This document shows positions 1 to 64,000 of a stretch of 64,000 bases of DNA, one piece after another. Both the position numbers and the translations under genes were made by a program. The DNA comes from Halorussus salinus (GTDB lineage: Archaea > Halobacteriota > Halobacteria > Halobacteriales > Haladaptataceae): contig NZ_ML974127.1 in NCBI RefSeq assembly GCF_004765815.2, forward strand, positions 1 to 64,000, written 5' to 3'. The notes beneath the pieces are model-generated. The model was not told the origin of the DNA and ran no database searches. It saw nothing but the letters and a program-made list of their open reading frames with translations. Within the stretch, counting starts at the first letter, position 1, and every line of letters starts with the position of its first letter.

Positions 1-120
1 TTCCGCGAGGTAAAACGACGAACTTCTTCGTTTTCGAACGCGTTCCGCAACGCCGAGCTAGAAACAGCAGAATCGTGGTTGCAAGCCTTCGCCGTCTGGC
101 ACAATTCATGCCAAACTTAA
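1..120 (+). CDS. IS6-family (haloarchaeal ISH type) transposase, C-terminal end, cut by window edge
   Basis: Frame 1 is open from the first base to a TAA at 118-120 and gives 39 residues. It contains FREVKRRTSSFSN followed by ETAESWLQAFAVWHNS, which I recognise as the C-terminal end of haloarchaeal IS6-type DDE transposases, where a K/R-rich FRE-KRRTSSF segment follows the last catalytic Glu. The catalytic core would lie to the left of the window. Codon use is less GC-biased than in the neighbouring uvrC. The alternative is a truncated remnant rather than an intact element, and the window cannot distinguish them. No clear terminal inverted repeat was seen after the stop. Confidence 0.68.
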   Translation, partial: FREVKRRTSSFSNAFRNAELETAESWLQAFAVWHNSCQT

Positions 121-130
121 CACGACCTAT

Positions 131-186
131 GTGGGAACGGTATATAATGCTCGTGGGAGGAATATATAAGGCCTGTGGGAATCAGG
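131..186. repeat. Three tandem 22-bp units starting GTGGGA, two with TATA-like boxes
   Basis: GTGGGA occurs at 131, 153 and 175, exactly 22 bp apart. The first two units carry TATATAAT (141-148) and ATATATAAG (162-170) at the same place. GTGGGAA is also half of the inverted repeat in front of the vapB-like gene at 15153-15171, so this could be a binding-site array for an AbrB-type regulator. No gene starts at the right distance on either strand. It may be a promoter region left behind by, or captured next to, the insertion sequence. Confidence 0.4.
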
Positions 187-293
187 GAAAGCGGTCTTGT
201 GCTTGGTCAAGCAAACGGTGGTATCGAACGCAGGGTTTTGATACCGAAGCGAACTTTTTCACGCACGTAAAATTCGCCGGGCGACGGCGACAC

Positions 294-2138
294 TCACAAC
301 CGCGTCCGAATCGTTTCGGCCGTCTTCTCGCCCACGCCCTCGACCGCCTGCAACTCCGCGAGCGACGCCTCCCGAATCCCCTCGACGCTCCCGAACCGGC
401 GAAGGAGCGCGCGGCGGGTCTTCGGGCCGATACCGGGAACGTTGTCGAGTTCGGTCGAGACCTCGTCGCGCAGGGTCTGGTGGTACTGGACCGCGAAGCG
501 GTGGGCCTCGTCGCGGACGCGCTGGAGGAGGTGGAGATGGTCGGCGTCGTCGGGCCAGTCGAAGGTGCCGTCGGGCGTCACGACTATCTCCTCGTCCTTG
601 GCGAGCGCGACCGCGGGCACGTCCCAGTCGGCGTCCGCGAGGGCGTCTCTGGCCGCCGAAAGCTGACCTTCGCCGCCGTCGATGAGCAGGAGGTCCGGGT
701 CGGGCCGGTCGTCTCTCCCTTCGACCGCACGAGAAGCGCGCCAGCGAATCAAGTCGTACATGTTCGCGTAGTCGTCGTTCTCGTCGGTCAGCTTCTTGCG
801 GCGGTAGCCCGACTTGTCCGCCGACCCGTCATCGAAGGCCACGTCGCTCCCGACCGCGTGCTTGCCCTGCGCGTGGCTCACGTCGAAGCCCTCGATGCGC
901 CGGGGCACCGTATCGAGGTCCAGCGCGTCGCGGAGCGCGGCGAGCGCGTCGGGTTCGCTCGCGCCCCGTCGGGCGTTCTTCAGCGCGAGGTCCACGAGCG
1001 TCGCCTCCCGGCCAGCGCCGGGGACGCGGGCGGCGACGCCCTCGCTGTCGAGCCAATCGAGGACCTCGTCGTCGTCCGGGCGGTCCGAAACGAGGAGGGC
1101 GTCGGGCAGGTCGCGTTCGGCGTAGTACTGGGTGACGAACGCCGAGAGGACCGCGCTGGCGCGGGTGTCGGCGTCGTCGCCCTCCGGAATCGTCACGGCG
1201 TGGCGCTCGCGGTCCACGAGTTGTCCCGACTCGCTGTGGAGGCGCGCGACGGTCGCCGAGTCGCCCTCCAACGCGACCCCCAGTACGTCCACCGCGCGCT
1301 GGTCGCTCCGGTCGGCGACCGCCTCGCCCGCGCCGCCGTGGAACCCCTCCACCGCGTCGAGTTTGTCCCGGAGGTTCGCGGCGCGCTCGAACTCCCGGTT
1401 CTCGGCGGCCTCCTCCATCTGCCTGCGGAGCGGGTCGGCGAGGACGCCGGTCTCGCCCTCGAAGAACCGGACCACCGACTCCACGTCGGCGACGTAGGAT
1501 TCCCGGTCGATTTCGTCGGTGCAGGGTGCCGTACAGAGGCCGATGTCGTAGTCCAGACACGGCCGGTCGCGGTTGCTGTACTTGTGGTCCGAACAGCCCC
1601 GGACGCCGTAGGTCTCCCTGAGCGCCTTCACGACGACCTCGACCTGCGTCTTTCGAGTGAAGGGACCGAACACGCGCGGGCCCGAGACGGTAGGGCCGCC
1701 GCCGGGCGCGCCCCCGCCACCTCCGGCCGCGCTCGCGCCGCCGTCGCTCCGCGTCCCGCCGGTCCGCCGCGCACGAGCCTCGGGGTCCGGGTCTCGCGTA
1801 ATCTCGATGCGGGGGAACTCGTGGCCGGTGAGTTGCACGAGCGGGTAGGACTTGTCGTCTTTCAGTCGGACGTTGTACCGCGGTTGGAACCGCTTGATGA
1901 GGTTGGCCTCAAGCAGGAGGGCTTGGGTCTCGGTGTCCGTGACCGAGTAGTCGATACTGTCGGCGCGCCGGACCATCCGGCGGATGCGCCGACTCCGAGG
2001 GTCGGCGTACGACCGCACGCGGTCCCGGATGTCCACGGCCTTGCCGACGTAGACGACCGTCCCGCCGTCCTCGAACTGGTAGACGCCGGGCTGACGTGGC
2101 AACTCCCCGGCGCGCTCGCGTACCGCGTCCCCATCCAT
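294..2138 (-). CDS. uvrC: Excinuclease ABC subunit C (UvrC)
   Basis: This is the endonuclease subunit of UvrABC nucleotide-excision repair, which cuts on both sides of a lesion. The 614 residues match the family length. An N-terminal GIY-YIG nuclease is visible (GVYQFED then VVYVGKA, residues 18-33), then a UVR domain (about 230-265), a UvrC RNase-H-like endonuclease region containing GFDVSHAQG, and two C-terminal helix-hairpin-helix motifs (NVPGIGPKT and VEGVGEKTA). A Gly/Ala-rich low-complexity stretch near residues 130-155 interrupts the first half. The gene follows the membrane-protein gene at 2148 with a 9-bp gap, so the two may be cotranscribed. Haloarchaea use bacterial-type UvrABC. 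Confidence 0.95.
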
Positions 2139-2147
2139 CGACCGCCG

Positions 2148-2756
2148 CTAGTCGCTACGCGGTTTTGAACTTGTTCCTACCGCGGCCCGGAGCCGTCTGG
2201 CGACCTCCTCGGCGTCGTCGTCTCGGACCGGCACCCGCATCGGGTCCCGGCCTGCGCGTTCGATGACGAGTTCGCGTTCGCGGGAACTGAAGTAGAATCC
2301 GATGAGGGCGAGCGCACCGACGACCAGCAGTCCGCCGCCGACGAGGAGAACCGTCGTCAGCATCCCCAGCGCTTGCGGGAGAAGAGAGACGAGTTGCGCG
2401 ATACCAGCGCCGGGGGCGTCCTCGGGCGGCGTCACGCCGCCGAGGCTGTCGAGGAGACCGCTGGTCTCCAACAGCAGGCCGCCGCCGAACAGCACCGCGC
2501 CGTAGACGCCCGCGCGGACGCCCCACCCGACGTAGGAGTCCTCGCCCGTGGTCTCGACGGTAGCGTCTACGACGTTCGGCCGGTCGGCGTGGTCGAACCG
2601 GCGGCCCTCCCCGTCGGGCGTGAACACGAGGACGCGGTGGGTCGTGACGGCGACGCGGGCCCCTTCGACGGTGAACTCGTCTTCGACCTCCTCGCCCTGA
2701 AACAGCATCTCGGAGAGTCGGTCGTCCGTCGCTTGGGACAACGGAGACTGGCTCAT
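2148..2756 (-). CDS. PH-like domain membrane protein, function unknown
   Basis: The protein has about 202 residues from the chosen start MSQSPLSQ. The next ATG upstream is only two codons away and the remaining upstream codons have non-haloarchaeal composition. The first 85 residues resemble a bacterial-type PH-like domain (LFQGEEVEDEF, then VAVTTHRVLVF). Two hydrophobic segments follow (about 80-100 and 130-155), then a positively charged cytoplasmic tail. It sits directly upstream of uvrC on the same strand. Nothing ties it to DNA repair and no enzymatic motif is visible. Confidence 0.7.
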   Translation of the reverse strand: MSQSPLSQATDDRLSEMLFQGEEVEDEFTVEGARVAVTTHRVLVFTPDGEGRRFDHADRPNVVDATVETTGEDSYVGWGVRAGVYGAVLFGGGLLLETSGLLDSLGGVTPPEDAPGAGIAQLVSLLPQALGMLTTVLLVGGGLLVVGALALIGFYFSSRERELVIERAGRDPMRVPVRDDDAEEVARRLRAAVGTSSKPRSD

Positions 2757-2964
2757 CGTCATCGGGTCGCCGACGGCGAGTCGAAACCATTCCGGCCGAT
2801 ACCCCGTCCTCCGGGTCCCCAACTGTCCTGCAACCCGTAGTCCATCATTTGAATCTCGATACGCCGCTTTCCATCTTAACGCTACTGGCGTACAGTGTGT
2901 CGCACGTTCACGTCGTTCACCGACGACCCGGAGGTTTCAACTCGCTCCCGAGAGAGGTGCCGAC

Positions 2965-3225
2965 ATGGACGACGAGCGACTCTGGCTGGTCGAACGAACC
3001 TACACGGACAAGGGACTCGTCTCGCTGGTGTACGCCACCACCGACGGCGAACGCTATCTTCAGAAACAGCGGTCGATGAACATGCTCAACCACGTGGACG
3101 TAACCGCGGCCGTCGAAGCCGACCCCGACTCGCTGGACGCCGTCGAGGAGGCCGAGACCCGCGAGCAGTACGCGGGCGAGGCGACTCGGATGGCCGACGA
3201 ACACGACCCCGACGACGCGGTTTGA
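2965..3225 (+). CDS. Small conserved haloarchaeal protein, function unknown
   Basis: An 86-residue acidic protein that begins MDDERLWLVERTYTDKG. GAGAGAGGTG lies about 6 bases before the ATG as a Shine-Dalgarno-like site. The N-terminal half looks like a short beta-rich fold (LVSLVYATTDGERYLQKQ) and the C-terminal half is a charged helix. There are no cysteines, membrane segments or recognisable motifs. It stands alone between two genes on the other strand. I do not recognise a function. Confidence 0.65.
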   Translation: MDDERLWLVERTYTDKGLVSLVYATTDGERYLQKQRSMNMLNHVDVTAAVEADPDSLDAVEEAETREQYAGEATRMADEHDPDDAV

Positions 3226-3273
3226 GCGGTCGCTGTCGGTCGTTTCGTCAAAAACGATAAATGCGAGTCGGCG

Positions 3274-4194
3274 TCAGTAGGACCGACGGTCCACTTCCTC
3301 GCCGTTCTCGTCGTAGAGGTACGCGGTGTCGCCGTAGTCGTTCCAGATTTCGTAGCCGAAGTCGGCGTAGAGGTCGTCGTAATCGTCGTAACCGCTTCCG
3401 GAGTGGACCCAGACCGACTCGCCCGCGCCGAGCGTGAAGCCGCTCGGGAAGGTGTAGCTGTTTCCGGCCTCGTCTTCGAGCGTGTAGCCCGAGAGGTCGA
3501 GTTCGCCGGTGCCGGTGTTCTTGATGTGGACGCGCTCGTCGTTCAACTGGTCGCCGCCGGTGTAGACCCACTCGATGGAGGCGGTGCCGCTGTCGGTGTC
3601 GCCGCCGCTACCGCCGTCGTCGAGCGTCGTACAACTCCAGAGACCGACCAGATTGTTCTGCGCGGTGGTCTCGGCGCTGTAGAACGTCTCGCTCTGGCTG
3701 AAGGTGCTGTCGTAGACGCGAGCGTGACCGTTTTCGATGAGGTCGAGGTTGAAGTTCTCGCCGTTCACGTAGATGTAGGCCAGCAGGCGACCGTAGTCGC
3801 CGCGTCGGTCCGACTGGCTGTCGAACTTGAGCGTGACCGTCTCGCCGACCAGCGTGTCCTTCGTGAACTGGCTGGCCTCCTCTCCGGCGCTCCGAAGACA
3901 GTCCGCGCCCTCTTGGGTGTTCGGGACGCCCTCGAACTCGCTGGGGGAGTTCTCGACGTTGACCTCGGGCGTGTCCACGCCGAGGAGACGCACGGTGTCG
4001 GTCGAACCGTTCTGGTACTCCACGTCAACGGTGTCGCCGTCCGCCGCGCTCGTGACCGTCACGGTCACGGAACCACTGATGCTACTCGTCGATACGTCTT
4101 CGGTCGTCGGAACGACCGCCGCGCTTCCGGCGACGGTCAGACTCCCGACGAGCGCCACTACCATCAGAATCGAAAGGAACTGTTTTCGTGCCAC
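3274..4194 (-). CDS. Secreted SNase-type nuclease with C-terminal lamin-tail domain
   Basis: A 306-residue exported protein. Residues 1-25 form a Sec-type signal peptide (MARKQFLSILMVVALVGS). Residues 45-195 are a staphylococcal-nuclease (TNase-like) domain, with ADGDTVDV, VRLLGVDTPEVN carrying the first catalytic Arg, and DYGRLLAYIYVNG carrying the second. After a Gly/Asp/Ser linker, residues 215-306 match a lamin-tail (LTD) beta-sandwich (VHIKNTGTGELDLSGYTLED, ending in YDENGEEVDRR). SNase domains are Ca-dependent phosphodiesterases, and LTD domains are thought to attach extracellular nucleases to surfaces or substrates. A role in using external DNA is likely. TATA-like AATAAAT-type sequence lies just upstream. 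Confidence 0.88.
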   Translation of the reverse strand: MARKQFLSILMVVALVGSLTVAGSAAVVPTTEDVSTSSISGSVTVTVTSAADGDTVDVEYQNGSTDTVRLLGVDTPEVNVENSPSEFEGVPNTQEGADCLRSAGEEASQFTKDTLVGETVTLKFDSQSDRRGDYGRLLAYIYVNGENFNLDLIENGHARVYDSTFSQSETFYSAETTAQNNLVGLWSCTTLDDGGSGGDTDSGTASIEWVYTGGDQLNDERVHIKNTGTGELDLSGYTLEDEAGNSYTFPSGFTLGAGESVWVHSGSGYDDYDDLYADFGYEIWNDYGDTAYLYDENGEEVDRRSY

Positions 4195-4348
4195 GATTCC
4201 GCGTAGTAGTTTTTATCGTAAAAGTACTTCTAATAAATCTCGCCGGGCTACGTTCGGGTATTTTCCGCACGGTTGTCCGCTGGCGTTTTCCAAATTCGGC
4301 GACACGATAAGACAAGGGTTTACGTAGGAGAACGCAAAACCCCCGCGC

Positions 4349-5275
4349 ATGGCCGCCATCGAAATCGACGGAGTAACGAAGCGGTACGGCGACGTGGTTG
4401 CCGTCCGCGACCTCTCTTTCGAAGTCGAGGAGGGCGAGGTGTTCGGCTTCCTCGGTCCGAACGGCGCGGGCAAGTCCACCACCATCAACATGCTGTTGGA
4501 CTTCGTGCGCCCGACCGACGGGGAGATTCGAGTCCTCGGCCGCGACGTTCACGACGAGAGCGTCGCGGTCCGGGAACACCTCGGTGTCCTCCCCGAGGGG
4601 TTCTCGGTGTACGACCGACTGACCGGCAGACAGCACTTGGAGTTCGCCATCGAGTCCAAGGAGGCCGACGACGACCCCGACGCCCTCTTGGAGCGCGTCG
4701 GCCTCTCGGGCGACGGCGACCGGAAGGCCGGTGGCTACTCGAAGGGGATGGCCCAACGCCTCGTCCTCGGGATGGCGCTGGTCGGCGACCCCGACCTCCT
4801 CGTCCTCGACGAACCCTCCACCGGACTCGACCCGCAGGGTGCCCGCCAGATGCGCGACATCGTGCGCGAGGAGGCCGACCGCGGCGCGACGGTCTTCTTC
4901 TCCAGTCACATCCTCGGACAGGTCGAGTCTGTCTGCGACCGCGTGGGCATCCTCCGGGACGGACAGTTGGTCGCCGAGGACTCCATCGAGGGCCTGCGCG
5001 AGACGACCAGCGCCGACACCGTCCTCCGAATCACCGTCGGCGACGTGCCCGAGGAGGCCCTCGCCGAGGTGCGCGCCCTCGACGGCGTCTCGGAGGTCGA
5101 GGCGAACGAAGACGGCGACCGCCTCACCGTCTCCTGCGAGAACGACGTGAAGACGACCGTCCTCTCGACGCTGGAAGACGCGGGCGTAGACGTGGTTGAC
5201 TTCGAGACCGACGAGGCCTCGCTCGAAGACCTGTTCATGGACTACACCACCGACCAACGGGCGGTGGAAGCATGA
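4349..5275 (+). CDS. ABC-2 type exporter, ATP-binding protein
   Basis: A 308-residue ABC ATPase with Walker A GPNGAGKST (about residues 38-46), signature YSKGMAQR (about 130), Walker B LLVLDEPSTGLD and an H-loop SSHILGQ. A C-terminal extension of about 90 residues is typical of CcmA/DrrA-type exporters. The stop overlaps the start of the permease gene (ATGA at 5272-5275), so the two form one transcription unit. The substrate cannot be inferred. It is closely similar to the ATPase at 58849-59796 in the same window, which suggests paralogous exporters. Confidence 0.93.
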   Translation: MAAIEIDGVTKRYGDVVAVRDLSFEVEEGEVFGFLGPNGAGKSTTINMLLDFVRPTDGEIRVLGRDVHDESVAVREHLGVLPEGFSVYDRLTGRQHLEFAIESKEADDDPDALLERVGLSGDGDRKAGGYSKGMAQRLVLGMALVGDPDLLVLDEPSTGLDPQGARQMRDIVREEADRGATVFFSSHILGQVESVCDRVGILRDGQLVAEDSIEGLRETTSADTVLRITVGDVPEEALAEVRALDGVSEVEANEDGDRLTVSCENDVKTTVLSTLEDAGVDVVDFETDEASLEDLFMDYTTDQRAVEA

Positions 5276-6153
5276 CGTGGCAGGCCATCGCCCGGAAGGA
5301 CTTCCGGGACGCGGTGCGCTCGAAGTGGCTCTGGGGACTGTCGGCCATCTTCTTCGGTCTCTTCGTCGGGAGCGCCTACCTCATCGGCTCGAACGTCGAA
5401 CCGAACGGAAACGGCCCCATCACCGCCGAAGTGTTCATCCCGACGCTCGGGGAACTCGTCGTCGCGCTCGTCGTCCCGCTGGTCGCCATCGTCGTCGCCT
5501 ACAGTTCCGTCATCGGCGAGCGCGAGTCGGGCGCGCTGAAGCTACTCCTCTCGCTTCCCCACTCCCGGCAGGACGTGGTGGCCGGGAAAGCCACCGGTCG
5601 GAGTACCGTCCTCGCGCTCCCGATTCTCGTGGCGATGCTCCTCGCGGCGGTGGTCTTGGCCATCTACGGCGTGGACGTGGGACCGCTGAAGTACCTCGCG
5701 TTCATCGGCCTGACGCTTCTCCTCGGGGTCACGTTCGTCAATCTCGCAGTCGGCGTCTCCGCGGCGGCGTCCACGAACCGCCGGGCGATGCTCGGGACGG
5801 TCGGTCTCTACGTCGTCCTGACGATGCTCTGGACGCAGGTCCGGCGCGTCCTGCTGGTGTTCAACGACAAACTCGGACTCGGCTGGGAGCAGATGACCCT
5901 CGTGAAGTACGGGCTGTTCATCAAGTTCTTCAACCCGATTCGAGCCTACGAGACGCTCGTCACCCGACTCTACACCGACAGCGTGCTGAGCGCGCGACTC
6001 TACGGCGCGGGTCGGCAGGGTCAACTCATCGCCCAGCAACTCGGCGACGTGCCCGTCTACCTCACGGATTGGGTCGTGCTGGCCCAGTTCCTGCTGTGGT
6101 TGCTCGTCCCGGTCGCACTCGGCTATCTGGTGTTCCGGAACTCGGACCTCTGA
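5272..6153 (+). CDS. ABC-2 type exporter, permease
   Basis: A 293-residue membrane protein with about six transmembrane segments. The N-terminus IARKDFRDAVRSKWLWGL is the cytoplasmic motif common to haloarchaeal ABC-2 permeases, and it is nearly the same as that of the permease at 58031-58852. The segment YSSVIGERESGALKLLLSLP is the typical ABC-2 coupling loop. It is translated from an ATGA overlap with its ATPase partner. The likely role is export of a lipid, drug or natural product, and the substrate is unknown. Confidence 0.92.
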   Translation: MTWQAIARKDFRDAVRSKWLWGLSAIFFGLFVGSAYLIGSNVEPNGNGPITAEVFIPTLGELVVALVVPLVAIVVAYSSVIGERESGALKLLLSLPHSRQDVVAGKATGRSTVLALPILVAMLLAAVVLAIYGVDVGPLKYLAFIGLTLLLGVTFVNLAVGVSAAASTNRRAMLGTVGLYVVLTMLWTQVRRVLLVFNDKLGLGWEQMTLVKYGLFIKFFNPIRAYETLVTRLYTDSVLSARLYGAGRQGQLIAQQLGDVPVYLTDWVVLAQFLLWLLVPVALGYLVFRNSDL

Positions 6154-6229
6154 CCGGAACCCAAACCGCCGGATTGAAAACTATATTTTTGGCCCAAAAT
6201 ATTACTTTCTTGCCACCGTCTGTCGAGAC

Positions 6230-6907
6230 ATGTCCAACGACGAGTCCGGCAATCCCGACACGCCCGGCAATCCCGACACGCCCGGCGATACCGACACTTC
6301 CGACGACGCCGACACCCCACCGTCGATAGACGACGTGGACCCCTTCGAGTCGGAAGCACTGGCCGGTGAGGTTCCCGACGACCTCGACGGAGCAGTCACC
6401 GCCGAGTGGAAAGCAACGACCACGGCGTTCCAGCGCATCCACACCGTCCTCGAAAACACCTACGAACCGAAGACGACCGCCGAGGTAGCGGACGCGGCCG
6501 CCACGACGAGACCGACGGTGCGCAAGCACGTCGAACCCTTGGTCGAGGCCGGACTGGTCGAGGAGCGCGACGACGGCCGCGCGACGCGATACGCGTGGAG
6601 CGAGACCCAGCGGCGCGTCAATCGCGTCGCCGACCTCGCGGAGCGACACTCGGCGGCCGACCTCGACGCGAAGGTCCGGCGGGCCAAAGAGCGAATCGCC
6701 GAGTTCCGCCAGCGGTACGACGCCGACGCGCCGAACGACCTCGCGGAAGCCCTCGACTCGGACGACACCGAGGGGTGGGACGACTTGGCGACGTGGCGGA
6801 CGCTCGAAGCCGACCTGAAGCGTCTGCGGGCCGCCCAGTCGATGGCCGACTACCTCGCTGACTCTGGACCGAACACAGGGCGACGCGACCGGTCGAACCA
6901 TGCGTAG
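6230..6907 (+). CDS. Winged-helix protein, DUF7342-like; possible antitoxin partner
   Basis: A 225-residue protein. Residues 1-45 are low complexity, with a repeated NPDTPG unit. Residues 70-125 form a winged helix (TTAEVADAAATTRPTVRKHVEPLVEAG then YAWSETQ), followed by a basic/acidic helical region (AKERIAEFRQRYDAD). This order matches haloarchaeal DUF7342-type transcriptional regulators. The stop lies 8 bases inside the next gene, so the two products are probably made together. The pair layout (DNA-binding protein first, small partner second, overlapping) is what HTH/toxin modules show, but that reading is inference. Confidence 0.75.
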   Translation: MSNDESGNPDTPGNPDTPGDTDTSDDADTPPSIDDVDPFESEALAGEVPDDLDGAVTAEWKATTTAFQRIHTVLENTYEPKTTAEVADAAATTRPTVRKHVEPLVEAGLVEERDDGRATRYAWSETQRRVNRVADLAERHSAADLDAKVRRAKERIAEFRQRYDADAPNDLAEALDSDDTEGWDDLATWRTLEADLKRLRAAQSMADYLADSGPNTGRRDRSNHA

Positions 6908-7412
6908 CGAGAGAGGGACCGTCTCCCGGAGCAAACTCGAAACCGTCGAGGCGACGTTCCGCGACAGACTCGGCGGACTCGTGAAGTCGGTCGAGTGGGT
7001 CCCGGAGTATCACGTCGGTCCGAAGGAACTCCGAATCCGACTCTGGTCGGGCATCCTCGCCGACGAAGGGCGGTTCGACGTGACGTGGTGGACTCGCCAC
7101 GGGTACAAGTACCACTACGTCGAAGGAGAGCCAAACGGTGAGAAGGGTCCGGATACCGAGGAGAACCGGGACACCGAGGAGCGCGACGCGGATGGAGCGA
7201 CCGCTGGCCTCCAGTTCCGGTTCGGGTGGGAGCGACGCGCTGGCGTCCCGAACAAGCACTTCCACCCGCCCGACGACCTCGACGCGCATCGGGAATCGTG
7301 CATCCGCCACGAGGACGTGACGCGGGTGACGCTCGCAGTCATCAAGTGTTGGCACGCCGCCGCGACCGCAGGCGACCCGGAGAAGCTGAACGCGCTCGCG
7401 GACCCGCCCTAA
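6900..7412 (+). CDS. Small protein, possibly TumE/DUF6516-like toxin
   Basis: A 170-residue protein that overlaps the winged-helix gene upstream by 8 bases. It has aromatic and His-rich conserved-looking segments: WWTRHGYKYHYVEG near 62-75, LQFRFGWER near 101 and PNKHFHPPDD near 114. DUF6516/TumE proteins have a YHY segment, an FRW/FRF strand and a following His cluster, so this is a plausible distant or haloarchaeal member. An acidic insertion (EENRDTEERDADG) separates the first two blocks. Alternatively it is an unrelated haloarchaeal family. No membrane segment or signal peptide is present. Confidence 0.55.
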   Translation: MRSERGTVSRSKLETVEATFRDRLGGLVKSVEWVPEYHVGPKELRIRLWSGILADEGRFDVTWWTRHGYKYHYVEGEPNGEKGPDTEENRDTEERDADGATAGLQFRFGWERRAGVPNKHFHPPDDLDAHRESCIRHEDVTRVTLAVIKCWHAAATAGDPEKLNALADPP

Positions 7413-7417
7413 TCGGG

Positions 7418-9496
7418 TTACCGAACTTCGCGGTCGTCCAGCAGTTCCTCGAACTCGCTCTCGGAGAGTACCGGGACCTCGTTCTCGTCGGCGTCGTCCA
7501 GTTTCGTCCGGCCGGGACTGTCGCCCGTAACGAGGTAATCCGTGTTGCCCGAGACGCTACCGGTCGCGTTCGCGCCGTGGTCCTCGACCAGTTGCTGGGC
7601 CTCGTTCCGGGTGTAGCCGTCGAGCGACCCCGTGAAGACGAAGGTGAGGCCCGCGAGTTCGTCGCCGGTCTCGGTCGCGCTCGGGGTCTCCAGCGGGCCG
7701 ATGGCGTCGAGCAGGTCGTCGATGACCCGCTCGTTCTGTTCGGACGCGAAGAACTCCGCGATTTGGTCGGCGACTTTCGGACCGATTCCCGCGACCCGTT
7801 CCAACTCGTCGCGGGTCGCGGTCCGAATCGCGTCGAGGTCGCCGAACTCGCGGGCGAGGTCCGCGGCGGTCGCCGGGCCGACCTTCGGGATGCCGATGGC
7901 TGAGAGGAACTCGCGGAGTCGCGGGTGTTTGGACCCGTCCAGTTCCGCCAGCAGGTTCCGGGCGCTGGTCTCGCCCCAGCCGTCGAGTCCGGTCAGGTCG
8001 TCCTCCTCGATGCGGTAGAGGTCCGCGAGGCTATCCTCCACGAGTCCGGCGTCGATGAGTTGCTCGACGCGCTCGCCGCCCAGTCCCTCGATGTCCAACC
8101 CGTCGTCGCTGGCGTAGTACTCAACCGCACGCTGGAGCTGTGCGACGCAGGCCAGTCCGCCGGTGCAGTAGGCCATCGGGCCGTCGAACTCCACCGCGCT
8201 GTCGCAGACCGGGCAGTGGTCGGGGAATTCGTAGTGGCCCTCGGCGTGTTTCTCGACCACCTCGGCGACGTAGGGAATCACGTCGCCCGCGCGCTCTACG
8301 TCCACCTCGTCGCCCACGTTGACGTTCATCTCCGCGATTTCGTCGGGGTTGTGGAGGCTGGCGCGCGAGACGGTGACGCCGCCCACGTCCACGGGTTCGA
8401 GGAGGGCCACCGGAGTCAGTCGCCCGGTCCGGCCGACCTGCACCGTGATGTCGGTGATGGTCGTCACCTCCGAGCGCGCGGGGAACTTGTAGGCGAAGGC
8501 CCACCGGTAGTGGCGCTCGGTGGTGCCCAACTCCTCGCAGAGCGAGAGGTCGTCTACTTTGACGACGACTCCATCTATCTCGTAGTCCAAGTCCGGGCGG
8601 GCTTCCATCAGACGGTTGCGGTAGTCGATGGCGGCTTCTACGTCGTCGGTGCGCTCCGAGCGGTCCTCGACCCGCAGGCCCCACTCGGGCAGGGTCTCGT
8701 GCTGTTCCCAGTGGCTCTCGAAGTCGTACGACGAGTCCAGTACGTCGAAGAAAAAGCAGTCCAGCGGCCGCCCGGCGGTCACGGAGGGGTCGAGTTGGCG
8801 GAGGGTGCCCGCCGCGGCGTTCCGTGGGTTGGCGAAGGGGTCCTCGCCGCGCTCGACGCGCTCGCGGTTGAGTTTCCGGAAGGCCTCCTCGGGGATGTGG
8901 ACCTCGCCCCGGAGGACGAGTCGGTCGGGGTAGTCCCCCCGCAGTCGGTGGGGCACGCTGGCGATGGTCCGGACGTTCTCGGTCACGTCCTCGCCGGTGT
9001 AGCCGTCGCCCCGCGTGGCGGCCCGGACGTACTCGCCCTCTTCGTAGACGACTTCGACCGAGAGACCGTCGAACTTGGGTTCGCAGACGTAGCGCAGGTC
9101 GTCGGCTCGCTCGCCGACCGCTCTGCGCACGCGCTCGTCGAACTCCCGCACGTCCTCGGCGTCGCCGCCCGAGTCGATAGAGAGCATCGGCGTGACGTGT
9201 TCGACCGTCCCGAGTTCGTCCAGCGGTTCCCCGCCGACGCGCCGGGTCGGACTGTCGTCGGTCCGGAGACCGAACGCGTCTTCGAGGTCCTGCAACCGGG
9301 TGAAGAGGGCGTCGTACGTCCGGTCGGCGATTACCGGGTCGTTCTCGACGTAGTAGCGGTAGTCGTGGTAGCGAATCGCCTCCCGCAACTGTTCGGCCTG
9401 TTCGCTGGCCTCGTCCTCGCTCAACTCCTCGACCGGCCGGAACTCGGTCGGCGGCTCCTCGACGTAGGGGTTCTCGTCGGCGCTCGCGCTCGCCAT
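7418..9496 (-). CDS. ligA: NAD-dependent DNA ligase
   Basis: A 692-residue ligase that seals nicks using NAD+. The adenylation-domain lysine is K141 in CEPKFDGLS. The OB-fold is followed by a four-Cys zinc finger (CPVCDSAVEF through CTGGLAC, about 420-440), then helix-hairpin-helix repeats (GLDGWGETS, GIPKVGPAT, VAGIGPKVA) and a C-terminal BRCT domain (LAGLTFVFTGSLDGYTR, about 610-690). LigA is bacterial. Most archaea rely on ATP-dependent ligase, and haloarchaea acquired LigA by transfer. It runs convergently to the 6900 gene with 5 bp between stops. Confidence 0.96.
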   Translation of the reverse strand: MASASADENPYVEEPPTEFRPVEELSEDEASEQAEQLREAIRYHDYRYYVENDPVIADRTYDALFTRLQDLEDAFGLRTDDSPTRRVGGEPLDELGTVEHVTPMLSIDSGGDAEDVREFDERVRRAVGERADDLRYVCEPKFDGLSVEVVYEEGEYVRAATRGDGYTGEDVTENVRTIASVPHRLRGDYPDRLVLRGEVHIPEEAFRKLNRERVERGEDPFANPRNAAAGTLRQLDPSVTAGRPLDCFFFDVLDSSYDFESHWEQHETLPEWGLRVEDRSERTDDVEAAIDYRNRLMEARPDLDYEIDGVVVKVDDLSLCEELGTTERHYRWAFAYKFPARSEVTTITDITVQVGRTGRLTPVALLEPVDVGGVTVSRASLHNPDEIAEMNVNVGDEVDVERAGDVIPYVAEVVEKHAEGHYEFPDHCPVCDSAVEFDGPMAYCTGGLACVAQLQRAVEYYASDDGLDIEGLGGERVEQLIDAGLVEDSLADLYRIEEDDLTGLDGWGETSARNLLAELDGSKHPRLREFLSAIGIPKVGPATAADLAREFGDLDAIRTATRDELERVAGIGPKVADQIAEFFASEQNERVIDDLLDAIGPLETPSATETGDELAGLTFVFTGSLDGYTRNEAQQLVEDHGANATGSVSGNTDYLVTGDSPGRTKLDDADENEVPVLSESEFEELLDDREVR

Positions 9497-9663
9497 TAGG
9501 TGGGGATTGTTCCTTCTCCGGTAAAAAGTCGGGTCTCCTCGGTAGTCCGCGAGGACTGGCTTAAACTTCCCACGGTACGCGTCGAAACCGAGAGGAGGGA
9601 GCCGTCCGACGCGCCGAAATGCAAAACGTTATGTGGGGGTGGTGATACCACCTCTCAAGGTCG

Positions 9664-10506
9664 ATGTCCGCCCCCAACGACGCCCCCGAATCGAACGACG
9701 ACCACCCCCACGAATCGAACGCTAACTACCCCTCCACACGGAACGCAGACCGTCCTCTCGACTCGAACGACGACGTTCCCGAAGAACCAGCCGACGCCTC
9801 CACGGACCCACGCCTGAACGAGAAGTACGTTCGCCGACTCCCCGACGCGAACCTGACGCTCGTCGGGGTCGTCCACGACCACCCGGCGAGCGTCCACCGC
9901 GCACGTGAGGTCGTCGCCTCGCGCGCCCCCGAGGTCGTCGCGCTCGAAGCGCCGCCGCTGGCGGTGCCCCTCTACGAGGCTTACGCCCGCGAGTCCCGTG
10001 CCCCGCCGACGTTCGGCGGCGAGATGAGCGCCGCCGCGCAGGCCGCCCGCGACGAGGAGGCCGAGGTCGTCGGCATCGACGGGCCGACGGTGGCGTTCTT
10101 CGCGCGACTCGCCCGGAACTGCCGGGCGGCCGACGCCTCGCTCGGGACGCTCCGGCGAGTCGTCTCGGGCGTCACCTCGGTCACTCGCCACGCGCTGACC
10201 TGCCGGGTCGCGGCCGCCGTCGCCTCGCGGACCGCGCTCCGCGTCGAGGTGGACGACCCAGTGGCCCACGACTGCGACCGGTGGGACCCGCCCGCGGTGC
10301 AGGCCAGCGACGAGCGCGCCCAAGCCCGGCGCTCCCAGTCGCTCCTCCGAGCGTTTGACCCTCCTCGGCCGGTTCGGCTCCGGGACGAGACCCGCGAGGA
10401 GTGCATGGCCGAGAACCTCTCGGCGCTGTGCGAGCGCGGCGAGACGGTCGCTGTCGTCGGTCTCGACCACCTCGACAGCGTTGCCGAGCAGGTCGAAGTC
10501 GAGTGA
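9664..10506 (+). CDS. TraB/TIKI-superfamily protein
   Basis: A 280-residue protein. The first 45 residues are a low-complexity Asn/Asp/Pro/Ser tail. The body has the two GxxH motifs that mark TraB/TIKI proteins: VGVVHDHPAS (about residue 63) and VGLDHLDSV near the C-terminus. A conserved Glu block follows the first (EVVALEAPP). Known family members are membrane-associated metalloprotease-like proteins such as enterococcal TraB/PrgY and metazoan TIKI. This copy lacks an obvious C-terminal transmembrane bundle, so it is a soluble, short form. Its substrate is unknown. Confidence 0.72.
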   Translation: MSAPNDAPESNDDHPHESNANYPSTRNADRPLDSNDDVPEEPADASTDPRLNEKYVRRLPDANLTLVGVVHDHPASVHRAREVVASRAPEVVALEAPPLAVPLYEAYARESRAPPTFGGEMSAAAQAARDEEAEVVGIDGPTVAFFARLARNCRAADASLGTLRRVVSGVTSVTRHALTCRVAAAVASRTALRVEVDDPVAHDCDRWDPPAVQASDERAQARRSQSLLRAFDPPRPVRLRDETREECMAENLSALCERGETVAVVGLDHLDSVAEQVEVE

Positions 10507-10630
10507 GCAGGACGACCCCCGAGCGAGCAGGACGACCTCGAGTACGCAAGCGCAATTGAACGAACGAGCGAAGCCGAGCGAACTGCGGAAAAATGAGCGA
10601 TGAGCGTCTGCGGTCGCACGAAGACTCGCG

Positions 10631-10867
10631 CTACAGGTCGCTTCGGAGTCGGACCTCGTCGTCGGTGACGGCGTCTACCCGACTCTCGTCGAGCGGGTAG
10701 GTGTCCTCGTCGCTGTCGCCCCAGTCGAGCGAGGCTTTGATCTTGTCCGTGATGCCCGCATCCGGGTTGACGTAGGCCGTGTCGCCGCGGACTTCCTGAA
10801 TCATTCCTACCTTGTCGTCGCCCATCATCACGGGCTTGCCCTCGTCGCTGTCACTGAATTGTGCCAT
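10631..10867 (-). CDS. Small PRC-barrel-like haloarchaeal protein
   Basis: A 78-residue acidic protein. The start MAQFSDSDEG is chosen because upstream codons do not look coding. The sequence KPVMMGDDKVGMIQEVRGDTAYVNPD resembles a PRC-barrel beta fold, found in RimM and in photosynthetic reaction-centre subunit H. Stand-alone PRC-barrel proteins are common in haloarchaea and their partners are unknown. The gene is monocistronic. Confidence 0.7.
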   Translation of the reverse strand: MAQFSDSDEGKPVMMGDDKVGMIQEVRGDTAYVNPDAGITDKIKASLDWGDSDEDTYPLDESRVDAVTDDEVRLRSDL

Positions 10868-11063
10868 AGCAACGGGATTACCACGGGATGCCTGATGGGT
10901 ACTGTGGCCTTGGACTGTCAGGTCGCGGTCGAGTTCGGCGAGGAGCGTCCCCGGCCTTGTCGGATTCGGGGACGAGACGCCCCGAATCAATCACTCCCTG
11001 CAGAGATGGCGGGTATTGCGACGACCCCGCGTACTTAAGCCCAGTCCGTCCGAGGAGGGACAC

Positions 11064-12251
11064 ATGCGTGAGGACTTTCTCCTCCTGAATCCGGGGCCGG
11101 TTCCCGTGACCCGCGAGGTACGACAGGCGATGAGCGAACCCATGGTCTCGCACCGCTCCGCCGAGTTCGAGGCCGTTTACGAGCGCGCCCAAGACGCGCT
11201 CGACCACGTGTTCACCGGATCGACGCTCGACGGCGAATCGACCGCGAGCGACGGGACGAGTCTCGTCTTCAACGGCACGGCGACGATGGCGATGGAGGCC
11301 GCAGTGGCGAACCTCGTCGGAACCTTGAGCGGGCGCGGCGACGACGGCAAGGTCGTCCCGCTCGTCAACGGCAAGTTCGGGCGGCGCTTCAAGCGAATCG
11401 CCGACCGGTACGCCTCCGTGGACCCCGTGGAAGCGACGTGGGGCCACTCCCTCGACCTCGACGAAGTTCGGGAGACGGTGGACGATGAGACGGACGTGGT
11501 GACGATGGTCCACAACGAGACCAGCACGGGCCTGCTGAACCCGGTCGAGGAGGTCGGGGAAATCGCCGCGGAACACGACGCCCGCTTCGTCGTGGACGGC
11601 GTGACCTCCATCGGCGGCGACGAGTTCCGCATCGACGACTGGAACGTGGACGTGGCAGTCACCGACGCCCAGAAGTGTCTGGCGGCACCGCCGGGGACCT
11701 CCGCGATGTACGCGACCGAGGAGGCCCAAGAAGCGTTCGACGGCGACGCCGCGCCGTTCTACGAGGACTTAGACTGGCACCTCCGGAAGGCCGACTCCCA
11801 CCAAACGCCGTTCACGAGCGCGGTCCCGCTGTTCCGCGGGCTGGCAATCGCCGTCGAGGATATCGTCGAGGAGGGCATGCCCGAGCGAATCGAGCGCCAC
11901 CGCGAGCAGTCCAAAGCCTTCCGCGAGGCGTTCACCGCGATGGGGCTGGACCTCTTCGCCGAGCGCAACGACGCCACGGAGTACTCGAACACCCTGACGG
12001 CGGTGTCGCTCCCGACCCACACCCGCGAGGACCCCGAGGCCTTCTTCGACGCCATCGAGGAGCGCGGCGTCTCCATCTCGGGCGGACAGGCCCACCTCGG
12101 CGGGGAAATCTTCCGCGTGAGCAACATGGGCAACCTCTCCAGCGAGCAGATTCTCCGCGGGATTCGCACCATCGGCGAGGCCTTCGAGGAGACCGGCGAG
12201 GACGTGGACACTGAGGCTGGCGTCGAGGCGGCGCGCGAAGTTCTGCGGTAG
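11064..12251 (+). CDS. Class V aminotransferase (serine/alanine-glyoxylate type)
   Basis: A 395-residue PLP enzyme. The start MREDFLLLNPGPVP has GAGGAG a few bases upstream. The N-terminus LLNPGPVPVTREV and the PLP-lysine region TDAQKCLAAPPG (about 210) match the alanine-glyoxylate/serine-pyruvate aminotransferase group. HNETSTGLLNPV and the C-terminal GGQAHLGGEIFRVSNMG also fit. In archaea such enzymes act in glycine/serine metabolism or phosphoserine interconversion, and substrate choice cannot be read here. The stop lies 12 bp before the distal end of the CRISPR array, which runs towards it. Confidence 0.9.
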   Translation: MREDFLLLNPGPVPVTREVRQAMSEPMVSHRSAEFEAVYERAQDALDHVFTGSTLDGESTASDGTSLVFNGTATMAMEAAVANLVGTLSGRGDDGKVVPLVNGKFGRRFKRIADRYASVDPVEATWGHSLDLDEVRETVDDETDVVTMVHNETSTGLLNPVEEVGEIAAEHDARFVVDGVTSIGGDEFRIDDWNVDVAVTDAQKCLAAPPGTSAMYATEEAQEAFDGDAAPFYEDLDWHLRKADSHQTPFTSAVPLFRGLAIAVEDIVEEGMPERIERHREQSKAFREAFTAMGLDLFAERNDATEYSNTLTAVSLPTHTREDPEAFFDAIEERGVSISGGQAHLGGEIFRVSNMGNLSSEQILRGIRTIGEAFEETGEDVDTEAGVEAAREVLR

Positions 12252-12263
12252 GTCGCCGTAGGG

Positions 12264-13696
12264 GTTTCAATCCCGTGCTGGGTTTTCTGGGTTCTGCGAC
12301 AAGGTCGCATCCCACGAGACGCGCTCGAAGTTCTCCGAGTTTCAATCCCGTGCTGGGTTTTCTGGGTTCTGCGACCTCGATGGAAGCGTGTGACGGGTCG
12401 CTCCTCATCATGTTTCAATCCCGTGCTGGGTTTTCTGGGTTCTGCGACCGCGTCGTTCGCGGCGGCCGCGGTACCGACTCCGAGTTTCAATCCCGTGCTG
12501 GGTTTTCTGGGTTCTGCGACCGACCAGTGGGTCCAACAGCGGGGCTTCCCCGGTCCGTTTCAATCCCGTGCTGGGTTTTCTGGGTTCTGCGACGCAACGA
12601 CGTTCTGGTCGCCGACCTCGATGTGCGTCCGCGGTTTCAATCCCGTGCTGGGTTTTCTGGGTTCTGCGACAGCTGTATCGACATACAGTTTACAGATAGC
12701 TGTATACGTTTCAATCCCGTGCTGGGTTTTCTGGGTTCTGCGACAGGGAGGACGAAGCGGTTCCAGTCGTCGGTCGGACGTGGTTTCAATCCCGTGCTGG
12801 GTTTTCTGGGTTCTGCGACACGTGTTATAGTTCACCTTCTCCGGGCTGAGTCCAACGACGTTTCAATCCCGTGCTGGGTTTTCTGGGTTCTGCGACTCGT
12901 CAAGTGGCGCTCGAAGAAGATTCGCCAAGAGTTGTTTCAATCCCGTGCTGGGTTTTCTGGGTTCTGCGACAATCACCACGTAGCCGGTGACGACTGCGAG
13001 TGCCAGGTTTCAATCCCGTGCTGGGTTTTCTGGGTTCTGCGACCACGATAAGACCGGCTGGGTGATTCGGCGATTTGCAGAGTTTCAATCCCGTGCTGGG
13101 TTTTCTGGGTTCTGCGACTCGCGGCCTCGTAGAACCACTGGGCTTGCTCGATGTTTCAATCCCGTGCTGGGTTTTCTGGGTTCTGCGACGGTGGTCGAAC
13201 TGGGCTTTGATGGTCGCGGCGTTCGTTTCAATCCCGTGCTGGGTTTTCTGGGTTCTGCGACGCGGCGAAGAGTACGAGCGCCTGTGGAACGACATGTTTC
13301 AATCCCGTGCTGGGTTTTCTGGGTTCTGCGACGGATTATCTCACCGTTCATCGTCCACCTCGGGACGTTTCAATCCCGTGCTGGGTTTTCTGGGTTCTGC
13401 GACTCGCGGGTCTGGGCGCGACTCATCGACACGCCCGAGTTTCAATCCCGTGCTGGGTTTTCTGGGTTCTGCGACGCGAGCGCGAACCCGGCCTCCTCGG
13501 CGAGGTCCGCGTTTCAATCCCGTGCTGGGTTTTCTGGGTTCTGCGACTGCTGTACAACCGGAAGTACATCAATCGGTCCGACCGAGTTTCAATCCCGTGC
13601 TGGGTTTTCTGGGTTCTGCGACATTTCAGGACCCTCAAGGCTTCTTCCCGGTTTTCTCCGTTTCAATCCCGTGCTGGGTTTTCTGGGTTCTGCGAC
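12264..13696 (-). CRISPR. CRISPR array, 20 identical 37-bp repeats and 19 spacers
   Basis: Repeats start at 12264, 12339, 12412, 12484, 12557, 12634, 12708, 12783, 12860, 12934, 13007, 13082, 13153, 13225, 13296, 13367, 13439, 13511, 13586 and 13660. All copies look identical, including both end repeats. Spacers are 34-40 bp. On the minus strand the repeat begins GTCGCAGAACCCAG and ends CACGGGATTGAAAC. The ATTGAAAC end is the usual crRNA 5' handle of archaeal type I systems, so transcription should run leftward with the leader at 13697-13805. The handle fits types I-B and I-D. The 37-nt length is somewhat unusual for haloarchaeal I-B repeats, which are mostly 30 nt. No cas gene lies in this window. 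Open frames across the array on both strands are artefacts of stop-free repeats. Confidence 0.98.
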
Positions 13697-13805
13697 AGGG
13701 GGTGAAAATCGGTCCAGAGGCCCCAAAAAGATTTCTCTTGGCGTCGTCGGCGACGCCGACTTCGTGGACCGGGGCTGTACAGAGAGTTTAAAAAGGTCCA
13801 CGAAG
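13697..13805 (-). promoter_or_regulatory. Probable CRISPR leader with promoter
   Basis: This 109-bp stretch lies between the leader-end repeat (13696) and the MFS gene stop (13806). Its minus strand carries a TTTTTAAA box (13787-13794) that would start transcription roughly 65 bases before the first repeat, and an AAATCTTTTTGG stretch nearer the array. Leaders of haloarchaeal arrays are AT-richer than the chromosome, and this one fits modestly. The T-tract could equally act as terminator for the MFS gene on the same strand, and read-through from that gene is another possible source of pre-crRNA. Confidence 0.6.
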
Positions 13806-15038
13806 CTACCCGCCGAACGCGCTCGCGCTTTCGGGGTCGATGCTGAGGAACGTTGGAATCGACACGGCGGCGACGGCGATTTCCAGCGCACCCGCCGCGA
13901 CGAACGCCGCGAGGAAGCCGAACTCGTCGGCCACGGTCCCGCCGACGAGGATGCCCGCGAGGAAGCCAATGCTCCCGCAGGCGTTGAACCCCGCCATCGC
14001 GGTCCCGCGGCCCTCCTCGGGCGAGAGGTCCGAGACCAGCGCCATCGTCGCCGGAGCCATCAGCGCGCCGATGACGCCCACGACGACCATCCCGATGCCT
14101 GCGGTCGCCACGGTCGGGGCGAGTCCGACCCCCACCACGGCGAAGCCGTACAGCGCCGACCCCGCGACGATGGGACCGGTCCGGCCGATTCGGTCCGAGA
14201 GGAGACCGAAGGGATACTGCAGAAGCGCGAACGGCGTGAAGAACAGTCCGAGCATGACGCCCGTCGCGGCGGCGTCGAGACCGAACGCCTCCCGGAAGTA
14301 GACCGTCCCGACCAGTGCGAAAAAGCCCGCGGTGAACCGGTCCACGAACCCGAAGACGTAGGGGAGTCCGAGGAGCGGCCGGTCGGTCAGGGTCGCCAAC
14401 GCGGTGCGAATCCGGCCCTCGGCGTCGGCGTCCGAGCTATCGCTGGCCGACGCGTCGCTGGCCGACGAGGGCGCGCGGTCGGGTATCGAGAGCGCGACCA
14501 GTCCGGCGACGACGAGCAGACCTCCGGCGGCGTAGAGCGGGACGAGCGGGCCGACGCCGTAGAGTTGCCCGCCGAGGGGTGCGCCGACCGCGGTGCCGAG
14601 ACCGATGGCGATGCCCGCCGCGCCCATGTTCTTGCCGTGGCCGCCGGATAGGTCCATCAGCATCGTCATCGCCAGCGAGAACGCGCCGATGGTGGTCGCG
14701 CCCTGCACCGCCCGGAGCGCCAGCACCTCGCCGAACGACAGCGAGAGCGCGCCGGGGAGCGCGGCGAGCGCGACGTAGCCGACCGCCCCGCCGAGCGCGC
14801 CCGCGGCGACCAGCGGCGTCCGGCGGCCGAGTCGGTCGCTGGCCGCGCCCCAGACGCCCGCGAACGCGACGAACGCCGCGAACTCCGCGGCGAGAAACCA
14901 CATGCTCGCGTCGAGCGCCGTGGTCGCGCCGACCGCCGCCACGAGGTCCGGGACCCCCGGATAGAGGAGGACCTGCGCCAGCAGGACGGCGAACACGACG
15001 GTCGCCAGTCGGATTCGGTCGCGCCTTGGAGTAGTCAC
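13806..15038 (-). CDS. MFS transporter
   Basis: A 410-residue protein with about 12 hydrophobic segments split by a hydrophilic, Ser/Asp-rich central loop (SSASDASASDSSDADAEG, about 195-215). The motif GAASDRLGRRTPL after TM2 (about 62-74) is the MFS A-motif, and the second half has an equivalent LLSDRIGRTGP. The fold matches drug:H+ antiporter-like members (TetA/MdtG type). The substrate is unknown. It lies upstream of, and on the same strand as, the CRISPR array. Confidence 0.9.
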   Translation of the reverse strand: MTTPRRDRIRLATVVFAVLLAQVLLYPGVPDLVAAVGATTALDASMWFLAAEFAAFVAFAGVWGAASDRLGRRTPLVAAGALGGAVGYVALAALPGALSLSFGEVLALRAVQGATTIGAFSLAMTMLMDLSGGHGKNMGAAGIAIGLGTAVGAPLGGQLYGVGPLVPLYAAGGLLVVAGLVALSIPDRAPSSASDASASDSSDADAEGRIRTALATLTDRPLLGLPYVFGFVDRFTAGFFALVGTVYFREAFGLDAAATGVMLGLFFTPFALLQYPFGLLSDRIGRTGPIVAGSALYGFAVVGVGLAPTVATAGIGMVVVGVIGALMAPATMALVSDLSPEEGRGTAMAGFNACGSIGFLAGILVGGTVADEFGFLAAFVAAGALEIAVAAVSIPTFLSIDPESASAFGG

Positions 15039-15143
15039 TGAGACGTACGGTACTGGGAAGCGCGCGGCCTTGTAAGTCGCGGAAGCGGTCGGCGCTTCCC
15101 TCGTGACTCGACGGAGGGAGCCGAGGTTGATACTCTCGAAACG

Positions 15144-15171
15144 CTTATTCTGTTCCCACCGGTAGTGGGAA
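15144..15171 (+). promoter_or_regulatory. vapB promoter with inverted-repeat operator
   Basis: A CTTATT TATA-like box at 15144-15149 lies 27 bases before the ATG at 15173, implying a leaderless transcript. Between box and ATG is a perfect inverted repeat, TTCCCAC (15153-15159) and GTGGGAA (15165-15171) with a 5-base spacer. Binding there would block RNA polymerase, as in toxin-antitoxin autorepression. The same half-site appears three times at 131-180. Confidence 0.65.
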
Positions 15172-15172
15172 T

Positions 15173-15511
15173 ATGCCGAAAGTGGACTCGAAAGGCCGTA
15201 TCGTTCTGCCGCAGGACCTCCGCGAACGACTCGGACTCGACCCCGGAACCGAAGTGGCCGTGCGCGAGGAGGGCGGCCGCGCGGTCGTCGAACCCGGAGA
15301 GAGCGCCGACGAGATTATTTGCGACCTCGAAACCCGAATCGAGGAAGCGGCCTCGCGCCGGGAGCGTCCGCGCTACGACGACCTAGAGGGTGAGGCCCGC
15401 GACCACCTCGAAACGATTCGGCGGCAGGCAAGCGGTTCAGGGGAGACGGGACACGATTCGGACGAGACCGCGAGCGACACGGACGACGAGACGCCGAACG
15501 GGGAGCGATGA
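15173..15511 (+). CDS. AbrB/MazE-type antitoxin (VapB-like)
   Basis: A 112-residue protein. Residues 1-45 are a SpoVT/AbrB swapped-hairpin DNA-binding domain (VDSKGRIVLPQDLRERLGL then GTEVAVREEGG). A long acidic helical tail (EEAASRRERPRYDDLEG, then a run of Asp/Glu/Thr) would wrap the toxin. The stop overlaps the start of the PIN-domain gene by 4 bases (15508-15511). The inverted repeat immediately upstream suggests autoregulation. Confidence 0.88.
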   Translation: MPKVDSKGRIVLPQDLRERLGLDPGTEVAVREEGGRAVVEPGESADEIICDLETRIEEAASRRERPRYDDLEGEARDHLETIRRQASGSGETGHDSDETASDTDDETPNGER

Positions 15512-15975
15512 GCGACGGCCCCTACCTGTTCGACGTTGGCGTCACCGCGCTCGCTCACGCGGGAACGCCTGTCAGTGAGACGCCGCTCTCGTACGTTCGG
15601 GAGGCTATCGCCGGAGAAATCGACGCGGTCGTCCCCTACCCGTCGCTCGTCGGTGCCCACCACGTCCTCACGTCGGTCTACGGATTCTCGAACGAGGATG
15701 CGTCGAGTCTCATGCAACGATTCATGGACGCCAATCGCGTTCACTGGTACGACGAGATGCGTGAAGAGACCGTTCGGGAAGGGTTCCAGTGGGCTGGCGA
15801 TGCGAATATCGAGGGGTGGGACGGGTACTACGCCAGAGTCGCTATCGAGGAGGGCGTCGAGACGATGCTGACGCTGGACGACGACTTTCGGCGCATCGAG
15901 GGCATCTCGACCGAAGTCGTCCTCACGACCGACGAGTTCGAGCGATTGAACCGGTATCTGGACCACCGAACCTGA
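15508..15975 (+). CDS. PIN-domain toxin (VapC-like ribonuclease)
   Basis: A 155-residue PIN domain. The first metal-binding Asp is D9 in YLFDVGVTALAH. The C-terminal acidic cluster is TLDDDFRRI (about 128), matching the TxDxDF signature. VapC toxins are Mg-dependent RNases that often cut tRNA or rRNA. The central PIN acidic residue is harder to place, perhaps in WDGYYARVAIEEG. Translation is coupled to the antitoxin by overlap. Confidence 0.85.
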   Translation: MSDGPYLFDVGVTALAHAGTPVSETPLSYVREAIAGEIDAVVPYPSLVGAHHVLTSVYGFSNEDASSLMQRFMDANRVHWYDEMREETVREGFQWAGDANIEGWDGYYARVAIEEGVETMLTLDDDFRRIEGISTEVVLTTDEFERLNRYLDHRT

Positions 15976-15979
15976 TTCC

Positions 15980-17053
15980 TTACTCGCCGACCGAAATCCG
16001 CTCGCTTTCGGGGTCGATTTCGACGCGCCCGCCGACCGGTATCGGGACGCTCGGCGCGGTGTGGCCGAAGTCAACGTCGAAAACGACCGGCGCGTCCGGG
16101 TTGTACTCGCCCACGACTTCCGCAATCGTCTCGCGTTGGTCCTCGCGGTACTCGTCGCGGCCCTCCGGGCCGGGGTCCTCGAAGAGGTTGCGGGCCTTCG
16201 GGCGGCCGACGAGGAGACCCGCGAACTGCTCCAGCAGGCCGCGCTCGCCCATCCCGATGAGCGTCTGGCGCACGTCCATCGCGGATGGTAGCTCCTCGGA
16301 GGTCTCCAACAGGAGGATGCGCCCTGCCAAGTCCTCGGGTGCTGGCAGGTAGCGGTCGGTCCGCAACTGCATATCCACGATTTCGAGACAGCCGCCCCAC
16401 GTCCGCCCCGAAACCGCGGTCTCCGGCCCGCGGAAGGTCCAGCCCGGATTCGGCTCCATCTCGCGGTGTTGGTCTAAGGTGTCGGGGTCGCCCCAGTCCA
16501 AGTCGTCGTCGGTGAACTCGTCGGCCGGGCGGAGGTCGCCGAAGGCGTCGAGGTCGTCGGCGAAGAACGCCGTCTCCAGATGCTCGACCGTGTAGTCGTG
16601 CATCGACCCCTGCATGGCGAGGTCGGTCAACAGCGTCCCGCCGTAAAAGGAGACGATGCCGAGGTTCCAGAGGTAGCACGCGAGGTTGGTGTTGTCGCTG
16701 ATGCCGTAGAATCTGGTCGGGTTCTCCCGCAGGACTTCGGGGTTGAGGTGCTTCAGGATGCGAACTTGGTCGAACCCGCCGATGACGGTGACGACGCCCG
16801 AAATCTCGGGGTCCTCGAAGGCGTCCATCACGTCTCGGGCGCGCTCGTCGGGGTTGTCGTAGAGGTAGTCGCTGTCCTTCGTGGCGGTCGGGAACTCGAC
16901 GGGTTCGAGGTCGAACTCCTCGCGGAGGCGCTCCAGTCCCAACTCGTAGACGTGGGGGTAGTCGGTCGCTCGGTTGGAACCGGGCGCGACTATCGCTACT
17001 TTGTCGCCGCGGTCCAGCGCGGGCGGGACGACGAACTCGCCGAACTCGCTCAT
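15980..17053 (-). CDS. S66 peptidase, LD-carboxypeptidase family
   Basis: The start MSEFGEFVVPPALDRGD gives 357 residues; the longer open frame upstream lacks coding character. Motifs of S66 peptidases are present: KVAIVAPGSN at the N-terminus, the nucleophile Ser in YGISDNTNL (GxSD, about residue 125), and a C-terminal segment VVFDVDFGHTAPSVPIPVG with the catalytic His. Bacterial LdcA/YkfA remove the terminal D-Ala from murein tetrapeptides, while MccF members cleave acyl-sulfamoyl adenylates. Length and motifs fit either group, and archaeal members are of unknown function. Five base pairs separate it from the convergent vapC-like gene. Confidence 0.85.
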   Translation of the reverse strand: MSEFGEFVVPPALDRGDKVAIVAPGSNRATDYPHVYELGLERLREEFDLEPVEFPTATKDSDYLYDNPDERARDVMDAFEDPEISGVVTVIGGFDQVRILKHLNPEVLRENPTRFYGISDNTNLACYLWNLGIVSFYGGTLLTDLAMQGSMHDYTVEHLETAFFADDLDAFGDLRPADEFTDDDLDWGDPDTLDQHREMEPNPGWTFRGPETAVSGRTWGGCLEIVDMQLRTDRYLPAPEDLAGRILLLETSEELPSAMDVRQTLIGMGERGLLEQFAGLLVGRPKARNLFEDPGPEGRDEYREDQRETIAEVVGEYNPDAPVVFDVDFGHTAPSVPIPVGGRVEIDPESERISVGE

Positions 17054-17156
17054 GGCCCGCGGTTCGGTGTCGCGTTTCCTATACGTTTCGGGACTGCGGG
17101 AGCGAGTCCCACGGCGAACCCGCAGATTGATGGCAACGCTCTGCCAGTACTCGCGC

Positions 17157-17357
17157 ATGGCCGACCCCGAACTGCTCGCTCGTCTCGACAGAATCGCCCT
17201 CCTACTTGTCGCCCTCCTCGCGGTCGAACTGCTCGAACTGTTGGACGTGGACGCGCTGTTCCTCCTGCTGGCCGGTATCGCCGTCTCCGTCTTCGGCTTC
17301 GCGTACCTCTGGGGCCGGTCGGTCGTCGGTCTTCTCTCCGAGGAGGGAGTCCGATGA
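17157..17357 (+). CDS. Small two-helix membrane protein
   Basis: A 66-residue protein starting MADPELLARLDRI. Two adjacent hydrophobic segments (IALLLVALLAVELLELL and ALFLLLAGIAVSVFGFAYLW) make it an integral membrane protein. It overlaps the next gene by the ATGA at 17354-17357 and is divergent from the S66 peptidase gene, with 103 bp between starts. No function is recognised. Confidence 0.6.
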   Translation: MADPELLARLDRIALLLVALLAVELLELLDVDALFLLLAGIAVSVFGFAYLWGRSVVGLLSEEGVR

Positions 17358-17632
17358 CCGAGGACGGCGGCGACCCGGACCGCGGCGACGACTCGAACCG
17401 CGGCGACGACCTCGACCGCCTCGAAGCGAAGGTGGACCGACTCGACGAGAGACTCGCCGGACTCGAAGCCACGCTCGACCGTCTGGCGCTCTTGGTCGGC
17501 GCGTCGCTGGTCGTGCAACTCGCGGCCCTCCTCGGCGGCGACCTGCTCTTGAACCTCCTTTTGGTCTTGCTCGCGCTCGGCTTCCTCGGTCTCGTGGTGG
17601 TCTTTCTCGTCGCGCTCGGCAAGCGTCTGTAG
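17354..17632 (+). CDS. Small membrane protein with coiled-coil N-terminus
   Basis: A 92-residue protein. Residues 1-18 are acidic, residues 19-45 form a heptad-like coiled coil (LEAKVDRLDERLAGLEATLDRL), and two hydrophobic segments follow (LLVGASLVVQLAALL and LLLNLLLVLLALGFLG). It is translationally coupled to the 66-residue membrane protein upstream, so the two may form a heteromeric membrane complex. Its stop abuts the stop of the GH43-like gene with no spacer. Confidence 0.62.
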   Translation: MTEDGGDPDRGDDSNRGDDLDRLEAKVDRLDERLAGLEATLDRLALLVGASLVVQLAALLGGDLLLNLLLVLLALGFLGLVVVFLVALGKRL

Positions 17633-18715
17633 TCACTCGCCGACCGGCGACGCCTTCCCGACCGGCGACGCCTTCCCGACCGGCGGCACCCTCCCGACCG
17701 CGCTCGGCGTGCCGTTCTCGCCGACCGCGGGCCACCCCTCGCGCCAGCGAATCCGGTCGAGCATCAGGACCCGCCGAGGAGTGTCGGCGACCCACGCGTT
17801 CCCCCGGACGTAGGCGTGGTACAGGAGCCACCACCCGCCGCGCTCGTCGCGGACGACCGCGCAGTGGCCCGGCCCCACGAACCGGTCGCCGGAGTGGAGA
17901 ATCGTCGTCCCGGTTGCGCCCGCGTCGGTCAGGGGCGCGCCCGACCGGTTTCGATACGGACCGCGTAGCTCCTCGGCGCGGCCGACCACGAGATGGTAGG
18001 TACTCTCCGCGCCGCGACAGCAGGTCCCCCGCGAGCCGAAAAAGTAGTAGTAGCCGCCGCGCTCCACGACGTAGGGCGCTTCCACGCCGTCGCCCGCTAT
18101 CCGGAACGTCTCGCCCGCCACGGCGAGGCCGTCGGCGGTGAGTCGGACGCCGTAGATGCCCCGCTTGCTCCCCCAGAAGAGGTACGGTTCGTCGTCGCCG
18201 CGGACGAACAGCATCGGGTCGATGGAGTTGGGGACGCCGACCTCCTCGCTCCGGAGGAGGCCGCCCCGAGGCTCGAAGGGACCGGTCGGGTCCGAGGCGG
18301 TGGCGACGCCGACGCCGGGGTCGTCGGCCCGGAAGTCGGCGTCGGAGTAGTAGAGGAGCGTCCGCCCGTCGAGGCGGCCGACGCCGGGTGCCCAGAGACC
18401 CCGGTACCGGGACCACGGCGGTTTCTCCTCGAACGCGGGGCCGACGAACTCCCAGTCTACGAGGTTCGGCGATTCGAGAATCGGAATCAGTTCGCGGTCG
18501 GGACCCGCGTCGGGCTTCCACGGGTGGTAGGTGCCGTAGGCGTAGTAGGTGTCGCCGACGCGAAGCACGTCGGGGTCCGGGAATATCTGGTCGTGGACGG
18601 GGTTGCGGTAGGTCTCTCGTTGGGATTCTCGGGAGCGTTCGGTCTCGGCGGGGGTGGAGTCTGCTGTTCCGAACCAAGCGACTCCCGCGCTGGCGAGGAG
18701 TTCGCGCCGATTCAC
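17633..18715 (-). CDS. GH43-like five-bladed beta-propeller glycosidase, exported
   Basis: A 360-residue protein. The N-terminus MNRRELLASAGVAWFG carries twin arginines before a short hydrophobic stretch, suggesting Tat export. The catalytic residues of clan GH-F are visible: the base Asp in FPDPDVLRVGDTYY (about 46), the middle Asp in NSIDPMLFV (about 160), and the acid Glu in DGVEAPYVVE (about 205). The family hydrolyses arabinan or xylan side chains, and exact specificity cannot be read. The extreme C-terminus repeats PVGKAS (see the 18-bp repeat at 17641). The gene stands alone. Confidence 0.85.
   Translation of the reverse strand: MNRRELLASAGVAWFGTADSTPAETERSRESQRETYRNPVHDQIFPDPDVLRVGDTYYAYGTYHPWKPDAGPDRELIPILESPNLVDWEFVGPAFEEKPPWSRYRGLWAPGVGRLDGRTLLYYSDADFRADDPGVGVATASDPTGPFEPRGGLLRSEEVGVPNSIDPMLFVRGDDEPYLFWGSKRGIYGVRLTADGLAVAGETFRIAGDGVEAPYVVERGGYYYFFGSRGTCCRGAESTYHLVVGRAEELRGPYRNRSGAPLTDAGATGTTILHSGDRFVGPGHCAVVRDERGGWWLLYHAYVRGNAWVADTPRRVLMLDRIRWREGWPAVGENGTPSAVGRVPPVGKASPVGKASPVGE
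17641..17694. repeat. 18-bp tandem repeat within the 3' end of the GH43-like gene
   Basis: Three 18-bp units beginning CGACCGGCGACGCC, the third diverged, encode PVGKAS-type hexapeptides at the protein C-terminus. Being a multiple of three, slippage would add or remove hexapeptides without breaking the frame. Confidence 0.7.
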
Positions 18716-18956
18716 GCCGGGAGTATGCTACTGAATCGCAAAAAGATTCGGTCGGATTATCGGAACAGCGACGAGGACGCCGGGGACGATTCGACGGAAT
18801 CGAAATCCGAAGAACAACGGAGAGCTAGCTTCAGGCTTGAGCGATGGAGTCACCGCAACCGCCCCGCACGGCACCGCGACGGCAGGCCTCGCACCTCCCC
18901 AACCTCCTCGCTCACTCGTCTCCTCCGGATACTCGTTCGCTCGTCCCTCGCGCGAT

Positions 18957-18983
18957 GGGCGCGTCGCGGTGGGCGACGCGCCC
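18957..18983. other. Perfect 11-bp inverted repeat in the 366-bp gap before metY
   Basis: GGGCGCGTCGC (18957-18967) and GCGACGCGCCC (18973-18983) flank a 5-base loop. It lies about 100 bp before metY, in the gap 18716-19081. No convincing gene is seen there: short frames exist on both strands but lack haloarchaeal amino-acid composition. The metY promoter appears to be GTTATAAC at 19048-19055, about 30 bases before its ATG. The hairpin could be a regulator site, an upstream terminator, or chance in GC-rich DNA. Confidence 0.5.
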
Positions 18984-19081
18984 GCACGCGCCAACGTAAC
19001 AAATCGAATCTCAGTCCCGCCGTCTGCAATCCTTGCCGTAACTGAGGGTTATAACTTCGCGTAGAAATATGCGTGTAGTAC

Positions 19082-20416
19082 ATGACTGACCCCGAGGAGG
19101 CGGCCGACCAGCCCCGCTTTTCGACCCGGAGCCTCCACGCTGGCCACGGAGCCGACCCCGCGACCGGGGCGCGCGCACCGCCCATCTATCAGACGACCTC
19201 CTACGCGTTCGAGGACGCCGACCACGCCGCGGACCTCTACGCGCTGGAGGGCGACGGCGACATCTACTCGCGCATCTCGAACCCCACCGCGGAGTTTCTG
19301 GAGAAGCGACTCGCCTCGCTGGAAGGCGGCGCGGGCGCTGTCGCCACCGCGAGCGGGATGGCCGCGTTCGACGCGTTGCTCCTCGTGCTGGCCGAGCAGG
19401 GCGACAACGTGGTCTGTTCGACCGACACCTACGGCGGGACCACTGCCTATCTCAGCCACAACGCGAGCAAGCGCGGGGTCGAACCCCGGTTCGTGGACAC
19501 CCTCGACTACGAGGCATACGAGGAGGCCGCGGACAACTCGACCGCGTTCGTCCACGTCGAGACGGTCGGCAACCCCTCGCTGGTGACGCCCGACTTCGAG
19601 CGCGTGGCCGAAATTGCGCACGACGCCGGGGCACCGCTCGTGGTGGACAACACCTTCGCCACGCCCTATCTCTGCCGCCCGCTCGACCACGGCGCGGACG
19701 TAGTGTGGGAGTCCACGACGAAGTGGCTCCACGGGAGCGGGACCACCGTCGGGGGCGTCCTCGTGGACGGCGGGAGTTTCGACTGGGAGGGCCACGCCGA
19801 CCGGTTCCCCGAAATCGCGGGCGACAACCCCGCCTACCACGACACCGACTTCGCGCGGGACTTCCCCGACGCGCCGCTGGCGGCCGCGGCGCGCTGGCGG
19901 GCGCTCCGGAGTTTGGGCAACCAGCAGTCGCCTTTCGACGCGTGGCAGACCCTGCAAGGGCTGGAAACCCTGCCGCTCCGGATGGACCGCCACTGCGAGA
20001 ACGCCGCGATTCTGGCGGAGTACCTCGCGGACCACGACGAGGTAGCGTGGGTCGCGTATCCGGGCTTGGAGAGCCACGAGACCCACGAGAACGCCAGCGA
20101 GTATCTGGACGGCGGATACGGCGGGATGATAGCGTTCGGACTGAAAGCGGGCTTCGAGGCCGGGAAGGCCTTCTGCGAGAACGTCGAGTTGGCCAGCTTT
20201 CTGGCGAACATCGGCGACGCGAAGACGCTGGTCATCCACCCCGCCAGCACGACCCACGCACAGCTCTCGCGCGACGAACAGGAGTCGGCGGGCGTCTCGC
20301 CGGACCTCGTGCGCCTCTCGGTCGGCATCGAGGACCCCGCCGACCTGCTGGCCGACGTGGAGCAGGCCATCGAGAGAGCTACGTCCCCCCGACCCGGAGA
20401 GACAGACGACACATGA
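19082..20416 (+). CDS. metY: O-acetylhomoserine sulfhydrylase (aminocarboxypropyltransferase)
   Basis: A 444-residue PLP enzyme of the Cys/Met metabolism family. It makes homocysteine from O-acetylhomoserine and sulfide. It has [23 protein letters not shown] at the N-terminus (substrate and PLP contacts), [12 protein letters not shown], and the PLP-lysine motif [13 protein letters not shown] (about 215). The length and the YQTTSY motif fit MetY rather than MetB/MetC. The stop overlaps the metX start (ATGA at 20413-20416), so acetylation and sulfhydrylation are coupled. Confidence 0.94.
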
Positions 20417-21624
20417 ACCGGACCCGCGACACCGCCGACCTCGGACGCTTCGAGTTCGAGTGCGGTCGGTCGGTCCCCCTCGAAGTCGCCTACGAGACCT
20501 ACGGCGAGTACGACGGGAACAACGCCGTACTCGTCTGTCACGCCCTGACCGGAAGCGCGCACGTTACCGGCCCGAAGCGCGGCGACACCGACGGACAGGC
20601 CGCGGCGTGGTGGAGCGACGTGGTGGGGCCGGGGAAGGCCATCGACACTCGGAAGTACTTCGTCGTCTGCGCGAACGTGCCGGGGTCCTGTTACGGGACG
20701 ACCGGTCCGGCCAGCGAGGACCCCGAGACCGGCGAGGCGTACGGCACCGACTTCCCGGCCGTGACGGTCGGCGACTGGACGCGAGCGCAGGCGAAACTCT
20801 TGGACCTCCTCGGGGTCGGCCCGCTCCACGCCGTCGTCGGCGGGAGCGTCGGCGGCATGAACGTCTTGGAGTGGGCCAAGCGCTACCCCGAGCGCGTCGA
20901 TAGGGTGGCCCCGATAGCCACCGCGGCGCGGCTCGACCCCCAGATGCTCGCCATCGACAGCATCGCGCGGCGAGCCATCACGACCGACCCGAACTGGAAC
21001 GGCGGCGACTACCACGGCACCGACGACGAGGGCGACCGACGGCCGAAACCCACAGACGGCCTCGCGGTCGCCCGCCAGTTGGGCCACGTCGGCTACCTCT
21101 CGAAGGACTCGATGGACCGGAAGTTCGGCCGCCGGTCGGCGGGCCGGGCCGCGATGGCAGAGGCCTTCGCGCCCGACGACCCCGCGGGCGACTTCTTCCC
21201 CTACCGGGAGGTCGAGTCGTACCTCGACTATCAGGCCGAGAAGTTCGTGGAACGCTTCGACGCGACCAGCTACCTCTACCTGACGCGGGCGATGGACCAC
21301 TACGACCTCTCGTCGGGCTACGACTCGGACGCCGACGCGCTCGCCGGGTTCTCGGGCGAGGCGCTGGTCGTCAGTTTCACCGGCGACTGGCACTTCACGG
21401 TCGAACAAGCCGACCTCCTCGCGGAGGCCTTCGAGACGGCGGGCATCGACGCGGCCCACCACGTCGTGGAGAGCGACCACGGCCACGACGCCTTCCTCGT
21501 GGAACCCGAGGAGGTCGGGCCGCCGCTCCGGGACTTCCTCGACGCGGGCGTCGAGGGCCGGGCGGTCAGCGACGCCGACGAGCGGGAGTTCGCGCCGGTC
21601 CACGCGAGCCTCTTCGGAAAGTGA
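20413..21624 (+). CDS. metX: Homoserine O-acetyltransferase
   Basis: A 403-residue alpha/beta hydrolase-fold acyltransferase. It activates homoserine with acetyl-CoA as the first committed step of direct-sulfhydrylation methionine synthesis. The nucleophile Ser is in [14 protein letters not shown] (about 141). The family signatures [22 protein letters not shown] and the catalytic His in [10 protein letters not shown] are present. It overlaps metY upstream by 4 bases. Some haloarchaeal enzymes of this family prefer succinyl- or acetyl-CoA; the choice is not certain here. Confidence 0.94.
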
Positions 21625-21775
21625 GCGGTCGGCGAACTTCCGGAATCGGCCGTGGGACCTGTCGGACCGCGTTAAGCCGTCGTTGACGGCGATTAAGGCG
21701 AGCGCGAGCAGGTTCGCGCCCCGACTGCTTCGATTAACGTACTGATGTGTTCGGGGTAGCGTCCGGCGGCCGGTC

Positions 21776-21847
21776 GTTAGCGTCTCGATTGGTCCGGGTT
21801 AGTATCTCGGTGGGGAATCGGGGGTCCACGTTAGCGTCTCGGTGGGC
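21776..21847. repeat. Three 18-bp direct repeats upstream of the metzincin lipoprotein gene
   Basis: GTTAGCGTCTCGATTGGT (21776), GTTAGTATCTCGGTGGGG (21798) and GTTAGCGTCTCGGTGGGC (21830) are spaced 22 and 32 bp apart, ending 40 bp before the gene at 21887. They may be operators or a local duplication. Confidence 0.55.
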
Positions 21848-21886
21848 CGCAAACCTTGATACGGCACGACGTTGTGCCTCTGGTCG

Positions 21887-22906
21887 ATGTGGCGAACACT
21901 GTTCGTCGCTGCCCTCCTCGTGCTGTCGGGGTGCGCCACTCACGCGCCCGGCACCGAGGCGGACGCCGACCGGTCGGCGACCCATCGGGCGCTCACGCCC
22001 GAGGAGACGCCCGACCGGCCGAATCCGTGGGGGGAAGGGGAGCTGACGGTCGCTATCAACAACACCGCGAACGAATCGCGGGAGTTCCGGCCGCTGGTGT
22101 CCGACGCGCTGGATTTCTGGGCGTCGAACAGCACGCGCTTCGCCGGGTTCTCGCTGAACTACGAACTGGTCCCGAACGCGTCGAACCCCGACATCGTCGT
22201 GGAGTTCGTCGAGTCCATCGAGTCGTGCGCCAACGTCAGCGACCCGGCGGGGTGCGCGCCGTACGTGACCGCTGGCGGGCAGGTCTCCCGTCCCGTCTCC
22301 ATCGAGGTGGTCGGCTCCTACGACAACTCCTCGACGCTCCTCATCCTGAAACACGAACTCGGTCACACGCTCGGGCTGAACCACTCCGCCGAACCGCAGT
22401 CGGTCATGGCTCCGACCTCGCAACTCCGGACGCTCCCGCGGCCCAACGCCACCGAGCGCGACCTGCCGTGGACCGACGCTAACTTCTCGGTCTACCTCGA
22501 CGCGGCCCGGACCGACGACCCCGAGGAGACCCGCGAGCAGGTTCGCCGCGCGCTCGACTACTACGCCGACGGCGCGAACGGGACCGTCCCCGAGAACGCC
22601 TCCTTCTCGTTCACGGAGAATCGCTCGGCCGCGGATGTCGTCGTGGCGTTCACCGAGGACCTGCCCTGCCGGACCGGCGACAGCGGTTCCTGCGGTCGGG
22701 TCCGGGGCAACGACCCGGACGGCGACGGCGCGCTCGAACGTTACGACCACCTCCGGGTCACGCTGAGCGACATCGACACCGCGGCGGTCGGCTGGCACGT
22801 CGGCTACTGGCTCGGCTACGGGTTCGGCTTCGAGGAGGACCCCGACTGGCCCGCGCCGTTCCGGAACGCGACCTACGAGGACCGACGCGAGGCGTGGTGG
22901 AAGTAA
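21887..22906 (+). CDS. Metzincin-like lipoprotein with a degenerate second domain
   Basis: A 339-residue lipoprotein. The start MWRTLFVAALLVLSGCA contains a signal peptide and lipobox LSGC. Residues 50-170 are a matrixin-like protease domain with the full zinc motif HELGHTLGLNH (about 155). The second half repeats the layout: an EFVE-like strand (VAFTEDLPC) then GWHVGYWLGYGFGF. It aligns with the active-site helix but has lost the Glu and all three His. Cys pairs (SCANVSDPAGC and PCRTGDSGSC) sit at equal places in both halves. It is probably an extracellular, membrane-tethered protease. Confidence 0.85.
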   Translation: MWRTLFVAALLVLSGCATHAPGTEADADRSATHRALTPEETPDRPNPWGEGELTVAINNTANESREFRPLVSDALDFWASNSTRFAGFSLNYELVPNASNPDIVVEFVESIESCANVSDPAGCAPYVTAGGQVSRPVSIEVVGSYDNSSTLLILKHELGHTLGLNHSAEPQSVMAPTSQLRTLPRPNATERDLPWTDANFSVYLDAARTDDPEETREQVRRALDYYADGANGTVPENASFSFTENRSAADVVVAFTEDLPCRTGDSGSCGRVRGNDPDGDGALERYDHLRVTLSDIDTAAVGWHVGYWLGYGFGFEEDPDWPAPFRNATYEDRREAWWK

Positions 22907-22914
22907 CTCGCGTG

Positions 22915-23370
22915 TCAGTCCCGAGAGAGTTCGATTTCCGCCTCGCCGCCGGGCGCGGCCCCGGCCGCGAGCGTGCCCGCGACCGCGTAGGCGGTTCCGC
23001 AGGCGAGCGCGGCCCCGACGCCAAGAAGCGCATCGTAGCGTGCGGCCGCGCCCGGCGGGAGCCACCGCGCACCGGTCGCCAGCAGGTAGTTGACCGGCCA
23101 GAGCGCGCCCTCTGGCGTTCCGGGTTGGAGCGACCACCAGACCGCGACCGCGAGCGCCGCGCCGCCGAGCAGTCCCGCGAGGAGACCGTGACGAACGCGC
23201 TCGTGCCACGCCCCGACTCCGCGCCCGGCGAGGTAGCCGCCGACGAGACCGCCAGCGAGGACTCCGGCGAACGCTGGCCAGCGCGCGCCCTCCGGAAGCG
23301 CGGTGGCGGCCGCGACGAACGCGATAGCGGCGTCGATGGTCGCGCCGACGAGGACGGCTCTCCGGTTCAC
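22915..23370 (-). CDS. Multi-pass membrane protein, DUF5518-like
   Basis: About 151 residues from a GTG start giving VNRRAVLVGATID; an ATG 13 codons upstream is the alternative. There are four hydrophobic segments rich in Gly and Ala (IAFVAAATALPEG, VLAGGLVGGYLAG, LLAGLLGGAALAVAVWW and LGVGAALACGTAYAVAG). Haloarchaeal DUF5518 proteins have this layout and unknown function. It is convergent with the metzincin gene, with 8 bp between stops. Confidence 0.6.
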   Translation of the reverse strand: MNRRAVLVGATIDAAIAFVAAATALPEGARWPAFAGVLAGGLVGGYLAGRGVGAWHERVRHGLLAGLLGGAALAVAVWWSLQPGTPEGALWPVNYLLATGARWLPPGAAARYDALLGVGAALACGTAYAVAGTLAAGAAPGGEAEIELSRD

Positions 23371-23440
23371 GTCGGACCTTGGGCGCGGCGCAGGGAAAAG
23401 CGTGAACACTTTTTTCAGAAATCGAACCGAACACTCGCGT

Positions 23441-23620
23441 ATGAATCCGAGAAGTCAGTCGAAACCGGCGCAGGTGGTCGGTCTCCTCGTAGCCGCCGTC
23501 GCGGTCGTCGGCTACGTCGGGTTCGGGTGGCGGTTCGGCGGCGAGTCGAGTCCGGTCGCGGTGGGTCTCGCGCTGGTCGCGGTCGTCGCCGCGGCGTACT
23601 TCACGGTTCGCGGCGAGTGA
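23441..23620 (+). CDS. Small two-helix membrane protein
   Basis: 59 residues: a short basic N-terminus (MNPRSQSKPAQ) and two hydrophobic helices (VVGLLVAAVAVVGYVGFGW and VAVGLALVAVVAAAYF). It is divergent from the DUF5518-like gene. No motif indicates a function. Confidence 0.55.
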   Translation: MNPRSQSKPAQVVGLLVAAVAVVGYVGFGWRFGGESSPVAVGLALVAVVAAAYFTVRGE

Positions 23621-23646
23621 GACCGGCGAGAGGACGGCGAGTACTC

Positions 23647-23674
23647 ACTCCTCGAAGCCCTCTTCCCACCGGAA
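23647..23674. repeat. Duplicated 3' end of the M29 aminopeptidase gene
   Basis: 28 bp at 23647-23674 match 23818-23845 exactly. In the aminopeptidase gene they encode the last residues RWEEGFEE. Read on the minus strand, the extra copy continues in frame as GTFRWEEGFEE followed by TGA, so the similarity covers about 11 codons and the stop position. No homology to the gene was seen further upstream. It looks like a remnant of a tandem duplication that lost its middle. Confidence 0.8.
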
Positions 23675-23815
23675 AGTTCCAGTCCGACCGTTTTCGTCGT
23701 CGGGTATCCTCGTCGCTTCGCTCACTGCGGACACCCCTCCTCGAAAAACGTCGATGAAAAGCCCCGCTCGCTCCGCCGTCGCTCGCTCGCAAAATCTGGA
23801 CCGAGAGGTGAACGA

Positions 23816-24913
23816 TTACTCCTCGAAGCCCTCTTCCCACCGGAACGTGCCGTCGCGCTGGACGACCTCGCCGTCTATCTCCATCCGGGAGTCCTCGCTC
23901 ATATCCGTAATCATGTCCACGTGGACCGCGCTCTGGTTGCCCTGCTGGCCCTCGGGGAGACACGACGAGTAGGCACGGCCGACCGCGAGGTGAACCGTAT
24001 CGCCCATCTTCTCGTCGAAGAGGATGGAGTCGGTGAACCGGTCGATGCCCCGATTCATCCCGATTCCCAACTCGCCGAGTCGCTTCGCGCCCTCGTCGGT
24101 CGTCAGGATGTCTTCGAGCGCCCGTTCGCCCACCTCGGCCGACCAGTCCACGACCTCGCCCTCCTCGAAGGTGAGGTGAACGTCGCGGATGCGCGCGCCG
24201 TCGTGAGTCATCGGCACGTCGAAGTAGACCTCGCCCTCGGTGGCCTCGGGGGCGGTGAACACCTCGCCGCTCGGGAGGTTGTGCGAGTCGTAGGCGACCG
24301 AGGCGGCGCTGTTGACCGCGGTTCGCTCCTCGATGGACATCGTGAGGTCGGTCTCCTCTTTGACGAGTCGGACCTCGCTCCCCTCGTCGATCAGGTCCTT
24401 CATGTTCGCCATCTCGTCGGCGAGGCTCTCCCAGTCCCGGAGGATGGCGTCGTACACGAAGTCCTTGTACTCGCCGTACCCCATCCCGGCGTTCTGGGCG
24501 TGGGCGCGGGTCGGGTGCATGGTCGAGACCCAGTCGGTGTCCATCGTCCGAGCCTTGATTTCGGTCCGGGACTTCTTGTACGCGGCGCGGTTCTCGCCGG
24601 GCACGGCCCCCTTCGCGGCGGTGTTGCGCTTGGCCCGGAGCGAGAGGACCACGTCGGCGTTCTCCAGCATCGACAACTCGAAGTCGGGGTTCGGGTCGAA
24701 GTCGCCGTCGTGGCTCCGGACGAAGGCTGACTCCACCTCGTCGGAGACGTACGTCGCGAGGTAGTTCGCGCCGCGCTCGCCCAGTTTCTCGGCGACTGCG
24801 ACCGCGAGGTCGTGTGCGCCCTCGTCAACCCGGACGACCACGTCGTCGCCCTCCTCGACGCGGGCGCTCCAATCGACCAACACCTCGGCGTGTTCGGCAA
24901 TTCGCTGGTCCAT
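23816..24913 (-). CDS. M29-family aminopeptidase
   Basis: A 365-residue metallo-aminopeptidase of the thermophilic M29 type (AmpS/PepS). Family signatures include VVVRVDEGAHDLAVAVAEK near the N-terminus, NLPSGEVFTAPEA carrying a metal-binding Glu (about 215), THDGARIRDVHLTFEEG, and the C-terminal LAVGRAYSSCLPEG, QSAVHVDMITDMSE and GEVV blocks with the remaining His, Asp and Glu ligands. It is cytoplasmic, with no signal peptide. Its last codons are duplicated 170 bp downstream. Confidence 0.9.
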   Translation of the reverse strand: MDQRIAEHAEVLVDWSARVEEGDDVVVRVDEGAHDLAVAVAEKLGERGANYLATYVSDEVESAFVRSHDGDFDPNPDFELSMLENADVVLSLRAKRNTAAKGAVPGENRAAYKKSRTEIKARTMDTDWVSTMHPTRAHAQNAGMGYGEYKDFVYDAILRDWESLADEMANMKDLIDEGSEVRLVKEETDLTMSIEERTAVNSAASVAYDSHNLPSGEVFTAPEATEGEVYFDVPMTHDGARIRDVHLTFEEGEVVDWSAEVGERALEDILTTDEGAKRLGELGIGMNRGIDRFTDSILFDEKMGDTVHLAVGRAYSSCLPEGQQGNQSAVHVDMITDMSEDSRMEIDGEVVQRDGTFRWEEGFEE

Positions 24914-24993
24914 GTCGTGTCCGGTTGGTGCGTCGGGGGCAAAACGGCGACGGTTCCGGGTGGGTTTCGATTACGCGCGAAAATGGGGACCGG

Positions 24994-26088
24994 TCAACTC
25001 GGCACCGCGCCGGGTCGAGACTGCCCGTGGTCCAGCGGGTCCTCGATTTCGCCCATCACAGCTTCGAGCGCGTCGGTCGCGGTCAACAGGCCGACCACCT
25101 CGCCCTCCGAGAGGACGAGCGCGAGTTCCTGACTCTCGGCTTGGAACTGGTCGATGGCGTCGCTGACGGTCGTGTCGGCCGAGACGGTCATCGGCGGGGC
25201 GGCCACGTCCGCCAGCGTGGTCTCCCCGTCGCGCAACTCGTCGATGTTGTCGAGGACCGCTGGCACGTAGACGACGCCGAGGAAGTCCTCTTCGTCGCTT
25301 CCGACGAGGGGATAGCGAGTGTGGGGCGACGACGACATGCGGTCGAGGTTCTCCTCCATCGAGTCCTCGGTCGAGAGGTAGATTACGTCGTCGTCCTCGA
25401 CCATCACCGACTCGACGGCCTTGTCCCCCGCGGCGAGCGCGCTCAGCACCTCGTCGTGGCGCTCGTCGGAGAGTTCGCCCCGCTCCAGCACCGAGTTCAG
25501 CCTGTTGTGGAGTTGCGCGCGGGTCTCGATGGCGTCCTCCTCGGCTTCGAGCCACGCGCCGGTCATCTCGACGCCGAACAGCCTGAGCGTCCACTTCGCG
25601 ACCCAGTCTCCGAGCGTAATGAGCGGGGAGATGACCACGTAGAACCAGTACAGCGGCGTGGCACCGTATCTGCAGACGAACCGGGACCGCTCGACGCCGA
25701 GGTACGTCGGGGTCTGCTCGCCGTGCGTGAGGTGGATGAGGTTGATGATGGCGTACGCGATGATCGCCCCCGCTCCTATCGTCGCGAGCGTCGTGCCAGC
25801 GAACAGCGGCGCGAACAACGCCGCCAGTGCGGGTTCGGCGACGATACCGACCGCGATGCTCGACGCCGTGATACCGACTTGACACGTCGTCAGGTACAGT
25901 TCGAGGTCCTGCGTCATCTCCCACGCCCGTTCGAGCCGGGAGTCGCCGTCCACGAACTCGCTCTCGGTGAACTGGCGGGCGCGCGTCAGCGCGAACTCGA
26001 TGGCGACGAAAAAGCCGTTCGCCAGAATGAGCAACAGTCCCGCGAGTAACCGAAGACCGATTTGAGCCGTACCCATCGATGCTGACAT
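24994..26088 (-). CDS. CNNM/DUF21 membrane protein with CBS pair (hemolysin-like)
   Basis: 364 residues. An N-terminal DUF21 transmembrane domain (GFFVAIEFALTRAR near the start, four membrane segments to about 170) is followed by a pair of CBS domains (MVEDDDVIYLSTEDSMEE and VSADTTVSDAIDQF, about 225-345). The C-terminal CorC_HlyC domain common in bacterial homologues is missing. CNNM/CorC-type proteins transport Mg2+ and Na+, with the CBS pair sensing ATP-Mg. The hemolysin name is historical. Confidence 0.88.
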   Translation of the reverse strand: MSASMGTAQIGLRLLAGLLLILANGFFVAIEFALTRARQFTESEFVDGDSRLERAWEMTQDLELYLTTCQVGITASSIAVGIVAEPALAALFAPLFAGTTLATIGAGAIIAYAIINLIHLTHGEQTPTYLGVERSRFVCRYGATPLYWFYVVISPLITLGDWVAKWTLRLFGVEMTGAWLEAEEDAIETRAQLHNRLNSVLERGELSDERHDEVLSALAAGDKAVESVMVEDDDVIYLSTEDSMEENLDRMSSSPHTRYPLVGSDEEDFLGVVYVPAVLDNIDELRDGETTLADVAAPPMTVSADTTVSDAIDQFQAESQELALVLSEGEVVGLLTATDALEAVMGEIEDPLDHGQSRPGAVPS

Positions 26089-26135
26089 CGGCGCGAGATT
26101 GGCATGCCAGCAATTAGAAAGTTGTGGCTTCGATA

Positions 26136-26159
26136 CGTGATTTAAATACTAACATCACG
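26136..26159. promoter_or_regulatory. Palindromic operator-like site with embedded TATA box
   Basis: CGTGAT (26136-26141) and ATCACG (26154-26159) flank TTTAAATA in the gap between the CNNM gene and the divergent Lrp regulator. An Lrp-family or other dimeric repressor could bind there. The element is 47 bp from the CNNM start and 90 bp from the lrp start. Confidence 0.4.
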
Positions 26160-26249
26160 CTCTGACACTGAGTTCGGTTTTTCCTGTCGAATCGAGCGCC
26201 GCCGTGGAGAACCACCGTTATTACGCTCCGGGCGCAACTCGTCGTACAG

Positions 26250-26741
26250 ATGCGAATTCGCGACCTCGACGATTTGGACAAGCAGATAGTTTACGCGCTC
26301 CAAGCCGAGGCGCGACACACGTCGTCGAGCGACATCGCCGAGCAACTCGACGTGTCGGCCAGCACCGTCCGGAACCGGATCCAGCAACTCGAAGCCGACG
26401 GCGTGATTCGGGGGTACCACGCCGACGTGGACTACGAACGGGCGGGGTTCCAACTGTTCACGCTCATCGTCTGCACCGCGCCGATTCCCGAGCGCGAGGA
26501 GCTAGCCGAGCGCGCGGTCGAAGTCTCGGGCGTGGTGGAGGTCCAAGAGGTGATGACCGGCGAGGGCAACGTCCTCGTGCGCGCGGTCGGCGCGGACGGC
26601 GACGACCTGAGTCGCATCGGCGAGGAGCTAGACGAACTGGGTCTCAAAGTGACGGGCGAAGACATCGTCCGGAACACGCACCGCCACCCCTACCACCGGT
26701 TCGAGAACGGCGGGACGGACGACGAGAAAGACGACGAGTGA
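26250..26741 (+). CDS. Lrp/AsnC-family transcriptional regulator
   Basis: 163 residues. An AsnC-type helix-turn-helix occupies residues 1-55 (LDKQIVYALQAEARHTSSSDIAEQ, with the recognition helix in SASTVRNRIQQLE). A RAM ligand-binding domain (YERAGFQLFTLIVCTAP, then EVQEVMTGEGNVLVRAVG) follows, with an acidic tail. Such proteins sense amino acids. A GTTATTA box at 26217-26223 lies about 30 bases before the ATG. The gene converges with valS, 10 bp apart. Confidence 0.92.
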   Translation: MRIRDLDDLDKQIVYALQAEARHTSSSDIAEQLDVSASTVRNRIQQLEADGVIRGYHADVDYERAGFQLFTLIVCTAPIPEREELAERAVEVSGVVEVQEVMTGEGNVLVRAVGADGDDLSRIGEELDELGLKVTGEDIVRNTHRHPYHRFENGGTDDEKDDE

Positions 26742-26751
26742 GGAGTCGGTT

Positions 26752-29382
26752 TCAGGGGAAGACGAGCGCGGTCGCGTGGTCGGTCTCCAGCACTTCGACC
26801 TCCTCGCCGCTCTCGGCGCGGTACTCCTCTTCGATTTCGACGGCGTCGCCGTCGATGGTGACCTCCTCGTCGTCCACCGTGAGGGTTATCTCGCCCTCTA
26901 TCTCCTTCTGATTCTTGAGTTGGTTCAGGTCGGCCGATTCGAGCGCGGCGACGACCTGTCCGGCCTTGTCGCGGAACTGCGGGCCGATCTGGCTGTGGTC
27001 GGGGTCCACGCCGACCGGGACGAGTTCGACGCTCGGCTGGCCCGCTTCGAGGTAGACCGGCGCGTTGACCGCCTCGCTCAGGTCGTAGGTGTCCCAGCCG
27101 CGGCCGAGGTCCGAGTAGACCTCGATGCGGTCGAGTTCGGCGTTGAGCGCCATCCCGGCGTCGGACTTCCACGCACGAATCTCGCTGGCGACCTCCGCGA
27201 TGAGGTCCCCGCGCTCCTCGGCCTCGGGGTCCGAGAACTCGATGTCGGGCCACGCGGCGGCGTGGACGCTCCCCTCGGTGCCGGGGAGGTGGTCGTAGAG
27301 TTCTTCGGCGAAGTGCGGCGAGAACGGCGAGAGCATCCGGACCGACGCCGAGACCGCGGTGTACAGCGCCTTGCGAGCGGCGTCGCGCTCGCCGGGCCGC
27401 CCCTCGTAGAGGCGTCCCTTGACGAGTTCGAGGTAGTCGTCGGCGAGGTCGTTCCAGACGAACTCCCGGAGTTTGCGGAGCGCGGCGTCGAAGCGGTAGG
27501 CCGCCATGTCGTCCTCGACAGCCTCGACGGTCCGCGAGAGCTTCGTCAGAATCCACTTGTCGGCGTCGCGGTACGCCGGAGCGTCGATGTCGGGGGTGTC
27601 CTCGTCCAGATGCTCGGCGGAGAACTGGAAGATGTTCCAGAACTTCGTGAGGAACCGGGAGGCCGACTTGACCTCCTTCCACTGGAACTGGATGTCGCTA
27701 CCGGGCTGGCCGCCGAGCGCGAGGGCCTGTCGCACCGAGTCGGCGCTGTACTCGTCGATGGCCTCCTCGGGACCGACCGCGTTGCCCCGCGACTTGCTCA
27801 TCTTGTGGCCGTCGTCGCCGAAGACCATGCCGTTGACCAGCGACTCCTCCCACGGAATCTCGTCTTCGAGCGCAGTGACCCGCAGGAGCGTGTAGAACGC
27901 CCACGTCCGGATGATGTCGTGGCCCTGCTCGCGGAGCGTGGTCGGGGTGAACTCCTCGTCGGGCCAGCCCTGAACGTGCATCGGCGAGATGGACGAGTCC
28001 ATCCACGTGTCCATCACGTCGGTCTCGCCCTCCCAGTCGGTTCCACCGCACTCGGGACAGGCGTCGATTTCGGGGACGGTCTCGGTGGGTTCGACGGGTA
28101 GTTCGCCGATTTCGGCGGTGTGGATGTACTCACAGTCGTCGTTCCCGCAGAACCACGCGGGGATTGGCGTGGCGAACACGCGCTGTCGGGAGATAACCCA
28201 GTCCCACTCCATCCCCTCGGTCCAGTCTTCGAGACGGTCGTACATGTGGTCGGGAATCCACTCGACCTGCTCGGCCTTCTCTAAAATCTCGTCTTGGCGG
28301 ACCTCCACGAACCACTGCTCCTTGCTCAGGATTTCGATGGGGGTGTCACAGCGCCAGCACGCGCCGACCGACTGGTCGGTCGGTTCGGTGTCTTGGAGGT
28401 AGCCCTCGTCGTCCAAGTCCTCGGCGATGGTCTCCTTGGCGTCCGCGATGGCCATGCCCTCGTACTCCCCAGCGAGTTCGCCGAGACGGCCGTCCTCGGT
28501 GAAGACGGGGCGCAGGTCGAGGTCGTGTTCGGCCCACCAGTCCACGTCCTGCTTGTCGCCGAAGGTACAAATCATGACCGCGCCGGTCCCGAAGTCGCCG
28601 TCCACGTCGTCGTCGGCCAGCAGTTCGACCTCTTGGCCGAACAGCGGGACCTCGAAGGTGTCGCCGATGCGCTCGGCGTACCGTTCGTCGTCGGGGCTGA
28701 CCGCCATCCCGACGCAGGCCGCCAGCAGTTCGGGCCGCGTGGTGGCGATTTCGATGTCGTCGTTCTCGACGCCGGGGAAGGTGATGTAGTGGAGCGTCCC
28801 CTCGCGGTCGACGTTCTCGACTTCGGCGTCCGCAATCGCAGTCTCGCACCGCGGACACCAGTTGACGGGGTGTTCGTCGCGGTAGATGTAGTCGTCTTCG
28901 TCGTCCTCGTCGGACATCTCCACGAACGACCGCTGGGTCTTCTCCCAGTAGTCGGCGTCCATCGTGCGGTACTCCGCCGACCAGTCCTGTGAGAATCCGA
29001 GCGACTGCATCGTCTCTTTCATCCCGTCGATGCGGTCCTCGGTGTACTCGACACAGAGGTCCCGGAACTCCTCGCGGGGCACGTCGGTCCGGTGGATGTC
29101 CTCTTCCTCCTCGACTTTGACCTCGGTCGGCAGGCCGTGACAGTCCCAGCCCTGCGGGAACAGCACGCTATCGCCGATGAGTCGGTGGAACCGCGCGGCG
29201 AAGTCCATGTAACTCCAGCCCAGCGCGTGGCCGAGGTGGAGTTGCCCGGTCGGGTACGGCGGCGGGGTGTCCACGACGTAGTCCGGTTCGCCCTCGGGGT
29301 TGTAGACCTCGGAACCGCGCCACTCCTCTTGCCACTTCGGTTCGACTTCTTCTGGGTCGTAACTGTCGGGAACGTCTGTCAT
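26752..29382 (-). CDS. valS: Valyl-tRNA synthetase
   Basis: An 876-residue class I synthetase that charges tRNA-Val. The nucleotide-binding HIGH motif is [16 protein letters not shown] (about 42-56) and the KMSKS motif is [11 protein letters not shown] (about 525). The editing CP1 domain includes [16 protein letters not shown] and [17 protein letters not shown]. Three Cys pairs ([22 protein letters not shown]) suggest zinc knuckles. The N-terminal [14 protein letters not shown] and C-terminal anticodon-binding domain fit archaeal ValS rather than IleS. No tRNA leader is evident. Confidence 0.94.
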
Positions 29383-29606
29383 AGTGTGGGTGTAGCTGAC
29401 TCTGTCGGGGGAGTAGTCCTCGGAGAAAGACGCGCCGCTGCGCTGGACAGTTCAACGTACTACCGACGCAGTCAGCCTCATACGTTACAGGAACGGACGG
29501 GTACTGATAAAGGTTCTCGTCTGTTTGCGGGAGGTTCAGGCTGATACTCCCTACTTGTCGCTGTCGAACGATTGATTAGCTACCGACATCGGAATATAAT
29601 TACTGA

Positions 29607-30317
29607 ATGACGACATTTGTGACGTGGAACTGTAACATGGCGTTCCGGAAGAAGCGCGACCAGATACTCCGATACGACCCGGACGTACTCGTGATTCAGG
29701 AGTGCGAAAATCCGGCGACGAGAGGCGACTGGTCCGCGTTCTCGGACTGGGTGTGGGTCGGGGAGAACGACGACAAGGGTCTCGGTGTCTTCGCCAGAAA
29801 CGGAATTACGGTCGAACTGGCAGACGACGACGTAACCGAAAGCCGATACGTCGTGCCGGTGGAAGTAGACGGAGCGAGGAATCTCCTCGCGGTCTGGGCG
29901 ATGAACGACGAAACCGAGCCGAGAAAACGCTACATCGGACAGGTCTACACCGCTCTCCGCCAGTACCGCGACTTCGTGAACTTGGACACCATCGTCGCTG
30001 GCGATTTCAACTGGAACGTCGAATGGGACGAGTCGCCGAAAAGCCCGCTCTGCGGAAACTTCGAGCAAACCGTGAAAATCCTGAACGAAATCGGATTGGA
30101 GAGCGTCTATCACAGCCGAACAGGTGCCGAGTTCGGGGAGGATGATGACCCGACGTTTTTCATGCACAAGAAGAGAGTAAGAAATTATCATATTGGCTAT
30201 ATTTTCGTCTCGGAGGGTGTGAGTGAATCGGTCCGAGAGTACACCGTCGGAACCTACGACAAGTGGATAGACGCCAGCGATCACATGCCAACTATCGTCC
30301 GATTCGATACGAGGTGA
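29607..30317 (+). CDS. Endonuclease/exonuclease/phosphatase-family protein
   Basis: 236 residues with the EEP (DNase I-like) catalytic set: TWNCNMA (Asn), VIQECEN (Glu), AGDFNWNVEW (Asp and Asn) and DASDHMPTIVRF (Asp-His). The protein is less acidic and the DNA less GC-rich than in neighbouring genes, which suggests recent acquisition. Substrates in this superfamily range from DNA to phospholipids and nucleotides, so function is open. It starts the 29.6-31.5 kb accessory patch. Confidence 0.85.
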   Translation: MTTFVTWNCNMAFRKKRDQILRYDPDVLVIQECENPATRGDWSAFSDWVWVGENDDKGLGVFARNGITVELADDDVTESRYVVPVEVDGARNLLAVWAMNDETEPRKRYIGQVYTALRQYRDFVNLDTIVAGDFNWNVEWDESPKSPLCGNFEQTVKILNEIGLESVYHSRTGAEFGEDDDPTFFMHKKRVRNYHIGYIFVSEGVSESVREYTVGTYDKWIDASDHMPTIVRFDTR

Positions 30318-30414
30318 ATCGCAAAGTTCTCGGGCGTGTTCGGACGCGAAATCCGCGGATAAATGCTGCCTTGGCAAGTGGCTTGCTGGATTCGAAGCAC
30401 CGGTCTCCGATATA

Positions 30415-30499
30415 CTTAATACGTATGTGGCCCGTACGTATCGGGTACACAATCGGTACGTAGTCCAAGAGCGACCACCGCCACACGAAACGGCGTGTG
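30415..30499 (+). promoter_or_regulatory. Promoter and palindrome before the 34-residue ORF
   Basis: ACTTAATA (30415-30422) is TATA-like. The stretch 30421-30465 contains TACGTA or ACGTA several times, and CACACG (30482-30487) with CGTGTG (30494-30499) forms a 6-bp inverted repeat. The implied 5' leader is about 85 bases, unlike the leaderless promoters elsewhere in the window. Confidence 0.35.
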
Positions 30500-30530
30500 T
30501 TCACGCTACGGCTACCCATTTGGTGATATT

Positions 30531-30635
30531 ATGAAAGAAAAAGCCCTCGAAATCATGCAGCAGGATGTCGAAGAGAATCGCGCTGCATACCTCAAGATGG
30601 CCGAAGCCGAATCCATCGACAGTAACGACCGATAG
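30531..30635 (+). CDS. Possible 34-residue protein next to the Fic gene
   Basis: ATG at 30531 to TAG at 30633 encodes a 34-residue charged helix beginning MKEKALEIMQQDVEENRAA. GGTGAT lies 5 bases before the ATG and could pair with the 16S rRNA 3' end. A TATA-like box with a palindrome lies about 100 bp upstream. It converges with the Fic gene, 9 bp from its stop. Its length and helical nature would fit a small inhibitor, but nothing proves it is translated. Confidence 0.4.
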   Translation: MKEKALEIMQQDVEENRAAYLKMAEAESIDSNDR

Positions 30636-30644
30636 CTACTGTTT

Positions 30645-31481
30645 TCATCTTTGTTCGCGTGCGGCGTTGAGCGCACGCCCCAACCGCTCAGTCGAATGAG
30701 TATGGCTTCTGTTGGATTCTACGTCCAAGAAGAGGTGCCGGAAGTGGCGGTGCCACACATGGTAGAGTTCGTCTTTCTTCCACAGCGTATCGAACTGGAC
30801 ACTGACGACGAAGTTACGGACGAACTTCGCTTTGAGTACCGTCCGGTCAATTCCACGTCCGGGCCACTCGCTCGGTAGCGGAATCTCGTTTAGATACAGC
30901 AACGCTCGAAGACTTCCGATTGCAGTTCGGTGATTTGCGTCCGGGAAGAAATGGAGCCCCGAGATAGCTCGCACCCAGTGAGCGCACTGTTGCACCAGCG
31001 GTTCGTGGCGTGGAAGTTCGCGGAGTACACGGTTGAGGTCGCTCTCCGAGACGTTTCCGATACGCCGTTCCGTGACCTGTCGTGACTCTCTGACTAATCC
31101 GTACTGGTGTGACTCGTCCTCGTACCGCTCGAAATTGAACGCAATAATCGTCTCGGCGTCGATACCACTTACGTCGGTGATTCGTTCGTCGCGCTCTCGC
31201 CATTGGGGTGCGATTCGTGAGGCCTCGACGGCTATATCGTCGTCATCTTCGGGAAGGTCGAGTTCACCTGCCACGTATTCGCGACCTCGGTCGGTCAACT
31301 CGTACACGTCGTGAGTGGTCGGTCGGAGAAGTCCGCAGTCACAGAGTTCTCGGCATTGTATTCGGATGACGCTCTCACGCCTGCGGCTTTCCGCGATGGC
31401 GCGCGGAGAAGCGGGACCGGAATTAGACAGCCATTCCAATAGTTCGCGGTACGTGAGGAACGCCTGCTCCGAAGAATTCAT
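30645..31481 (-). CDS. Fic/Doc-family protein with N-terminal winged helix
   Basis: About 278 residues from MNSSEQAFLTYRE. This start is preferred over one 14 codons upstream because a TATTTAAA box lies 28 bases before it, typical of leaderless genes. Residues 5-75 are winged-helix-like (LLEWLSNSGPASPRAIAES, LCDCGLLRPTTHDVYELTDRG). Residues 150-200 contain the Fic core LHFFPDANHRTAIGSLRALL. It keeps the His and Asn-His-Arg positions of HxFx(D/E)xNxR, with Pro before Asp as in Doc-like proteins. Fic enzymes transfer AMP or phosphate to proteins. No inhibitory SxxxE(G/N) helix was recognised. Confidence 0.8.
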   Translation of the reverse strand: MNSSEQAFLTYRELLEWLSNSGPASPRAIAESRRRESVIRIQCRELCDCGLLRPTTHDVYELTDRGREYVAGELDLPEDDDDIAVEASRIAPQWRERDERITDVSGIDAETIIAFNFERYEDESHQYGLVRESRQVTERRIGNVSESDLNRVLRELPRHEPLVQQCAHWVRAISGLHFFPDANHRTAIGSLRALLYLNEIPLPSEWPGRGIDRTVLKAKFVRNFVVSVQFDTLWKKDELYHVWHRHFRHLFLDVESNRSHTHSTERLGRALNAAREQR

Positions 31482-31505
31482 TACAACTACTAACCCGACC
31501 AACTG

Positions 31506-31513
31506 TTTAAATA
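31506..31513 (-). promoter_or_regulatory. TATA box of the Fic gene
   Basis: Minus-strand TATTTAAA is centred about 28 bases upstream of the ATG at 31481, inside an AT-rich stretch. It supports that start and leaderless transcription. Confidence 0.55.
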
Positions 31514-31601
31514 ATTTTGACATTGGTTGGGCTGACAGCTATCGCTCTACGACTACCGCGAAACCGCAACCCCTACCTTCGCCCCCGAACCACCCTCTCC
31601 C

Positions 31602-32507
31602 ATGCAACTGGGCGTCATCGGACTGGGCCGGATGGGCCGCATCGTCGTAGACCGAGTACTCGACGCGGGACACGACGTGGTGGCCTTCGACTTGGACGAG
31701 GAGGCCGTCTCCTCGGCCGCCGAAGCGGGCGCGACCCCCGCCGACTCGGTGGTGGACCTCGCGGAGAAACTCGGCGACGAGAAGCGCATCTGGCTGATGG
31801 TCCCCGCCGGGGAGGCCGTGGACGCCGCGCTGGACGACCTCGAAGCCCACCTGACCGACGAGGATGTCGTCGTAGACGGCGGCAACTCCCACTTCGAGGA
31901 CTCGACGCGCCGAGCGGAATCGACCCCCGCGGCGTACCTCGACTGCGGGACCTCAGGCGGACCGGCGGGCGCGGAACTGGGCTTCTCGCTAATGGTCGGC
32001 GGGCCGGAGTGGGCCTACGACGAGATGACCCCCGTCTTCGACGCGGTGGCGACCGGTCCGGCGGGCCACGACCGGATGGGTCCTGCGGGGTCGGGCCACT
32101 ACGTGAAGATGGTCCACAACGGCGTCGAGTACGCGCTGATGCAGGCCTACGGCGAGGGGTTCGAGTTGCTCGCGGAGGGCCAGTACGACCTCGATTTGGA
32201 GGCGGTCGCCCGGACGTGGAACAACGGCGCGGTGATTCGCTCGTGGCTCCTCGAACTCTGCGAGGAGGCCTTCGCCGAGGAGGGCACCGACCTCGGGGAC
32301 GTGGACGACTACGTGGCCGGTGGCTCCACGGGGACGTGGACGGTGCAGGAGGCGTTGGAACAGGAGGTACCGGTGCCGCTCATCTATCAGGCGCTCGGCG
32401 AGCGGTTCGGGTCGCGGGCGCGTGACGACGGTCGGTTCTCCCGGCGACTGGCGAACCGACTCCGCTACGGGTTCGGTCGCCACGAGGTCGCGCGACGCGA
32501 AGAGTAA
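31602..32507 (+). CDS. gnd: 6-phosphogluconate dehydrogenase, decarboxylating (short archaeal type)
   Basis: 301 residues, the short (YqeC/GndA) form rather than the 470-residue one. It oxidises 6-phosphogluconate to ribulose 5-phosphate and CO2. It has the Rossmann GLGRMGRIV at the N-terminus, the substrate-binding DGGNSHFEDS (about 88-97), GTSGGPAGAE, and the active-site VHNGVEYALMQAYGEG carrying the catalytic Lys-His/Asn region. Haloarchaea use this oxidative pentose phosphate step for pentose supply. Confidence 0.92.
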   Translation: MQLGVIGLGRMGRIVVDRVLDAGHDVVAFDLDEEAVSSAAEAGATPADSVVDLAEKLGDEKRIWLMVPAGEAVDAALDDLEAHLTDEDVVVDGGNSHFEDSTRRAESTPAAYLDCGTSGGPAGAELGFSLMVGGPEWAYDEMTPVFDAVATGPAGHDRMGPAGSGHYVKMVHNGVEYALMQAYGEGFELLAEGQYDLDLEAVARTWNNGAVIRSWLLELCEEAFAEEGTDLGDVDDYVAGGSTGTWTVQEALEQEVPVPLIYQALGERFGSRARDDGRFSRRLANRLRYGFGRHEVARREE

Positions 32508-32634
32508 CTTCCTAAAGTAGCGAAACCGGTGTAGCGCCGAGTTTCACGTCCCGAGTGGCGTCGCCGTGAGTAGCGAGCAGACCGGCGAATCGCAATCGAA
32601 TCGGGTTAAAGTTAGATTTCCTTCGAAAAATACT

Positions 32635-32731
32635 ATGTGTGAGTGGAAATATCTTACATCCGGAGGTGAACGAGATGATAGACATCTTCCCGCGTAACCC
32701 GTACATCTGCATCCATCCCTGCACGCCGTGA
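32635..32731 (+). other. Two overlapping peptide-sized ORFs in a 456-bp gap
   Basis: The gap 32508-32963 has no ordinary gene. A 20-codon ORF (ATG 32635, stop 32695-32697, beginning MCEWKYLTSGG) lies about 27 bases after a TTAAAG box. An 18-codon ORF (ATG 32675, stop 32729-32731, MIDIFPRNPYICIHPCTP) overlaps it out of frame and is preceded by GGAGGTGA, a full match to the 16S anti-Shine-Dalgarno. Both contain Cys. The rest of the gap shows nothing else I can support. Confidence 0.25.
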
Positions 32732-32963
32732 GCGACACCCGTGCGAACAGTGCGCCAACCGACTTTCCCCCGATTCCGCGTTCGATACACGGTAGGCTCC
32801 TCTCTATCACGTTGATAGAACCCTGTAGACACGCTAAAACTCACTGAACGTCTCCGTGGCCCACACACGTTTCGTTCTTGAGAAACCTTCGTGCGGTAGT
32901 TCTATGCTATCGTGGCACACACTGGCGTCGCCTTGATACTCGTCGGACGCCAACGAGACCGAT

Positions 32964-33764
32964 ATGTCCGCGCCCGTCTCGCTCTACTTCAGCGACTTCG
33001 CGGACGAACGCGGGCGGGTGGACTACTACTGGTCGCGCCTGCGGTCGCTCGACGTGCCGGTCCCCGAGACGACGTTCGTGTCGCTCGAATCGACCGAGGA
33101 GGGCTACCGATGGGACACCGACGAGATACTGGCGTTCATGGCCGACCGCGACCGCCACCGGGCGTTCGTCCGGACGCAGTACAAGGCCGCGACGGTCCGC
33201 CTCCGCGAGGGGTCGTTCGTGTCGCGGCGGGACGCCGACGCCGTAGACCGGACCGTCGCGTCGCTCCTGAACCAGAACGACGAACAGGGCTGGCCCCACG
33301 GCGACAGCCTCGTCGTCCGGGAGTGGCTGGACCTCGACTTCTGTCGGTTCCCGAGCCACTCGTGTCACCCCTCGGTCCGGTTCTTCGTGGACGATGGCGG
33401 ACTTCTCGGCGGGACGCCGTGTCGCCCGGACGCCTCCGAGATGGTTTGTGCGGGCCGCTACGAGTACGTCGCGCCGATTCTGGAAGGCGTGTCGTTCGAG
33501 ACGCCGCGCCGGTACGCCGAGCGAATCGCCGCCGAGTTCTCGGAGGCGACGTGGGGCGTCGATTTCGTCCTCGACGCGCGCGGCGACTGGTACTGCACCG
33601 AGTTCAACTTCAACGGCGTCTACTGGAACCGACTCGAAGAGCGATGGTGGGACATGTGCGGACAGGGCGACTTCGAACCGCTCGGGCCGACCGAACTCCA
33701 CTCGGCCGCGCTGTGGGGTCTCCGGCCCGCGTCGGCCGACGACGACCGCGACCGCTGGTGGTGA
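32964..33764 (+). CDS. ATP-grasp-fold protein, function unknown
   Basis: 266 residues. The C-terminal part reads WGVDFVLDARGDWYCTEFNFNG (split here as VDFVLDARGDW and CTEFNFNGVYWN), matching the ATP-grasp metal-binding block where Asp, Glu and Asn bind Mg-ATP. SLVVREWLDLDF in the middle fits the ATP-grasp adenine-binding strand. ATP-grasp proteins ligate a carboxylate to an amine or thiol; short stand-alone forms occur in peptide-modifying and phage-linked systems. No partner gene is next to it, and the DJ-1 gene downstream is convergent. Confidence 0.65.
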   Translation: MSAPVSLYFSDFADERGRVDYYWSRLRSLDVPVPETTFVSLESTEEGYRWDTDEILAFMADRDRHRAFVRTQYKAATVRLREGSFVSRRDADAVDRTVASLLNQNDEQGWPHGDSLVVREWLDLDFCRFPSHSCHPSVRFFVDDGGLLGGTPCRPDASEMVCAGRYEYVAPILEGVSFETPRRYAERIAAEFSEATWGVDFVLDARGDWYCTEFNFNGVYWNRLEERWWDMCGQGDFEPLGPTELHSAALWGLRPASADDDRDRWW

Positions 33765-33767
33765 CGG

Positions 33768-34382
33768 TCAGGACTCGTCGCTTCGGTGAATCGCTCCCCG
33801 CGTGTCGTACTCGATGGTTGTCGCCACCTCCTCGGCGACCTCCTCGCCGCAGAGCCGCGCGACCAGATGGAGCGCCAAGTCGAGTCCGGAAGTCACACCG
33901 CCCGCGGTCAGCACGTCGCCGTCGTCCACCACGCGGGCGTCCACGACTTCGGCGTCGGTCGCTTCGAGGTCGTCGCGTGCGCTCGCGTGCGTGACCGCGG
34001 GCCGACCGTCCAGCACACCGGCCTCGGCCAGCAACATCCCGCCGGTACAGACTGCGGCGAGTTCGACCCCGCGCTCGTGGAGCGCCGCGAGCGCGCGGGG
34101 CAGGTCGCCCTTCTCGGCCTCGCCCCACGCGCTCGCGTCCGCCCGGTCGTTCCACCCGCCGCCGGGCACGACCACGAGGTCCGGGTCGGCGTCGCCGAGG
34201 AGTCCGTCCACTTCGATTCGGAGGCCGTGGCTCGCGGTGACGGTCTCGTCGGCGTCGAGCGCGCGCAGGCTCACGTCGAGGTCACAGCCCCGAGCCGCGG
34301 CGTTCGAGAACACTTCGTAGGGTGCGACCGCGTCCAGTTCGTCGAAGCCGTCGTAGACGACGACCGCGATTTCGGTTGCCAT
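33768..34382 (-). CDS. DJ-1/PfpI-family protein
   Basis: 204 residues. The nucleophile-elbow Cys is in LAAVCTGGMLLAEAG (about 111), the early Glu in VYDGFDELDAVAPYEVF and the DLVVVPGGG strand are as in the family. The GGVTSGLDLALHLV C-terminal block is as in the isonitrile hydratase/AraC-N-like DJ-1 branch. It could be a glyoxalase-like deglycase, chaperone or hydratase. The stop lies 3 bp from the ATP-grasp gene's stop. Confidence 0.88.
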   Translation of the reverse strand: MATEIAVVVYDGFDELDAVAPYEVFSNAAARGCDLDVSLRALDADETVTASHGLRIEVDGLLGDADPDLVVVPGGGWNDRADASAWGEAEKGDLPRALAALHERGVELAAVCTGGMLLAEAGVLDGRPAVTHASARDDLEATDAEVVDARVVDDGDVLTAGGVTSGLDLALHLVARLCGEEVAEEVATTIEYDTRGAIHRSDES

Positions 34383-34553
34383 GCCGGAGGCTCACAGCGA
34401 GCGAGTAAAAGCGTGTCCTCGCGGACGGTCGGCGTTCGGACGCCGACCCCGGTGATGGGTCGTACTGACGGTGTGTCCCGATTCGCACCGAACGTGTCTC
34501 TCGATTGATGAGCGGGGGAAACCGCTATTTGGGTCGGATGCCTCTCTACGTCA

Positions 34554-35195
34554 ATGGCAACCGAAGCCACGTTCGAGGTGGATTCGGACCAGTTCCCGCT
34601 CGGAACCGTCTTCGAGAATCATCCGGACGTGACCGTCCAGTTGGAACGACTGGTGCCCGCCGAGGACGCGATCATCCCCTACGTCTGGGTCCGCGGCGTC
34701 GACGGCGACGGTCTCGACGCGGCGTTCGAGTCCCATCCGGGGGTTCGACGCGCCCGACTCGTCGACAGCGTGGACGACGACTCCCTCCTGAAAGTCGAGT
34801 GGGACCCCGACTCCGAGGGGTTCCTCCGGACGCTCGCGGAGACCGATCTGCTCCTGCTCAGCGCCACGGGGAACGAAACGAACTGGACGTTCGAGATTCG
34901 CGGCGACGACCACGGGGACGTGGCCGCCTTCGAGGAGACCTGCCGAAGCCGAGGCATCGACCTGCGGTTAACCGCGGTCCACGCGCTGACGCCGATGGAC
35001 GGCGACGGCGACTACGGGCTGACCGACGCCCAGCGCGAGGCGTTGGAACTCGCCTACGAGCGGGGCTACTTCGACTCGCCCCGGCAGGTGACGCTGGCCG
35101 AAATCGCCGCGGAACTCAACATCTCCCAACAGGCGCTCGCCGCCCGAATCCGACGCGGGACCCGGAGTCTCCTCGGTGAAACGATCACGAAGTAG
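34554..35195 (+). CDS. Bacterio-opsin-activator-type HTH regulator
   Basis: 213 residues. Residues 1-150 form an alpha/beta sensory region typical of haloarchaeal Bat proteins (FEVDSDQFPLGTVF). Residues 158-208 are the HTH_10 DNA-binding domain (LTDAQREALELAYERGYFDS, then VTLAEIAAELNISQQAL). It is monocistronic. The ligand and target genes are unknown, and it precedes a HalOD1 protein. Confidence 0.9.
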   Translation: MATEATFEVDSDQFPLGTVFENHPDVTVQLERLVPAEDAIIPYVWVRGVDGDGLDAAFESHPGVRRARLVDSVDDDSLLKVEWDPDSEGFLRTLAETDLLLLSATGNETNWTFEIRGDDHGDVAAFEETCRSRGIDLRLTAVHALTPMDGDGDYGLTDAQREALELAYERGYFDSPRQVTLAEIAAELNISQQALAARIRRGTRSLLGETITK

Positions 35196-35275
35196 CCGAC
35201 CTACTTAAAAAACCGTTGTATAATCAAACGTCAGGATGAATCTCGCGCCCTGCGTACTACCGGGAGTACCCGATT

Positions 35276-35623
35276 ATGCGTGGCAACGACGACGGCGTTC
35301 GGCAGGACGGGCGAGACGACGAGCATTCGACTCACTCTGCGGGGTTGGCGGAAGACTCTCCCCATCGAGTTTCGTACGACACTCCCGCCAAGCGCCCGAG
35401 TCAGGCGGTCGTGGAGGCCGTCTCGGAAGTAACGGACACCAACCTCACCGACATCGGCCCGCTGTACTCGGCCATCGACCCGGAGGCGCTCGACAAACTG
35501 TTCCGACGCGACGACGGCCGAGGAGCGCCGACCGGCCGAGTCACCTTCGCGCTCGACGGCCACGAGGTGACGGTCCGGAGCGGGGGTGTCGTGGAGGTCC
35601 GCGCCGACGGCGACGACGAGTGA
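35276..35623 (+). CDS. HalOD1 output-domain protein
   Basis: 115 residues. After an acidic N-terminus, residues 45-112 match the HalOD1 domain: PSQAVVEAVSEVTDTNLTDIG, then LYSAIDPEALDKLF and VTFALDGHEVTVRSGGVVEV. The domain is found only in Halobacteria, often in signalling proteins, and its action is unknown. Confidence 0.85.
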   Translation: MRGNDDGVRQDGRDDEHSTHSAGLAEDSPHRVSYDTPAKRPSQAVVEAVSEVTDTNLTDIGPLYSAIDPEALDKLFRRDDGRGAPTGRVTFALDGHEVTVRSGGVVEVRADGDDE

Positions 35624-35727
35624 CGAGCGGCGACGGACGGTGAGGACCGACGGCGAATCCCGGTAGCGACCCCCGCTGTCGGCTGGCAATCACAATGCTG
35701 TTAAACCACCCTTCCGTAGCCCCACGC

Positions 35728-36303
35728 ATGGTAGACGCACTGGGTCTGGGACTCGGGCTAACGCTCGTCCTCATCGTGGTGGCTCTCCACTACTCCGAGG
35801 GCACCGAGTGGCGAACCCCCGACGACATCTCTCAAGAGGTACTCGAACGCCGGGCCGAGACCGTGCCGGAGACCGACTTCCCCGAGCCGATGAACCGCTC
35901 CATCGGCGGCGGTGGCGGCGCGGTCGCGGTCGGCGGCGGTGCCGAAGGTGAACTCGAAGGCGAGGACGACGAGGAGGCGGGCTTCGACCCGGCGGCCATC
36001 TCCGACGACGAAGTCGAGTACTTCGACGTGGAGTACGTCAACGAGGGCGAGACCGTCGAAGTGGCCAACAACGAGACGCTCCTCGAAGCGGGCGAAGACG
36101 AGGGCTGGGACCTGCCCTACGCGTGTCGGCAGGGTCAGTGTCTCTCGTGCGGTGGCAAGGTACAGGACGGTGACGCACACGATTACGTCCGCCACAGCAA
36201 CAACGAGACGCTCGGCGAGGACGAGGTCGAGAAGGGGTACGTTCTGACGTGTACCGCCTACCCGACCGACGACCTCGCGCTCGAAACGAACGAGACGCCC
36301 TGA
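35728..36303 (+). CDS. Membrane-anchored plant-type 2Fe-2S ferredoxin
   Basis: About 191 residues from MVDALGLGLGLTLVLIVVALHY, an N-terminal membrane anchor. A TGTTAAA box (about 35698-35704) lies 27 bases before this ATG, supporting it over the ATG 11 codons upstream. A Gly-rich linker and acidic segment lead to the ferredoxin domain, residues 105-190. It has cluster ligands CRQGQCLSCGG plus the distal Cys in YVLTCTAYP. Soluble haloarchaeal ferredoxins lack such an anchor, so this one probably serves a membrane electron carrier. Confidence 0.88.
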   Translation: MVDALGLGLGLTLVLIVVALHYSEGTEWRTPDDISQEVLERRAETVPETDFPEPMNRSIGGGGGAVAVGGGAEGELEGEDDEEAGFDPAAISDDEVEYFDVEYVNEGETVEVANNETLLEAGEDEGWDLPYACRQGQCLSCGGKVQDGDAHDYVRHSNNETLGEDEVEKGYVLTCTAYPTDDLALETNETP

Positions 36304-36418
36304 GACGCCGGTCGCAGTGTACTCGCGTTCCGAACGGGAGCCGCGATCTCTTTTCCGGACGACGGCGTACAATTTCAACCCGAAGCATTAAAATCCTAAG
36401 GGGTATTGAGGTTGGACC

Positions 36419-37882
36419 GTGGCATCGGAATCCGACGACATCACCGAGGGTGGACTGGTCCGTCCCCTCTTCCATCTGGCGTGGCCCATCGTGGTCACGC
36501 AGTTGTTACAGGTCGCCTACAACGTGGGCGACGCCTTCTGGTTGGGGCGCTACTCCGCGAACGCGGTCGGCGCGGTGAGCCTCGCGTTTCCCATCATCTT
36601 CTTCTTCATCGCGTTCGGCGGCGGGTTCAACGTCGCGGGAAGCACGCTGGTCGCCCAGTACATGGGTGCCGACAGCGACGGGTCGGCCGGAAAGGTCGCG
36701 GGCCAGACCCTCGGATTCGTCGTCCTCGTCGGGACGGTGCTGAGCGTCGTGGGTCACTTCGGCTCCGGACCGATGCTGTCGCTGTTCCCGAGCGACGCCG
36801 CCACCGCCGACGAGGTGGTTCCGCTGGCGGCCGACTACATGGAGATATTCTTCCTCGGACTCCCGTTCATGTTCGGCTTTCTGGCGTTCTCTGCGCTCCT
36901 GCGGGGGTACGGCGACACCCGGACGCCGATGCGCGTCATGGCGCTGACGGTGGTCCTGAACATCGTGTTGGACCCACTGCTGGTCTTCGGGGTCGGCCCG
37001 ATTCCGGCGCTCGGCATCGAGACCGCCCTCGTCCCCGAGTTGGGCATCGAGGGTGCGGCAATCGCGACGCTCGTCGCCCGCGCGGTCGGCGGTATCGTCG
37101 GCGTCTACGTGCTGTTCTTCACGACCACCGGACCGGATGTCCACCTCGGCCACCTCGCGCCGGACCTCGGCTACGTCGAGGACATCGTACGCATCGGGAT
37201 TCCGTCGGCGCTCGAACAGTCTGCTGGCGCGCTCGCGATGGTGATGCTGACGGTGATGATAGTCACCTTCGAACCGTCGGTCATCGCGGCCTACGGCCTC
37301 GGGAACCGACTCATCTCGCTGGTCTTCCTCCCGGCGGTCGGTCTCGGCAAGGCGACCAACACCGTGGTCGGCCAGAACCTCGGCGCTGGCAACGCCGACC
37401 GGGCCGAGAAGGCCGTCAAACTCGCGGCGAACGTCGGCGCTGGCGTGATGTTCGCGCTGGCGGTCGTCGCCGCGGCGGTGCCCGAACCGATCGTCGAGGT
37501 CTTCATGGCGACCGGCACCGCCGAGGCCGCCAAGACGGTCGAACACGCCTCGGAGTACCTCCGGATTCGGACGGTCGAGTTCGCCTTCATCGGCGTCTTT
37601 CAGGTGCTGGTCGGGGCGTATCGGGGCGCTGGCAACACCAAGACCGCGATGGCCTTCTCGCTGGTCACGCTGTGGCTCATCCGCGTGCCAGCCGTGTACC
37701 TCCTCGCGTTCGAGACGACACTCGGCGCGACCGGCATCTGGGTCGGCGTCGCGCTCGGCCACATCGTCGGCGCTATCGGCGCGGCGGCGTGGTTCACCCG
37801 CGGGACGTGGAAAGAGGCGGTCATCGACAGCGAACTGACGGAGACTACGACCGACGCGGACGCTCCCGTCACCGAGGACTGA
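36419..37882 (+). CDS. MATE-family efflux transporter
   Basis: 487 residues with 12 transmembrane segments, starting at GTG (36419). A CATTAAAAT box lies about 29 bases before it. LAWPIVVTQLLQVAYNVGD and the two-fold repeat (FGLGNRLIS-like GLGNRLIS, then GAGNADRA) identify the DinF-related MATE group. It exports cations or drugs by Na+ or H+ exchange. It is a clear paralogue of the gene at 60086-61627; the first 60 residues align almost without gaps. Confidence 0.93.
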   Translation: MASESDDITEGGLVRPLFHLAWPIVVTQLLQVAYNVGDAFWLGRYSANAVGAVSLAFPIIFFFIAFGGGFNVAGSTLVAQYMGADSDGSAGKVAGQTLGFVVLVGTVLSVVGHFGSGPMLSLFPSDAATADEVVPLAADYMEIFFLGLPFMFGFLAFSALLRGYGDTRTPMRVMALTVVLNIVLDPLLVFGVGPIPALGIETALVPELGIEGAAIATLVARAVGGIVGVYVLFFTTTGPDVHLGHLAPDLGYVEDIVRIGIPSALEQSAGALAMVMLTVMIVTFEPSVIAAYGLGNRLISLVFLPAVGLGKATNTVVGQNLGAGNADRAEKAVKLAANVGAGVMFALAVVAAAVPEPIVEVFMATGTAEAAKTVEHASEYLRIRTVEFAFIGVFQVLVGAYRGAGNTKTAMAFSLVTLWLIRVPAVYLLAFETTLGATGIWVGVALGHIVGAIGAAAWFTRGTWKEAVIDSELTETTTDADAPVTED

Positions 37883-37931
37883 TTGCGTCTATCACAACCG
37901 TTAAGCCGCCGAGCCAAGTACGACCGTGTGA

Positions 37932-38004
37932 GGGCGGCTAGTTCAGCGGACAGAACGCTTGGTTCCGGACCAAGAGGTCATGGGTTCAAATCCCATGCCG
38001 CCCG
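37932..38004 (+). tRNA. tRNA-Arg (anticodon CCG)
   Basis: 73 nt without an intron. The acceptor stem GGGCGGC pairs with GCCGCCC (37997-38003), with discriminator G at 38004. The anticodon arm is CTTGG-TTCCGGA-CCAAG, giving CCG at positions 34-36. The T arm is CATGGG-TTCAAAT-CCCATG. CCA is not encoded. The last 13 bases recur at 39450-39462. Confidence 0.95.
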
Positions 38005-38082
38005 CGTGAACACTTTCTCAGCTAATTTCTCGCCCTTCGGGACTTAATACGTCATATTTCTTGTTCGGATGGTCTTCCTCTT

Positions 38083-38099
38083 CGTTCGATAATCGAACG
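38083..38099. other. 17-bp palindrome between tRNA-Arg and the HEPN gene
   Basis: CGTTCGA (38083-38089) and TCGAACG (38093-38099) surround TAA. It lies in the 146-bp gap 38005-38150 and could be a terminator or a recombinase or regulator site. Nothing else is seen in the gap. Confidence 0.4.
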
Positions 38100-38150
38100 G
38101 ACTCCCCTATTGGGACTTGACAGATAGTTGGATTCGACCCATCTTCTCGG

Positions 38151-38632
38151 TCACTGACAGAGACAGTCTTGCGTCCGCGTCAACGCGACCACTTCCTCGT
38201 GAAGCGTCTCGGCGAGCGAGAAGACCGTTTCGGCGCGATACTCCCCACCGATGCCCGTTCGATAGTACGATTCCGACCGATCTCGATCCAGAGCTTTTCG
38301 AGTCGGTCGGCGATATCCTGCGAGAACAACCCAGCACGGACGCCCTCGTCGTAGACCTCGGTGTGTCGCTGACCGGCAACGTCGTACCCCTTCTCCTCGA
38401 CGTAGAACTGTATCGACCGCTCGATGGCGACGAACGACGCTTCGATGATTACCGTAAAGTGGCCGTTTCGGTCGAGGAGAAAGCCCGCGGCGTCGAGGAG
38501 CCGACACGCTTTCCGCAACTGGAGGACCGACGACTCGGAGACGTACTCCAAGCCGACCTCCGGATTTTCGGGCCTGCGCTGGAAGGCGTCCTCCGTATCG
38601 CCGAGTGCCTCCTCCAGTTCGTTCGAGGTCAT
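38151..38632 (-). pseudogene. HEPN-domain toxin of an HEPN/MNT pair, frameshifted near its C-terminus
   Basis: From ATG 38632 the frame encodes a HEPN-type helical protein (LRKACRLLDAAGFLLDRNG, TVIIEASFVAIERSIQFYVE, QRHTEVYDEGVRAGLF) up to KLWIEIGRNRT near 38260. It then runs into 25 residues of basic, unrelated sequence to a stop at 38180. In the adjacent frame the protein continues convincingly as YYRTGIGGEYRAETVFSLAETLHEEVVAL to a stop at 38151. Adding one base near AATCGTAC/TATCGA restores a single protein of about 160 residues. It overlaps the MNT gene start-to-stop (TCAT at 38629-38632). Cause: inactivating mutation, sequencing error or recoding. Confidence 0.75.
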
Positions 38633-39288
38633 TCGCCCTCTCCTCCGAACACGTCGCGCTTCATTCGGTCGAACGTCTCGGTCTCGTACAAGACAATCCC
38701 TTCTTTGAGAATCGGTTGGAGGTTTTTACCCCGATTTCGGGCACTCTCGACGGATTCGACGAACACCTCGAACTCGTATCGCTGGCCGTCGATGGGTTCC
38801 GCTTCGAGGTCGCGCTTCACGTCCGAGATGGTCCGGCGCGCGGTCACCAGCTCGTCGTCGTTCTCGACTAGCACGAACGCGTCGATATCGCTCACGCGGT
38901 CGGCCTCGCCACGCGCCACACTCCCGAAGCAGACGACCCCTGCGACCGACGCCACTTCGTCGGCGACTTGCTCCACGAACGCGCGAAGCGGTTCTCGGAA
39001 CTCCGCCTGCGGAATCTCCAAGAACGGGTCGTCGGCCTCGCGGAGTCGCGCCTCCTCGATTCGGTAGAGGGTCTTTCGGCCGCTATCTCGCCGGACGACT
39101 AGTCCGAGCGTTTCGAGTAGAGAGAGTGCCTTCGAGACGCTCGGTCCGCCGAATCCGGTGAGTTCCTGTAGCTCGCTGTTTGTGAACTCGTCGGTCGGAT
39201 TCTGCGCCGCTATTTCGAGGATGTCGTCCATCGCCTCGTACCTGAAAATCTGGTCGTCGGGGAGGGGAAGTCGTATCTCGATGTGCAT
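38629..39288 (-). CDS. MNT-type nucleotidyltransferase with winged helix (antitoxin of HEPN/MNT)
   Basis: 219 residues. An N-terminal winged helix (FTNSELQELTGFGGPSVSKALSLLE) is followed by a minimal nucleotidyltransferase domain with GSVARGEADRVSDIDAFVLVE (about 117-137), the GSx10DxD motif. A third acidic residue is in EFEVFVES. MntA antitoxins inactivate HEPN RNases by adding AMP to a Tyr, and here the HEPN gene follows directly. A TAAACAAT box lies about 27 bases upstream on the minus strand. The winged helix could add DNA-binding autoregulation. Confidence 0.88.
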   Translation of the reverse strand: MHIEIRLPLPDDQIFRYEAMDDILEIAAQNPTDEFTNSELQELTGFGGPSVSKALSLLETLGLVVRRDSGRKTLYRIEEARLREADDPFLEIPQAEFREPLRAFVEQVADEVASVAGVVCFGSVARGEADRVSDIDAFVLVENDDELVTARRTISDVKRDLEAEPIDGQRYEFEVFVESVESARNRGKNLQPILKEGIVLYETETFDRMKRDVFGGEGE

Positions 39289-39449
39289 CTCTGTTATATA
39301 TGGCGTAATTGTTTATGCCTCATGTAAAGGTTTGTTATCTCTATTGAACGAGATGCTACCCAGTAGACCGTCAGAGCCTCGATGTAAATATGGAGGTAGA
39401 GCCTCTATACTGCCAGAAAGGAACTTAGCGTTCCCGGTCCGAACGAACG

Positions 39450-39462
39450 CCCATGCCGCCCG
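39450..39462. repeat. Copy of the tRNA-Arg 3' end (attR-like)
   Basis: CCCATGCCGCCCG, identical to 37992-38004, in the same orientation and 1458 bp away. It marks the right border of the HEPN/MNT element. Confidence 0.65.
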
Positions 39463-39524
39463 TGATTCTACGGCGACCTGTCGAGGCGATAGTTCTTACT
39501 CGTCGGCCCGAGATAGGCCGACAG

Positions 39525-40559
39525 ATGACCACGACAGTTCGACTCCGCCACGTACTCGACAAGTGTGAGACCGAGTGGGCACCCGACCCGCGCTCGACAG
39601 TCTTCGACCTAACTCCTGACGTGAACGGCGAGTACGTGTCGCTCTCGGGGACCGTGATGACGGTCGAGCAGTTGGCACGTGCGACGATGGCGGTCGAAGC
39701 CGTCGTCGGGGTCGCAGTAGACTCGAACGACGTGACGGTTCTCGCCGACGAGCAAGAGCCCCGGAGCGTCACCGAACCGGTCGTCTCGGTCCGCGGGGAA
39801 CCGGACGAGGAGGCCGAACGAGTGACGCAGGTACGCTACGGCTCGAATCTCGTCGCCTACGACGCCGACGGTGCGTGGCGACGAGTCCGGACTCCCGACG
39901 GTTACGTCGCGTGGGTCGAGCGCGCTGCGCTCTGTAAACCCGCGGATATCGACGCCAACGCGGTGGTATCCGCGGCGGTCGTCCGCGACGAAGACGACGG
40001 CGGTGACGTTCCCGAAGCGTTGTACGCCGGGACCGAGTGCGAGGTGCCGGAGTTCGCTCGTTCGGACGCCGCTGACGCCAGCGAGTCTGACCCCCACGGA
40101 CGCGTCCGCGTCCGGTTCCGGACCGGCGAGGAGACCACGCTGCCCGCCGAAGCGGTCGCTCCGATTCCCGACGAACCGACCCGCGAGGGCGTGGTCGCCG
40201 CCGCGCGAAGCTACCTCGGCACCGAGTACGTCTGGGGTGGAACGACCGTCGAGGGTATCGACTGCTCGGGGCTGACGTGGATGGCCTACCACCGAAACGG
40301 TATCGCGCTCCCCCGCGACGCCGACCTCCAGCGGCGAATCGGCGACGAGGTCGCCAGCGAAGATGTTGTGCCCGACGACCTCGAACCGGGGGACTTGCTC
40401 TTCTTCCCCGGTCACGTCGCGCTGAGTCTCGGCGGGGCCGAGTTCGTCCACGCCTACGGCGACGCGAACGAGGTAATCGTGGACAGCCTCGACCCGGACG
40501 CCGAGAACTACAACGCGCGACTGGACGAGGAGTTCGAGTTGGCGACCCGACTAATCTGA
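39525..40559 (+). CDS. SH3b-NlpC/P60 endopeptidase (YkfC-like)
   Basis: 344 residues from MTTTVRLRHVLD; upstream codons in the same frame look non-coding. Two SH3b-like beta domains (about 30-105 and 110-215; VTQVRYGSNLVAYDADG) precede an NlpC/P60 domain. Its Cys is in GIDCSGLTWMAY (about 247), and the His residues are in FFPGHVALSLGG and FVHAYG. WGG before the Cys is typical. Bacillus YkfC has the same SH3b-SH3b-NlpC order and cleaves the gamma-D-Glu-diamino-acid bond of murein peptides. No signal peptide is seen, so it should act in the cytoplasm. The DUF1611 and epimerase genes follow. Confidence 0.88.
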   Translation: MTTTVRLRHVLDKCETEWAPDPRSTVFDLTPDVNGEYVSLSGTVMTVEQLARATMAVEAVVGVAVDSNDVTVLADEQEPRSVTEPVVSVRGEPDEEAERVTQVRYGSNLVAYDADGAWRRVRTPDGYVAWVERAALCKPADIDANAVVSAAVVRDEDDGGDVPEALYAGTECEVPEFARSDAADASESDPHGRVRVRFRTGEETTLPAEAVAPIPDEPTREGVVAAARSYLGTEYVWGGTTVEGIDCSGLTWMAYHRNGIALPRDADLQRRIGDEVASEDVVPDDLEPGDLLFFPGHVALSLGGAEFVHAYGDANEVIVDSLDPDAENYNARLDEEFELATRLI

Positions 40560-40667
40560 GAATCCGGCACGAACTCGCTGAAAACTATCCGAGGGAGCGC
40601 CCGCGGAACCGTCGACCCTTCCATGCGTGGGGGTCCAATTTTACCGTTCCGTCCGTCAGAGTGACGC

Positions 40668-41711
40668 ATGGATTTACGGAGTGCGTTCGACCCGCCGGTC
40701 CCGACCGTCGTCCTCGCGGAGGGCGAGTTCGGCCGACCGGGCGGGAAGACTGCCAACGGCGTCGTCAGTCACAGCGAACTCTTCGCGGCGCGGGCGGTCG
40801 TGGACTCGACCCGCGCGGGCCAGACGGTAGACGAGGTCCTCGACCATCCCGGCGACTCGGACGTGCCAATCGTCTCGTCGGTCGAGGAGGCCCTGACGGT
40901 CGCCCCCGAGGCCGAGGCGCTGGTCGTCGGCGTCGCGCCCGCGGGCGGCGAGTTGCCCGACGAGTGGAAGGCCGACATCCGGGACGCGATTCGGGCGGGA
41001 TGCGACGTGGTGTCGGGTCTGCACGTCTTCCTCGGCGAGTCGCCCGAGTGGCGCGAGTTGGCCGACGACGCTGGCGTCCGCCTGTTCGACGTACGCAAAC
41101 CGCCCGGAGAAGACCAGTTACGCGTCGGCGACGGCCGCGTAGACGACGTGGACGCGACGGTGGTCCTCACGCTCGGCACGGACTGTGCGGTCGGCAAGCG
41201 TACGACCACCTTCGAGTTGTATCAGGCCGCGAAAGAGGCCGGACTCGACGCTGGCTGGGTCGCCACCGGCCAGACCGGCACGATGGTCGGCGCGCATCGG
41301 GGCGTCGTCATCGACCGCGTGCCCGCGGATTTCACCGCGGGCGTCGTGGAGGAGTTGGTCTGTGGCGTCGCCGAGGACCACGACCTCGTCTTCGTGGAGG
41401 GGCAGGCCGCGCTCTCCCATCGGGCCTACTCCGGAGTCACGCTCTCGCTGTTGCACGGCGCGAACCCCGACGCCGTGGTGCTGGCCCACGACCCCGACCG
41501 CGAGCGACGAACCCACTTCGACCAGTTCCCGGTCGGTTCGCCGGACGCCGAAATCGACCTGATAGAGTCGCTGGCCGACACCGAGGTCGCCGCCGTCTCG
41601 ACGTGGGGCGACCCGGCCGACAGCGACCTCGGTCGCCCCGCGGCGAACGTCTACCACGAGGGCGGCCCGGCGCGACTGTTGGACGCCGTGCGGGAGGCGA
41701 CCGACTCGTGA
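40668..41711 (+). CDS. DUF1611 protein (DgcN-like)
   Basis: 347 residues. An N-terminal Rossmann-like part (VVLAEGEFGRPGGKTANG) leads into a P-loop-like domain (LTLGTDCAVGKRTTTFEL, about 165-182), with GQTGTMVGAHRGVVIDRVPADF and FVEGQAALSHRAYSG. This is the DUF1611 family. A bacterial member, DgcN, N-acetylates D-glutamate and works with the enolase-superfamily racemase DgcA. Here it overlaps the epimerase gene by 4 bases (GTGA at 41708-41711), which is the same pairing. The substrate in haloarchaea is inferred only. Confidence 0.88.
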   Translation: MDLRSAFDPPVPTVVLAEGEFGRPGGKTANGVVSHSELFAARAVVDSTRAGQTVDEVLDHPGDSDVPIVSSVEEALTVAPEAEALVVGVAPAGGELPDEWKADIRDAIRAGCDVVSGLHVFLGESPEWRELADDAGVRLFDVRKPPGEDQLRVGDGRVDDVDATVVLTLGTDCAVGKRTTTFELYQAAKEAGLDAGWVATGQTGTMVGAHRGVVIDRVPADFTAGVVEELVCGVAEDHDLVFVEGQAALSHRAYSGVTLSLLHGANPDAVVLAHDPDRERRTHFDQFPVGSPDAEIDLIESLADTEVAAVSTWGDPADSDLGRPAANVYHEGGPARLLDAVREATDS

Positions 41712-42832
41712 CCGACGACGCCGGAAGCGGCGACCTCGAAGGTGACGCCGGGTCCGAAATCCGGGTCGCCGAGGTCCGAGCCGACCCCCTGAATCTCGAA
41801 CTCGACGCACCCTTCGAAATCGCGCTCGGCACGCGTCACGAAGCCCGGAACCTCCTCGTGGAAGTCGAGACTGACGAGGGCGTCGTCGGCTACGGCGAGG
41901 GGTCGCCCCTGCCGCCCGTGACCGGCGAGACGCAGGGTGCCGCGGTAGCGATTGCGCGGGAGGCCGGAGACCTCCTCGAAGGTCGAAATCTCGCGGACTA
42001 CCGCGCGCTCTGTAGTGACCTCCGGGCGGCGTTCCCCGGCGCGAACTCGGCGCTGTTCGCGCTCGAAACCGCGGTGCTGGACGCCTACTGCCGGAGCCGA
42101 GGGCTGGCGCTCTCGGAGCTGTTCGGCGGCCCTCCTCGACCGGTCGAGACCGACCTGACGATTCCCATCGTCGGGGCCGACGAAGCCCGCCAGCGGGCGA
42201 GCGCGGCCGCGACTGCGGGTGACGGCGCGGGCTTCGCGCACCTCAAAATCAAGACCGGCGACGAGGTCGAGGCGGCGGTCGAGCGCGTGGTGGCCGCCCG
42301 CGAGGGCGCGCCCGACGCCGAACTCAAGGTGGACGCCAATCAGGGCTGGACGCCCGAGGAGACCCTTCGGTTCGTCCGGCGACTCGGGGAGCGCGGCGTC
42401 GAGTTGGGGCTCCTCGAACAGCCGGTCCACCGCGACGACCTCGCGGGGTTGGCGCGGGTCCGGGACCGTGCGCGAGTCCCGGTCGCGGCCGACGAGGCGG
42501 TCTTCTCGCCCGAGGACGCGCTCGCGGTCGTCCGGGCCGACGCCGCCGACGTGCTGAACGTGAAGTTAGGCAAGTCCGGCCCGATTGCGGCCGCGGAAAT
42601 CGCCGCCATCGCAGAAGCCGCGAATTTGGAGTTGATGGTCGGGTGCATGCTCGAAAGCGCGCTCGGCATTCACGCGAGCGCCCACGTCGTGGCGGGCCTC
42701 GGGTCGTTCGACTACGTGGACTTGGACGGTAATCGCCTGTTGGCCGAGGATGTAGTGGCGTCGGGCCCGGAGTCGGGTCCCGAAATCTCGATTACCGGGC
42801 CGGGTCACGGCGTCGTCCCGGAGCGGTCGTGA
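41708..42832 (+). CDS. Dipeptide epimerase, enolase superfamily (YkfB/DgcA-like)
   Basis: 374 residues from a GTG overlapping the previous stop. It has the enolase-superfamily capping domain and a barrel with catalytic residues: the KxK pair in AHLKIKTG (about 180), metal ligands in KVDANQGW, LEQPV and AADEAVF, and the second-face Lys in NVKLGKSGPI (about 285). Family members in this group include L-Ala-D/L-Glu epimerase and N-acetyl-D-Glu racemase. The neighbouring YkfC-like gene favours an Ala-Glu-type dipeptide; the DUF1611 partner favours the D-Glu route. Confidence 0.9.
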   Translation: MTDDAGSGDLEGDAGSEIRVAEVRADPLNLELDAPFEIALGTRHEARNLLVEVETDEGVVGYGEGSPLPPVTGETQGAAVAIAREAGDLLEGRNLADYRALCSDLRAAFPGANSALFALETAVLDAYCRSRGLALSELFGGPPRPVETDLTIPIVGADEARQRASAAATAGDGAGFAHLKIKTGDEVEAAVERVVAAREGAPDAELKVDANQGWTPEETLRFVRRLGERGVELGLLEQPVHRDDLAGLARVRDRARVPVAADEAVFSPEDALAVVRADAADVLNVKLGKSGPIAAAEIAAIAEAANLELMVGCMLESALGIHASAHVVAGLGSFDYVDLDGNRLLAEDVVASGPESGPEISITGPGHGVVPERS

Positions 42833-42891
42833 CGACGCCGCACTGCCGCGAGCGGAACACTCATTACCATCGTGCAATGTCATCATAACTC

Positions 42892-43626
42892 ATGAGCGTG
42901 ACGCGCATCTCGGAGGCCGACGACGGCGTCTCCTACAAGCAGGTCGAACTCGACCTCTGGCACCCCAACTGCTGGACGCTGGAAGTGACCGACGACCACC
43001 CCGATACCCACGTCATCGAGAAGTCGCTGTACCCCACCGACGACCAGATAAAGGGCGACTTCCTGCTGGTCGCTGACGGCGAGACGGACATCGAGACGTT
43101 CGTCGAGGCCATCGACGACCACCGCGTCGTCGGCGAGGTCGCGGTCCTCAAGCAGTCGGCCGAGCGCGCTCGCGTCGTCGTCAACTACGAGCGCACGAGC
43201 AGTATCGTCCCCGACATCGTGAACTCGGAGTTCATGCCGGTGGACCCGGTTCACATCACCGAGGGCACCGAACACTGGACCGTGCTGGTCAAGGCCGACC
43301 GACTCGGCGAAGTGGTCGAAGCGATGCAGGCCGAGTACGACGTGGACGTGAGTTCGATTCGGGAGGCCGACTCGAAGGAGAGCGTCGAGTTCGCCGACTT
43401 CGTGGACCAAGTGGAAGACCGCCTCTCTGCCCGCCAGACCGAGAGCCTGCTGAACGCTCGGCGCATCGGCTACTACAACTGGCCCCGCGACGTGTCGGCC
43501 GACGCCGTGGCCGACTGTCTGGACGTGAGCAAGCCGACCGTCCTCGAACACCTCCGGAAGGGCGAACAGAAGGTGTTGAACCTCTGTCTGGACGAACTCG
43601 AACGCCGGAAGGGTCGCCAGCGATGA
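42892..43626 (+). CDS. Bacterio-opsin-activator-type HTH regulator
   Basis: 244 residues with an N-terminal sensory region (YKQVELDLWHPNCWTLEVTDD) and a C-terminal HTH_10 domain (LSARQTESLLNARRIGYYNWP, then VSADAVADCLDVSKPTVLEH). The stop overlaps the start of the S9 peptidase gene (ATGA at 43623-43626), so the two are cotranscribed. It is a candidate local regulator for the peptide-use genes on both sides. Confidence 0.9.
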   Translation: MSVTRISEADDGVSYKQVELDLWHPNCWTLEVTDDHPDTHVIEKSLYPTDDQIKGDFLLVADGETDIETFVEAIDDHRVVGEVAVLKQSAERARVVVNYERTSSIVPDIVNSEFMPVDPVHITEGTEHWTVLVKADRLGEVVEAMQAEYDVDVSSIREADSKESVEFADFVDQVEDRLSARQTESLLNARRIGYYNWPRDVSADAVADCLDVSKPTVLEHLRKGEQKVLNLCLDELERRKGRQR

Positions 43627-45794
43627 CCGGCGGTCGGGACGCCAACAGTGACGAGTCGCGGCGAGCCGACGCCGACGCACCGCCACAGGACGACGCCGAC
43701 GAATCGTCGCCCGACGACGCCGACCTCGAAATTGCAGACGTTCTCGACGTGGACTACCCGAGCGCGCCCGAGTGGTCGGCCGACGGCGCGTTTCTCGGAA
43801 CGCTCGTGTACGAGGACGACGGGAACGTCCTGCTGGTCGCCGACGCTGACTCTCCGGCCGACGCCGACGCTCCCGCCGACTCGTGGCGCGTCGCGCCGGA
43901 CGCCGACATCGAGGGCCACGCCACCGGCTTCGCGTGGGCACCCGAGTCCCGACCGACCGAGTTCGTCCTGACGACTGACGCGGGCGAGACCTACCGGGGC
44001 GACGCCGCCGACCGCTCGCTCCGACTCGTCGCCCGGTCGCCCGGCGGCGAGGCTCACCACGAGTGGTCGCCGTCGGGCGACCACCTCGCGTTCTACCACG
44101 ACGGAGCGGTCTGCGTCCGGGACGCCGACTCGGGTGCCGAGCGCCTCCTCGACCTGCCGACCCGCGACACGTTCCTCCCCGGCGAGCGCACGCTGGCGTG
44201 GAGCGATTCGGGTGGTCTCCTCGGCTTCTCGTTCACCGACCGCGAGTCCCGGCAGGTCGGCGTCGCGGACGCGGCGTCGGGCGAGTTGCTCTGGCGGACC
44301 GACGCGCCCGCGTCGTGTGCGAATCCGACGTGGCTCGCGGACGGCCGGGTCGTCTTCGAGCGCATCGAGGAGAACCGGACCGTCCGGTCGATAGTCGCAG
44401 TTGACCCCGACTCCGGCGACGAGACCGAACTGGTCCGCGACGAGGACGAGCGCGGCACCGTCTCGTCGGGCGCGCCGACCGTCTCGCCCGACGGGACGCG
44501 ACTCGCCGTCGCGCTCCCGCTCGACGGGTGGGAACACGTCTACGTCCTGCATTGCGAGACCGGCGAGCGTCGGCAGTTGACCACGGGCGCGTTCGAGGAC
44601 AAGGGACTCGCCGGGTCGTCTCCCCAGTGGGTGGACGACGAGACGCTGGCGTTCGCGTCGAACCGCCGGGACCCCGGCGAGCGACAGCTTTTCGCGGTCG
44701 ATACCGAGACCGAGGAGACCCGCCCGCTGGTCGAATCGCGGGGCACGAACGTCTCCCCGCGACCGTCGCCCGACGGGGACCGACTAGCGTACGTCCACGC
44801 CGACGCCGGAGTGTCGCCCGAGGTCCGGGTGCAGTCGCTCGGCGAGGGCGACGGTACGAGCGACAGCGCGGACGACGCGCCGGAGCGAGTCACGCGCTCC
44901 GTGGTCGAAGACTGGCCAGTCGCGCCGCTCGCGCCCGAGGCGGTCAGTTTCGAGAGCGCGGACGGCCACGAGATTTCGGGCTACCTGTTCGACCCGCGGG
45001 AGGCCGAGGTAGGCGAGGCTGGTGCGGGCGACGGACGGGCGGCCGACGCGACCGACGGCGACGACGAGGCCGACCTGCCCGCGGTAGTCTGGGTCCACGG
45101 CGGCCCGATGCGCCAGATGCGCGACGGCTGGCACTCCTCGCGGTCGTACGGCCTCGCCTACGCGTTCCACCAGTACCTCGCGCGGCGGGGCTACGTCGGC
45201 CTGCTGGTCAACTACCGCGGCGGCATCGGCTACGGCCGGGAGTTCCGCCAGTCGCTGACCGAGGGGTACGGCCGCGACGAGATGGCCGACGTGGTGGCTG
45301 GCGCGGAGTTCCTGCGCGAGCGGGAGTTCACGCCGGGAAACGTCGGCATCTGGGGCCTCTCGTACGGCGGCTACGCCGCGCTCCAGATTCTCGGCACCCA
45401 CCCCGAGGCGTTCGACGTGGGCGTCAACCTCGCGGGACTGGCCGACCTCGAACTGTACGAGGAGTGGGCGACCGAGACGAAGTTTCCCGCCATCGAGTCC
45501 ACCCAGTCGCTGACCTTCGGCGGGAACCCGTGGACGGCCGACGACGAGTGGGCCGCGGCGAGTCCGAAGACCCACTTCGGGAACTACGAGGCACCGGTGT
45601 ACAACTTCCACGGCACGGGCGACTCGTACGTCAACTTCGAGCAGTTGGACGTAGTTATCGAGGGGATGCTCGACCATGAAAACGAGTACGAGGCCGAGTA
45701 CTACCCCGGCGAGAACCACGTCTTCGCCGAGCGCGCGACGTGGGAGCGCACCTTCGAGAAAATCGAGTCGGCCTTCGAGACGCATCTGAAGTGA
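43623..45794 (+). CDS. S9-family peptidase (acylaminoacyl-peptidase/DPP type)
   Basis: 723 residues. Residues 30-420 form a WD40-like (TolB/DPP) beta-propeller with repeated strand patterns (HHEWSPSGDHLAFYHDG, PTVSPDGTRLAVAL, PRPSPDGDRLAYVH). The alpha/beta hydrolase domain has the oxyanion strand VVWVHGGPMRQM and the nucleophile Ser in GIWGLSYGGYAAL (about 578). The Asp is in the GTGDSYVNFEQ turn and the His in YPGENHVF. There is no signal peptide. It degrades short peptides in the cytoplasm. An acidic, low-complexity insert sits before the catalytic domain. Confidence 0.93.
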   Translation: MTGGRDANSDESRRADADAPPQDDADESSPDDADLEIADVLDVDYPSAPEWSADGAFLGTLVYEDDGNVLLVADADSPADADAPADSWRVAPDADIEGHATGFAWAPESRPTEFVLTTDAGETYRGDAADRSLRLVARSPGGEAHHEWSPSGDHLAFYHDGAVCVRDADSGAERLLDLPTRDTFLPGERTLAWSDSGGLLGFSFTDRESRQVGVADAASGELLWRTDAPASCANPTWLADGRVVFERIEENRTVRSIVAVDPDSGDETELVRDEDERGTVSSGAPTVSPDGTRLAVALPLDGWEHVYVLHCETGERRQLTTGAFEDKGLAGSSPQWVDDETLAFASNRRDPGERQLFAVDTETEETRPLVESRGTNVSPRPSPDGDRLAYVHADAGVSPEVRVQSLGEGDGTSDSADDAPERVTRSVVEDWPVAPLAPEAVSFESADGHEISGYLFDPREAEVGEAGAGDGRAADATDGDDEADLPAVVWVHGGPMRQMRDGWHSSRSYGLAYAFHQYLARRGYVGLLVNYRGGIGYGREFRQSLTEGYGRDEMADVVAGAEFLREREFTPGNVGIWGLSYGGYAALQILGTHPEAFDVGVNLAGLADLELYEEWATETKFPAIESTQSLTFGGNPWTADDEWAAASPKTHFGNYEAPVYNFHGTGDSYVNFEQLDVVIEGMLDHENEYEAEYYPGENHVFAERATWERTFEKIESAFETHLK

Positions 45795-45939
45795 CCGACG
45801 ACGTGGTAGACAAACCTATAGACGTTTTCGACATAGATATAGAAAACCGAGAGAAACACCTTTCATTCTCTACCCGGACGGCGACCGACTCGCCCCCGCG
45901 AACGCTCGACCGGGAAACCGCCGGGGTGGGGTGAAGGGG

Positions 45940-46041
45940 CCGCCCGCTCGCGGCCGAAGGCCGTGGTCGGCTCTGCGGGCCACTATTCAAGGCGAACGAA
46001 GTGAGCCGAGAATATCCCGCAGAGCGACCGCGAGCGGGCGG
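45940..46041. other. Large imperfect inverted repeat, 102 bp
   Basis: Outer arms CCGCCCGCTCGCGG (45940-45953) and CCGCGAGCGGGCGG (46028-46041) are perfect complements. Inner arms GCTCTGCGGG (45970-45979) and CCCGCAGAGC (46016-46025) and ATTC/GAAT (45985-45988, 46010-46013) continue the symmetry around a 21-base loop. It lies in the 326-bp gap 45795-46120, between convergent S9 and S13 genes. It could be a bidirectional terminator or a MITE-like repeat. No gene is seen in the gap. Confidence 0.75.
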
Positions 46042-46120
46042 GGGCTTCGGGGGCGTTCTTCACTCCGTTTTCCGCGGTCGTTTCCGGAAAAACCTCAACT
46101 CGGACGCTACAAAACTCGAC

Positions 46121-47523
46121 TCACTCCGACAACTCTCGGACGAACTCGTCTTGACGCCGCCGCGCCTCGTCGGCTTCGACCGTCAGGCCGCCGTAGACGA
46201 CCGAGAAGAACACGTCCGGCTCCTCCTCCCGGCGGACCACGCCCGAGAGCGCGCTCGTCCCGGTCACGGTGCCGGTCTTGGCGCGAAGCTCCTCGACGCC
46301 CTCCAAGCGCGACGATAAGGTGCCCTCGCCCGGCGCGGGGAGCGAGCCGAAGAACTCCTCGGCCCACGGCGCGTCGTCGGCCCGCGCCAGCAGGCCGACC
46401 ATCCCCCGCGCGGTGACGAGGTTGTAGCGCGACAGTCCCGACCCGTCGCGGATGCGGCAGGCCGCCGCGCCGCAGTCTTCGAGGTAGTCGGTGGCGAGCG
46501 ACTCCCACGCCGCCCACGACTCCTCGCCGTCGCGGCGCTCGCTGGCGACGGTCCGGGCCAACTGCTCGGCGACGAAGTTGTCCGACGAGACGTTCATCGC
46601 CCGGAGGAGGTCGGCGACCGGCGCGGACTCGACGGTGCGGGCGAACGCTTCTGCGTCCGGTATCGCCGCCGAGTCGGTCGCGGTCGAATCGGCCGATTCG
46701 ACCGCGAGAACGTCGTCGGACTCCATGGAGCGAACGTCGCCCGCGACGCTCACACCCACCGATTCGAGCGCGTCGAGAAAGACGAGTCCGCAGTGGCGCT
46801 CGGGCCGGACGACCGGCGCGCGCTCGGTCCGGTCGGCTCCCGCGGGGAGCGCCCCCGCGACGCGAATCACTCCGCTGTCGGGGTCGGTCGTTACGCGGAG
46901 GTCCGACCGGTCGTCTCCGCTCTCTCCCTTCTCGCCATCCTCGTCCTCGCCGTCCGCCTCGACGGCGCACAGGTCGGTCTCGACCGCGATTTCGTCCGAG
47001 TTGGGCGCGACCGAGACCCGGAACTCGCCGGTCTCCTCGGGGTCGGTAATTCGGACCTCGACCGCGTTGCCAGCGAGCGCGAGCGCGCTACTCGGCGCGC
47101 CGTAGGCGTGTCGCCGGTCGCCGACGGTCCACCCCGGCCCGTAGCGGCCGTCGGTGAACCGCGTCCCGTCGAGGAGAACGTCGCCCGTCACCTCGCCGAC
47201 CGCCGCGGCGGTCTCCTCGGCGAGCGCGCGCAGGTCCTCGGCGTCGAGGTCCGGCGCGCCCGACCCCCGAAGCAGGAGGTCGCCCGCGAGTCGGTCGCCG
47301 TCTCGCTCGCCGCGGCCCTCGACGCGCGTCTCGAACGTATAGTCGGGGCCCAGTGCTTCGAGCGCGAGCGCCGACGTGACGAGTTTGGTGTTCGACGCCG
47401 GGGTGAGCGCCCGGTTGGGGTCGAGGCTCGCCAGAATCTGGTCGTTCTCGCCAGCGTCTCGCGCGACGGCCAGCGCCCCGACGCTCGCGCCGTCGATTCC
47501 GGCGAGCTGCGCGGTCGCGTCGC

Positions 47524-47527
<4 letters not shown>
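46121..47527 (-). CDS. S13-family D-Ala-D-Ala carboxypeptidase/endopeptidase (DacB-like)
   Basis: 468 residues from a GTG that overlaps the dppF-like stop (GTGA, 47524-47527). The penicillin-binding triad is complete: SxxK in ASNTKLVTS (about 45), SxN in NVSSDNFVAEQL (about 315) and KTGT in LRAKTGTVTGTSALSG (about 410). The central part contains the extra domains of PBP4/S13 enzymes. There is no signal peptide, so it is predicted cytoplasmic, unlike bacterial DacB. The gene is the last of a six-gene oligopeptide-transport operon. Haloarchaea lack peptidoglycan, so the substrate is probably imported or is not murein. Confidence 0.9.
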
Positions 47528-48812
<1,285 letters not shown>

Positions 48813-48816
<4 letters not shown>

Positions 48817-49865
48817 CGGTCACCTCCCGAGAGGCCGCCAGCGGCTCCGCCCTCGCGGTCGGAGTCGCCCGTCTCGTGGAGTCGCGGGTCGGACTTGCTC
48901 TCGTCGCCGTAGAGCAGGCAGGCGGTCGCGTGGTCCGGGCCGACCTCGTAGTCGGGGGGTTCGACCTCGGCGCAGTCGGCGAACGCCGCCGGACACCGCG
49001 TCCGGTAGCGACACCCCGAGGGCGGGTCGATGGCGCTGGGCATCGACCCCTCGATGGGGTCCAACTCGTCGGCCCGCCGGTCGGCGGTCACGGTCGAGCG
49101 GAGCAGGGCCTGCGTGTAGGGGTGCTTGGGATTGCGATACAGCTCCTCGTAGGGCGATTTCTCGGCGATTTCGCCGAGGTACATCACGGCCACCCGGTCG
49201 CACACTTCGCGGACGACCCCGAGGTCGTGGGTCACGTATATCATGCTCGTGTCGTACTCCGTCTGGATGTCGTTGAACAGGTCGAGAATCTGGGCCTGAA
49301 TCGTCACGTCGAGCGCGGTCGTCGGTTCGTCGGCGATTATCAGGTCCGGTTCGCACGACAGCGCCATCGCGATGATGGCGCGCTGTTGCATCCCGCCCGA
49401 GAACTCGTGGGGGTACTGGTCGGCGCGCTCGGCCGGGTCGGGGATGCCAACGTCGTCCAACAGTTCGACCGTGCGGTCCCACGCCTCGGCCTCGGTCACG
49501 TCGCGGTGATGTTCGATGATTTCGGAAATCTGGCTCCCGACGGTAAAGACGGGGTTGAGCGCCGACATGGGGTCTTGGAAGATGAACGAAATCTCCTTGC
49601 CCCGGACCTGCTCGCGGAGTTCGGTCTCCGAGTAGTCGAGCAACTCCTCGCCCTTGAACCGAATCGACCCGTCAACGACGTGGCCCGGCGGCCGAATCAG
49701 GCCCAGCAGGCTCTGGACCGCCACGGACTTGCCCGCGCCGCTCTCGCCGACCAGTCCCAGCGTTTCGCCGCGCTCTATCTCGAAGCTGATACCGTCCACC
49801 GCCTGCACGATGCCCTCCTCGGTGTAGAAGTACGTCGTGAGGTCTTCGACTTCCAGCAGGGCCAT
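48813..49865 (-). CDS. Peptide/nickel-type ABC transporter ATP-binding protein (DppD-like)
   Basis: 350 residues: Walker A GESGAGKSV (about 39), signature SGGMQQR, Walker B LIIADEPTTALD and the C-terminal oligopeptide-binding CRYRTRCPAAFADC. It pairs with the DppF-like ATPase. Its start shares one base with the stop of the dppC-like gene (49865) and its stop overlaps the dppF start. Confidence 0.93.
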
Positions 49866-50914
49866 CAGTCGTCACCTCCGCCCTGCGGGTCGGGACCCGG
49901 ACCGGCGTCGGTCGGGTCGGCGTCCGGCGTCGCGCGGGCCGGGGCGTCGGGGTCGGTGGTCCCCGGCATCGGTAGGTTCTCCTCGTCGTAGGGCTGGCGG
50001 AGCGTCGTCTTGGGGTCCATCGCGTCGCGCAGGCCGTCGCCGAGCATGTTGAACCCCATCACCGTCAGGAATATCATCAGGCCGGGGAACGCCGCGACCC
50101 ACGGCGCGATGAGCATCGCCTGCTGGGCGTCGTTCAACATTCGGCCCCACGATGCGGTCGGCGGTTGGACGCCGAACCCGAGGAACGACAGCGCGGCCGC
50201 GCCGATGATGACGCTCCCCAACGAGAGGGTCGCTTGCACCAGCACCGCCGCGAAGCCGTTGGGCACGATTTCGCGGAGCAGAATTTTGTACGTCGGCAGG
50301 CCCGCGGCGCGCGCGGCGTCCACGTATTCCTCCTCGCGGATGGACAGCACTTCCGAGCGCATCACGCGGGCGTAGGCCGGGATACCGATGATGCCGTAGG
50401 CCAGAAAGAGGTTCCAGATGCTCGCGCCGAAGATGGCCATGAACGTCATCGCCAACACGAGGCCCGGAATCGAGTACAGGACCTCGACCAGTCGCATCAG
50501 CACGTCGTCGGTGTAGCCCCCGCTGTAGGCCGCGAACGACCCGACGAGGACGCCGCCGACGAACGAGATGCCGACCGCGACGATGCCGATGGAGAGCGCG
50601 ACGCGGGTCCCGTAGATGATGCGGGCCAGCACGTCGCGGCCGAACTGGTCGGTTCCCATCGGATGCTCGACCGATGGCGGCGCGTAAGCGTTTATCTGGT
50701 CGTGCGCGTGGGGGTCCGCGACCAGCGTCGTGATGATGGCCTTGTCGAGCAGGAACTTGTCCACGGTCGAGACGACCGCCAGCACGACGAGCGTCCCGAC
50801 GATGAGTCCGCCCGCGAGCGCGGTCGGACTGTGTCGCAGTTCCTTGAGTGTCGATACGATGCCGCTCTCGGTCTCGAAGTCCGCACTGGAGACGGTGGTA
50901 CTTTTCGAACTCAT
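49865..50914 (-). CDS. Peptide/nickel-type ABC transporter permease (DppC-like)
   Basis: 349 residues. There is one N-terminal membrane helix (LAGGLIVGTLVVLAVV), a large external loop (EHPMGTDQFGRDVLARIIYG, the OppC motif) and a five-helix permease core with the EAA-type loop GLPTYKILLREIVPNG. A Pro/Asp/Gly-rich tail of about 35 residues is a haloarchaeal addition. Coupled to dppB upstream and dppD downstream. Confidence 0.92.
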   Translation of the reverse strand: MSSKSTTVSSADFETESGIVSTLKELRHSPTALAGGLIVGTLVVLAVVSTVDKFLLDKAIITTLVADPHAHDQINAYAPPSVEHPMGTDQFGRDVLARIIYGTRVALSIGIVAVGISFVGGVLVGSFAAYSGGYTDDVLMRLVEVLYSIPGLVLAMTFMAIFGASIWNLFLAYGIIGIPAYARVMRSEVLSIREEEYVDAARAAGLPTYKILLREIVPNGFAAVLVQATLSLGSVIIGAAALSFLGFGVQPPTASWGRMLNDAQQAMLIAPWVAAFPGLMIFLTVMGFNMLGDGLRDAMDPKTTLRQPYDEENLPMPGTTDPDAPARATPDADPTDAGPGPDPQGGGDD

Positions 50915-50915
50915 A

Positions 50916-51866
50916 TCAATCGTACCTGATTCGGGGGTCGATGTAGGCGTACGCGAGGTCGGTCAGCAGGACGCCGACGAGGAACAGGACGGCGAAGAAG
51001 ATGTTCAGCCCGATGATGACGCCGTAGTCGTTGTTCAACAGGCCGTTGTAGCCGAGCCGTCCCATGCCGGGGATGGCGAAGATGGACTCCACGATGACGC
51101 TCCCGTCAAGCAGGAACGACAGTTGGAGTCCGATGATGGTCACGAGGGGCAACAGCGCGTTTCGGAAGGCGTGGCGGAGCAGGATGGTCCGCTCGGGAAG
51201 CCCGTAGGCGCGCGCCGTCTCGACGTAATCCTTCGATAGCTCCTCGACCATCGAGGAGCGCGTCATCCGCATCAGCGTCGCGGTCTGTGCCGTCGCGAGT
51301 GTGATAATCGGTAACACGAGATGCTTGGCCGCGGCTACGGGGTCCTCGAACGGCGAGACGTACCCCGACGCCGGGAGCGCGTTGAACTCGTAGGCGAACA
51401 GGAAGATGAGCATCAGCCCGAGCCAGAAGTTCGGCGTCGAGAGGCCCGCGAGTCCCGCGAACCGCGAGATATGGTCGCCCAACTGGTTGTGTTTGGCCGC
51501 CGAGTAGACTCCGAGCAGGAGGGCCGTCGGGAGCGCGATGACGTACGACAGGCCCATCAACATGACCGTCGGCCCCATGCGTTCGAGCATGAGGTCGGTC
51601 ACCGGCCGCTTGCGCATGAACGACTCGCCGAGGTCGAACTGCAACAGCCGCCAGAGGTAGTCGAGGTACTGCTTCCAGAGCGGTTGGTCGAAGCCGTACC
51701 GCCGTATCAGTTCGTCCGCGAGGGCCTGACTCGGGTTCAGGCCCAGATATATCCGAACCGGATTCCCCGGCAGGGCGTGGACCATCACGAACGTGAGGGT
51801 GAACACGCCCAACAGGACCGGGATTATCTGGAGCGTCCGACGAATCGCGTATCTGTACAGGCTCAT
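50916..51866 (-). CDS. Peptide/nickel-type ABC transporter permease (DppB-like)
   Basis: 316 residues, six transmembrane segments. The N-terminus YRYAIRRTLQIIPVLLGVFTLTFVM and the loop AYGLPERTILLRHAFRN are OppB/DppB signatures. Its stop is one base from the dppC-like start. Together they form the import channel. Confidence 0.93.
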   Translation of the reverse strand: MSLYRYAIRRTLQIIPVLLGVFTLTFVMVHALPGNPVRIYLGLNPSQALADELIRRYGFDQPLWKQYLDYLWRLLQFDLGESFMRKRPVTDLMLERMGPTVMLMGLSYVIALPTALLLGVYSAAKHNQLGDHISRFAGLAGLSTPNFWLGLMLIFLFAYEFNALPASGYVSPFEDPVAAAKHLVLPIITLATAQTATLMRMTRSSMVEELSKDYVETARAYGLPERTILLRHAFRNALLPLVTIIGLQLSFLLDGSVIVESIFAIPGMGRLGYNGLLNNDYGVIIGLNIFFAVLFLVGVLLTDLAYAYIDPRIRYD

Positions 51867-51948
51867 ACGTGACGTGTCGTTCGACGTGAGCGTCTCATTG
51901 TCATTGGGTAACTATAATCGTGCTGGATGCGGAAACGGGAGAGGGTCG

Positions 51949-53673
51949 CTACTTTTCGACGTACGCGTTCGACCACTCGTTACAGAGCGGTTGTTGGGCG
52001 AACGCGCTCGGTTCGTAGTCTTTCACGTCCTTGCTCCACGCAGTGGCGGCCTGCTCGGAGAACACCGGGATTTGGGGGTACAGCGACTGCCACGTTTCGG
52101 CGGCGTCGACGTACATCTGCTTGCGCTCGGCCCTGTCGTTCGTCCGACGGGCCTGCCGAATCGTCTCGTCGGCCTGCTGGAGTTGGTCGCTGTCACTGCT
52201 CTGGTAGAGGTACGCGGCCGTCGCGTTCCCGACCACGTTGTCGTTCATGCCGCCCTCGTCGTTGCGCAGGTCCCGGAACATGTAGTAGTAGAACCCGTCG
52301 GGGTCCTGTCCGCCCGACCAGCCGTAGATGTTCACGTCGAACTTGCCTTGGTCGAGTTCCGTGAGCCACTGGCCGATGGTGACCTCTCGGACGTTCGACT
52401 GTATGCCGACCTTCTTCAGTTCCTTCTGGAGGATGATGGCCAAGTTCTTGAACTTCGAACTGGCCAGCGACGATATCTTGAGCGTCTTGTCCATGCCGCC
52501 GCCGTAGCCCGCCTCCTTCAGGAGCTGTTTGGCCTTCTGGTGGTCCTTTGCGGGGTAGTACTTCTCCTTCCACTCCTGCCACGGGAACTCCCACGACTCG
52601 TTGACTCCCTGCGGCATGAAGCCGTAGGAACGCTTGCCGAGTTGGCCCTTCGTGGCCTCCAGCATCTCGTCGTAGTCCACGAGGTACTGCATCGCTTCCC
52701 GGACTTTCACGTTATCGAACGGCTTGCGCATCGAGTTGAAGACGAGGCCGTTGTAGTCGAAGTGCGAGATGCGTTTCATCTCGATGCTCTGCTCGTTTTG
52801 GGCCTTCCCCAGCAAGTTCTTGGGAACGGTGGCCTGATGGACGCCGCCGGAAGCCAGTTCCACGAACTGGACCTGCGGTTTGGGGATGACCCGCATCCGA
52901 ATCTTCTCCAAGTTCGGCTGTTTCAGGAAGTAGTCGGCGTTTCGCGTCAGGTCGATGTGCGACGACGAGACTTGCTTGTCGAACGCGAACGGGCCGGAAC
53001 CGACCGGGTTCTGGCCGAACTGCTTCTGGCCTCTCTCCTCGGCGACGCTCTTGGGCACGATGCCCGCGTTCATCCCCGACAGCACCAGTTGGAACAGCGC
53101 GAAGGGGTACTTGAGGTTGAACGTCGCTTCGTACTTGCCCGACGCCTCCACGCTGTCCACGAAGTCGAGGTTCGCCTTGTTCGGCGACTTGTTCGCGGGG
53201 TCGAGCATCCAGTTGATGGAGTAGGCCACGTCCTCGGCCGTGAACTCGTCGCCGTTGTGGAACGTCACGCCTTCCTTGAGCGGGATGACGAACGTCGTCT
53301 CGTCTTGCTGTTTGGGTTGTTCTTTGGCGAGGTGGGGGACGAACTTCTTCCCGTCCGGACTCGGGAGGTACAGCGTGTCGAAGATGTAGTGGAGGAAGCC
53401 GTTCACCCACGCGAGTTCGTTCATCCGGGGGTCGAGCGTGGTGGCGTCCTCCGTCGTCGTCCCGATGAACGTGCCTCCACCCTGCACGTTCTGTTGCTGT
53501 TGTTCGGTCGTCTCGGTACCGCCCATCGACTCCTCGGATGTGGTACTCCCGCCGCTAGTGGTCGTCTCTTGGCCGCCGTCGCCGCCGGTACAGCCAGCCA
53601 ACACGCTACCACCCAACAGACCCGAGGTCGCGAGGAAACGACGCCGGTCGAATTTCGTGCGTTCGTCAGTCAT
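51949..53673 (-). CDS. Peptide-type ABC transporter substrate-binding lipoprotein (DppA-like)
   Basis: 574 residues of the SBP_bac_5 family. The N-terminus DRRRFLATSGLLGGSVLAGC has a Tat twin-arginine motif and a lipobox (LAGC), typical of haloarchaeal binding proteins. A Thr/Ser/Gly/Gln-rich linker follows. Family segments include FVIPLKEGVTFHNGDEFTAEDV and KPFDNVKVREAMQYLVDYDE. It is the first gene of the operon, with 82 bp to dppB. Bound ligand: oligopeptides, dipeptides or possibly murein peptides. Confidence 0.93.
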   Translation of the reverse strand: MTDERTKFDRRRFLATSGLLGGSVLAGCTGGDGGQETTTSGGSTTSEESMGGTETTEQQQQNVQGGGTFIGTTTEDATTLDPRMNELAWVNGFLHYIFDTLYLPSPDGKKFVPHLAKEQPKQQDETTFVIPLKEGVTFHNGDEFTAEDVAYSINWMLDPANKSPNKANLDFVDSVEASGKYEATFNLKYPFALFQLVLSGMNAGIVPKSVAEERGQKQFGQNPVGSGPFAFDKQVSSSHIDLTRNADYFLKQPNLEKIRMRVIPKPQVQFVELASGGVHQATVPKNLLGKAQNEQSIEMKRISHFDYNGLVFNSMRKPFDNVKVREAMQYLVDYDEMLEATKGQLGKRSYGFMPQGVNESWEFPWQEWKEKYYPAKDHQKAKQLLKEAGYGGGMDKTLKISSLASSKFKNLAIILQKELKKVGIQSNVREVTIGQWLTELDQGKFDVNIYGWSGGQDPDGFYYYMFRDLRNDEGGMNDNVVGNATAAYLYQSSDSDQLQQADETIRQARRTNDRAERKQMYVDAAETWQSLYPQIPVFSEQAATAWSKDVKDYEPSAFAQQPLCNEWSNAYVEK

Positions 53674-53751
53674 GTTTATTGAGTACGGTCAACTCGAACC
53701 GTGATAACGAATAGCAAGTCGAATGGGGGTAAATAAGTGCGCCCTATTATA

Positions 53752-54225
53752 CTAGCGGTCGGTGACAACCTTTACCGAGAGTTTGTCGTACGCATCTCGC
53801 GCTCGCCAGCCCGAAACGTCGAGATACCCCGTGAACTCGACGGTTCCGGGGCGAGCGACCCACTGGTCTCCCGCGTCACTTCGGCGGCGAATCCGGCCGT
53901 CCCACTCCGCTTCGAAGGTCCGGCGTTCGCCGCCGCCCAACACGGTCGTCCGGGTCTGCTCCGGCGGTTCGAGGCCGCGCTCGTCGGCCTCCGGAACGTC
54001 GTCCACCCGCCACCCCCAGACGCGACTCGTCGGATGGGTGAGTCGAACTGCGACCGGGAGTCGGTTCCTGACCGCGACGACGAACCGCGCGGGTTCGCCG
54101 ACCGTTACGGTGTCGGGACCGTGGACTTCGACCGAGAGCGCCCGAATCGCTAGCGACTCGGGGACGAGTCCGGCGAACCACGCGGTACTCCCGCCCTCGT
54201 CGTCGGAGAGTGAAAACTGCCGCAT
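53752..54225 (-). CDS. Haloarchaeal protein with Ig-like fold, function unknown
   Basis: 157 residues. An acidic N-terminus is followed by beta strands (ALSVEVHGPDTVTVGEPARF, FVVAVRNRLPVAVRL, WRVDDVPEADERG, GTVEFTGYLDVSGW) that resemble an Ig-like or BsuPI-type beta-sandwich. It has no signal peptide, cysteines or catalytic motif. It lies between the dpp-like operon and the DAPDC-like gene, on the same strand as both. Confidence 0.6.
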   Translation of the reverse strand: MRQFSLSDDEGGSTAWFAGLVPESLAIRALSVEVHGPDTVTVGEPARFVVAVRNRLPVAVRLTHPTSRVWGWRVDDVPEADERGLEPPEQTRTTVLGGGERRTFEAEWDGRIRRRSDAGDQWVARPGTVEFTGYLDVSGWRARDAYDKLSVKVVTDR

Positions 54226-54252
54226 TCGTCGGGAGAGTCGGACTCGGCCGAC

Positions 54253-55596
54253 TCAATCCTTTCGCCCCGGCGCGGACTCGTCAGACGAAGCGTCCGGCGA
54301 GACGGCCGCCGACCGGCCGGAGGTTGCCTCGTCCCGCAGGTCGCCGGGGATGCGGTCGTTTCCTAACACGTCCTCGCAGGTCTCGCGGGCGCGAATCGAC
54401 TCGACCTCACCGGATTCGCGCACCAGCACGACCGGGGGTTTCGGTTCGGCGTTGGTGTGACTCGCGCTCCCGAGCGAGTACGCGCCGATTCGGTCCACCG
54501 CGAGTACGTCGCCGCGGTCGAGTTCCGGCAGGGTCACGTCCTCCTGAATCACGTCGCCGGTGTAACAGAGCGGTCCGGCGACGTGGTACGATTCGGTGGC
54601 GTCGCCCTCCGAGAGCGCGTAAATCGGGTAGGGCCAGTACGAGGAGACCGCGTTCGTTCCGGCGTCCAGCACGGCGAAGGCGGCGTGGGGCGTCTCCTTC
54701 ACGACGCCGACCGACGCGAGGAGCGTCCCCGCGTTGCCGACGAGGCGGCGCCCCGGTTCGACGCAGAGGGTCGGTTCCGCGAGATCGTGGTCGGCCGCCG
54801 CGCTCCGCACCGCGTCGGCCATGCTCGCCACGATGGTCTCGGTGTCGGGAACCTCCTCGTCGTAGGGGACAGGGAAGCCCCCGCCGAGGTCCAACACGTC
54901 GATTTCGACGCCGGTCTCGTCGCGCACGTCGGCGGCGAACGAGAGCATCTCGCGGGCCGCGACCTCGTAGGGTTCGACGCCGCGAATCTGGCTCCCGACG
55001 TGCAACTGGACGCCGACGAGTTCGACGCCCTCGGCCGCCGCGGCGTCTTTTGCGACCGACAGCGCCCGGCCCGACTCGATGTCCAGTCCGAACTTGCTCT
55101 CGCGGGTCGCGGTCGCCACCTCAGGGTGGGTCGGTACCTCCATCGCCGGATTCCCGCGAATCAGCACCTCGGCGGTGGCGTCGGTCCGCGCGGTCGCTTC
55201 CCGAATCTTCGCCAACTCCTGTTCGTTGTCCACGAGGAACCGCTCGACGCCGAGGTCCAGCGCGCGCTCCACGTCCTCGACGGGCCGGTTCATCCCGGTC
55301 AGAAGCACGTCCTCGGGGTCGAATCCGGCGGCCTGCGTCGCCGAGAGTTCACAGCGTGCGTAGGCCTCGGCGTGACAGCCCTCGTCACGGAGGACCGACA
55401 GGACGCCGAGGTTGTAGTTGGCCTTGACCGCGAAGTGAACCGTCGAGTCGGGGTAGTGGTCGTCTAACGCCGACCGGACCTCCCGGTAGTTGCGCCGCAG
55501 GTCCTCCTCGAAGAAGGCGTACAGTGGCGTGTCGAACTCCTCGAAGAGCGCGTCTCGGTGGTCCAGCAGTCGGGCTTTGCGTGCCGCTAAGTCCAT
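54253..55596 (-). CDS. Fold-III PLP decarboxylase, diaminopimelate-decarboxylase-like
   Basis: 447 residues. The PLP Lys is in VHFAVKANYNLGVL (about 59). HVGSQIRGVEP, DLGGGFPVPYDEE and EPGRRLVGNAGTLL form the phosphate-binding and substrate sites, and the second-subunit Cys-x-x-x-Asp is GPLCYTGDVIQ (about 343) rather than the usual CESGD. It therefore fits the DAP/ornithine decarboxylase family but with altered specificity residues, so the substrate is uncertain. An acidic tail of about 45 residues follows the fold. Neighbours suggest amino-acid or peptide use rather than lysine synthesis. Confidence 0.85.
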   Translation of the reverse strand: MDLAARKARLLDHRDALFEEFDTPLYAFFEEDLRRNYREVRSALDDHYPDSTVHFAVKANYNLGVLSVLRDEGCHAEAYARCELSATQAAGFDPEDVLLTGMNRPVEDVERALDLGVERFLVDNEQELAKIREATARTDATAEVLIRGNPAMEVPTHPEVATATRESKFGLDIESGRALSVAKDAAAAEGVELVGVQLHVGSQIRGVEPYEVAAREMLSFAADVRDETGVEIDVLDLGGGFPVPYDEEVPDTETIVASMADAVRSAAADHDLAEPTLCVEPGRRLVGNAGTLLASVGVVKETPHAAFAVLDAGTNAVSSYWPYPIYALSEGDATESYHVAGPLCYTGDVIQEDVTLPELDRGDVLAVDRIGAYSLGSASHTNAEPKPPVVLVRESGEVESIRARETCEDVLGNDRIPGDLRDEATSGRSAAVSPDASSDESAPGRKD

Positions 55597-55736
55597 ACTC
55601 GGTGCAGGGGCAACGCCGACAAAAGGTATCGACCTAGTATGCGGGGTAGCCGAATTCCTCTCGGACCGTGTAGTCTCGAAGAACCGTAACGACGAACTCG
55701 TAGACCAGAAAGTCGAACGAGCAGTTCGAGACTAAC

Positions 55737-55868
55737 TTATTCGTCGTCCTCGTCTTCGTTAATCTCGGGACGAACATTCGGACCGTTCACGACTGTCTGA
55801 CCCTCTAACACTAAGTCGTCCTCGTCATCGCGTTCCTCGTTAGCGCTATCGGAGTGTAAGTGGGTCAT
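55737..55868 (-). CDS. Possible 43-residue acidic protein
   Basis: ATG 55868 to TAA 55737-55739 encodes a 43-residue protein starting MTHLHSDSANEERDDEDD, with a middle LVLEGQTVVNGPNVRP and an acidic end INEDEDDE. GGAG lies about 9 bases before the ATG, and TATAAAC-like and TATTTTAT-like boxes are upstream. Composition fits a haloarchaeal protein. An overlapping frame (ATG 55777, stop 55634) encodes 47 residues whose last 27 (SFDFLVYEFVVTVLRDY and onward) look protein-like with high GC3. The two may be one frameshifted gene. Confidence 0.45.
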   Translation of the reverse strand: MTHLHSDSANEERDDEDDLVLEGQTVVNGPNVRPEINEDEDDE

Positions 55869-56022
55869 ACGCTGTTTCTCCTGCTATCAGTTTGTTACCC
55901 TTCCGATAAAATACTTCGGAAGATAGTTTATAACGACGATATTTGGCCCCAAAGCTGATGCGTTCTAATCACTCCCCATGTGACCGAGGAGTTAACACCC
56001 CTGCTCTACGAGAGCTTTTCGC

Positions 56023-57102
56023 ATGGACGAACCCGCCGTCCGCTTCGCGGACCTCGAAACGCTGGTCGCGGCGCGCGGCCCGCCGGGCGCAGAGTACCCC
56101 GTCGCCGACGCCTTCGCCGAACTGGTCGAACCGCACGTCGATTCGGTGACGTACGACGAGATGGGTAACGTAATCGCCACGAGCGAGGGCGACCCCGACG
56201 CGCCCGAGATTTTGCTCGCGGCCCACACCGACGAACTCGCCATGCTCGTGGACGGCGTGACCGACGACGGCTTTCTGGAGTACACGATGCTCGGCGGTCA
56301 CTACAAGGGGAACTTCCCCGGCCAGCGCGTCCGGGTCGGTCCCGACGGCCTCCTCGGCGTCGTCGGCGCGAAGTCCCGCCACTACATGTCCGACGACGAG
56401 AAGGCGTCGCTGGCGGAGAATCTCGTCGTAGACGTGGGCGCGACGAGTCGCGCCGAGGTCGAGGAGTTGAACGTCGAACCCGGCGACCACGCGATGTGGG
56501 ACCGCGAGGTCGCCGACCTCGCCGGGGACCGCATCACGGGCCGGGCGCTCGACGACCGCCTCGCGCTGGCGGTCCTCCTCGGGGTCGCGCGCGCCGCCGA
56601 CACCGACGCCACGGTCCACTACGCCGCCACGGTGCAGGAGGAGGTCGGCCTCCGGGGCGCGCGGGCGACCGGGTTCTCGGTGGACCCCGACGTGGCCGTC
56701 GCGGTCGAAATCTTCCCGGCCGACGACTACCCCGCGGGCGGCGACGACGGGCCGGATGTCGAACTCGGCGCGGGGCCGGTCGTGGAGTTCGGCGACGGCA
56801 CCTCCGAGTACATGTTCGGGGGCGTGTTGGTCGATAGGCAGACGCGCTCGTGGCTCGAAAGTGCCGGGGAGTCGGCCGACGTGGCGCTCCAGCAGGCCGT
56901 GATGATAGGCGGGACCACCGACGCCACCGAGTTCCAGCAGGTCGCTGGCGGGCGACACGCCGGAGCCATCGCGGTCCCCTGTCGCTACACTCACTCGCCG
57001 GTCGAGACGGTCTCACTCGCCGACGCGAACGAGACGGCGGCAGTTCTCACGGAAGCACTGGCGACGGAGTTCCCGTCGCGCGAGGAGGTCCGGTGGGGAT
57101 GA
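56023..57102 (+). CDS. M42-family metallopeptidase (deblocking/glutamyl aminopeptidase type)
   Basis: 359 residues. The metal ligands of the family are visible: His in LLAAHTDELAML (about 70), Asp in TGRALDDRLALAV, the Glu pair in TVQEEVGLRGARATG, Asp/Glu in VAVEIFPADDY, and His in CRYTHSPVETVS (about 326). It is a cytoplasmic, oligomeric aminopeptidase family. The stop overlaps the next gene (ATGA, 57099-57102). It is probably part of peptide turnover. Confidence 0.9.
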   Translation: MDEPAVRFADLETLVAARGPPGAEYPVADAFAELVEPHVDSVTYDEMGNVIATSEGDPDAPEILLAAHTDELAMLVDGVTDDGFLEYTMLGGHYKGNFPGQRVRVGPDGLLGVVGAKSRHYMSDDEKASLAENLVVDVGATSRAEVEELNVEPGDHAMWDREVADLAGDRITGRALDDRLALAVLLGVARAADTDATVHYAATVQEEVGLRGARATGFSVDPDVAVAVEIFPADDYPAGGDDGPDVELGAGPVVEFGDGTSEYMFGGVLVDRQTRSWLESAGESADVALQQAVMIGGTTDATEFQQVAGGRHAGAIAVPCRYTHSPVETVSLADANETAAVLTEALATEFPSREEVRWG

Positions 57103-58001
57103 GACCCGACACGCCCGCACTCGAAACCCGCGACGAACTCGCGGAGTACGTCGAGTCCTACGCCGACCGCATCGACGGGCGACTCGGCGTCTTTCTGGGA
57201 TTCCCCCGCGGTCCCGACGAGTTCGACGCGGTGGTCGAGCGGAACGCAGCGACCGCCTTCGCCGCCGCGAGCGTCATCAAACTGCCACTCCTCTACGCGC
57301 TCTACGACGAGTACGACGGCCGACTCGCGGAGTTGGGCGAGCGACGCGAGATTGCGCCCCGGAACCGCGTCGCGGGGAGCGGTCTCTACCACCTGCTCGA
57401 CTCGCCCGACCCCTCGGTCGAGGACCTCGCTCGGGCGATGATAGCCATCAGCGACAACGCCGCGACGAACGAACTTATCGACCTCCTCGGGATGGAGCGT
57501 ATCGAGGAGACCGCCGCCGACCTCGGGATGGCCCGGACCCGCCTGCGCCGGAAGATGATGGCGACGGTCGGCGACAACGACCTCGAACTGAGCGACGACT
57601 GGCCCGAGGGCGAACCCGCCAACGCGACCGCGCCCGCCGACTGCGCGCGCCTGTTCGCCGACCTGATTCACCGGGCGACGCTCTCGGAGGCGGCCTACGA
57701 CCGACTGGCGGTCCCGCTCCGCGAGCAGAAACACGCGATGCTGTTCCCGCGCTATTTCCCGATGGATGTCGAGTGCGTCCACAAGACCGGACAACTCCCG
57801 AGCGCCGCGCTCGACGCCGGGTACGTCGAACCGCCGGGGAAGGCGGGCGACGCGTCGGAGTCGGTCACTCCCGACCCCGACGACCCGCCCCTCGTGTTCG
57901 CGGTGTTCGCCGACGACCTCGACACCGGCACCGACGGGACCGACGCCATCGCCGAAATCGGTGACGCGGCGTTCTCGTGGCTGTCGAGTCGGTCGGCGTG
58001 A
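57099..58001 (+). CDS. Class A beta-lactamase-fold serine hydrolase
   Basis: 300 residues from ATG 57099. The class A motifs appear in order: SxxK in AAASVIKLPLLYAL (about 62), SDN in AISDNAATNELIDLL (about 125), a TAPADCARLFADLI omega-loop-like block, and KTG in CVHKTGQLPSAA (about 230). No signal peptide is present, so it acts in the cytoplasm. Haloarchaea have no murein target, so the substrate is probably a peptide or ester. It overlaps the M42 peptidase by 4 bases, which suggests joint action on peptides. Confidence 0.85.
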   Translation: MRPDTPALETRDELAEYVESYADRIDGRLGVFLGFPRGPDEFDAVVERNAATAFAAASVIKLPLLYALYDEYDGRLAELGERREIAPRNRVAGSGLYHLLDSPDPSVEDLARAMIAISDNAATNELIDLLGMERIEETAADLGMARTRLRRKMMATVGDNDLELSDDWPEGEPANATAPADCARLFADLIHRATLSEAAYDRLAVPLREQKHAMLFPRYFPMDVECVHKTGQLPSAALDAGYVEPPGKAGDASESVTPDPDDPPLVFAVFADDLDTGTDGTDAIAEIGDAAFSWLSSRSA

Positions 58002-58030
58002 GAGCGAAAGAGAGTCTCGATGACTCCGAC

Positions 58031-58852
58031 TCAACGCGCAAGTTCCGAGGTCCGGAATCGAAGATAGCCGAGCGTAATCGGACCGAGGAGCCACAAAAGC
58101 AGGACGATTATCATGAACCACTCCTGTAAGAAGAACGGTCTCGTTTCACTTCCGCCGGAGATGAGTCCGTTGCTGGCGAACGCGTACGCCGTCGTGGGAC
58201 TGAGACGGAAGACGAAGTCGTACAGTTGCGGCATGGCGCTGAGGCCGAACATCGACTCGACGATTTGGGCCGCGAGTTTTCTCGGCTGGAGGAGGATTAT
58301 CCACCCGAGGACGAAGAACAGGTACGCACCGAGCGCACTCGCGAGCGAGCGACCTCGACTCCCGGTGAGCGCCGAGATACCGATGCCGATAGCAGTCCAG
58401 ACGGCGGCGAAGTACAGCGTCAGGGCCGTTACGGCCACGTAGGTCGCGACTGGCACGCTTCCGAACTTCACTAGCAGGAGGACGCCGCCGATAGCGAACG
58501 CGGCCCCGAACCCGAGTGCCGTCACTGCCGTTCGACCGACGAACTTCCCGACGATGGCTTCGAGTCGCGTGTTGGGGAGTCCGAGGAGAAACGTCGCGCT
58601 CCCGGACTCCAGTTCGCCAGTAACTGCGTCGTAACTCGTGACGAGTACCGCGATGGGAAACAGGAGTGTGCCGAGGGTGACGAGACTTGAGAGGGCGGCT
58701 TCGAGGGGAGTCAAGTCCGCCTGTTGTGGACTCCCGGACTGCGTCAGAATCGGGACGGCGAGGACGAGCGACACGACTCCGAACAGCGTCCACAACGTCT
58801 TCGAGCGTCGAACGTCGCGGAACTCTTTTCGAGCGATGACACTCCAGTTCAT
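58031..58852 (-). CDS. ABC-2 type exporter, permease
   Basis: 273 residues with about six membrane segments. The N-terminus IARKEFRDVRRSKTLWTLFG matches the permease at 5272-6153. ELESGSATFLLGLPNTRLEAI is the coupling loop. Its start overlaps the ATPase stop (58849-58852). Confidence 0.92.
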   Translation of the reverse strand: MNWSVIARKEFRDVRRSKTLWTLFGVVSLVLAVPILTQSGSPQQADLTPLEAALSSLVTLGTLLFPIAVLVTSYDAVTGELESGSATFLLGLPNTRLEAIVGKFVGRTAVTALGFGAAFAIGGVLLLVKFGSVPVATYVAVTALTLYFAAVWTAIGIGISALTGSRGRSLASALGAYLFFVLGWIILLQPRKLAAQIVESMFGLSAMPQLYDFVFRLSPTTAYAFASNGLISGGSETRPFFLQEWFMIIVLLLWLLGPITLGYLRFRTSELAR

Positions 58853-59796
58853 GCGGTCACCTCCGCGGCCATTCCGCCGTCGCTCTCGGCCGTTTCGTCG
58901 TCGGTGTACGTCTCGAACATCTCTTCGAGGGACGCCTGCTCGGCGATGATGTCGGTCACTCCCACTCGGTCGTGCAGGTACGCGACCACGTCCGCCTTCA
59001 CCGTCGGATTCTCGCAGGTAACGCGGAGGGTCGATCCATCGACCTCGACGCTCTGGACGCCATCGACCGATTCGAGCGTCAAGTCGTCGGGTTTCGTCCG
59101 GACCGTCGCCTCGATGACGCAGTTGGAGAACACCTCCTCGCGGAGATTGTCTATCGTGTCCTGCGCGACGAGTCGTCCGTCGTTGAGAATTCCGACGCGG
59201 TCACAGACGGCTTCGACTTCCGCGAGGATGTGACTGGAGAAGAAAACCGCCGTCCCGTCGGCGGCCTCTTCGCGGATGAGTTCGCGCATCTCTCGCATTC
59301 CGGTCGGGTCCAACCCCGACGAGGGTTCGTCCAGAATCAGCAGGTCGGGGTCGCCGACGATAGCCATCCCCAGTCCGAGCCGTTGAGCCATTCCTTTCGA
59401 GTACTGGCTCACCGGGCGTTCGGCGTCCGCAGGGTCGAGTCCCACACGTTCCACGACGGTATCGACATCCATCTCGACGCCCTTACAGGACGCGGCGAAT
59501 TCGAGGTGTTCGCGTCCCGTCAACCTGTCGTACGGCGCAGCGTCTTCGGGTAGGATGCCGATACGCTCTCGAATCCGGTGAGACTCCTCGTGGGTATCGT
59601 GTCCAAAGACGTAGGCCTCGCCGTCGGTTGGATGAAGGAAATCGAGCAGGAGATTGATAGTCGTCGATTTCCCCGCCCCGTTGGGACCGAGAAAGCCGTA
59701 CACCTCCCCTTCTTCGACGACCAAGTCCAGCGTATCGACGGCGACGACCGACTCGCCGAACGTCTTGGTCAGGCCATCTGTTTGGATTACTGCCAT
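58849..59796 (-). CDS. ABC-2 type exporter, ATP-binding protein
   Basis: About 315 residues from MAVIQTDGLTKTFG; ATGs at 59823 and 59868 are in frame but look non-coding. Walker A GPNGAGKST, signature YSKGMAQR, Walker B LLILDEPSSGLD. A C-terminal acidic extension is as in its paralogue at 4349. The gap 59797-60085 upstream is AT-rich and contains TATCTATCAAAGATA, a nearly palindromic site. Confidence 0.92.
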   Translation of the reverse strand: MAVIQTDGLTKTFGESVVAVDTLDLVVEEGEVYGFLGPNGAGKSTTINLLLDFLHPTDGEAYVFGHDTHEESHRIRERIGILPEDAAPYDRLTGREHLEFAASCKGVEMDVDTVVERVGLDPADAERPVSQYSKGMAQRLGLGMAIVGDPDLLILDEPSSGLDPTGMREMRELIREEAADGTAVFFSSHILAEVEAVCDRVGILNDGRLVAQDTIDNLREEVFSNCVIEATVRTKPDDLTLESVDGVQSVEVDGSTLRVTCENPTVKADVVAYLHDRVGVTDIIAEQASLEEMFETYTDDETAESDGGMAAEVTA

Positions 59797-60085
59797 GTCA
59801 GGTGATGCGTAGATGTGGTTCATCAGCTTTTCTAACAAGACGACACGACTAGACCTGTCATTGAACACTATACTATAATTGTGAGGTAATATCTATCAAA
59901 GATAAATAATTTCACATTATGTGGGGCGCGGTTAACGTCGCTGACGTGACATGATACTCGTTACCACGTCTCGACAACCGATTTATAAGAAGCCGCGAAA
60001 CGAACGTGTACGCTCGAATCCCGACGGAAACGACCCGACGACAGACCCACAACTTTCAAACCGACCCCCTTCGTTTCGAAACCTC

Positions 60086-61627
60086 ATGGACCTCGCAGCC
60101 GACGACAGTATCACCGAGGGCGGTCTCCTCGGTCCGATGTTCAAGCTCGCGTGGCCCATCGTCGTCATCCAGCTGTTGCAGGTGACGTACAACATCGCCG
60201 ACACGTTCTGGCTCGGACGCCTGTCGGCCGATGCGGTGGGCGCGCTGAGCCTCGCGTTTCCGCTCATCTTCCTGCTCATCTCCATCGCGGGCGGGTTCAC
60301 GACCGCGGGGTCGATTCTGGTCGCCCAGTACACCGGTGCCGACAGCGAGGGGTCGGCCGGTGAAGTCGCGGGCCAAATCGTCTCGTTCGTCACGCTGTTG
60401 GCGCTCACCCTGAGCGTCATCGGGTACTTCGCCACCGAGCCGATGCTCGGCGCGCTCCCGAGTCAGGCCCAGACGACCGACCAAATCGTTCCGCTTGCCC
60501 GCGACTACATGGAGGTGTTCTTCCTCGGACTCCCCTTCCTGTTCGGCTTCTTCGTGTTCACGTCGCTGATGCGAGGCTACGGCGACACGAAGACCCCGAT
60601 GCGGGTGATGTTCGTCTCGGTCGCGCTCAACGTCGTGTTGGACCCGCTTCTCATCTTCGGCTACGGGCCGTTTCCCGCGCTGGAGATAGAGGGCGCGGCG
60701 CTGGCGACCATCATCTCCCGAGGAGTCGCCAGTGCGCTGGGCTTCTACGTCCTGTTCGTGGCGAAGGCCGGGCCGGACGTGTCGGTCGCCGACCTCGTGC
60801 CCGATTTGGGGTACATCTGGGACATCGTGCGCATCGGCGTTCCCTCGACCGTCGAGCAGTCGATGAGTGCGCTGGCGATGATAACGCTGACCGCGATGGT
60901 CGTCCAGTTCGCCCCGCCGGTCGTCTCGGCGTACGGACTGGGCAACCGACTCGCGTCGCTCGTCTTCCTGCCCGCGATGGGACTCGGCCGGGCGACCAAC
61001 ACGATGGTCGGCCAAAACCTCGGCGCGGGTAAGTCCGACCGGGCCGAGCGAGCGGTCTGGATTGCCGCCAAGGCGGGCGCTGGCGTGATGTTCGTCGTCG
61101 CCATCGTCGCCGCACTCGTCCCCGGACCCATCGTCTCGGTGTTCCTCGCGACCGGGAGCGAGGCCGCCCGCGAGACCGTCGCGTACGGCTCGACGTACCT
61201 CCGGGTTCGCTCGGTCGAGTTCGTCTTCATGGCGGTCTTGCAGGTCATGCTCGGGGCCTACCGCGGCGCGGGCAACACCAAGACCGCGATGGTGTTCTCG
61301 ATGGTCGCGCTCTGGCTCGGCCGCGTGCCGACGGTGTACTACCTCGCGTTCGTCGCGGGGTTCGGCGCGACGGGCATCTGGTTCGGGATGGCGCTCGGGA
61401 GCATCGTCGGCGGCATCGCGGCCGCGCTCTGGTTCACCCGCGGGACGTGGAAAGAGACAGTCATCGACGACGAGGAGACGGACTCTCCGGACGCCTCCGC
61501 GAGTACCGAAGCACCCGAGACGCCCGCCAGCGCCGAACCGCCCCGGTCCGCCGAGAACCCCGACGCGCCGACCCCCGATTCGCCCGATACGGACCTCTCG
61601 GAACCCTCCGCCTCGGAGGGGAAGTGA
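60086..61627 (+). CDS. MATE-family efflux transporter
   Basis: 513 residues from MDLAADDSITEGG, with 12 membrane segments. It is a close paralogue of the MATE gene at 36419, sharing ITEGGL, WPIVV-QLLQV and the GLGNRL and GAGKSDRA segments. It differs by a Pro/Ala/Glu/Ser-rich C-terminal tail of about 50 residues, which is probably cytoplasmic. It exports cationic drugs or metabolites by ion exchange. Confidence 0.93.
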   Translation: MDLAADDSITEGGLLGPMFKLAWPIVVIQLLQVTYNIADTFWLGRLSADAVGALSLAFPLIFLLISIAGGFTTAGSILVAQYTGADSEGSAGEVAGQIVSFVTLLALTLSVIGYFATEPMLGALPSQAQTTDQIVPLARDYMEVFFLGLPFLFGFFVFTSLMRGYGDTKTPMRVMFVSVALNVVLDPLLIFGYGPFPALEIEGAALATIISRGVASALGFYVLFVAKAGPDVSVADLVPDLGYIWDIVRIGVPSTVEQSMSALAMITLTAMVVQFAPPVVSAYGLGNRLASLVFLPAMGLGRATNTMVGQNLGAGKSDRAERAVWIAAKAGAGVMFVVAIVAALVPGPIVSVFLATGSEAARETVAYGSTYLRVRSVEFVFMAVLQVMLGAYRGAGNTKTAMVFSMVALWLGRVPTVYYLAFVAGFGATGIWFGMALGSIVGGIAAALWFTRGTWKETVIDDEETDSPDASASTEAPETPASAEPPRSAENPDAPTPDSPDTDLSEPSASEGK

Positions 61628-61653
61628 CCGACCTCGTTCCTCGACTCGACGCG

Positions 61654-62694
61654 CTACAACTCGACTTCCGTGCCGATTCCTCGCTCCGCGGCCTTCTCGA
61701 AGACGTACTCCGCGCTCGCGGCGTCCAGCACCGCGGTCCCGACGCTCTCGACCACCAGAATCTCGTCGTCGGTCTCGCGTCCGGCGCGCTCCTCGAAGAC
61801 CTCCGAGAGGGGAACGAAGTCGTCTTCGGCGAGGTCCGCGGCTATCGCGTCCCCGATTTCGGCGACCTCCTCGGGCACGTCCGCGAAGACCCGACTCGCG
61901 CGCTCGAACACCTCGGGAGCCAGTTCCTGCATCTCGGCAGTGTAGGCCCCGACCGCGACGACCAGCGCGCCGGGCGCGAGCGCGTCGGCCGGGAACACCG
62001 GTTCGGTCGCCGTCGTCGCCGTGACGACCACGTTCGCACCGGAGACGGCGGCTTCCGGACTCTCGGCGGTCTCGACGGAAACGTTTCTCTCCTCGAACTC
62101 CTCGCGGAGGTCGGCGGCGCAGGACTCCTTGGAGTCGCTGGGCGAGTAGACCTGGACGGACCGGAGGTCGGTCGCGGCCGCGATTGCGCGGGCCTGCCAG
62201 CGCGCCTGCGTGCCCGCGCCGACGAGCGCGAGCGCGAGACCGTCCGTCTCTTGGGGACCTGCGCCCGCGGCCAACTCGGCGGCCGCGAGTCCGCCGATAC
62301 ACCCCGTGCGGGCGTTGGTGATTCGGGTCCCTGCGAGGTAGCCCGCCGGAAGCCCGGTCTCGGCCTCGGTCAGCGCGATTTGGGCGTTGACCGTCGGGAG
62401 GCCGCGCTCGGCGTTGCCCTCGTGGACGCCGACGAGTTTCGTCGCGTAGAAGCGCGCGCCGTGGAGGTACGCGGGCATGACGAGGCCGGTTCCGGCGGGG
62501 TCGCCACCGTCGCTCGCGTCGTCCGCCGCGGTCGAATCTCGGCCGCCGAGACCGATGCCGACCGGGAAGTGCGGGCGGTCGGGGCGTTCGACCTCGTCGC
62601 GGCCCTGCTTGCGGAAAGCGTCGCGGACTACCGGCAGGAGGTCGGCGAGGTCGAGGCAGTCGGCCACGTCACCGTCGGAGCAAACTCTGACCAT
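61654..62694 (-). CDS. Ornithine cyclodeaminase/mu-crystallin-family dehydrogenase
   Basis: 346 residues. The NAD(P)-binding motif is LALVGAGTQARWQARAI (about 147). VMPAYLHGARFYATKLVGVHEGN at the N-terminus carries the substrate-binding Lys, and GANVVVTATTATEPVF follows. Members include ornithine cyclodeaminase and archaeal alanine dehydrogenase, which cannot be separated by eye. Convergent with the MATE gene. Confidence 0.88.
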   Translation of the reverse strand: MVRVCSDGDVADCLDLADLLPVVRDAFRKQGRDEVERPDRPHFPVGIGLGGRDSTAADDASDGGDPAGTGLVMPAYLHGARFYATKLVGVHEGNAERGLPTVNAQIALTEAETGLPAGYLAGTRITNARTGCIGGLAAAELAAGAGPQETDGLALALVGAGTQARWQARAIAAATDLRSVQVYSPSDSKESCAADLREEFEERNVSVETAESPEAAVSGANVVVTATTATEPVFPADALAPGALVVAVGAYTAEMQELAPEVFERASRVFADVPEEVAEIGDAIAADLAEDDFVPLSEVFEERAGRETDDEILVVESVGTAVLDAASAEYVFEKAAERGIGTEVEL

Positions 62695-62748
62695 GCCCGG
62701 CGCTTGGAGCGCGGGGGCGTTAGCGTTTCCCCCGGCGAACGCGGAGCC

Positions 62749-63060
62749 TCAGAACGATTCGTCGGTGTTCTCGCCCTCGTTTCCGGCACCGCGGTCGGAG
62801 TACCCCTCCCGACCCACCGCGTCGGCGCTGACCCGGTTGAGGATGGCCTGTTCGACCTCGTCGGCCGACTCGAAGGTCTCGTCGCCGCCCGTGACCATGA
62901 CCTCCTCGAAGCTCTCCTCGCCGTCCGGCAGGCCGATTTCGTGGTCGCCGAACCGGTCCATCAGCTCCTCGGCGTCCATCGGGTAGTCGGCGTCCCGCAG
63001 GTCGTCTTTCAGGTCGCCGAGTTCGAGCCCCATCTCGCGGCTGTCGTCGGTGTCGCTCAT
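62749..63060 (-). CDS. DUF5789-family acidic protein
   Basis: 103 residues from MSDTDDSREMGLE; the open frame upstream has non-haloarchaeal composition. The LKDDLRDADYPMDAEELMDRFGDHEIGLPDG segment (shown here in part) is the DUF5789 core, found in Halobacteria only, sometimes near DNA-related genes. Its function is unknown. Confidence 0.8.
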   Translation of the reverse strand: MSDTDDSREMGLELGDLKDDLRDADYPMDAEELMDRFGDHEIGLPDGEESFEEVMVTGGDETFESADEVEQAILNRVSADAVGREGYSDRGAGNEGENTDESF

Positions 63061-63237
63061 AGCGTGGCTACGCCGCGAACTCGAATAAGGCGTGTGGCCC
63101 CGAGGAGTTCCGTCGGGCCGAATCGCGCGACTCGGCACCGGTAGCCGCGTTCCGGGCCTCCTCGGCCGACCACGGTTCCGCGTACCGTCACAATCCTCGG
63201 GTCCGCGAATATTCACGGCCTACAGGATGCGCCGTGG

Positions 63238-63272
63238 CCGCGCTCGCACGCCGCGGTTCCGCGCGAGCGCGG
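63238..63272. other. 10-bp inverted repeat and GC-rich gap before the creatininase-like gene
   Basis: CCGCGCTCGC (63238-63247) and GCGAGCGCGG (63263-63272) form a hairpin in the 429-bp gap 63061-63489. To its right, 63285-63390 is rich in CGGT steps (GGTGCGGTGCCGGTGCGGG). Short frames there are not convincing genes. No TATA box is obvious for the creatininase gene. Confidence 0.45.
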
Positions 63273-63489
63273 ACGCACGCGGGGAGGTTCGGGGCGCGGT
63301 GCGGTGCCGGTGCGGGTCGATGCGGTACGGGCGGTTGCGGTCTTCATAGCAGTCGGCTTCGGGACGGTTCGCGGTGCTGTACGGTACAGTGGTGACGGCT
63401 CCCCATCCAACCCCCGAAAACCATCCGGTCCGGAATCCACCGCCGAGGAATCCACCGCCTACAAGTCCGCACGCGCCGACGCCACCGAC

Positions 63490-64000
63490 ATGGACCTCTT
63501 CGACTCGACGTGGACCGACGCCGACGCGGCCGCGACCGACCTCGCGCTCCTCCCGGTCGGGAGTACCGAACAGCACGGTCCCCACGCGCCCCTCGGGACC
63601 GACGTGCTGACGGCGGAGGCGGTCGCCGACGAGGCCGCCGCGACCTACGACGGCGAGGTCGTGGTCGCGCCAGCGATTCCGGTGGGGGTGGCCGAGGAGC
63701 ACCGCCAGTTCACCGGGACGCTGTGGGTCAGCGCGGACACCTTCCGGAGCTACGTCCGGGAGACGGTCGCCAGCCTCGCACACCACGGCTGGGACCGGGT
63801 GGTGCTGGTCAACGGCCACGGCGGGAACGTCGGCGCGCTCCGGGAGGTCGCGGCGACCATCGCGCGCCACGACGCGGCCTACGCGGTCCCGTTCACGTGG
63901 TTCGAGGCGGTCGGCGACCACAGCGACGACATGGGCCACGGCGGGCCGCTCGAAACCGCGATGCTCCGGCACGTCGCGCCCGACCTCGTGCGCGAGGAGC
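63490..64000 (+). CDS. Creatininase-family protein, cut by window edge
   Basis: 170 residues are visible. Metal ligands are as in the family: VGSTEQHGPHAPLGTD (Glu, His, Asp, about 23-38), VNGHGGNVGAL (about 113) and DMGHGGPLETAMLRH. The family includes creatinine amidohydrolase, MftE peptidase and FAPy deformylase (ArfB), an archaeal riboflavin/F420 enzyme. The motif set fits an ArfB-like or general amidohydrolase. The start MDLFDSTWTDAD is the first ATG. Confidence 0.85.
   Translation, partial: MDLFDSTWTDADAAATDLALLPVGSTEQHGPHAPLGTDVLTAEAVADEAAATYDGEVVVAPAIPVGVAEEHRQFTGTLWVSADTFRSYVRETVASLAHHGWDRVVLVNGHGGNVGALREVAATIARHDAAYAVPFTWFEAVGDHSDDMGHGGPLETAMLRHVAPDLVREE

Follow-up and report, generated by a model that had tools for sequence, protein, structure and literature searches.

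A second type of haloarchaeal DUF1611-epimerase gene pair, found in Halorussus within a ykf-like gene island

A DUF1611 gene that runs directly into a gene for an enolase-superfamily epimerase recalls the DgcN/DgcA system of bacterial D-glutamate catabolism, and raises the question of whether such a pair is that system or a module with a role of its own. Here we address this question for a pair in Halorussus salinus, within the 64,000-nucleotide stretch of DNA analysed (contig NZ_ML974127.1, positions 1 to 64,000; hereafter the window). A first-pass annotation had named the genes as the DgcN/DgcA pair, probably translated together, and had proposed that with the NlpC/P60 gene upstream they could form a single degradative line. 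DgcN reportedly adds an acyl (acetyl) handle to the free D-amino acid in D-glutamate catabolism, and enolase-type epimerases (AEE, DgcA, N-acylamino-acid racemases) act on carboxylates with an acylated alpha-nitrogen.

The gene pair and its relation to DgcN/DgcA

Both reading frames and the four bases that they share are present as first described (Table 1). The DUF1611 product matches PF07755 (E = 8e-63) and PF17396, and the epimerase PF13378 (E = 3.5e-42) and PF02746. By frame arithmetic, an in-frame RTGA junction is kept in 25 of the 29 pairs of this type that we fetched, the window's counted, with a 1-nt overlap in two others and neither arrangement in the last two; the overlap is therefore not a chance feature, and the coupling of the two genes proposed earlier is borne out across homologous pairs. 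The other haloarchaeal type of DUF1611-epimerase pair has the RTGA junction in 17 of 18 cases, the exception being the copy in H. salinus itself, where a 28-nt gap separates the genes.

Table 1 Features of the locus, in window coordinates.
Feature	Position	Strand	Details
NlpC/P60 protein, YkfC-like (SH3b + C40 domain)	39525..40559 (alternative ATG 39453)	+	344 aa; Pfam
Palindromic operator-like site CCCTTCCATGCGTGGG	40616..40631	.	one of two exact pattern sites in 4.75-Mb genome
TATA-like AATTTTA	40637..40643	+	25-31 nt before DUF1611 start
DUF1611 protein, haloarchaeal type 2 (Rossmann-like N domain + P-loop C domain)	40668..41711	+	ATG start, 347 aa
GTGA stop/start overlap, DUF1611/epimerase	41708..41711	+	sequence
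Enolase-superfamily dipeptide-epimerase-type protein (YkfB/TM0006 side)	41708..42832	+	GTG start, 374 aa
HTH_10 (Bat-type) regulator	42892..43626	+	PF04967
S9 prolyl-oligopeptidase-family peptidase	43623..45794	+	ATGA overlap with HTH_10
DacB/PBP4-type D-Ala-D-Ala carboxypeptidase	46121..47566	-	TIGR00666 199.5 bits (cut-off 107.8); SxxK, SSDN, KTG present
Oligopeptide ABC transporter OppF, OppD, OppC, OppB, OppA (five ORFs)	47524..53673	-	permeases by synteny with H. halophilus
LysA, diaminopimelate decarboxylase	54253..55596	-	TIGR01048 331.4 bits (cut-off 297.9)
M42-type aminopeptidase	56023..57102	+	also synteny

The H. salinus genome (4.75 Mb, 11 contigs) contains three PF07755 genes: the window copy, one at C2:207039 followed across the 28-nt gap by its own epimerase, and a lone copy at C1:148067 adjoined by an HTH_10-like gene. 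The C2 pair belongs to type 1 and the window pair to type 2, and both modules occur together here and in genomes G274, G024, G009 and G045. In several genomes (L045:11697, L046:3854, L047:11826, L051:11794) a third enolase-superfamily protein is encoded upstream of the type-2 DUF1611; this protein has no DxD motif (YVHAAST) and forms a group separate from either epimerase type.

Against the NCBI equivalog models, the window DUF1611 scores 196.6 bits for DgcN (NF041892; cut-off 480) and the epimerase 160.5 bits for DgcA (NF042940; cut-off 400). The C2 pair scores higher (DgcN 256.8, DgcA 250.6 bits) and still falls below both cut-offs; for comparison, a DgcA-annotated record (451.9) and a Sinorhizobium relative (498.1) exceed that for DgcA. 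The two-domain DUF1611 core with its GTDC..GK P-loop, a feature of DgcN, is present in the window protein, and 40 invariant columns, GTDC..GK and EGQ among them, are common to it, TM0796, an annotated DgcN, the type-1 protein of the same genome and bacterial DUF1611s.

For the epimerase phylogeny we relied on a careful 32-row tree with an AU test in preference to a 76-row quick tree with long branches, although the two agree on the placement of the window protein. It clusters with B. subtilis YkfB (1jpm), E. faecalis 3jva, TM0006 (2zad), 3s5s and 3u9i (support 99/97), and the AU test rejects a tree that forces it together with the C2-type, DgcA, 4gfi and E. coli AEE rows (P = 0.00326). Its best NCBIfam match is NF041118, the family of Thermotoga maritima TM0006 (255 bits), but it remains below the cut-off of 500. 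Muconate cycloisomerase, the branch that had been named as a refutation of the earlier reading, finds no support in the score (TIGR02534, 176.9 bits against a cut-off of 334.95). The DUF1611 tree splits into a C2-type and a window-type clade with bacterial DgcN apart from both, and bacterial DUF1611s, most of which have a PLP racemase as partner, fall on the window side (support 97/91; the branch of the Streptomyces row is very long).

The window pair shares with DgcN-DgcA the order of DUF1611 before an enolase-superfamily racemase, the overlapping genes and the conserved DUF1611 core, but its epimerase lies on another branch, its neighbour is an HTH_10 gene instead of the LysR-type DgcR, and a nearer pair exists elsewhere in the same genome. 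As judged from sequence, the earlier name is one of homology, not of identity: kinship with DgcN/DgcA stands, and identity fails on the equivalog scores, the higher-scoring C2 pair and the YkfB/TM0006 placement. The pair looks like a second, separate version of the pathway already described for glutamate, and annotating every DUF1611-epimerase pair as DgcN-DgcA would miss this second module. Among the titles and opening lines of abstracts that we searched in one library, none mentioned a DUF1611-epimerase pair of type 2 or a ykf-like island in haloarchaea.

Active-site residues and the ykf-like island

Arg24 of YkfB is a ligand for the side chain of Glu, and the DxD motif of dipeptide epimerases binds the dipeptide amine. 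Aligned with PDB sequences, the window epimerase keeps the whole catalytic set (YkfB numbering: K162, K268, D191, E219, D244, D321/D323), that is, both catalytic lysines, three metal ligands and a DLD motif; the roles of the lysines are stated for YkfB in passages of PMC5808125. Arg24 of YkfB is replaced by Gly, and an Arg at column 26 aligns with Arg24 of E. coli AEE. This column is mostly Lys in relatives from peptidoglycan loci, Gln in many DUF1611-linked ones, and neither Arg nor Lys in TM0006, for which the same source reports activity on L-Ala-Phe/Tyr/His dipeptides (PMC5808125). We rejected the DxD motif as a discriminator between dipeptide epimerases and DgcA: because DgcA carries it too, it does not decide specificity.

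The NlpC/P60 gene lies on the same strand, 108 bp upstream of DUF1611, and its product has no obvious signal peptide by eye. Its best PDB relatives are chains of dipeptidyl-peptidase VI (3npf/3pvq), followed by B. cereus YkfC (3h41). Extracts from the YkfC study describe Asp256 as indispensable to the specificity for a free L-Ala at the N terminus, tie it to a conserved SH3b tyrosine, and list the subfamily from four bacterial phyla (PMC2954226). Equivalents of Asp256 (PRDA/PRDS) and of the SH3b Tyr118, together with the catalytic Cys/His/His, are present in all 12 haloarchaeal NlpC sequences compared, the window's included; a protein search found such NlpC proteins in 23 of 292 Halobacteria. 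With these hallmarks in place, the enzyme should release L-Ala-D-Glu; the first-pass annotation had expected it to release D-Glu-containing dipeptides.

The plus-strand NlpC/P60, DUF1611, epimerase, HTH_10 and S9 peptidase genes face those for DacB and Opp, beyond which lie LysA and the M42 peptidase. In H. halophilus the annotated order is the same (NlpC/P60, DUF1611, dipeptide epimerase, helix-turn-helix, prolyl oligopeptidase, dacB, Opp, lysA, M42), and it mostly recurs in a third Halorussus genome, with NlpC 5.3 kb away. Islands of Opp, dacB, lysA, NlpC and epimerase occur in Natrialba magadii, H. halophilus and others; on N. magadii pNMAG01 the series is Opp, dacB, lysA, NlpC/P60, dipeptide epimerase, serine hydrolase and D-aminoacylase, with no DUF1611 in that stretch. 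At this murein locus (L102:16375-17973), the genes for the serine hydrolase and the D-aminoacylase follow directly on that for the dipeptide epimerase. Of the neighbours scanned around the window pair, none was recognisable as a deacylase.

The B. subtilis dpp-ykf cluster resembles the Halorussus island in its YkfC-type NlpC/P60, YkfB-side epimerase and peptide ABC transporter. The island differs in being archaeal, in the addition of DacB, LysA and DUF1611 and in the replacement of Arg24, and no LdcA/YkfA was recognised among the Halorussus genes scanned. By eye, the DacB/PBP4-type protein has no signal peptide in the ORF as called; were it cytosolic, D-Ala would be released within the cell. 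On the minus strand at 38180-39288, the gene for a MarR/nucleotidyltransferase protein (weak MntA-like match) overlaps the next ORF, which encodes 150 aa and matches no Pfam family; the two are possibly a HEPN/MNT-type pair.

Genomic partners and the upstream palindrome

Across Halobacteria, we counted by hand from coordinates 50 matches to the epimerase (at least 50% identity over most of the length, in 46 of 292 genomes, a fragment in G026 left out) and 49 to the type-2 DUF1611 (45 of 292 genomes). DUF1611 accompanies 41 of the 50 epimerases and is absent from nine; conversely, 41 of the 49 DUF1611 genes adjoin an epimerase and eight do not. An NlpC gene is found near 3/41 DUF1611-linked epimerases, all in Halorussus, versus 8/9 of the others (Fisher P = 2.6 × 10−6, uncorrected for relatedness). 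Reading the neighbourhoods of 38 of the 50, the window included (29 with DUF1611 and nine without), left this picture unchanged. In the 32-row tree, the nine DUF1611-linked rows, the window's among them, form a subclade (support 98/96) with the NlpC-only epimerases outside; in the quick tree one NlpC-only row, L076, falls within it. Three genomes (G045, G047, G082) carry separate NlpC-linked and DUF1611-linked epimerases, which suggests different substrates for the two.

The epimerase mostly has either DUF1611 or NlpC for a neighbour, and the three-gene line is therefore a special case. We rejected NlpC, DUF1611 and epimerase as a general operon for the class. The proposal of a single degradative line is upheld by neighbourhood within Halorussus and not class-wide, and DUF1611 has an operator-like and TATA-like region of its own. 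The murein context is stronger than was known when that proposal was made, but it is not general.

Upstream of type-2 DUF1611 genes, a palindrome of the form ~CCYTYNCATRNRARGG is found in the −51 to −58 range, immediately ahead of a TATA-like AT peak (about −29 to −25 across 26 homologous upstream regions). The best palindrome site falls in that interval in 27 of 32 type-2 upstream regions versus 2 of 18 type-1 regions, none of the latter scoring above 8.5; the consensus had been derived by eye from these very type-2 regions and is to that extent circular, and the type-1 regions and a reversed pattern serve as controls. In the H. salinus genome the pattern CCCTYNCATRNNNGGG has two sites, both before a type-2 DUF1611 (the window copy and the lone copy, L082), and the reversed control one. 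Across the class, 25 of 292 genomes contain CCCTYNCATRNRAGGG and 22 of 292 its reverse; the number of sites is thus not clearly above the control, and only their placement is. At the 27 CCCTYNCATRNRAGGG loci fetched, several of them from one genus and two sites only 83 bp apart, seven sites lie 52-55 nt before a type-2 DUF1611 and 15 are accompanied by an HTH_10 homologue; one or other gene is present at 21 loci and neither at six, compared with 0/22 for the reversed pattern.

Other genes at these sites, among those scanned, encode Asp/Glu/hydantoin-racemase-family proteins (two), amino-acid permeases (three), an MFS transporter and an aldehyde dehydrogenase. Most stand beside HTH_10 regulators, and one of the permeases is at a site without one. 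These placements suggest that an HTH_10 protein may bind the palindrome. An Rfam search of 38000-46000 returned nothing at gathering scores.

A tentative role for the type-2 module and its alternatives

From the genes, their overlap, the catalytic residues, the YkfC hallmarks, the neighbourhoods, the phylogeny and the operator-like site, we infer substrates, an acyl transfer, an order of steps and a location for DacB and NlpC. The explanation we prefer, tentatively and at rather less than even likelihood, is that type 2 is a second haloarchaeal module for acylating a D-amino acid and epimerising the N-acyl product, set in Halorussus within a ykf-like island. DUF1611 would N-acylate a free D-amino acid, most likely N-acetylating it by analogy with DgcN; the co-translated, Mg-dependent two-lysine epimerase would invert the alpha-carbon of the N-acyl amino acid, and a deacylase would then open the product to the L-amino acid. 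In the island, Opp would import stem peptides, DacB remove D-Ala, the YkfC-like NlpC/P60 cut out L-Ala-D-Glu and the same epimerase convert it to L-Ala-L-Glu, with peptidases finishing the breakdown and LysA turning meso-DAP into lysine. One epimerase could serve both entries, since the D-Glu of L-Ala-D-Glu is N-acylated from the start and a free D-amino acid would have to be given an acyl handle first; we therefore favour a shared enzyme in Halorussus, with a free D-amino acid as the probable usual substrate of the pair elsewhere. Several points count against this explanation: the lack of NlpC near 38 of the 41 DUF1611-linked epimerases, which means that the joint line is not general, the three genomes with separate NlpC-linked and DUF1611-linked epimerases, the Gly in place of Arg24, the PLP-dependent partners described below and the failure to recognise a deacylase.

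The module may instead handle a D-amino acid other than Glu, for example D-Ala or a basic one, the Halorussus NlpC gene being an incidental neighbour. The coexistence of both types, which would make a D-Glu duplicate redundant, speaks for this, as do the loss of Arg24, the Orr-type ornithine/alanine racemases paired with bacterial DUF1611s of the type-2 side and the operator-linked permeases; we nonetheless consider it unlikely, given the Arg, Lys or Gln that aligns with Arg24 of E. coli AEE and the recurrence of NlpC, DUF1611 and epimerase together in three Halorussus genomes. Less probable again is that the epimerase converts only L-Ala-D-Glu from murein and DUF1611 acts on D-Ala or D-Glu in an unrelated side reaction: sister NlpC-linked epimerases do occur in ykf-like loci without DUF1611, but 41 of 49 type-2 DUF1611 genes adjoin an epimerase, mostly without NlpC, and the translational overlap is tight. 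That the pair is a plain DgcN/DgcA duplicate, acetylating D-Glu and racemising N-acetyl-D-Glu and nothing else, seems the most doubtful reading despite the family pair, order and overlap of dgcN-dgcA in Pseudoalteromonas donghaensis and a 2023 ISME J title (Yu et al., reference in PMC12363236) that claims the D-glutamate pathway for halophilic archaea, since both equivalog cut-offs are missed, a nearer pair exists in the same genome, the epimerase sits on the YkfB/TM0006 side (AU P = 0.003) and an HTH_10 gene replaces the LysR-type DgcR.

To our knowledge, haloarchaea have no peptidoglycan of their own. Whether the peptidoglycan hydrolases of archaea are tools of predation or of scavenging is a question posed in a 2025 paper (PMC12352652); a haloarchaeal ykf-like island that combines a transporter, DacB, a YkfC-type endopeptidase and an epimerase would open the scavenging side to direct tests.

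DUF1611 also keeps other company. In the best 80 of 577 DUF1611 relatives from Archaea and many bacterial phyla (a contig scan whose loci are not independent, many being from Rhodobacterales, and whose first query row, TM0796, was one letter off), DUF1611 adjoins a racemase or epimerase at 70 loci, and these belong to two unrelated folds. An Orr-type PLP racemase lies directly downstream at 41 of these best 80 and an enolase-type epimerase nearby at 29, of which 28 are within ~65 bp (one on the opposite strand) and one is 1.5 kb away; eight of the 80 have neither and two end at a contig edge. The eight revealed no common partner among the neighbours scanned (10 ORFs from five loci and one more); one of the eight overlaps a PALP-family PLP enzyme.

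The PLP-linked pairs of Vibrio and Rhodobacterales resemble the window pair in having an overlapping or adjacent racemase after DUF1611, but the racemase fold is unrelated to that of the window epimerase. PLP racemases need a free amine, so these partners fit badly with acylation before racemisation, and the DgcN reaction model also needs testing on the PLP-linked branch. More speculatively, DUF1611 could be a general partner for interchangeable racemases, the haloarchaeal second module having taken up a YkfB-type epimerase and, in Halorussus, joined a complete cytoplasmic ykf-like pathway controlled by HTH_10 through the palindromic operator; we regard this broader picture as possible, though short of probable. 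In Phaeobacter, Vibrio europaeus and Aliiroseovarius, plasmids (L105:5938-8189, L106:5905-8189, L108:5857-8228) carry a bacterial DUF1611 gene that overlaps the gene of an Orr-type PLP racemase; the three racemases match the NCBI ornithine-racemase model Orr below its cut-off, and groES/groEL lie near the pairs of Phaeobacter and V. europaeus.
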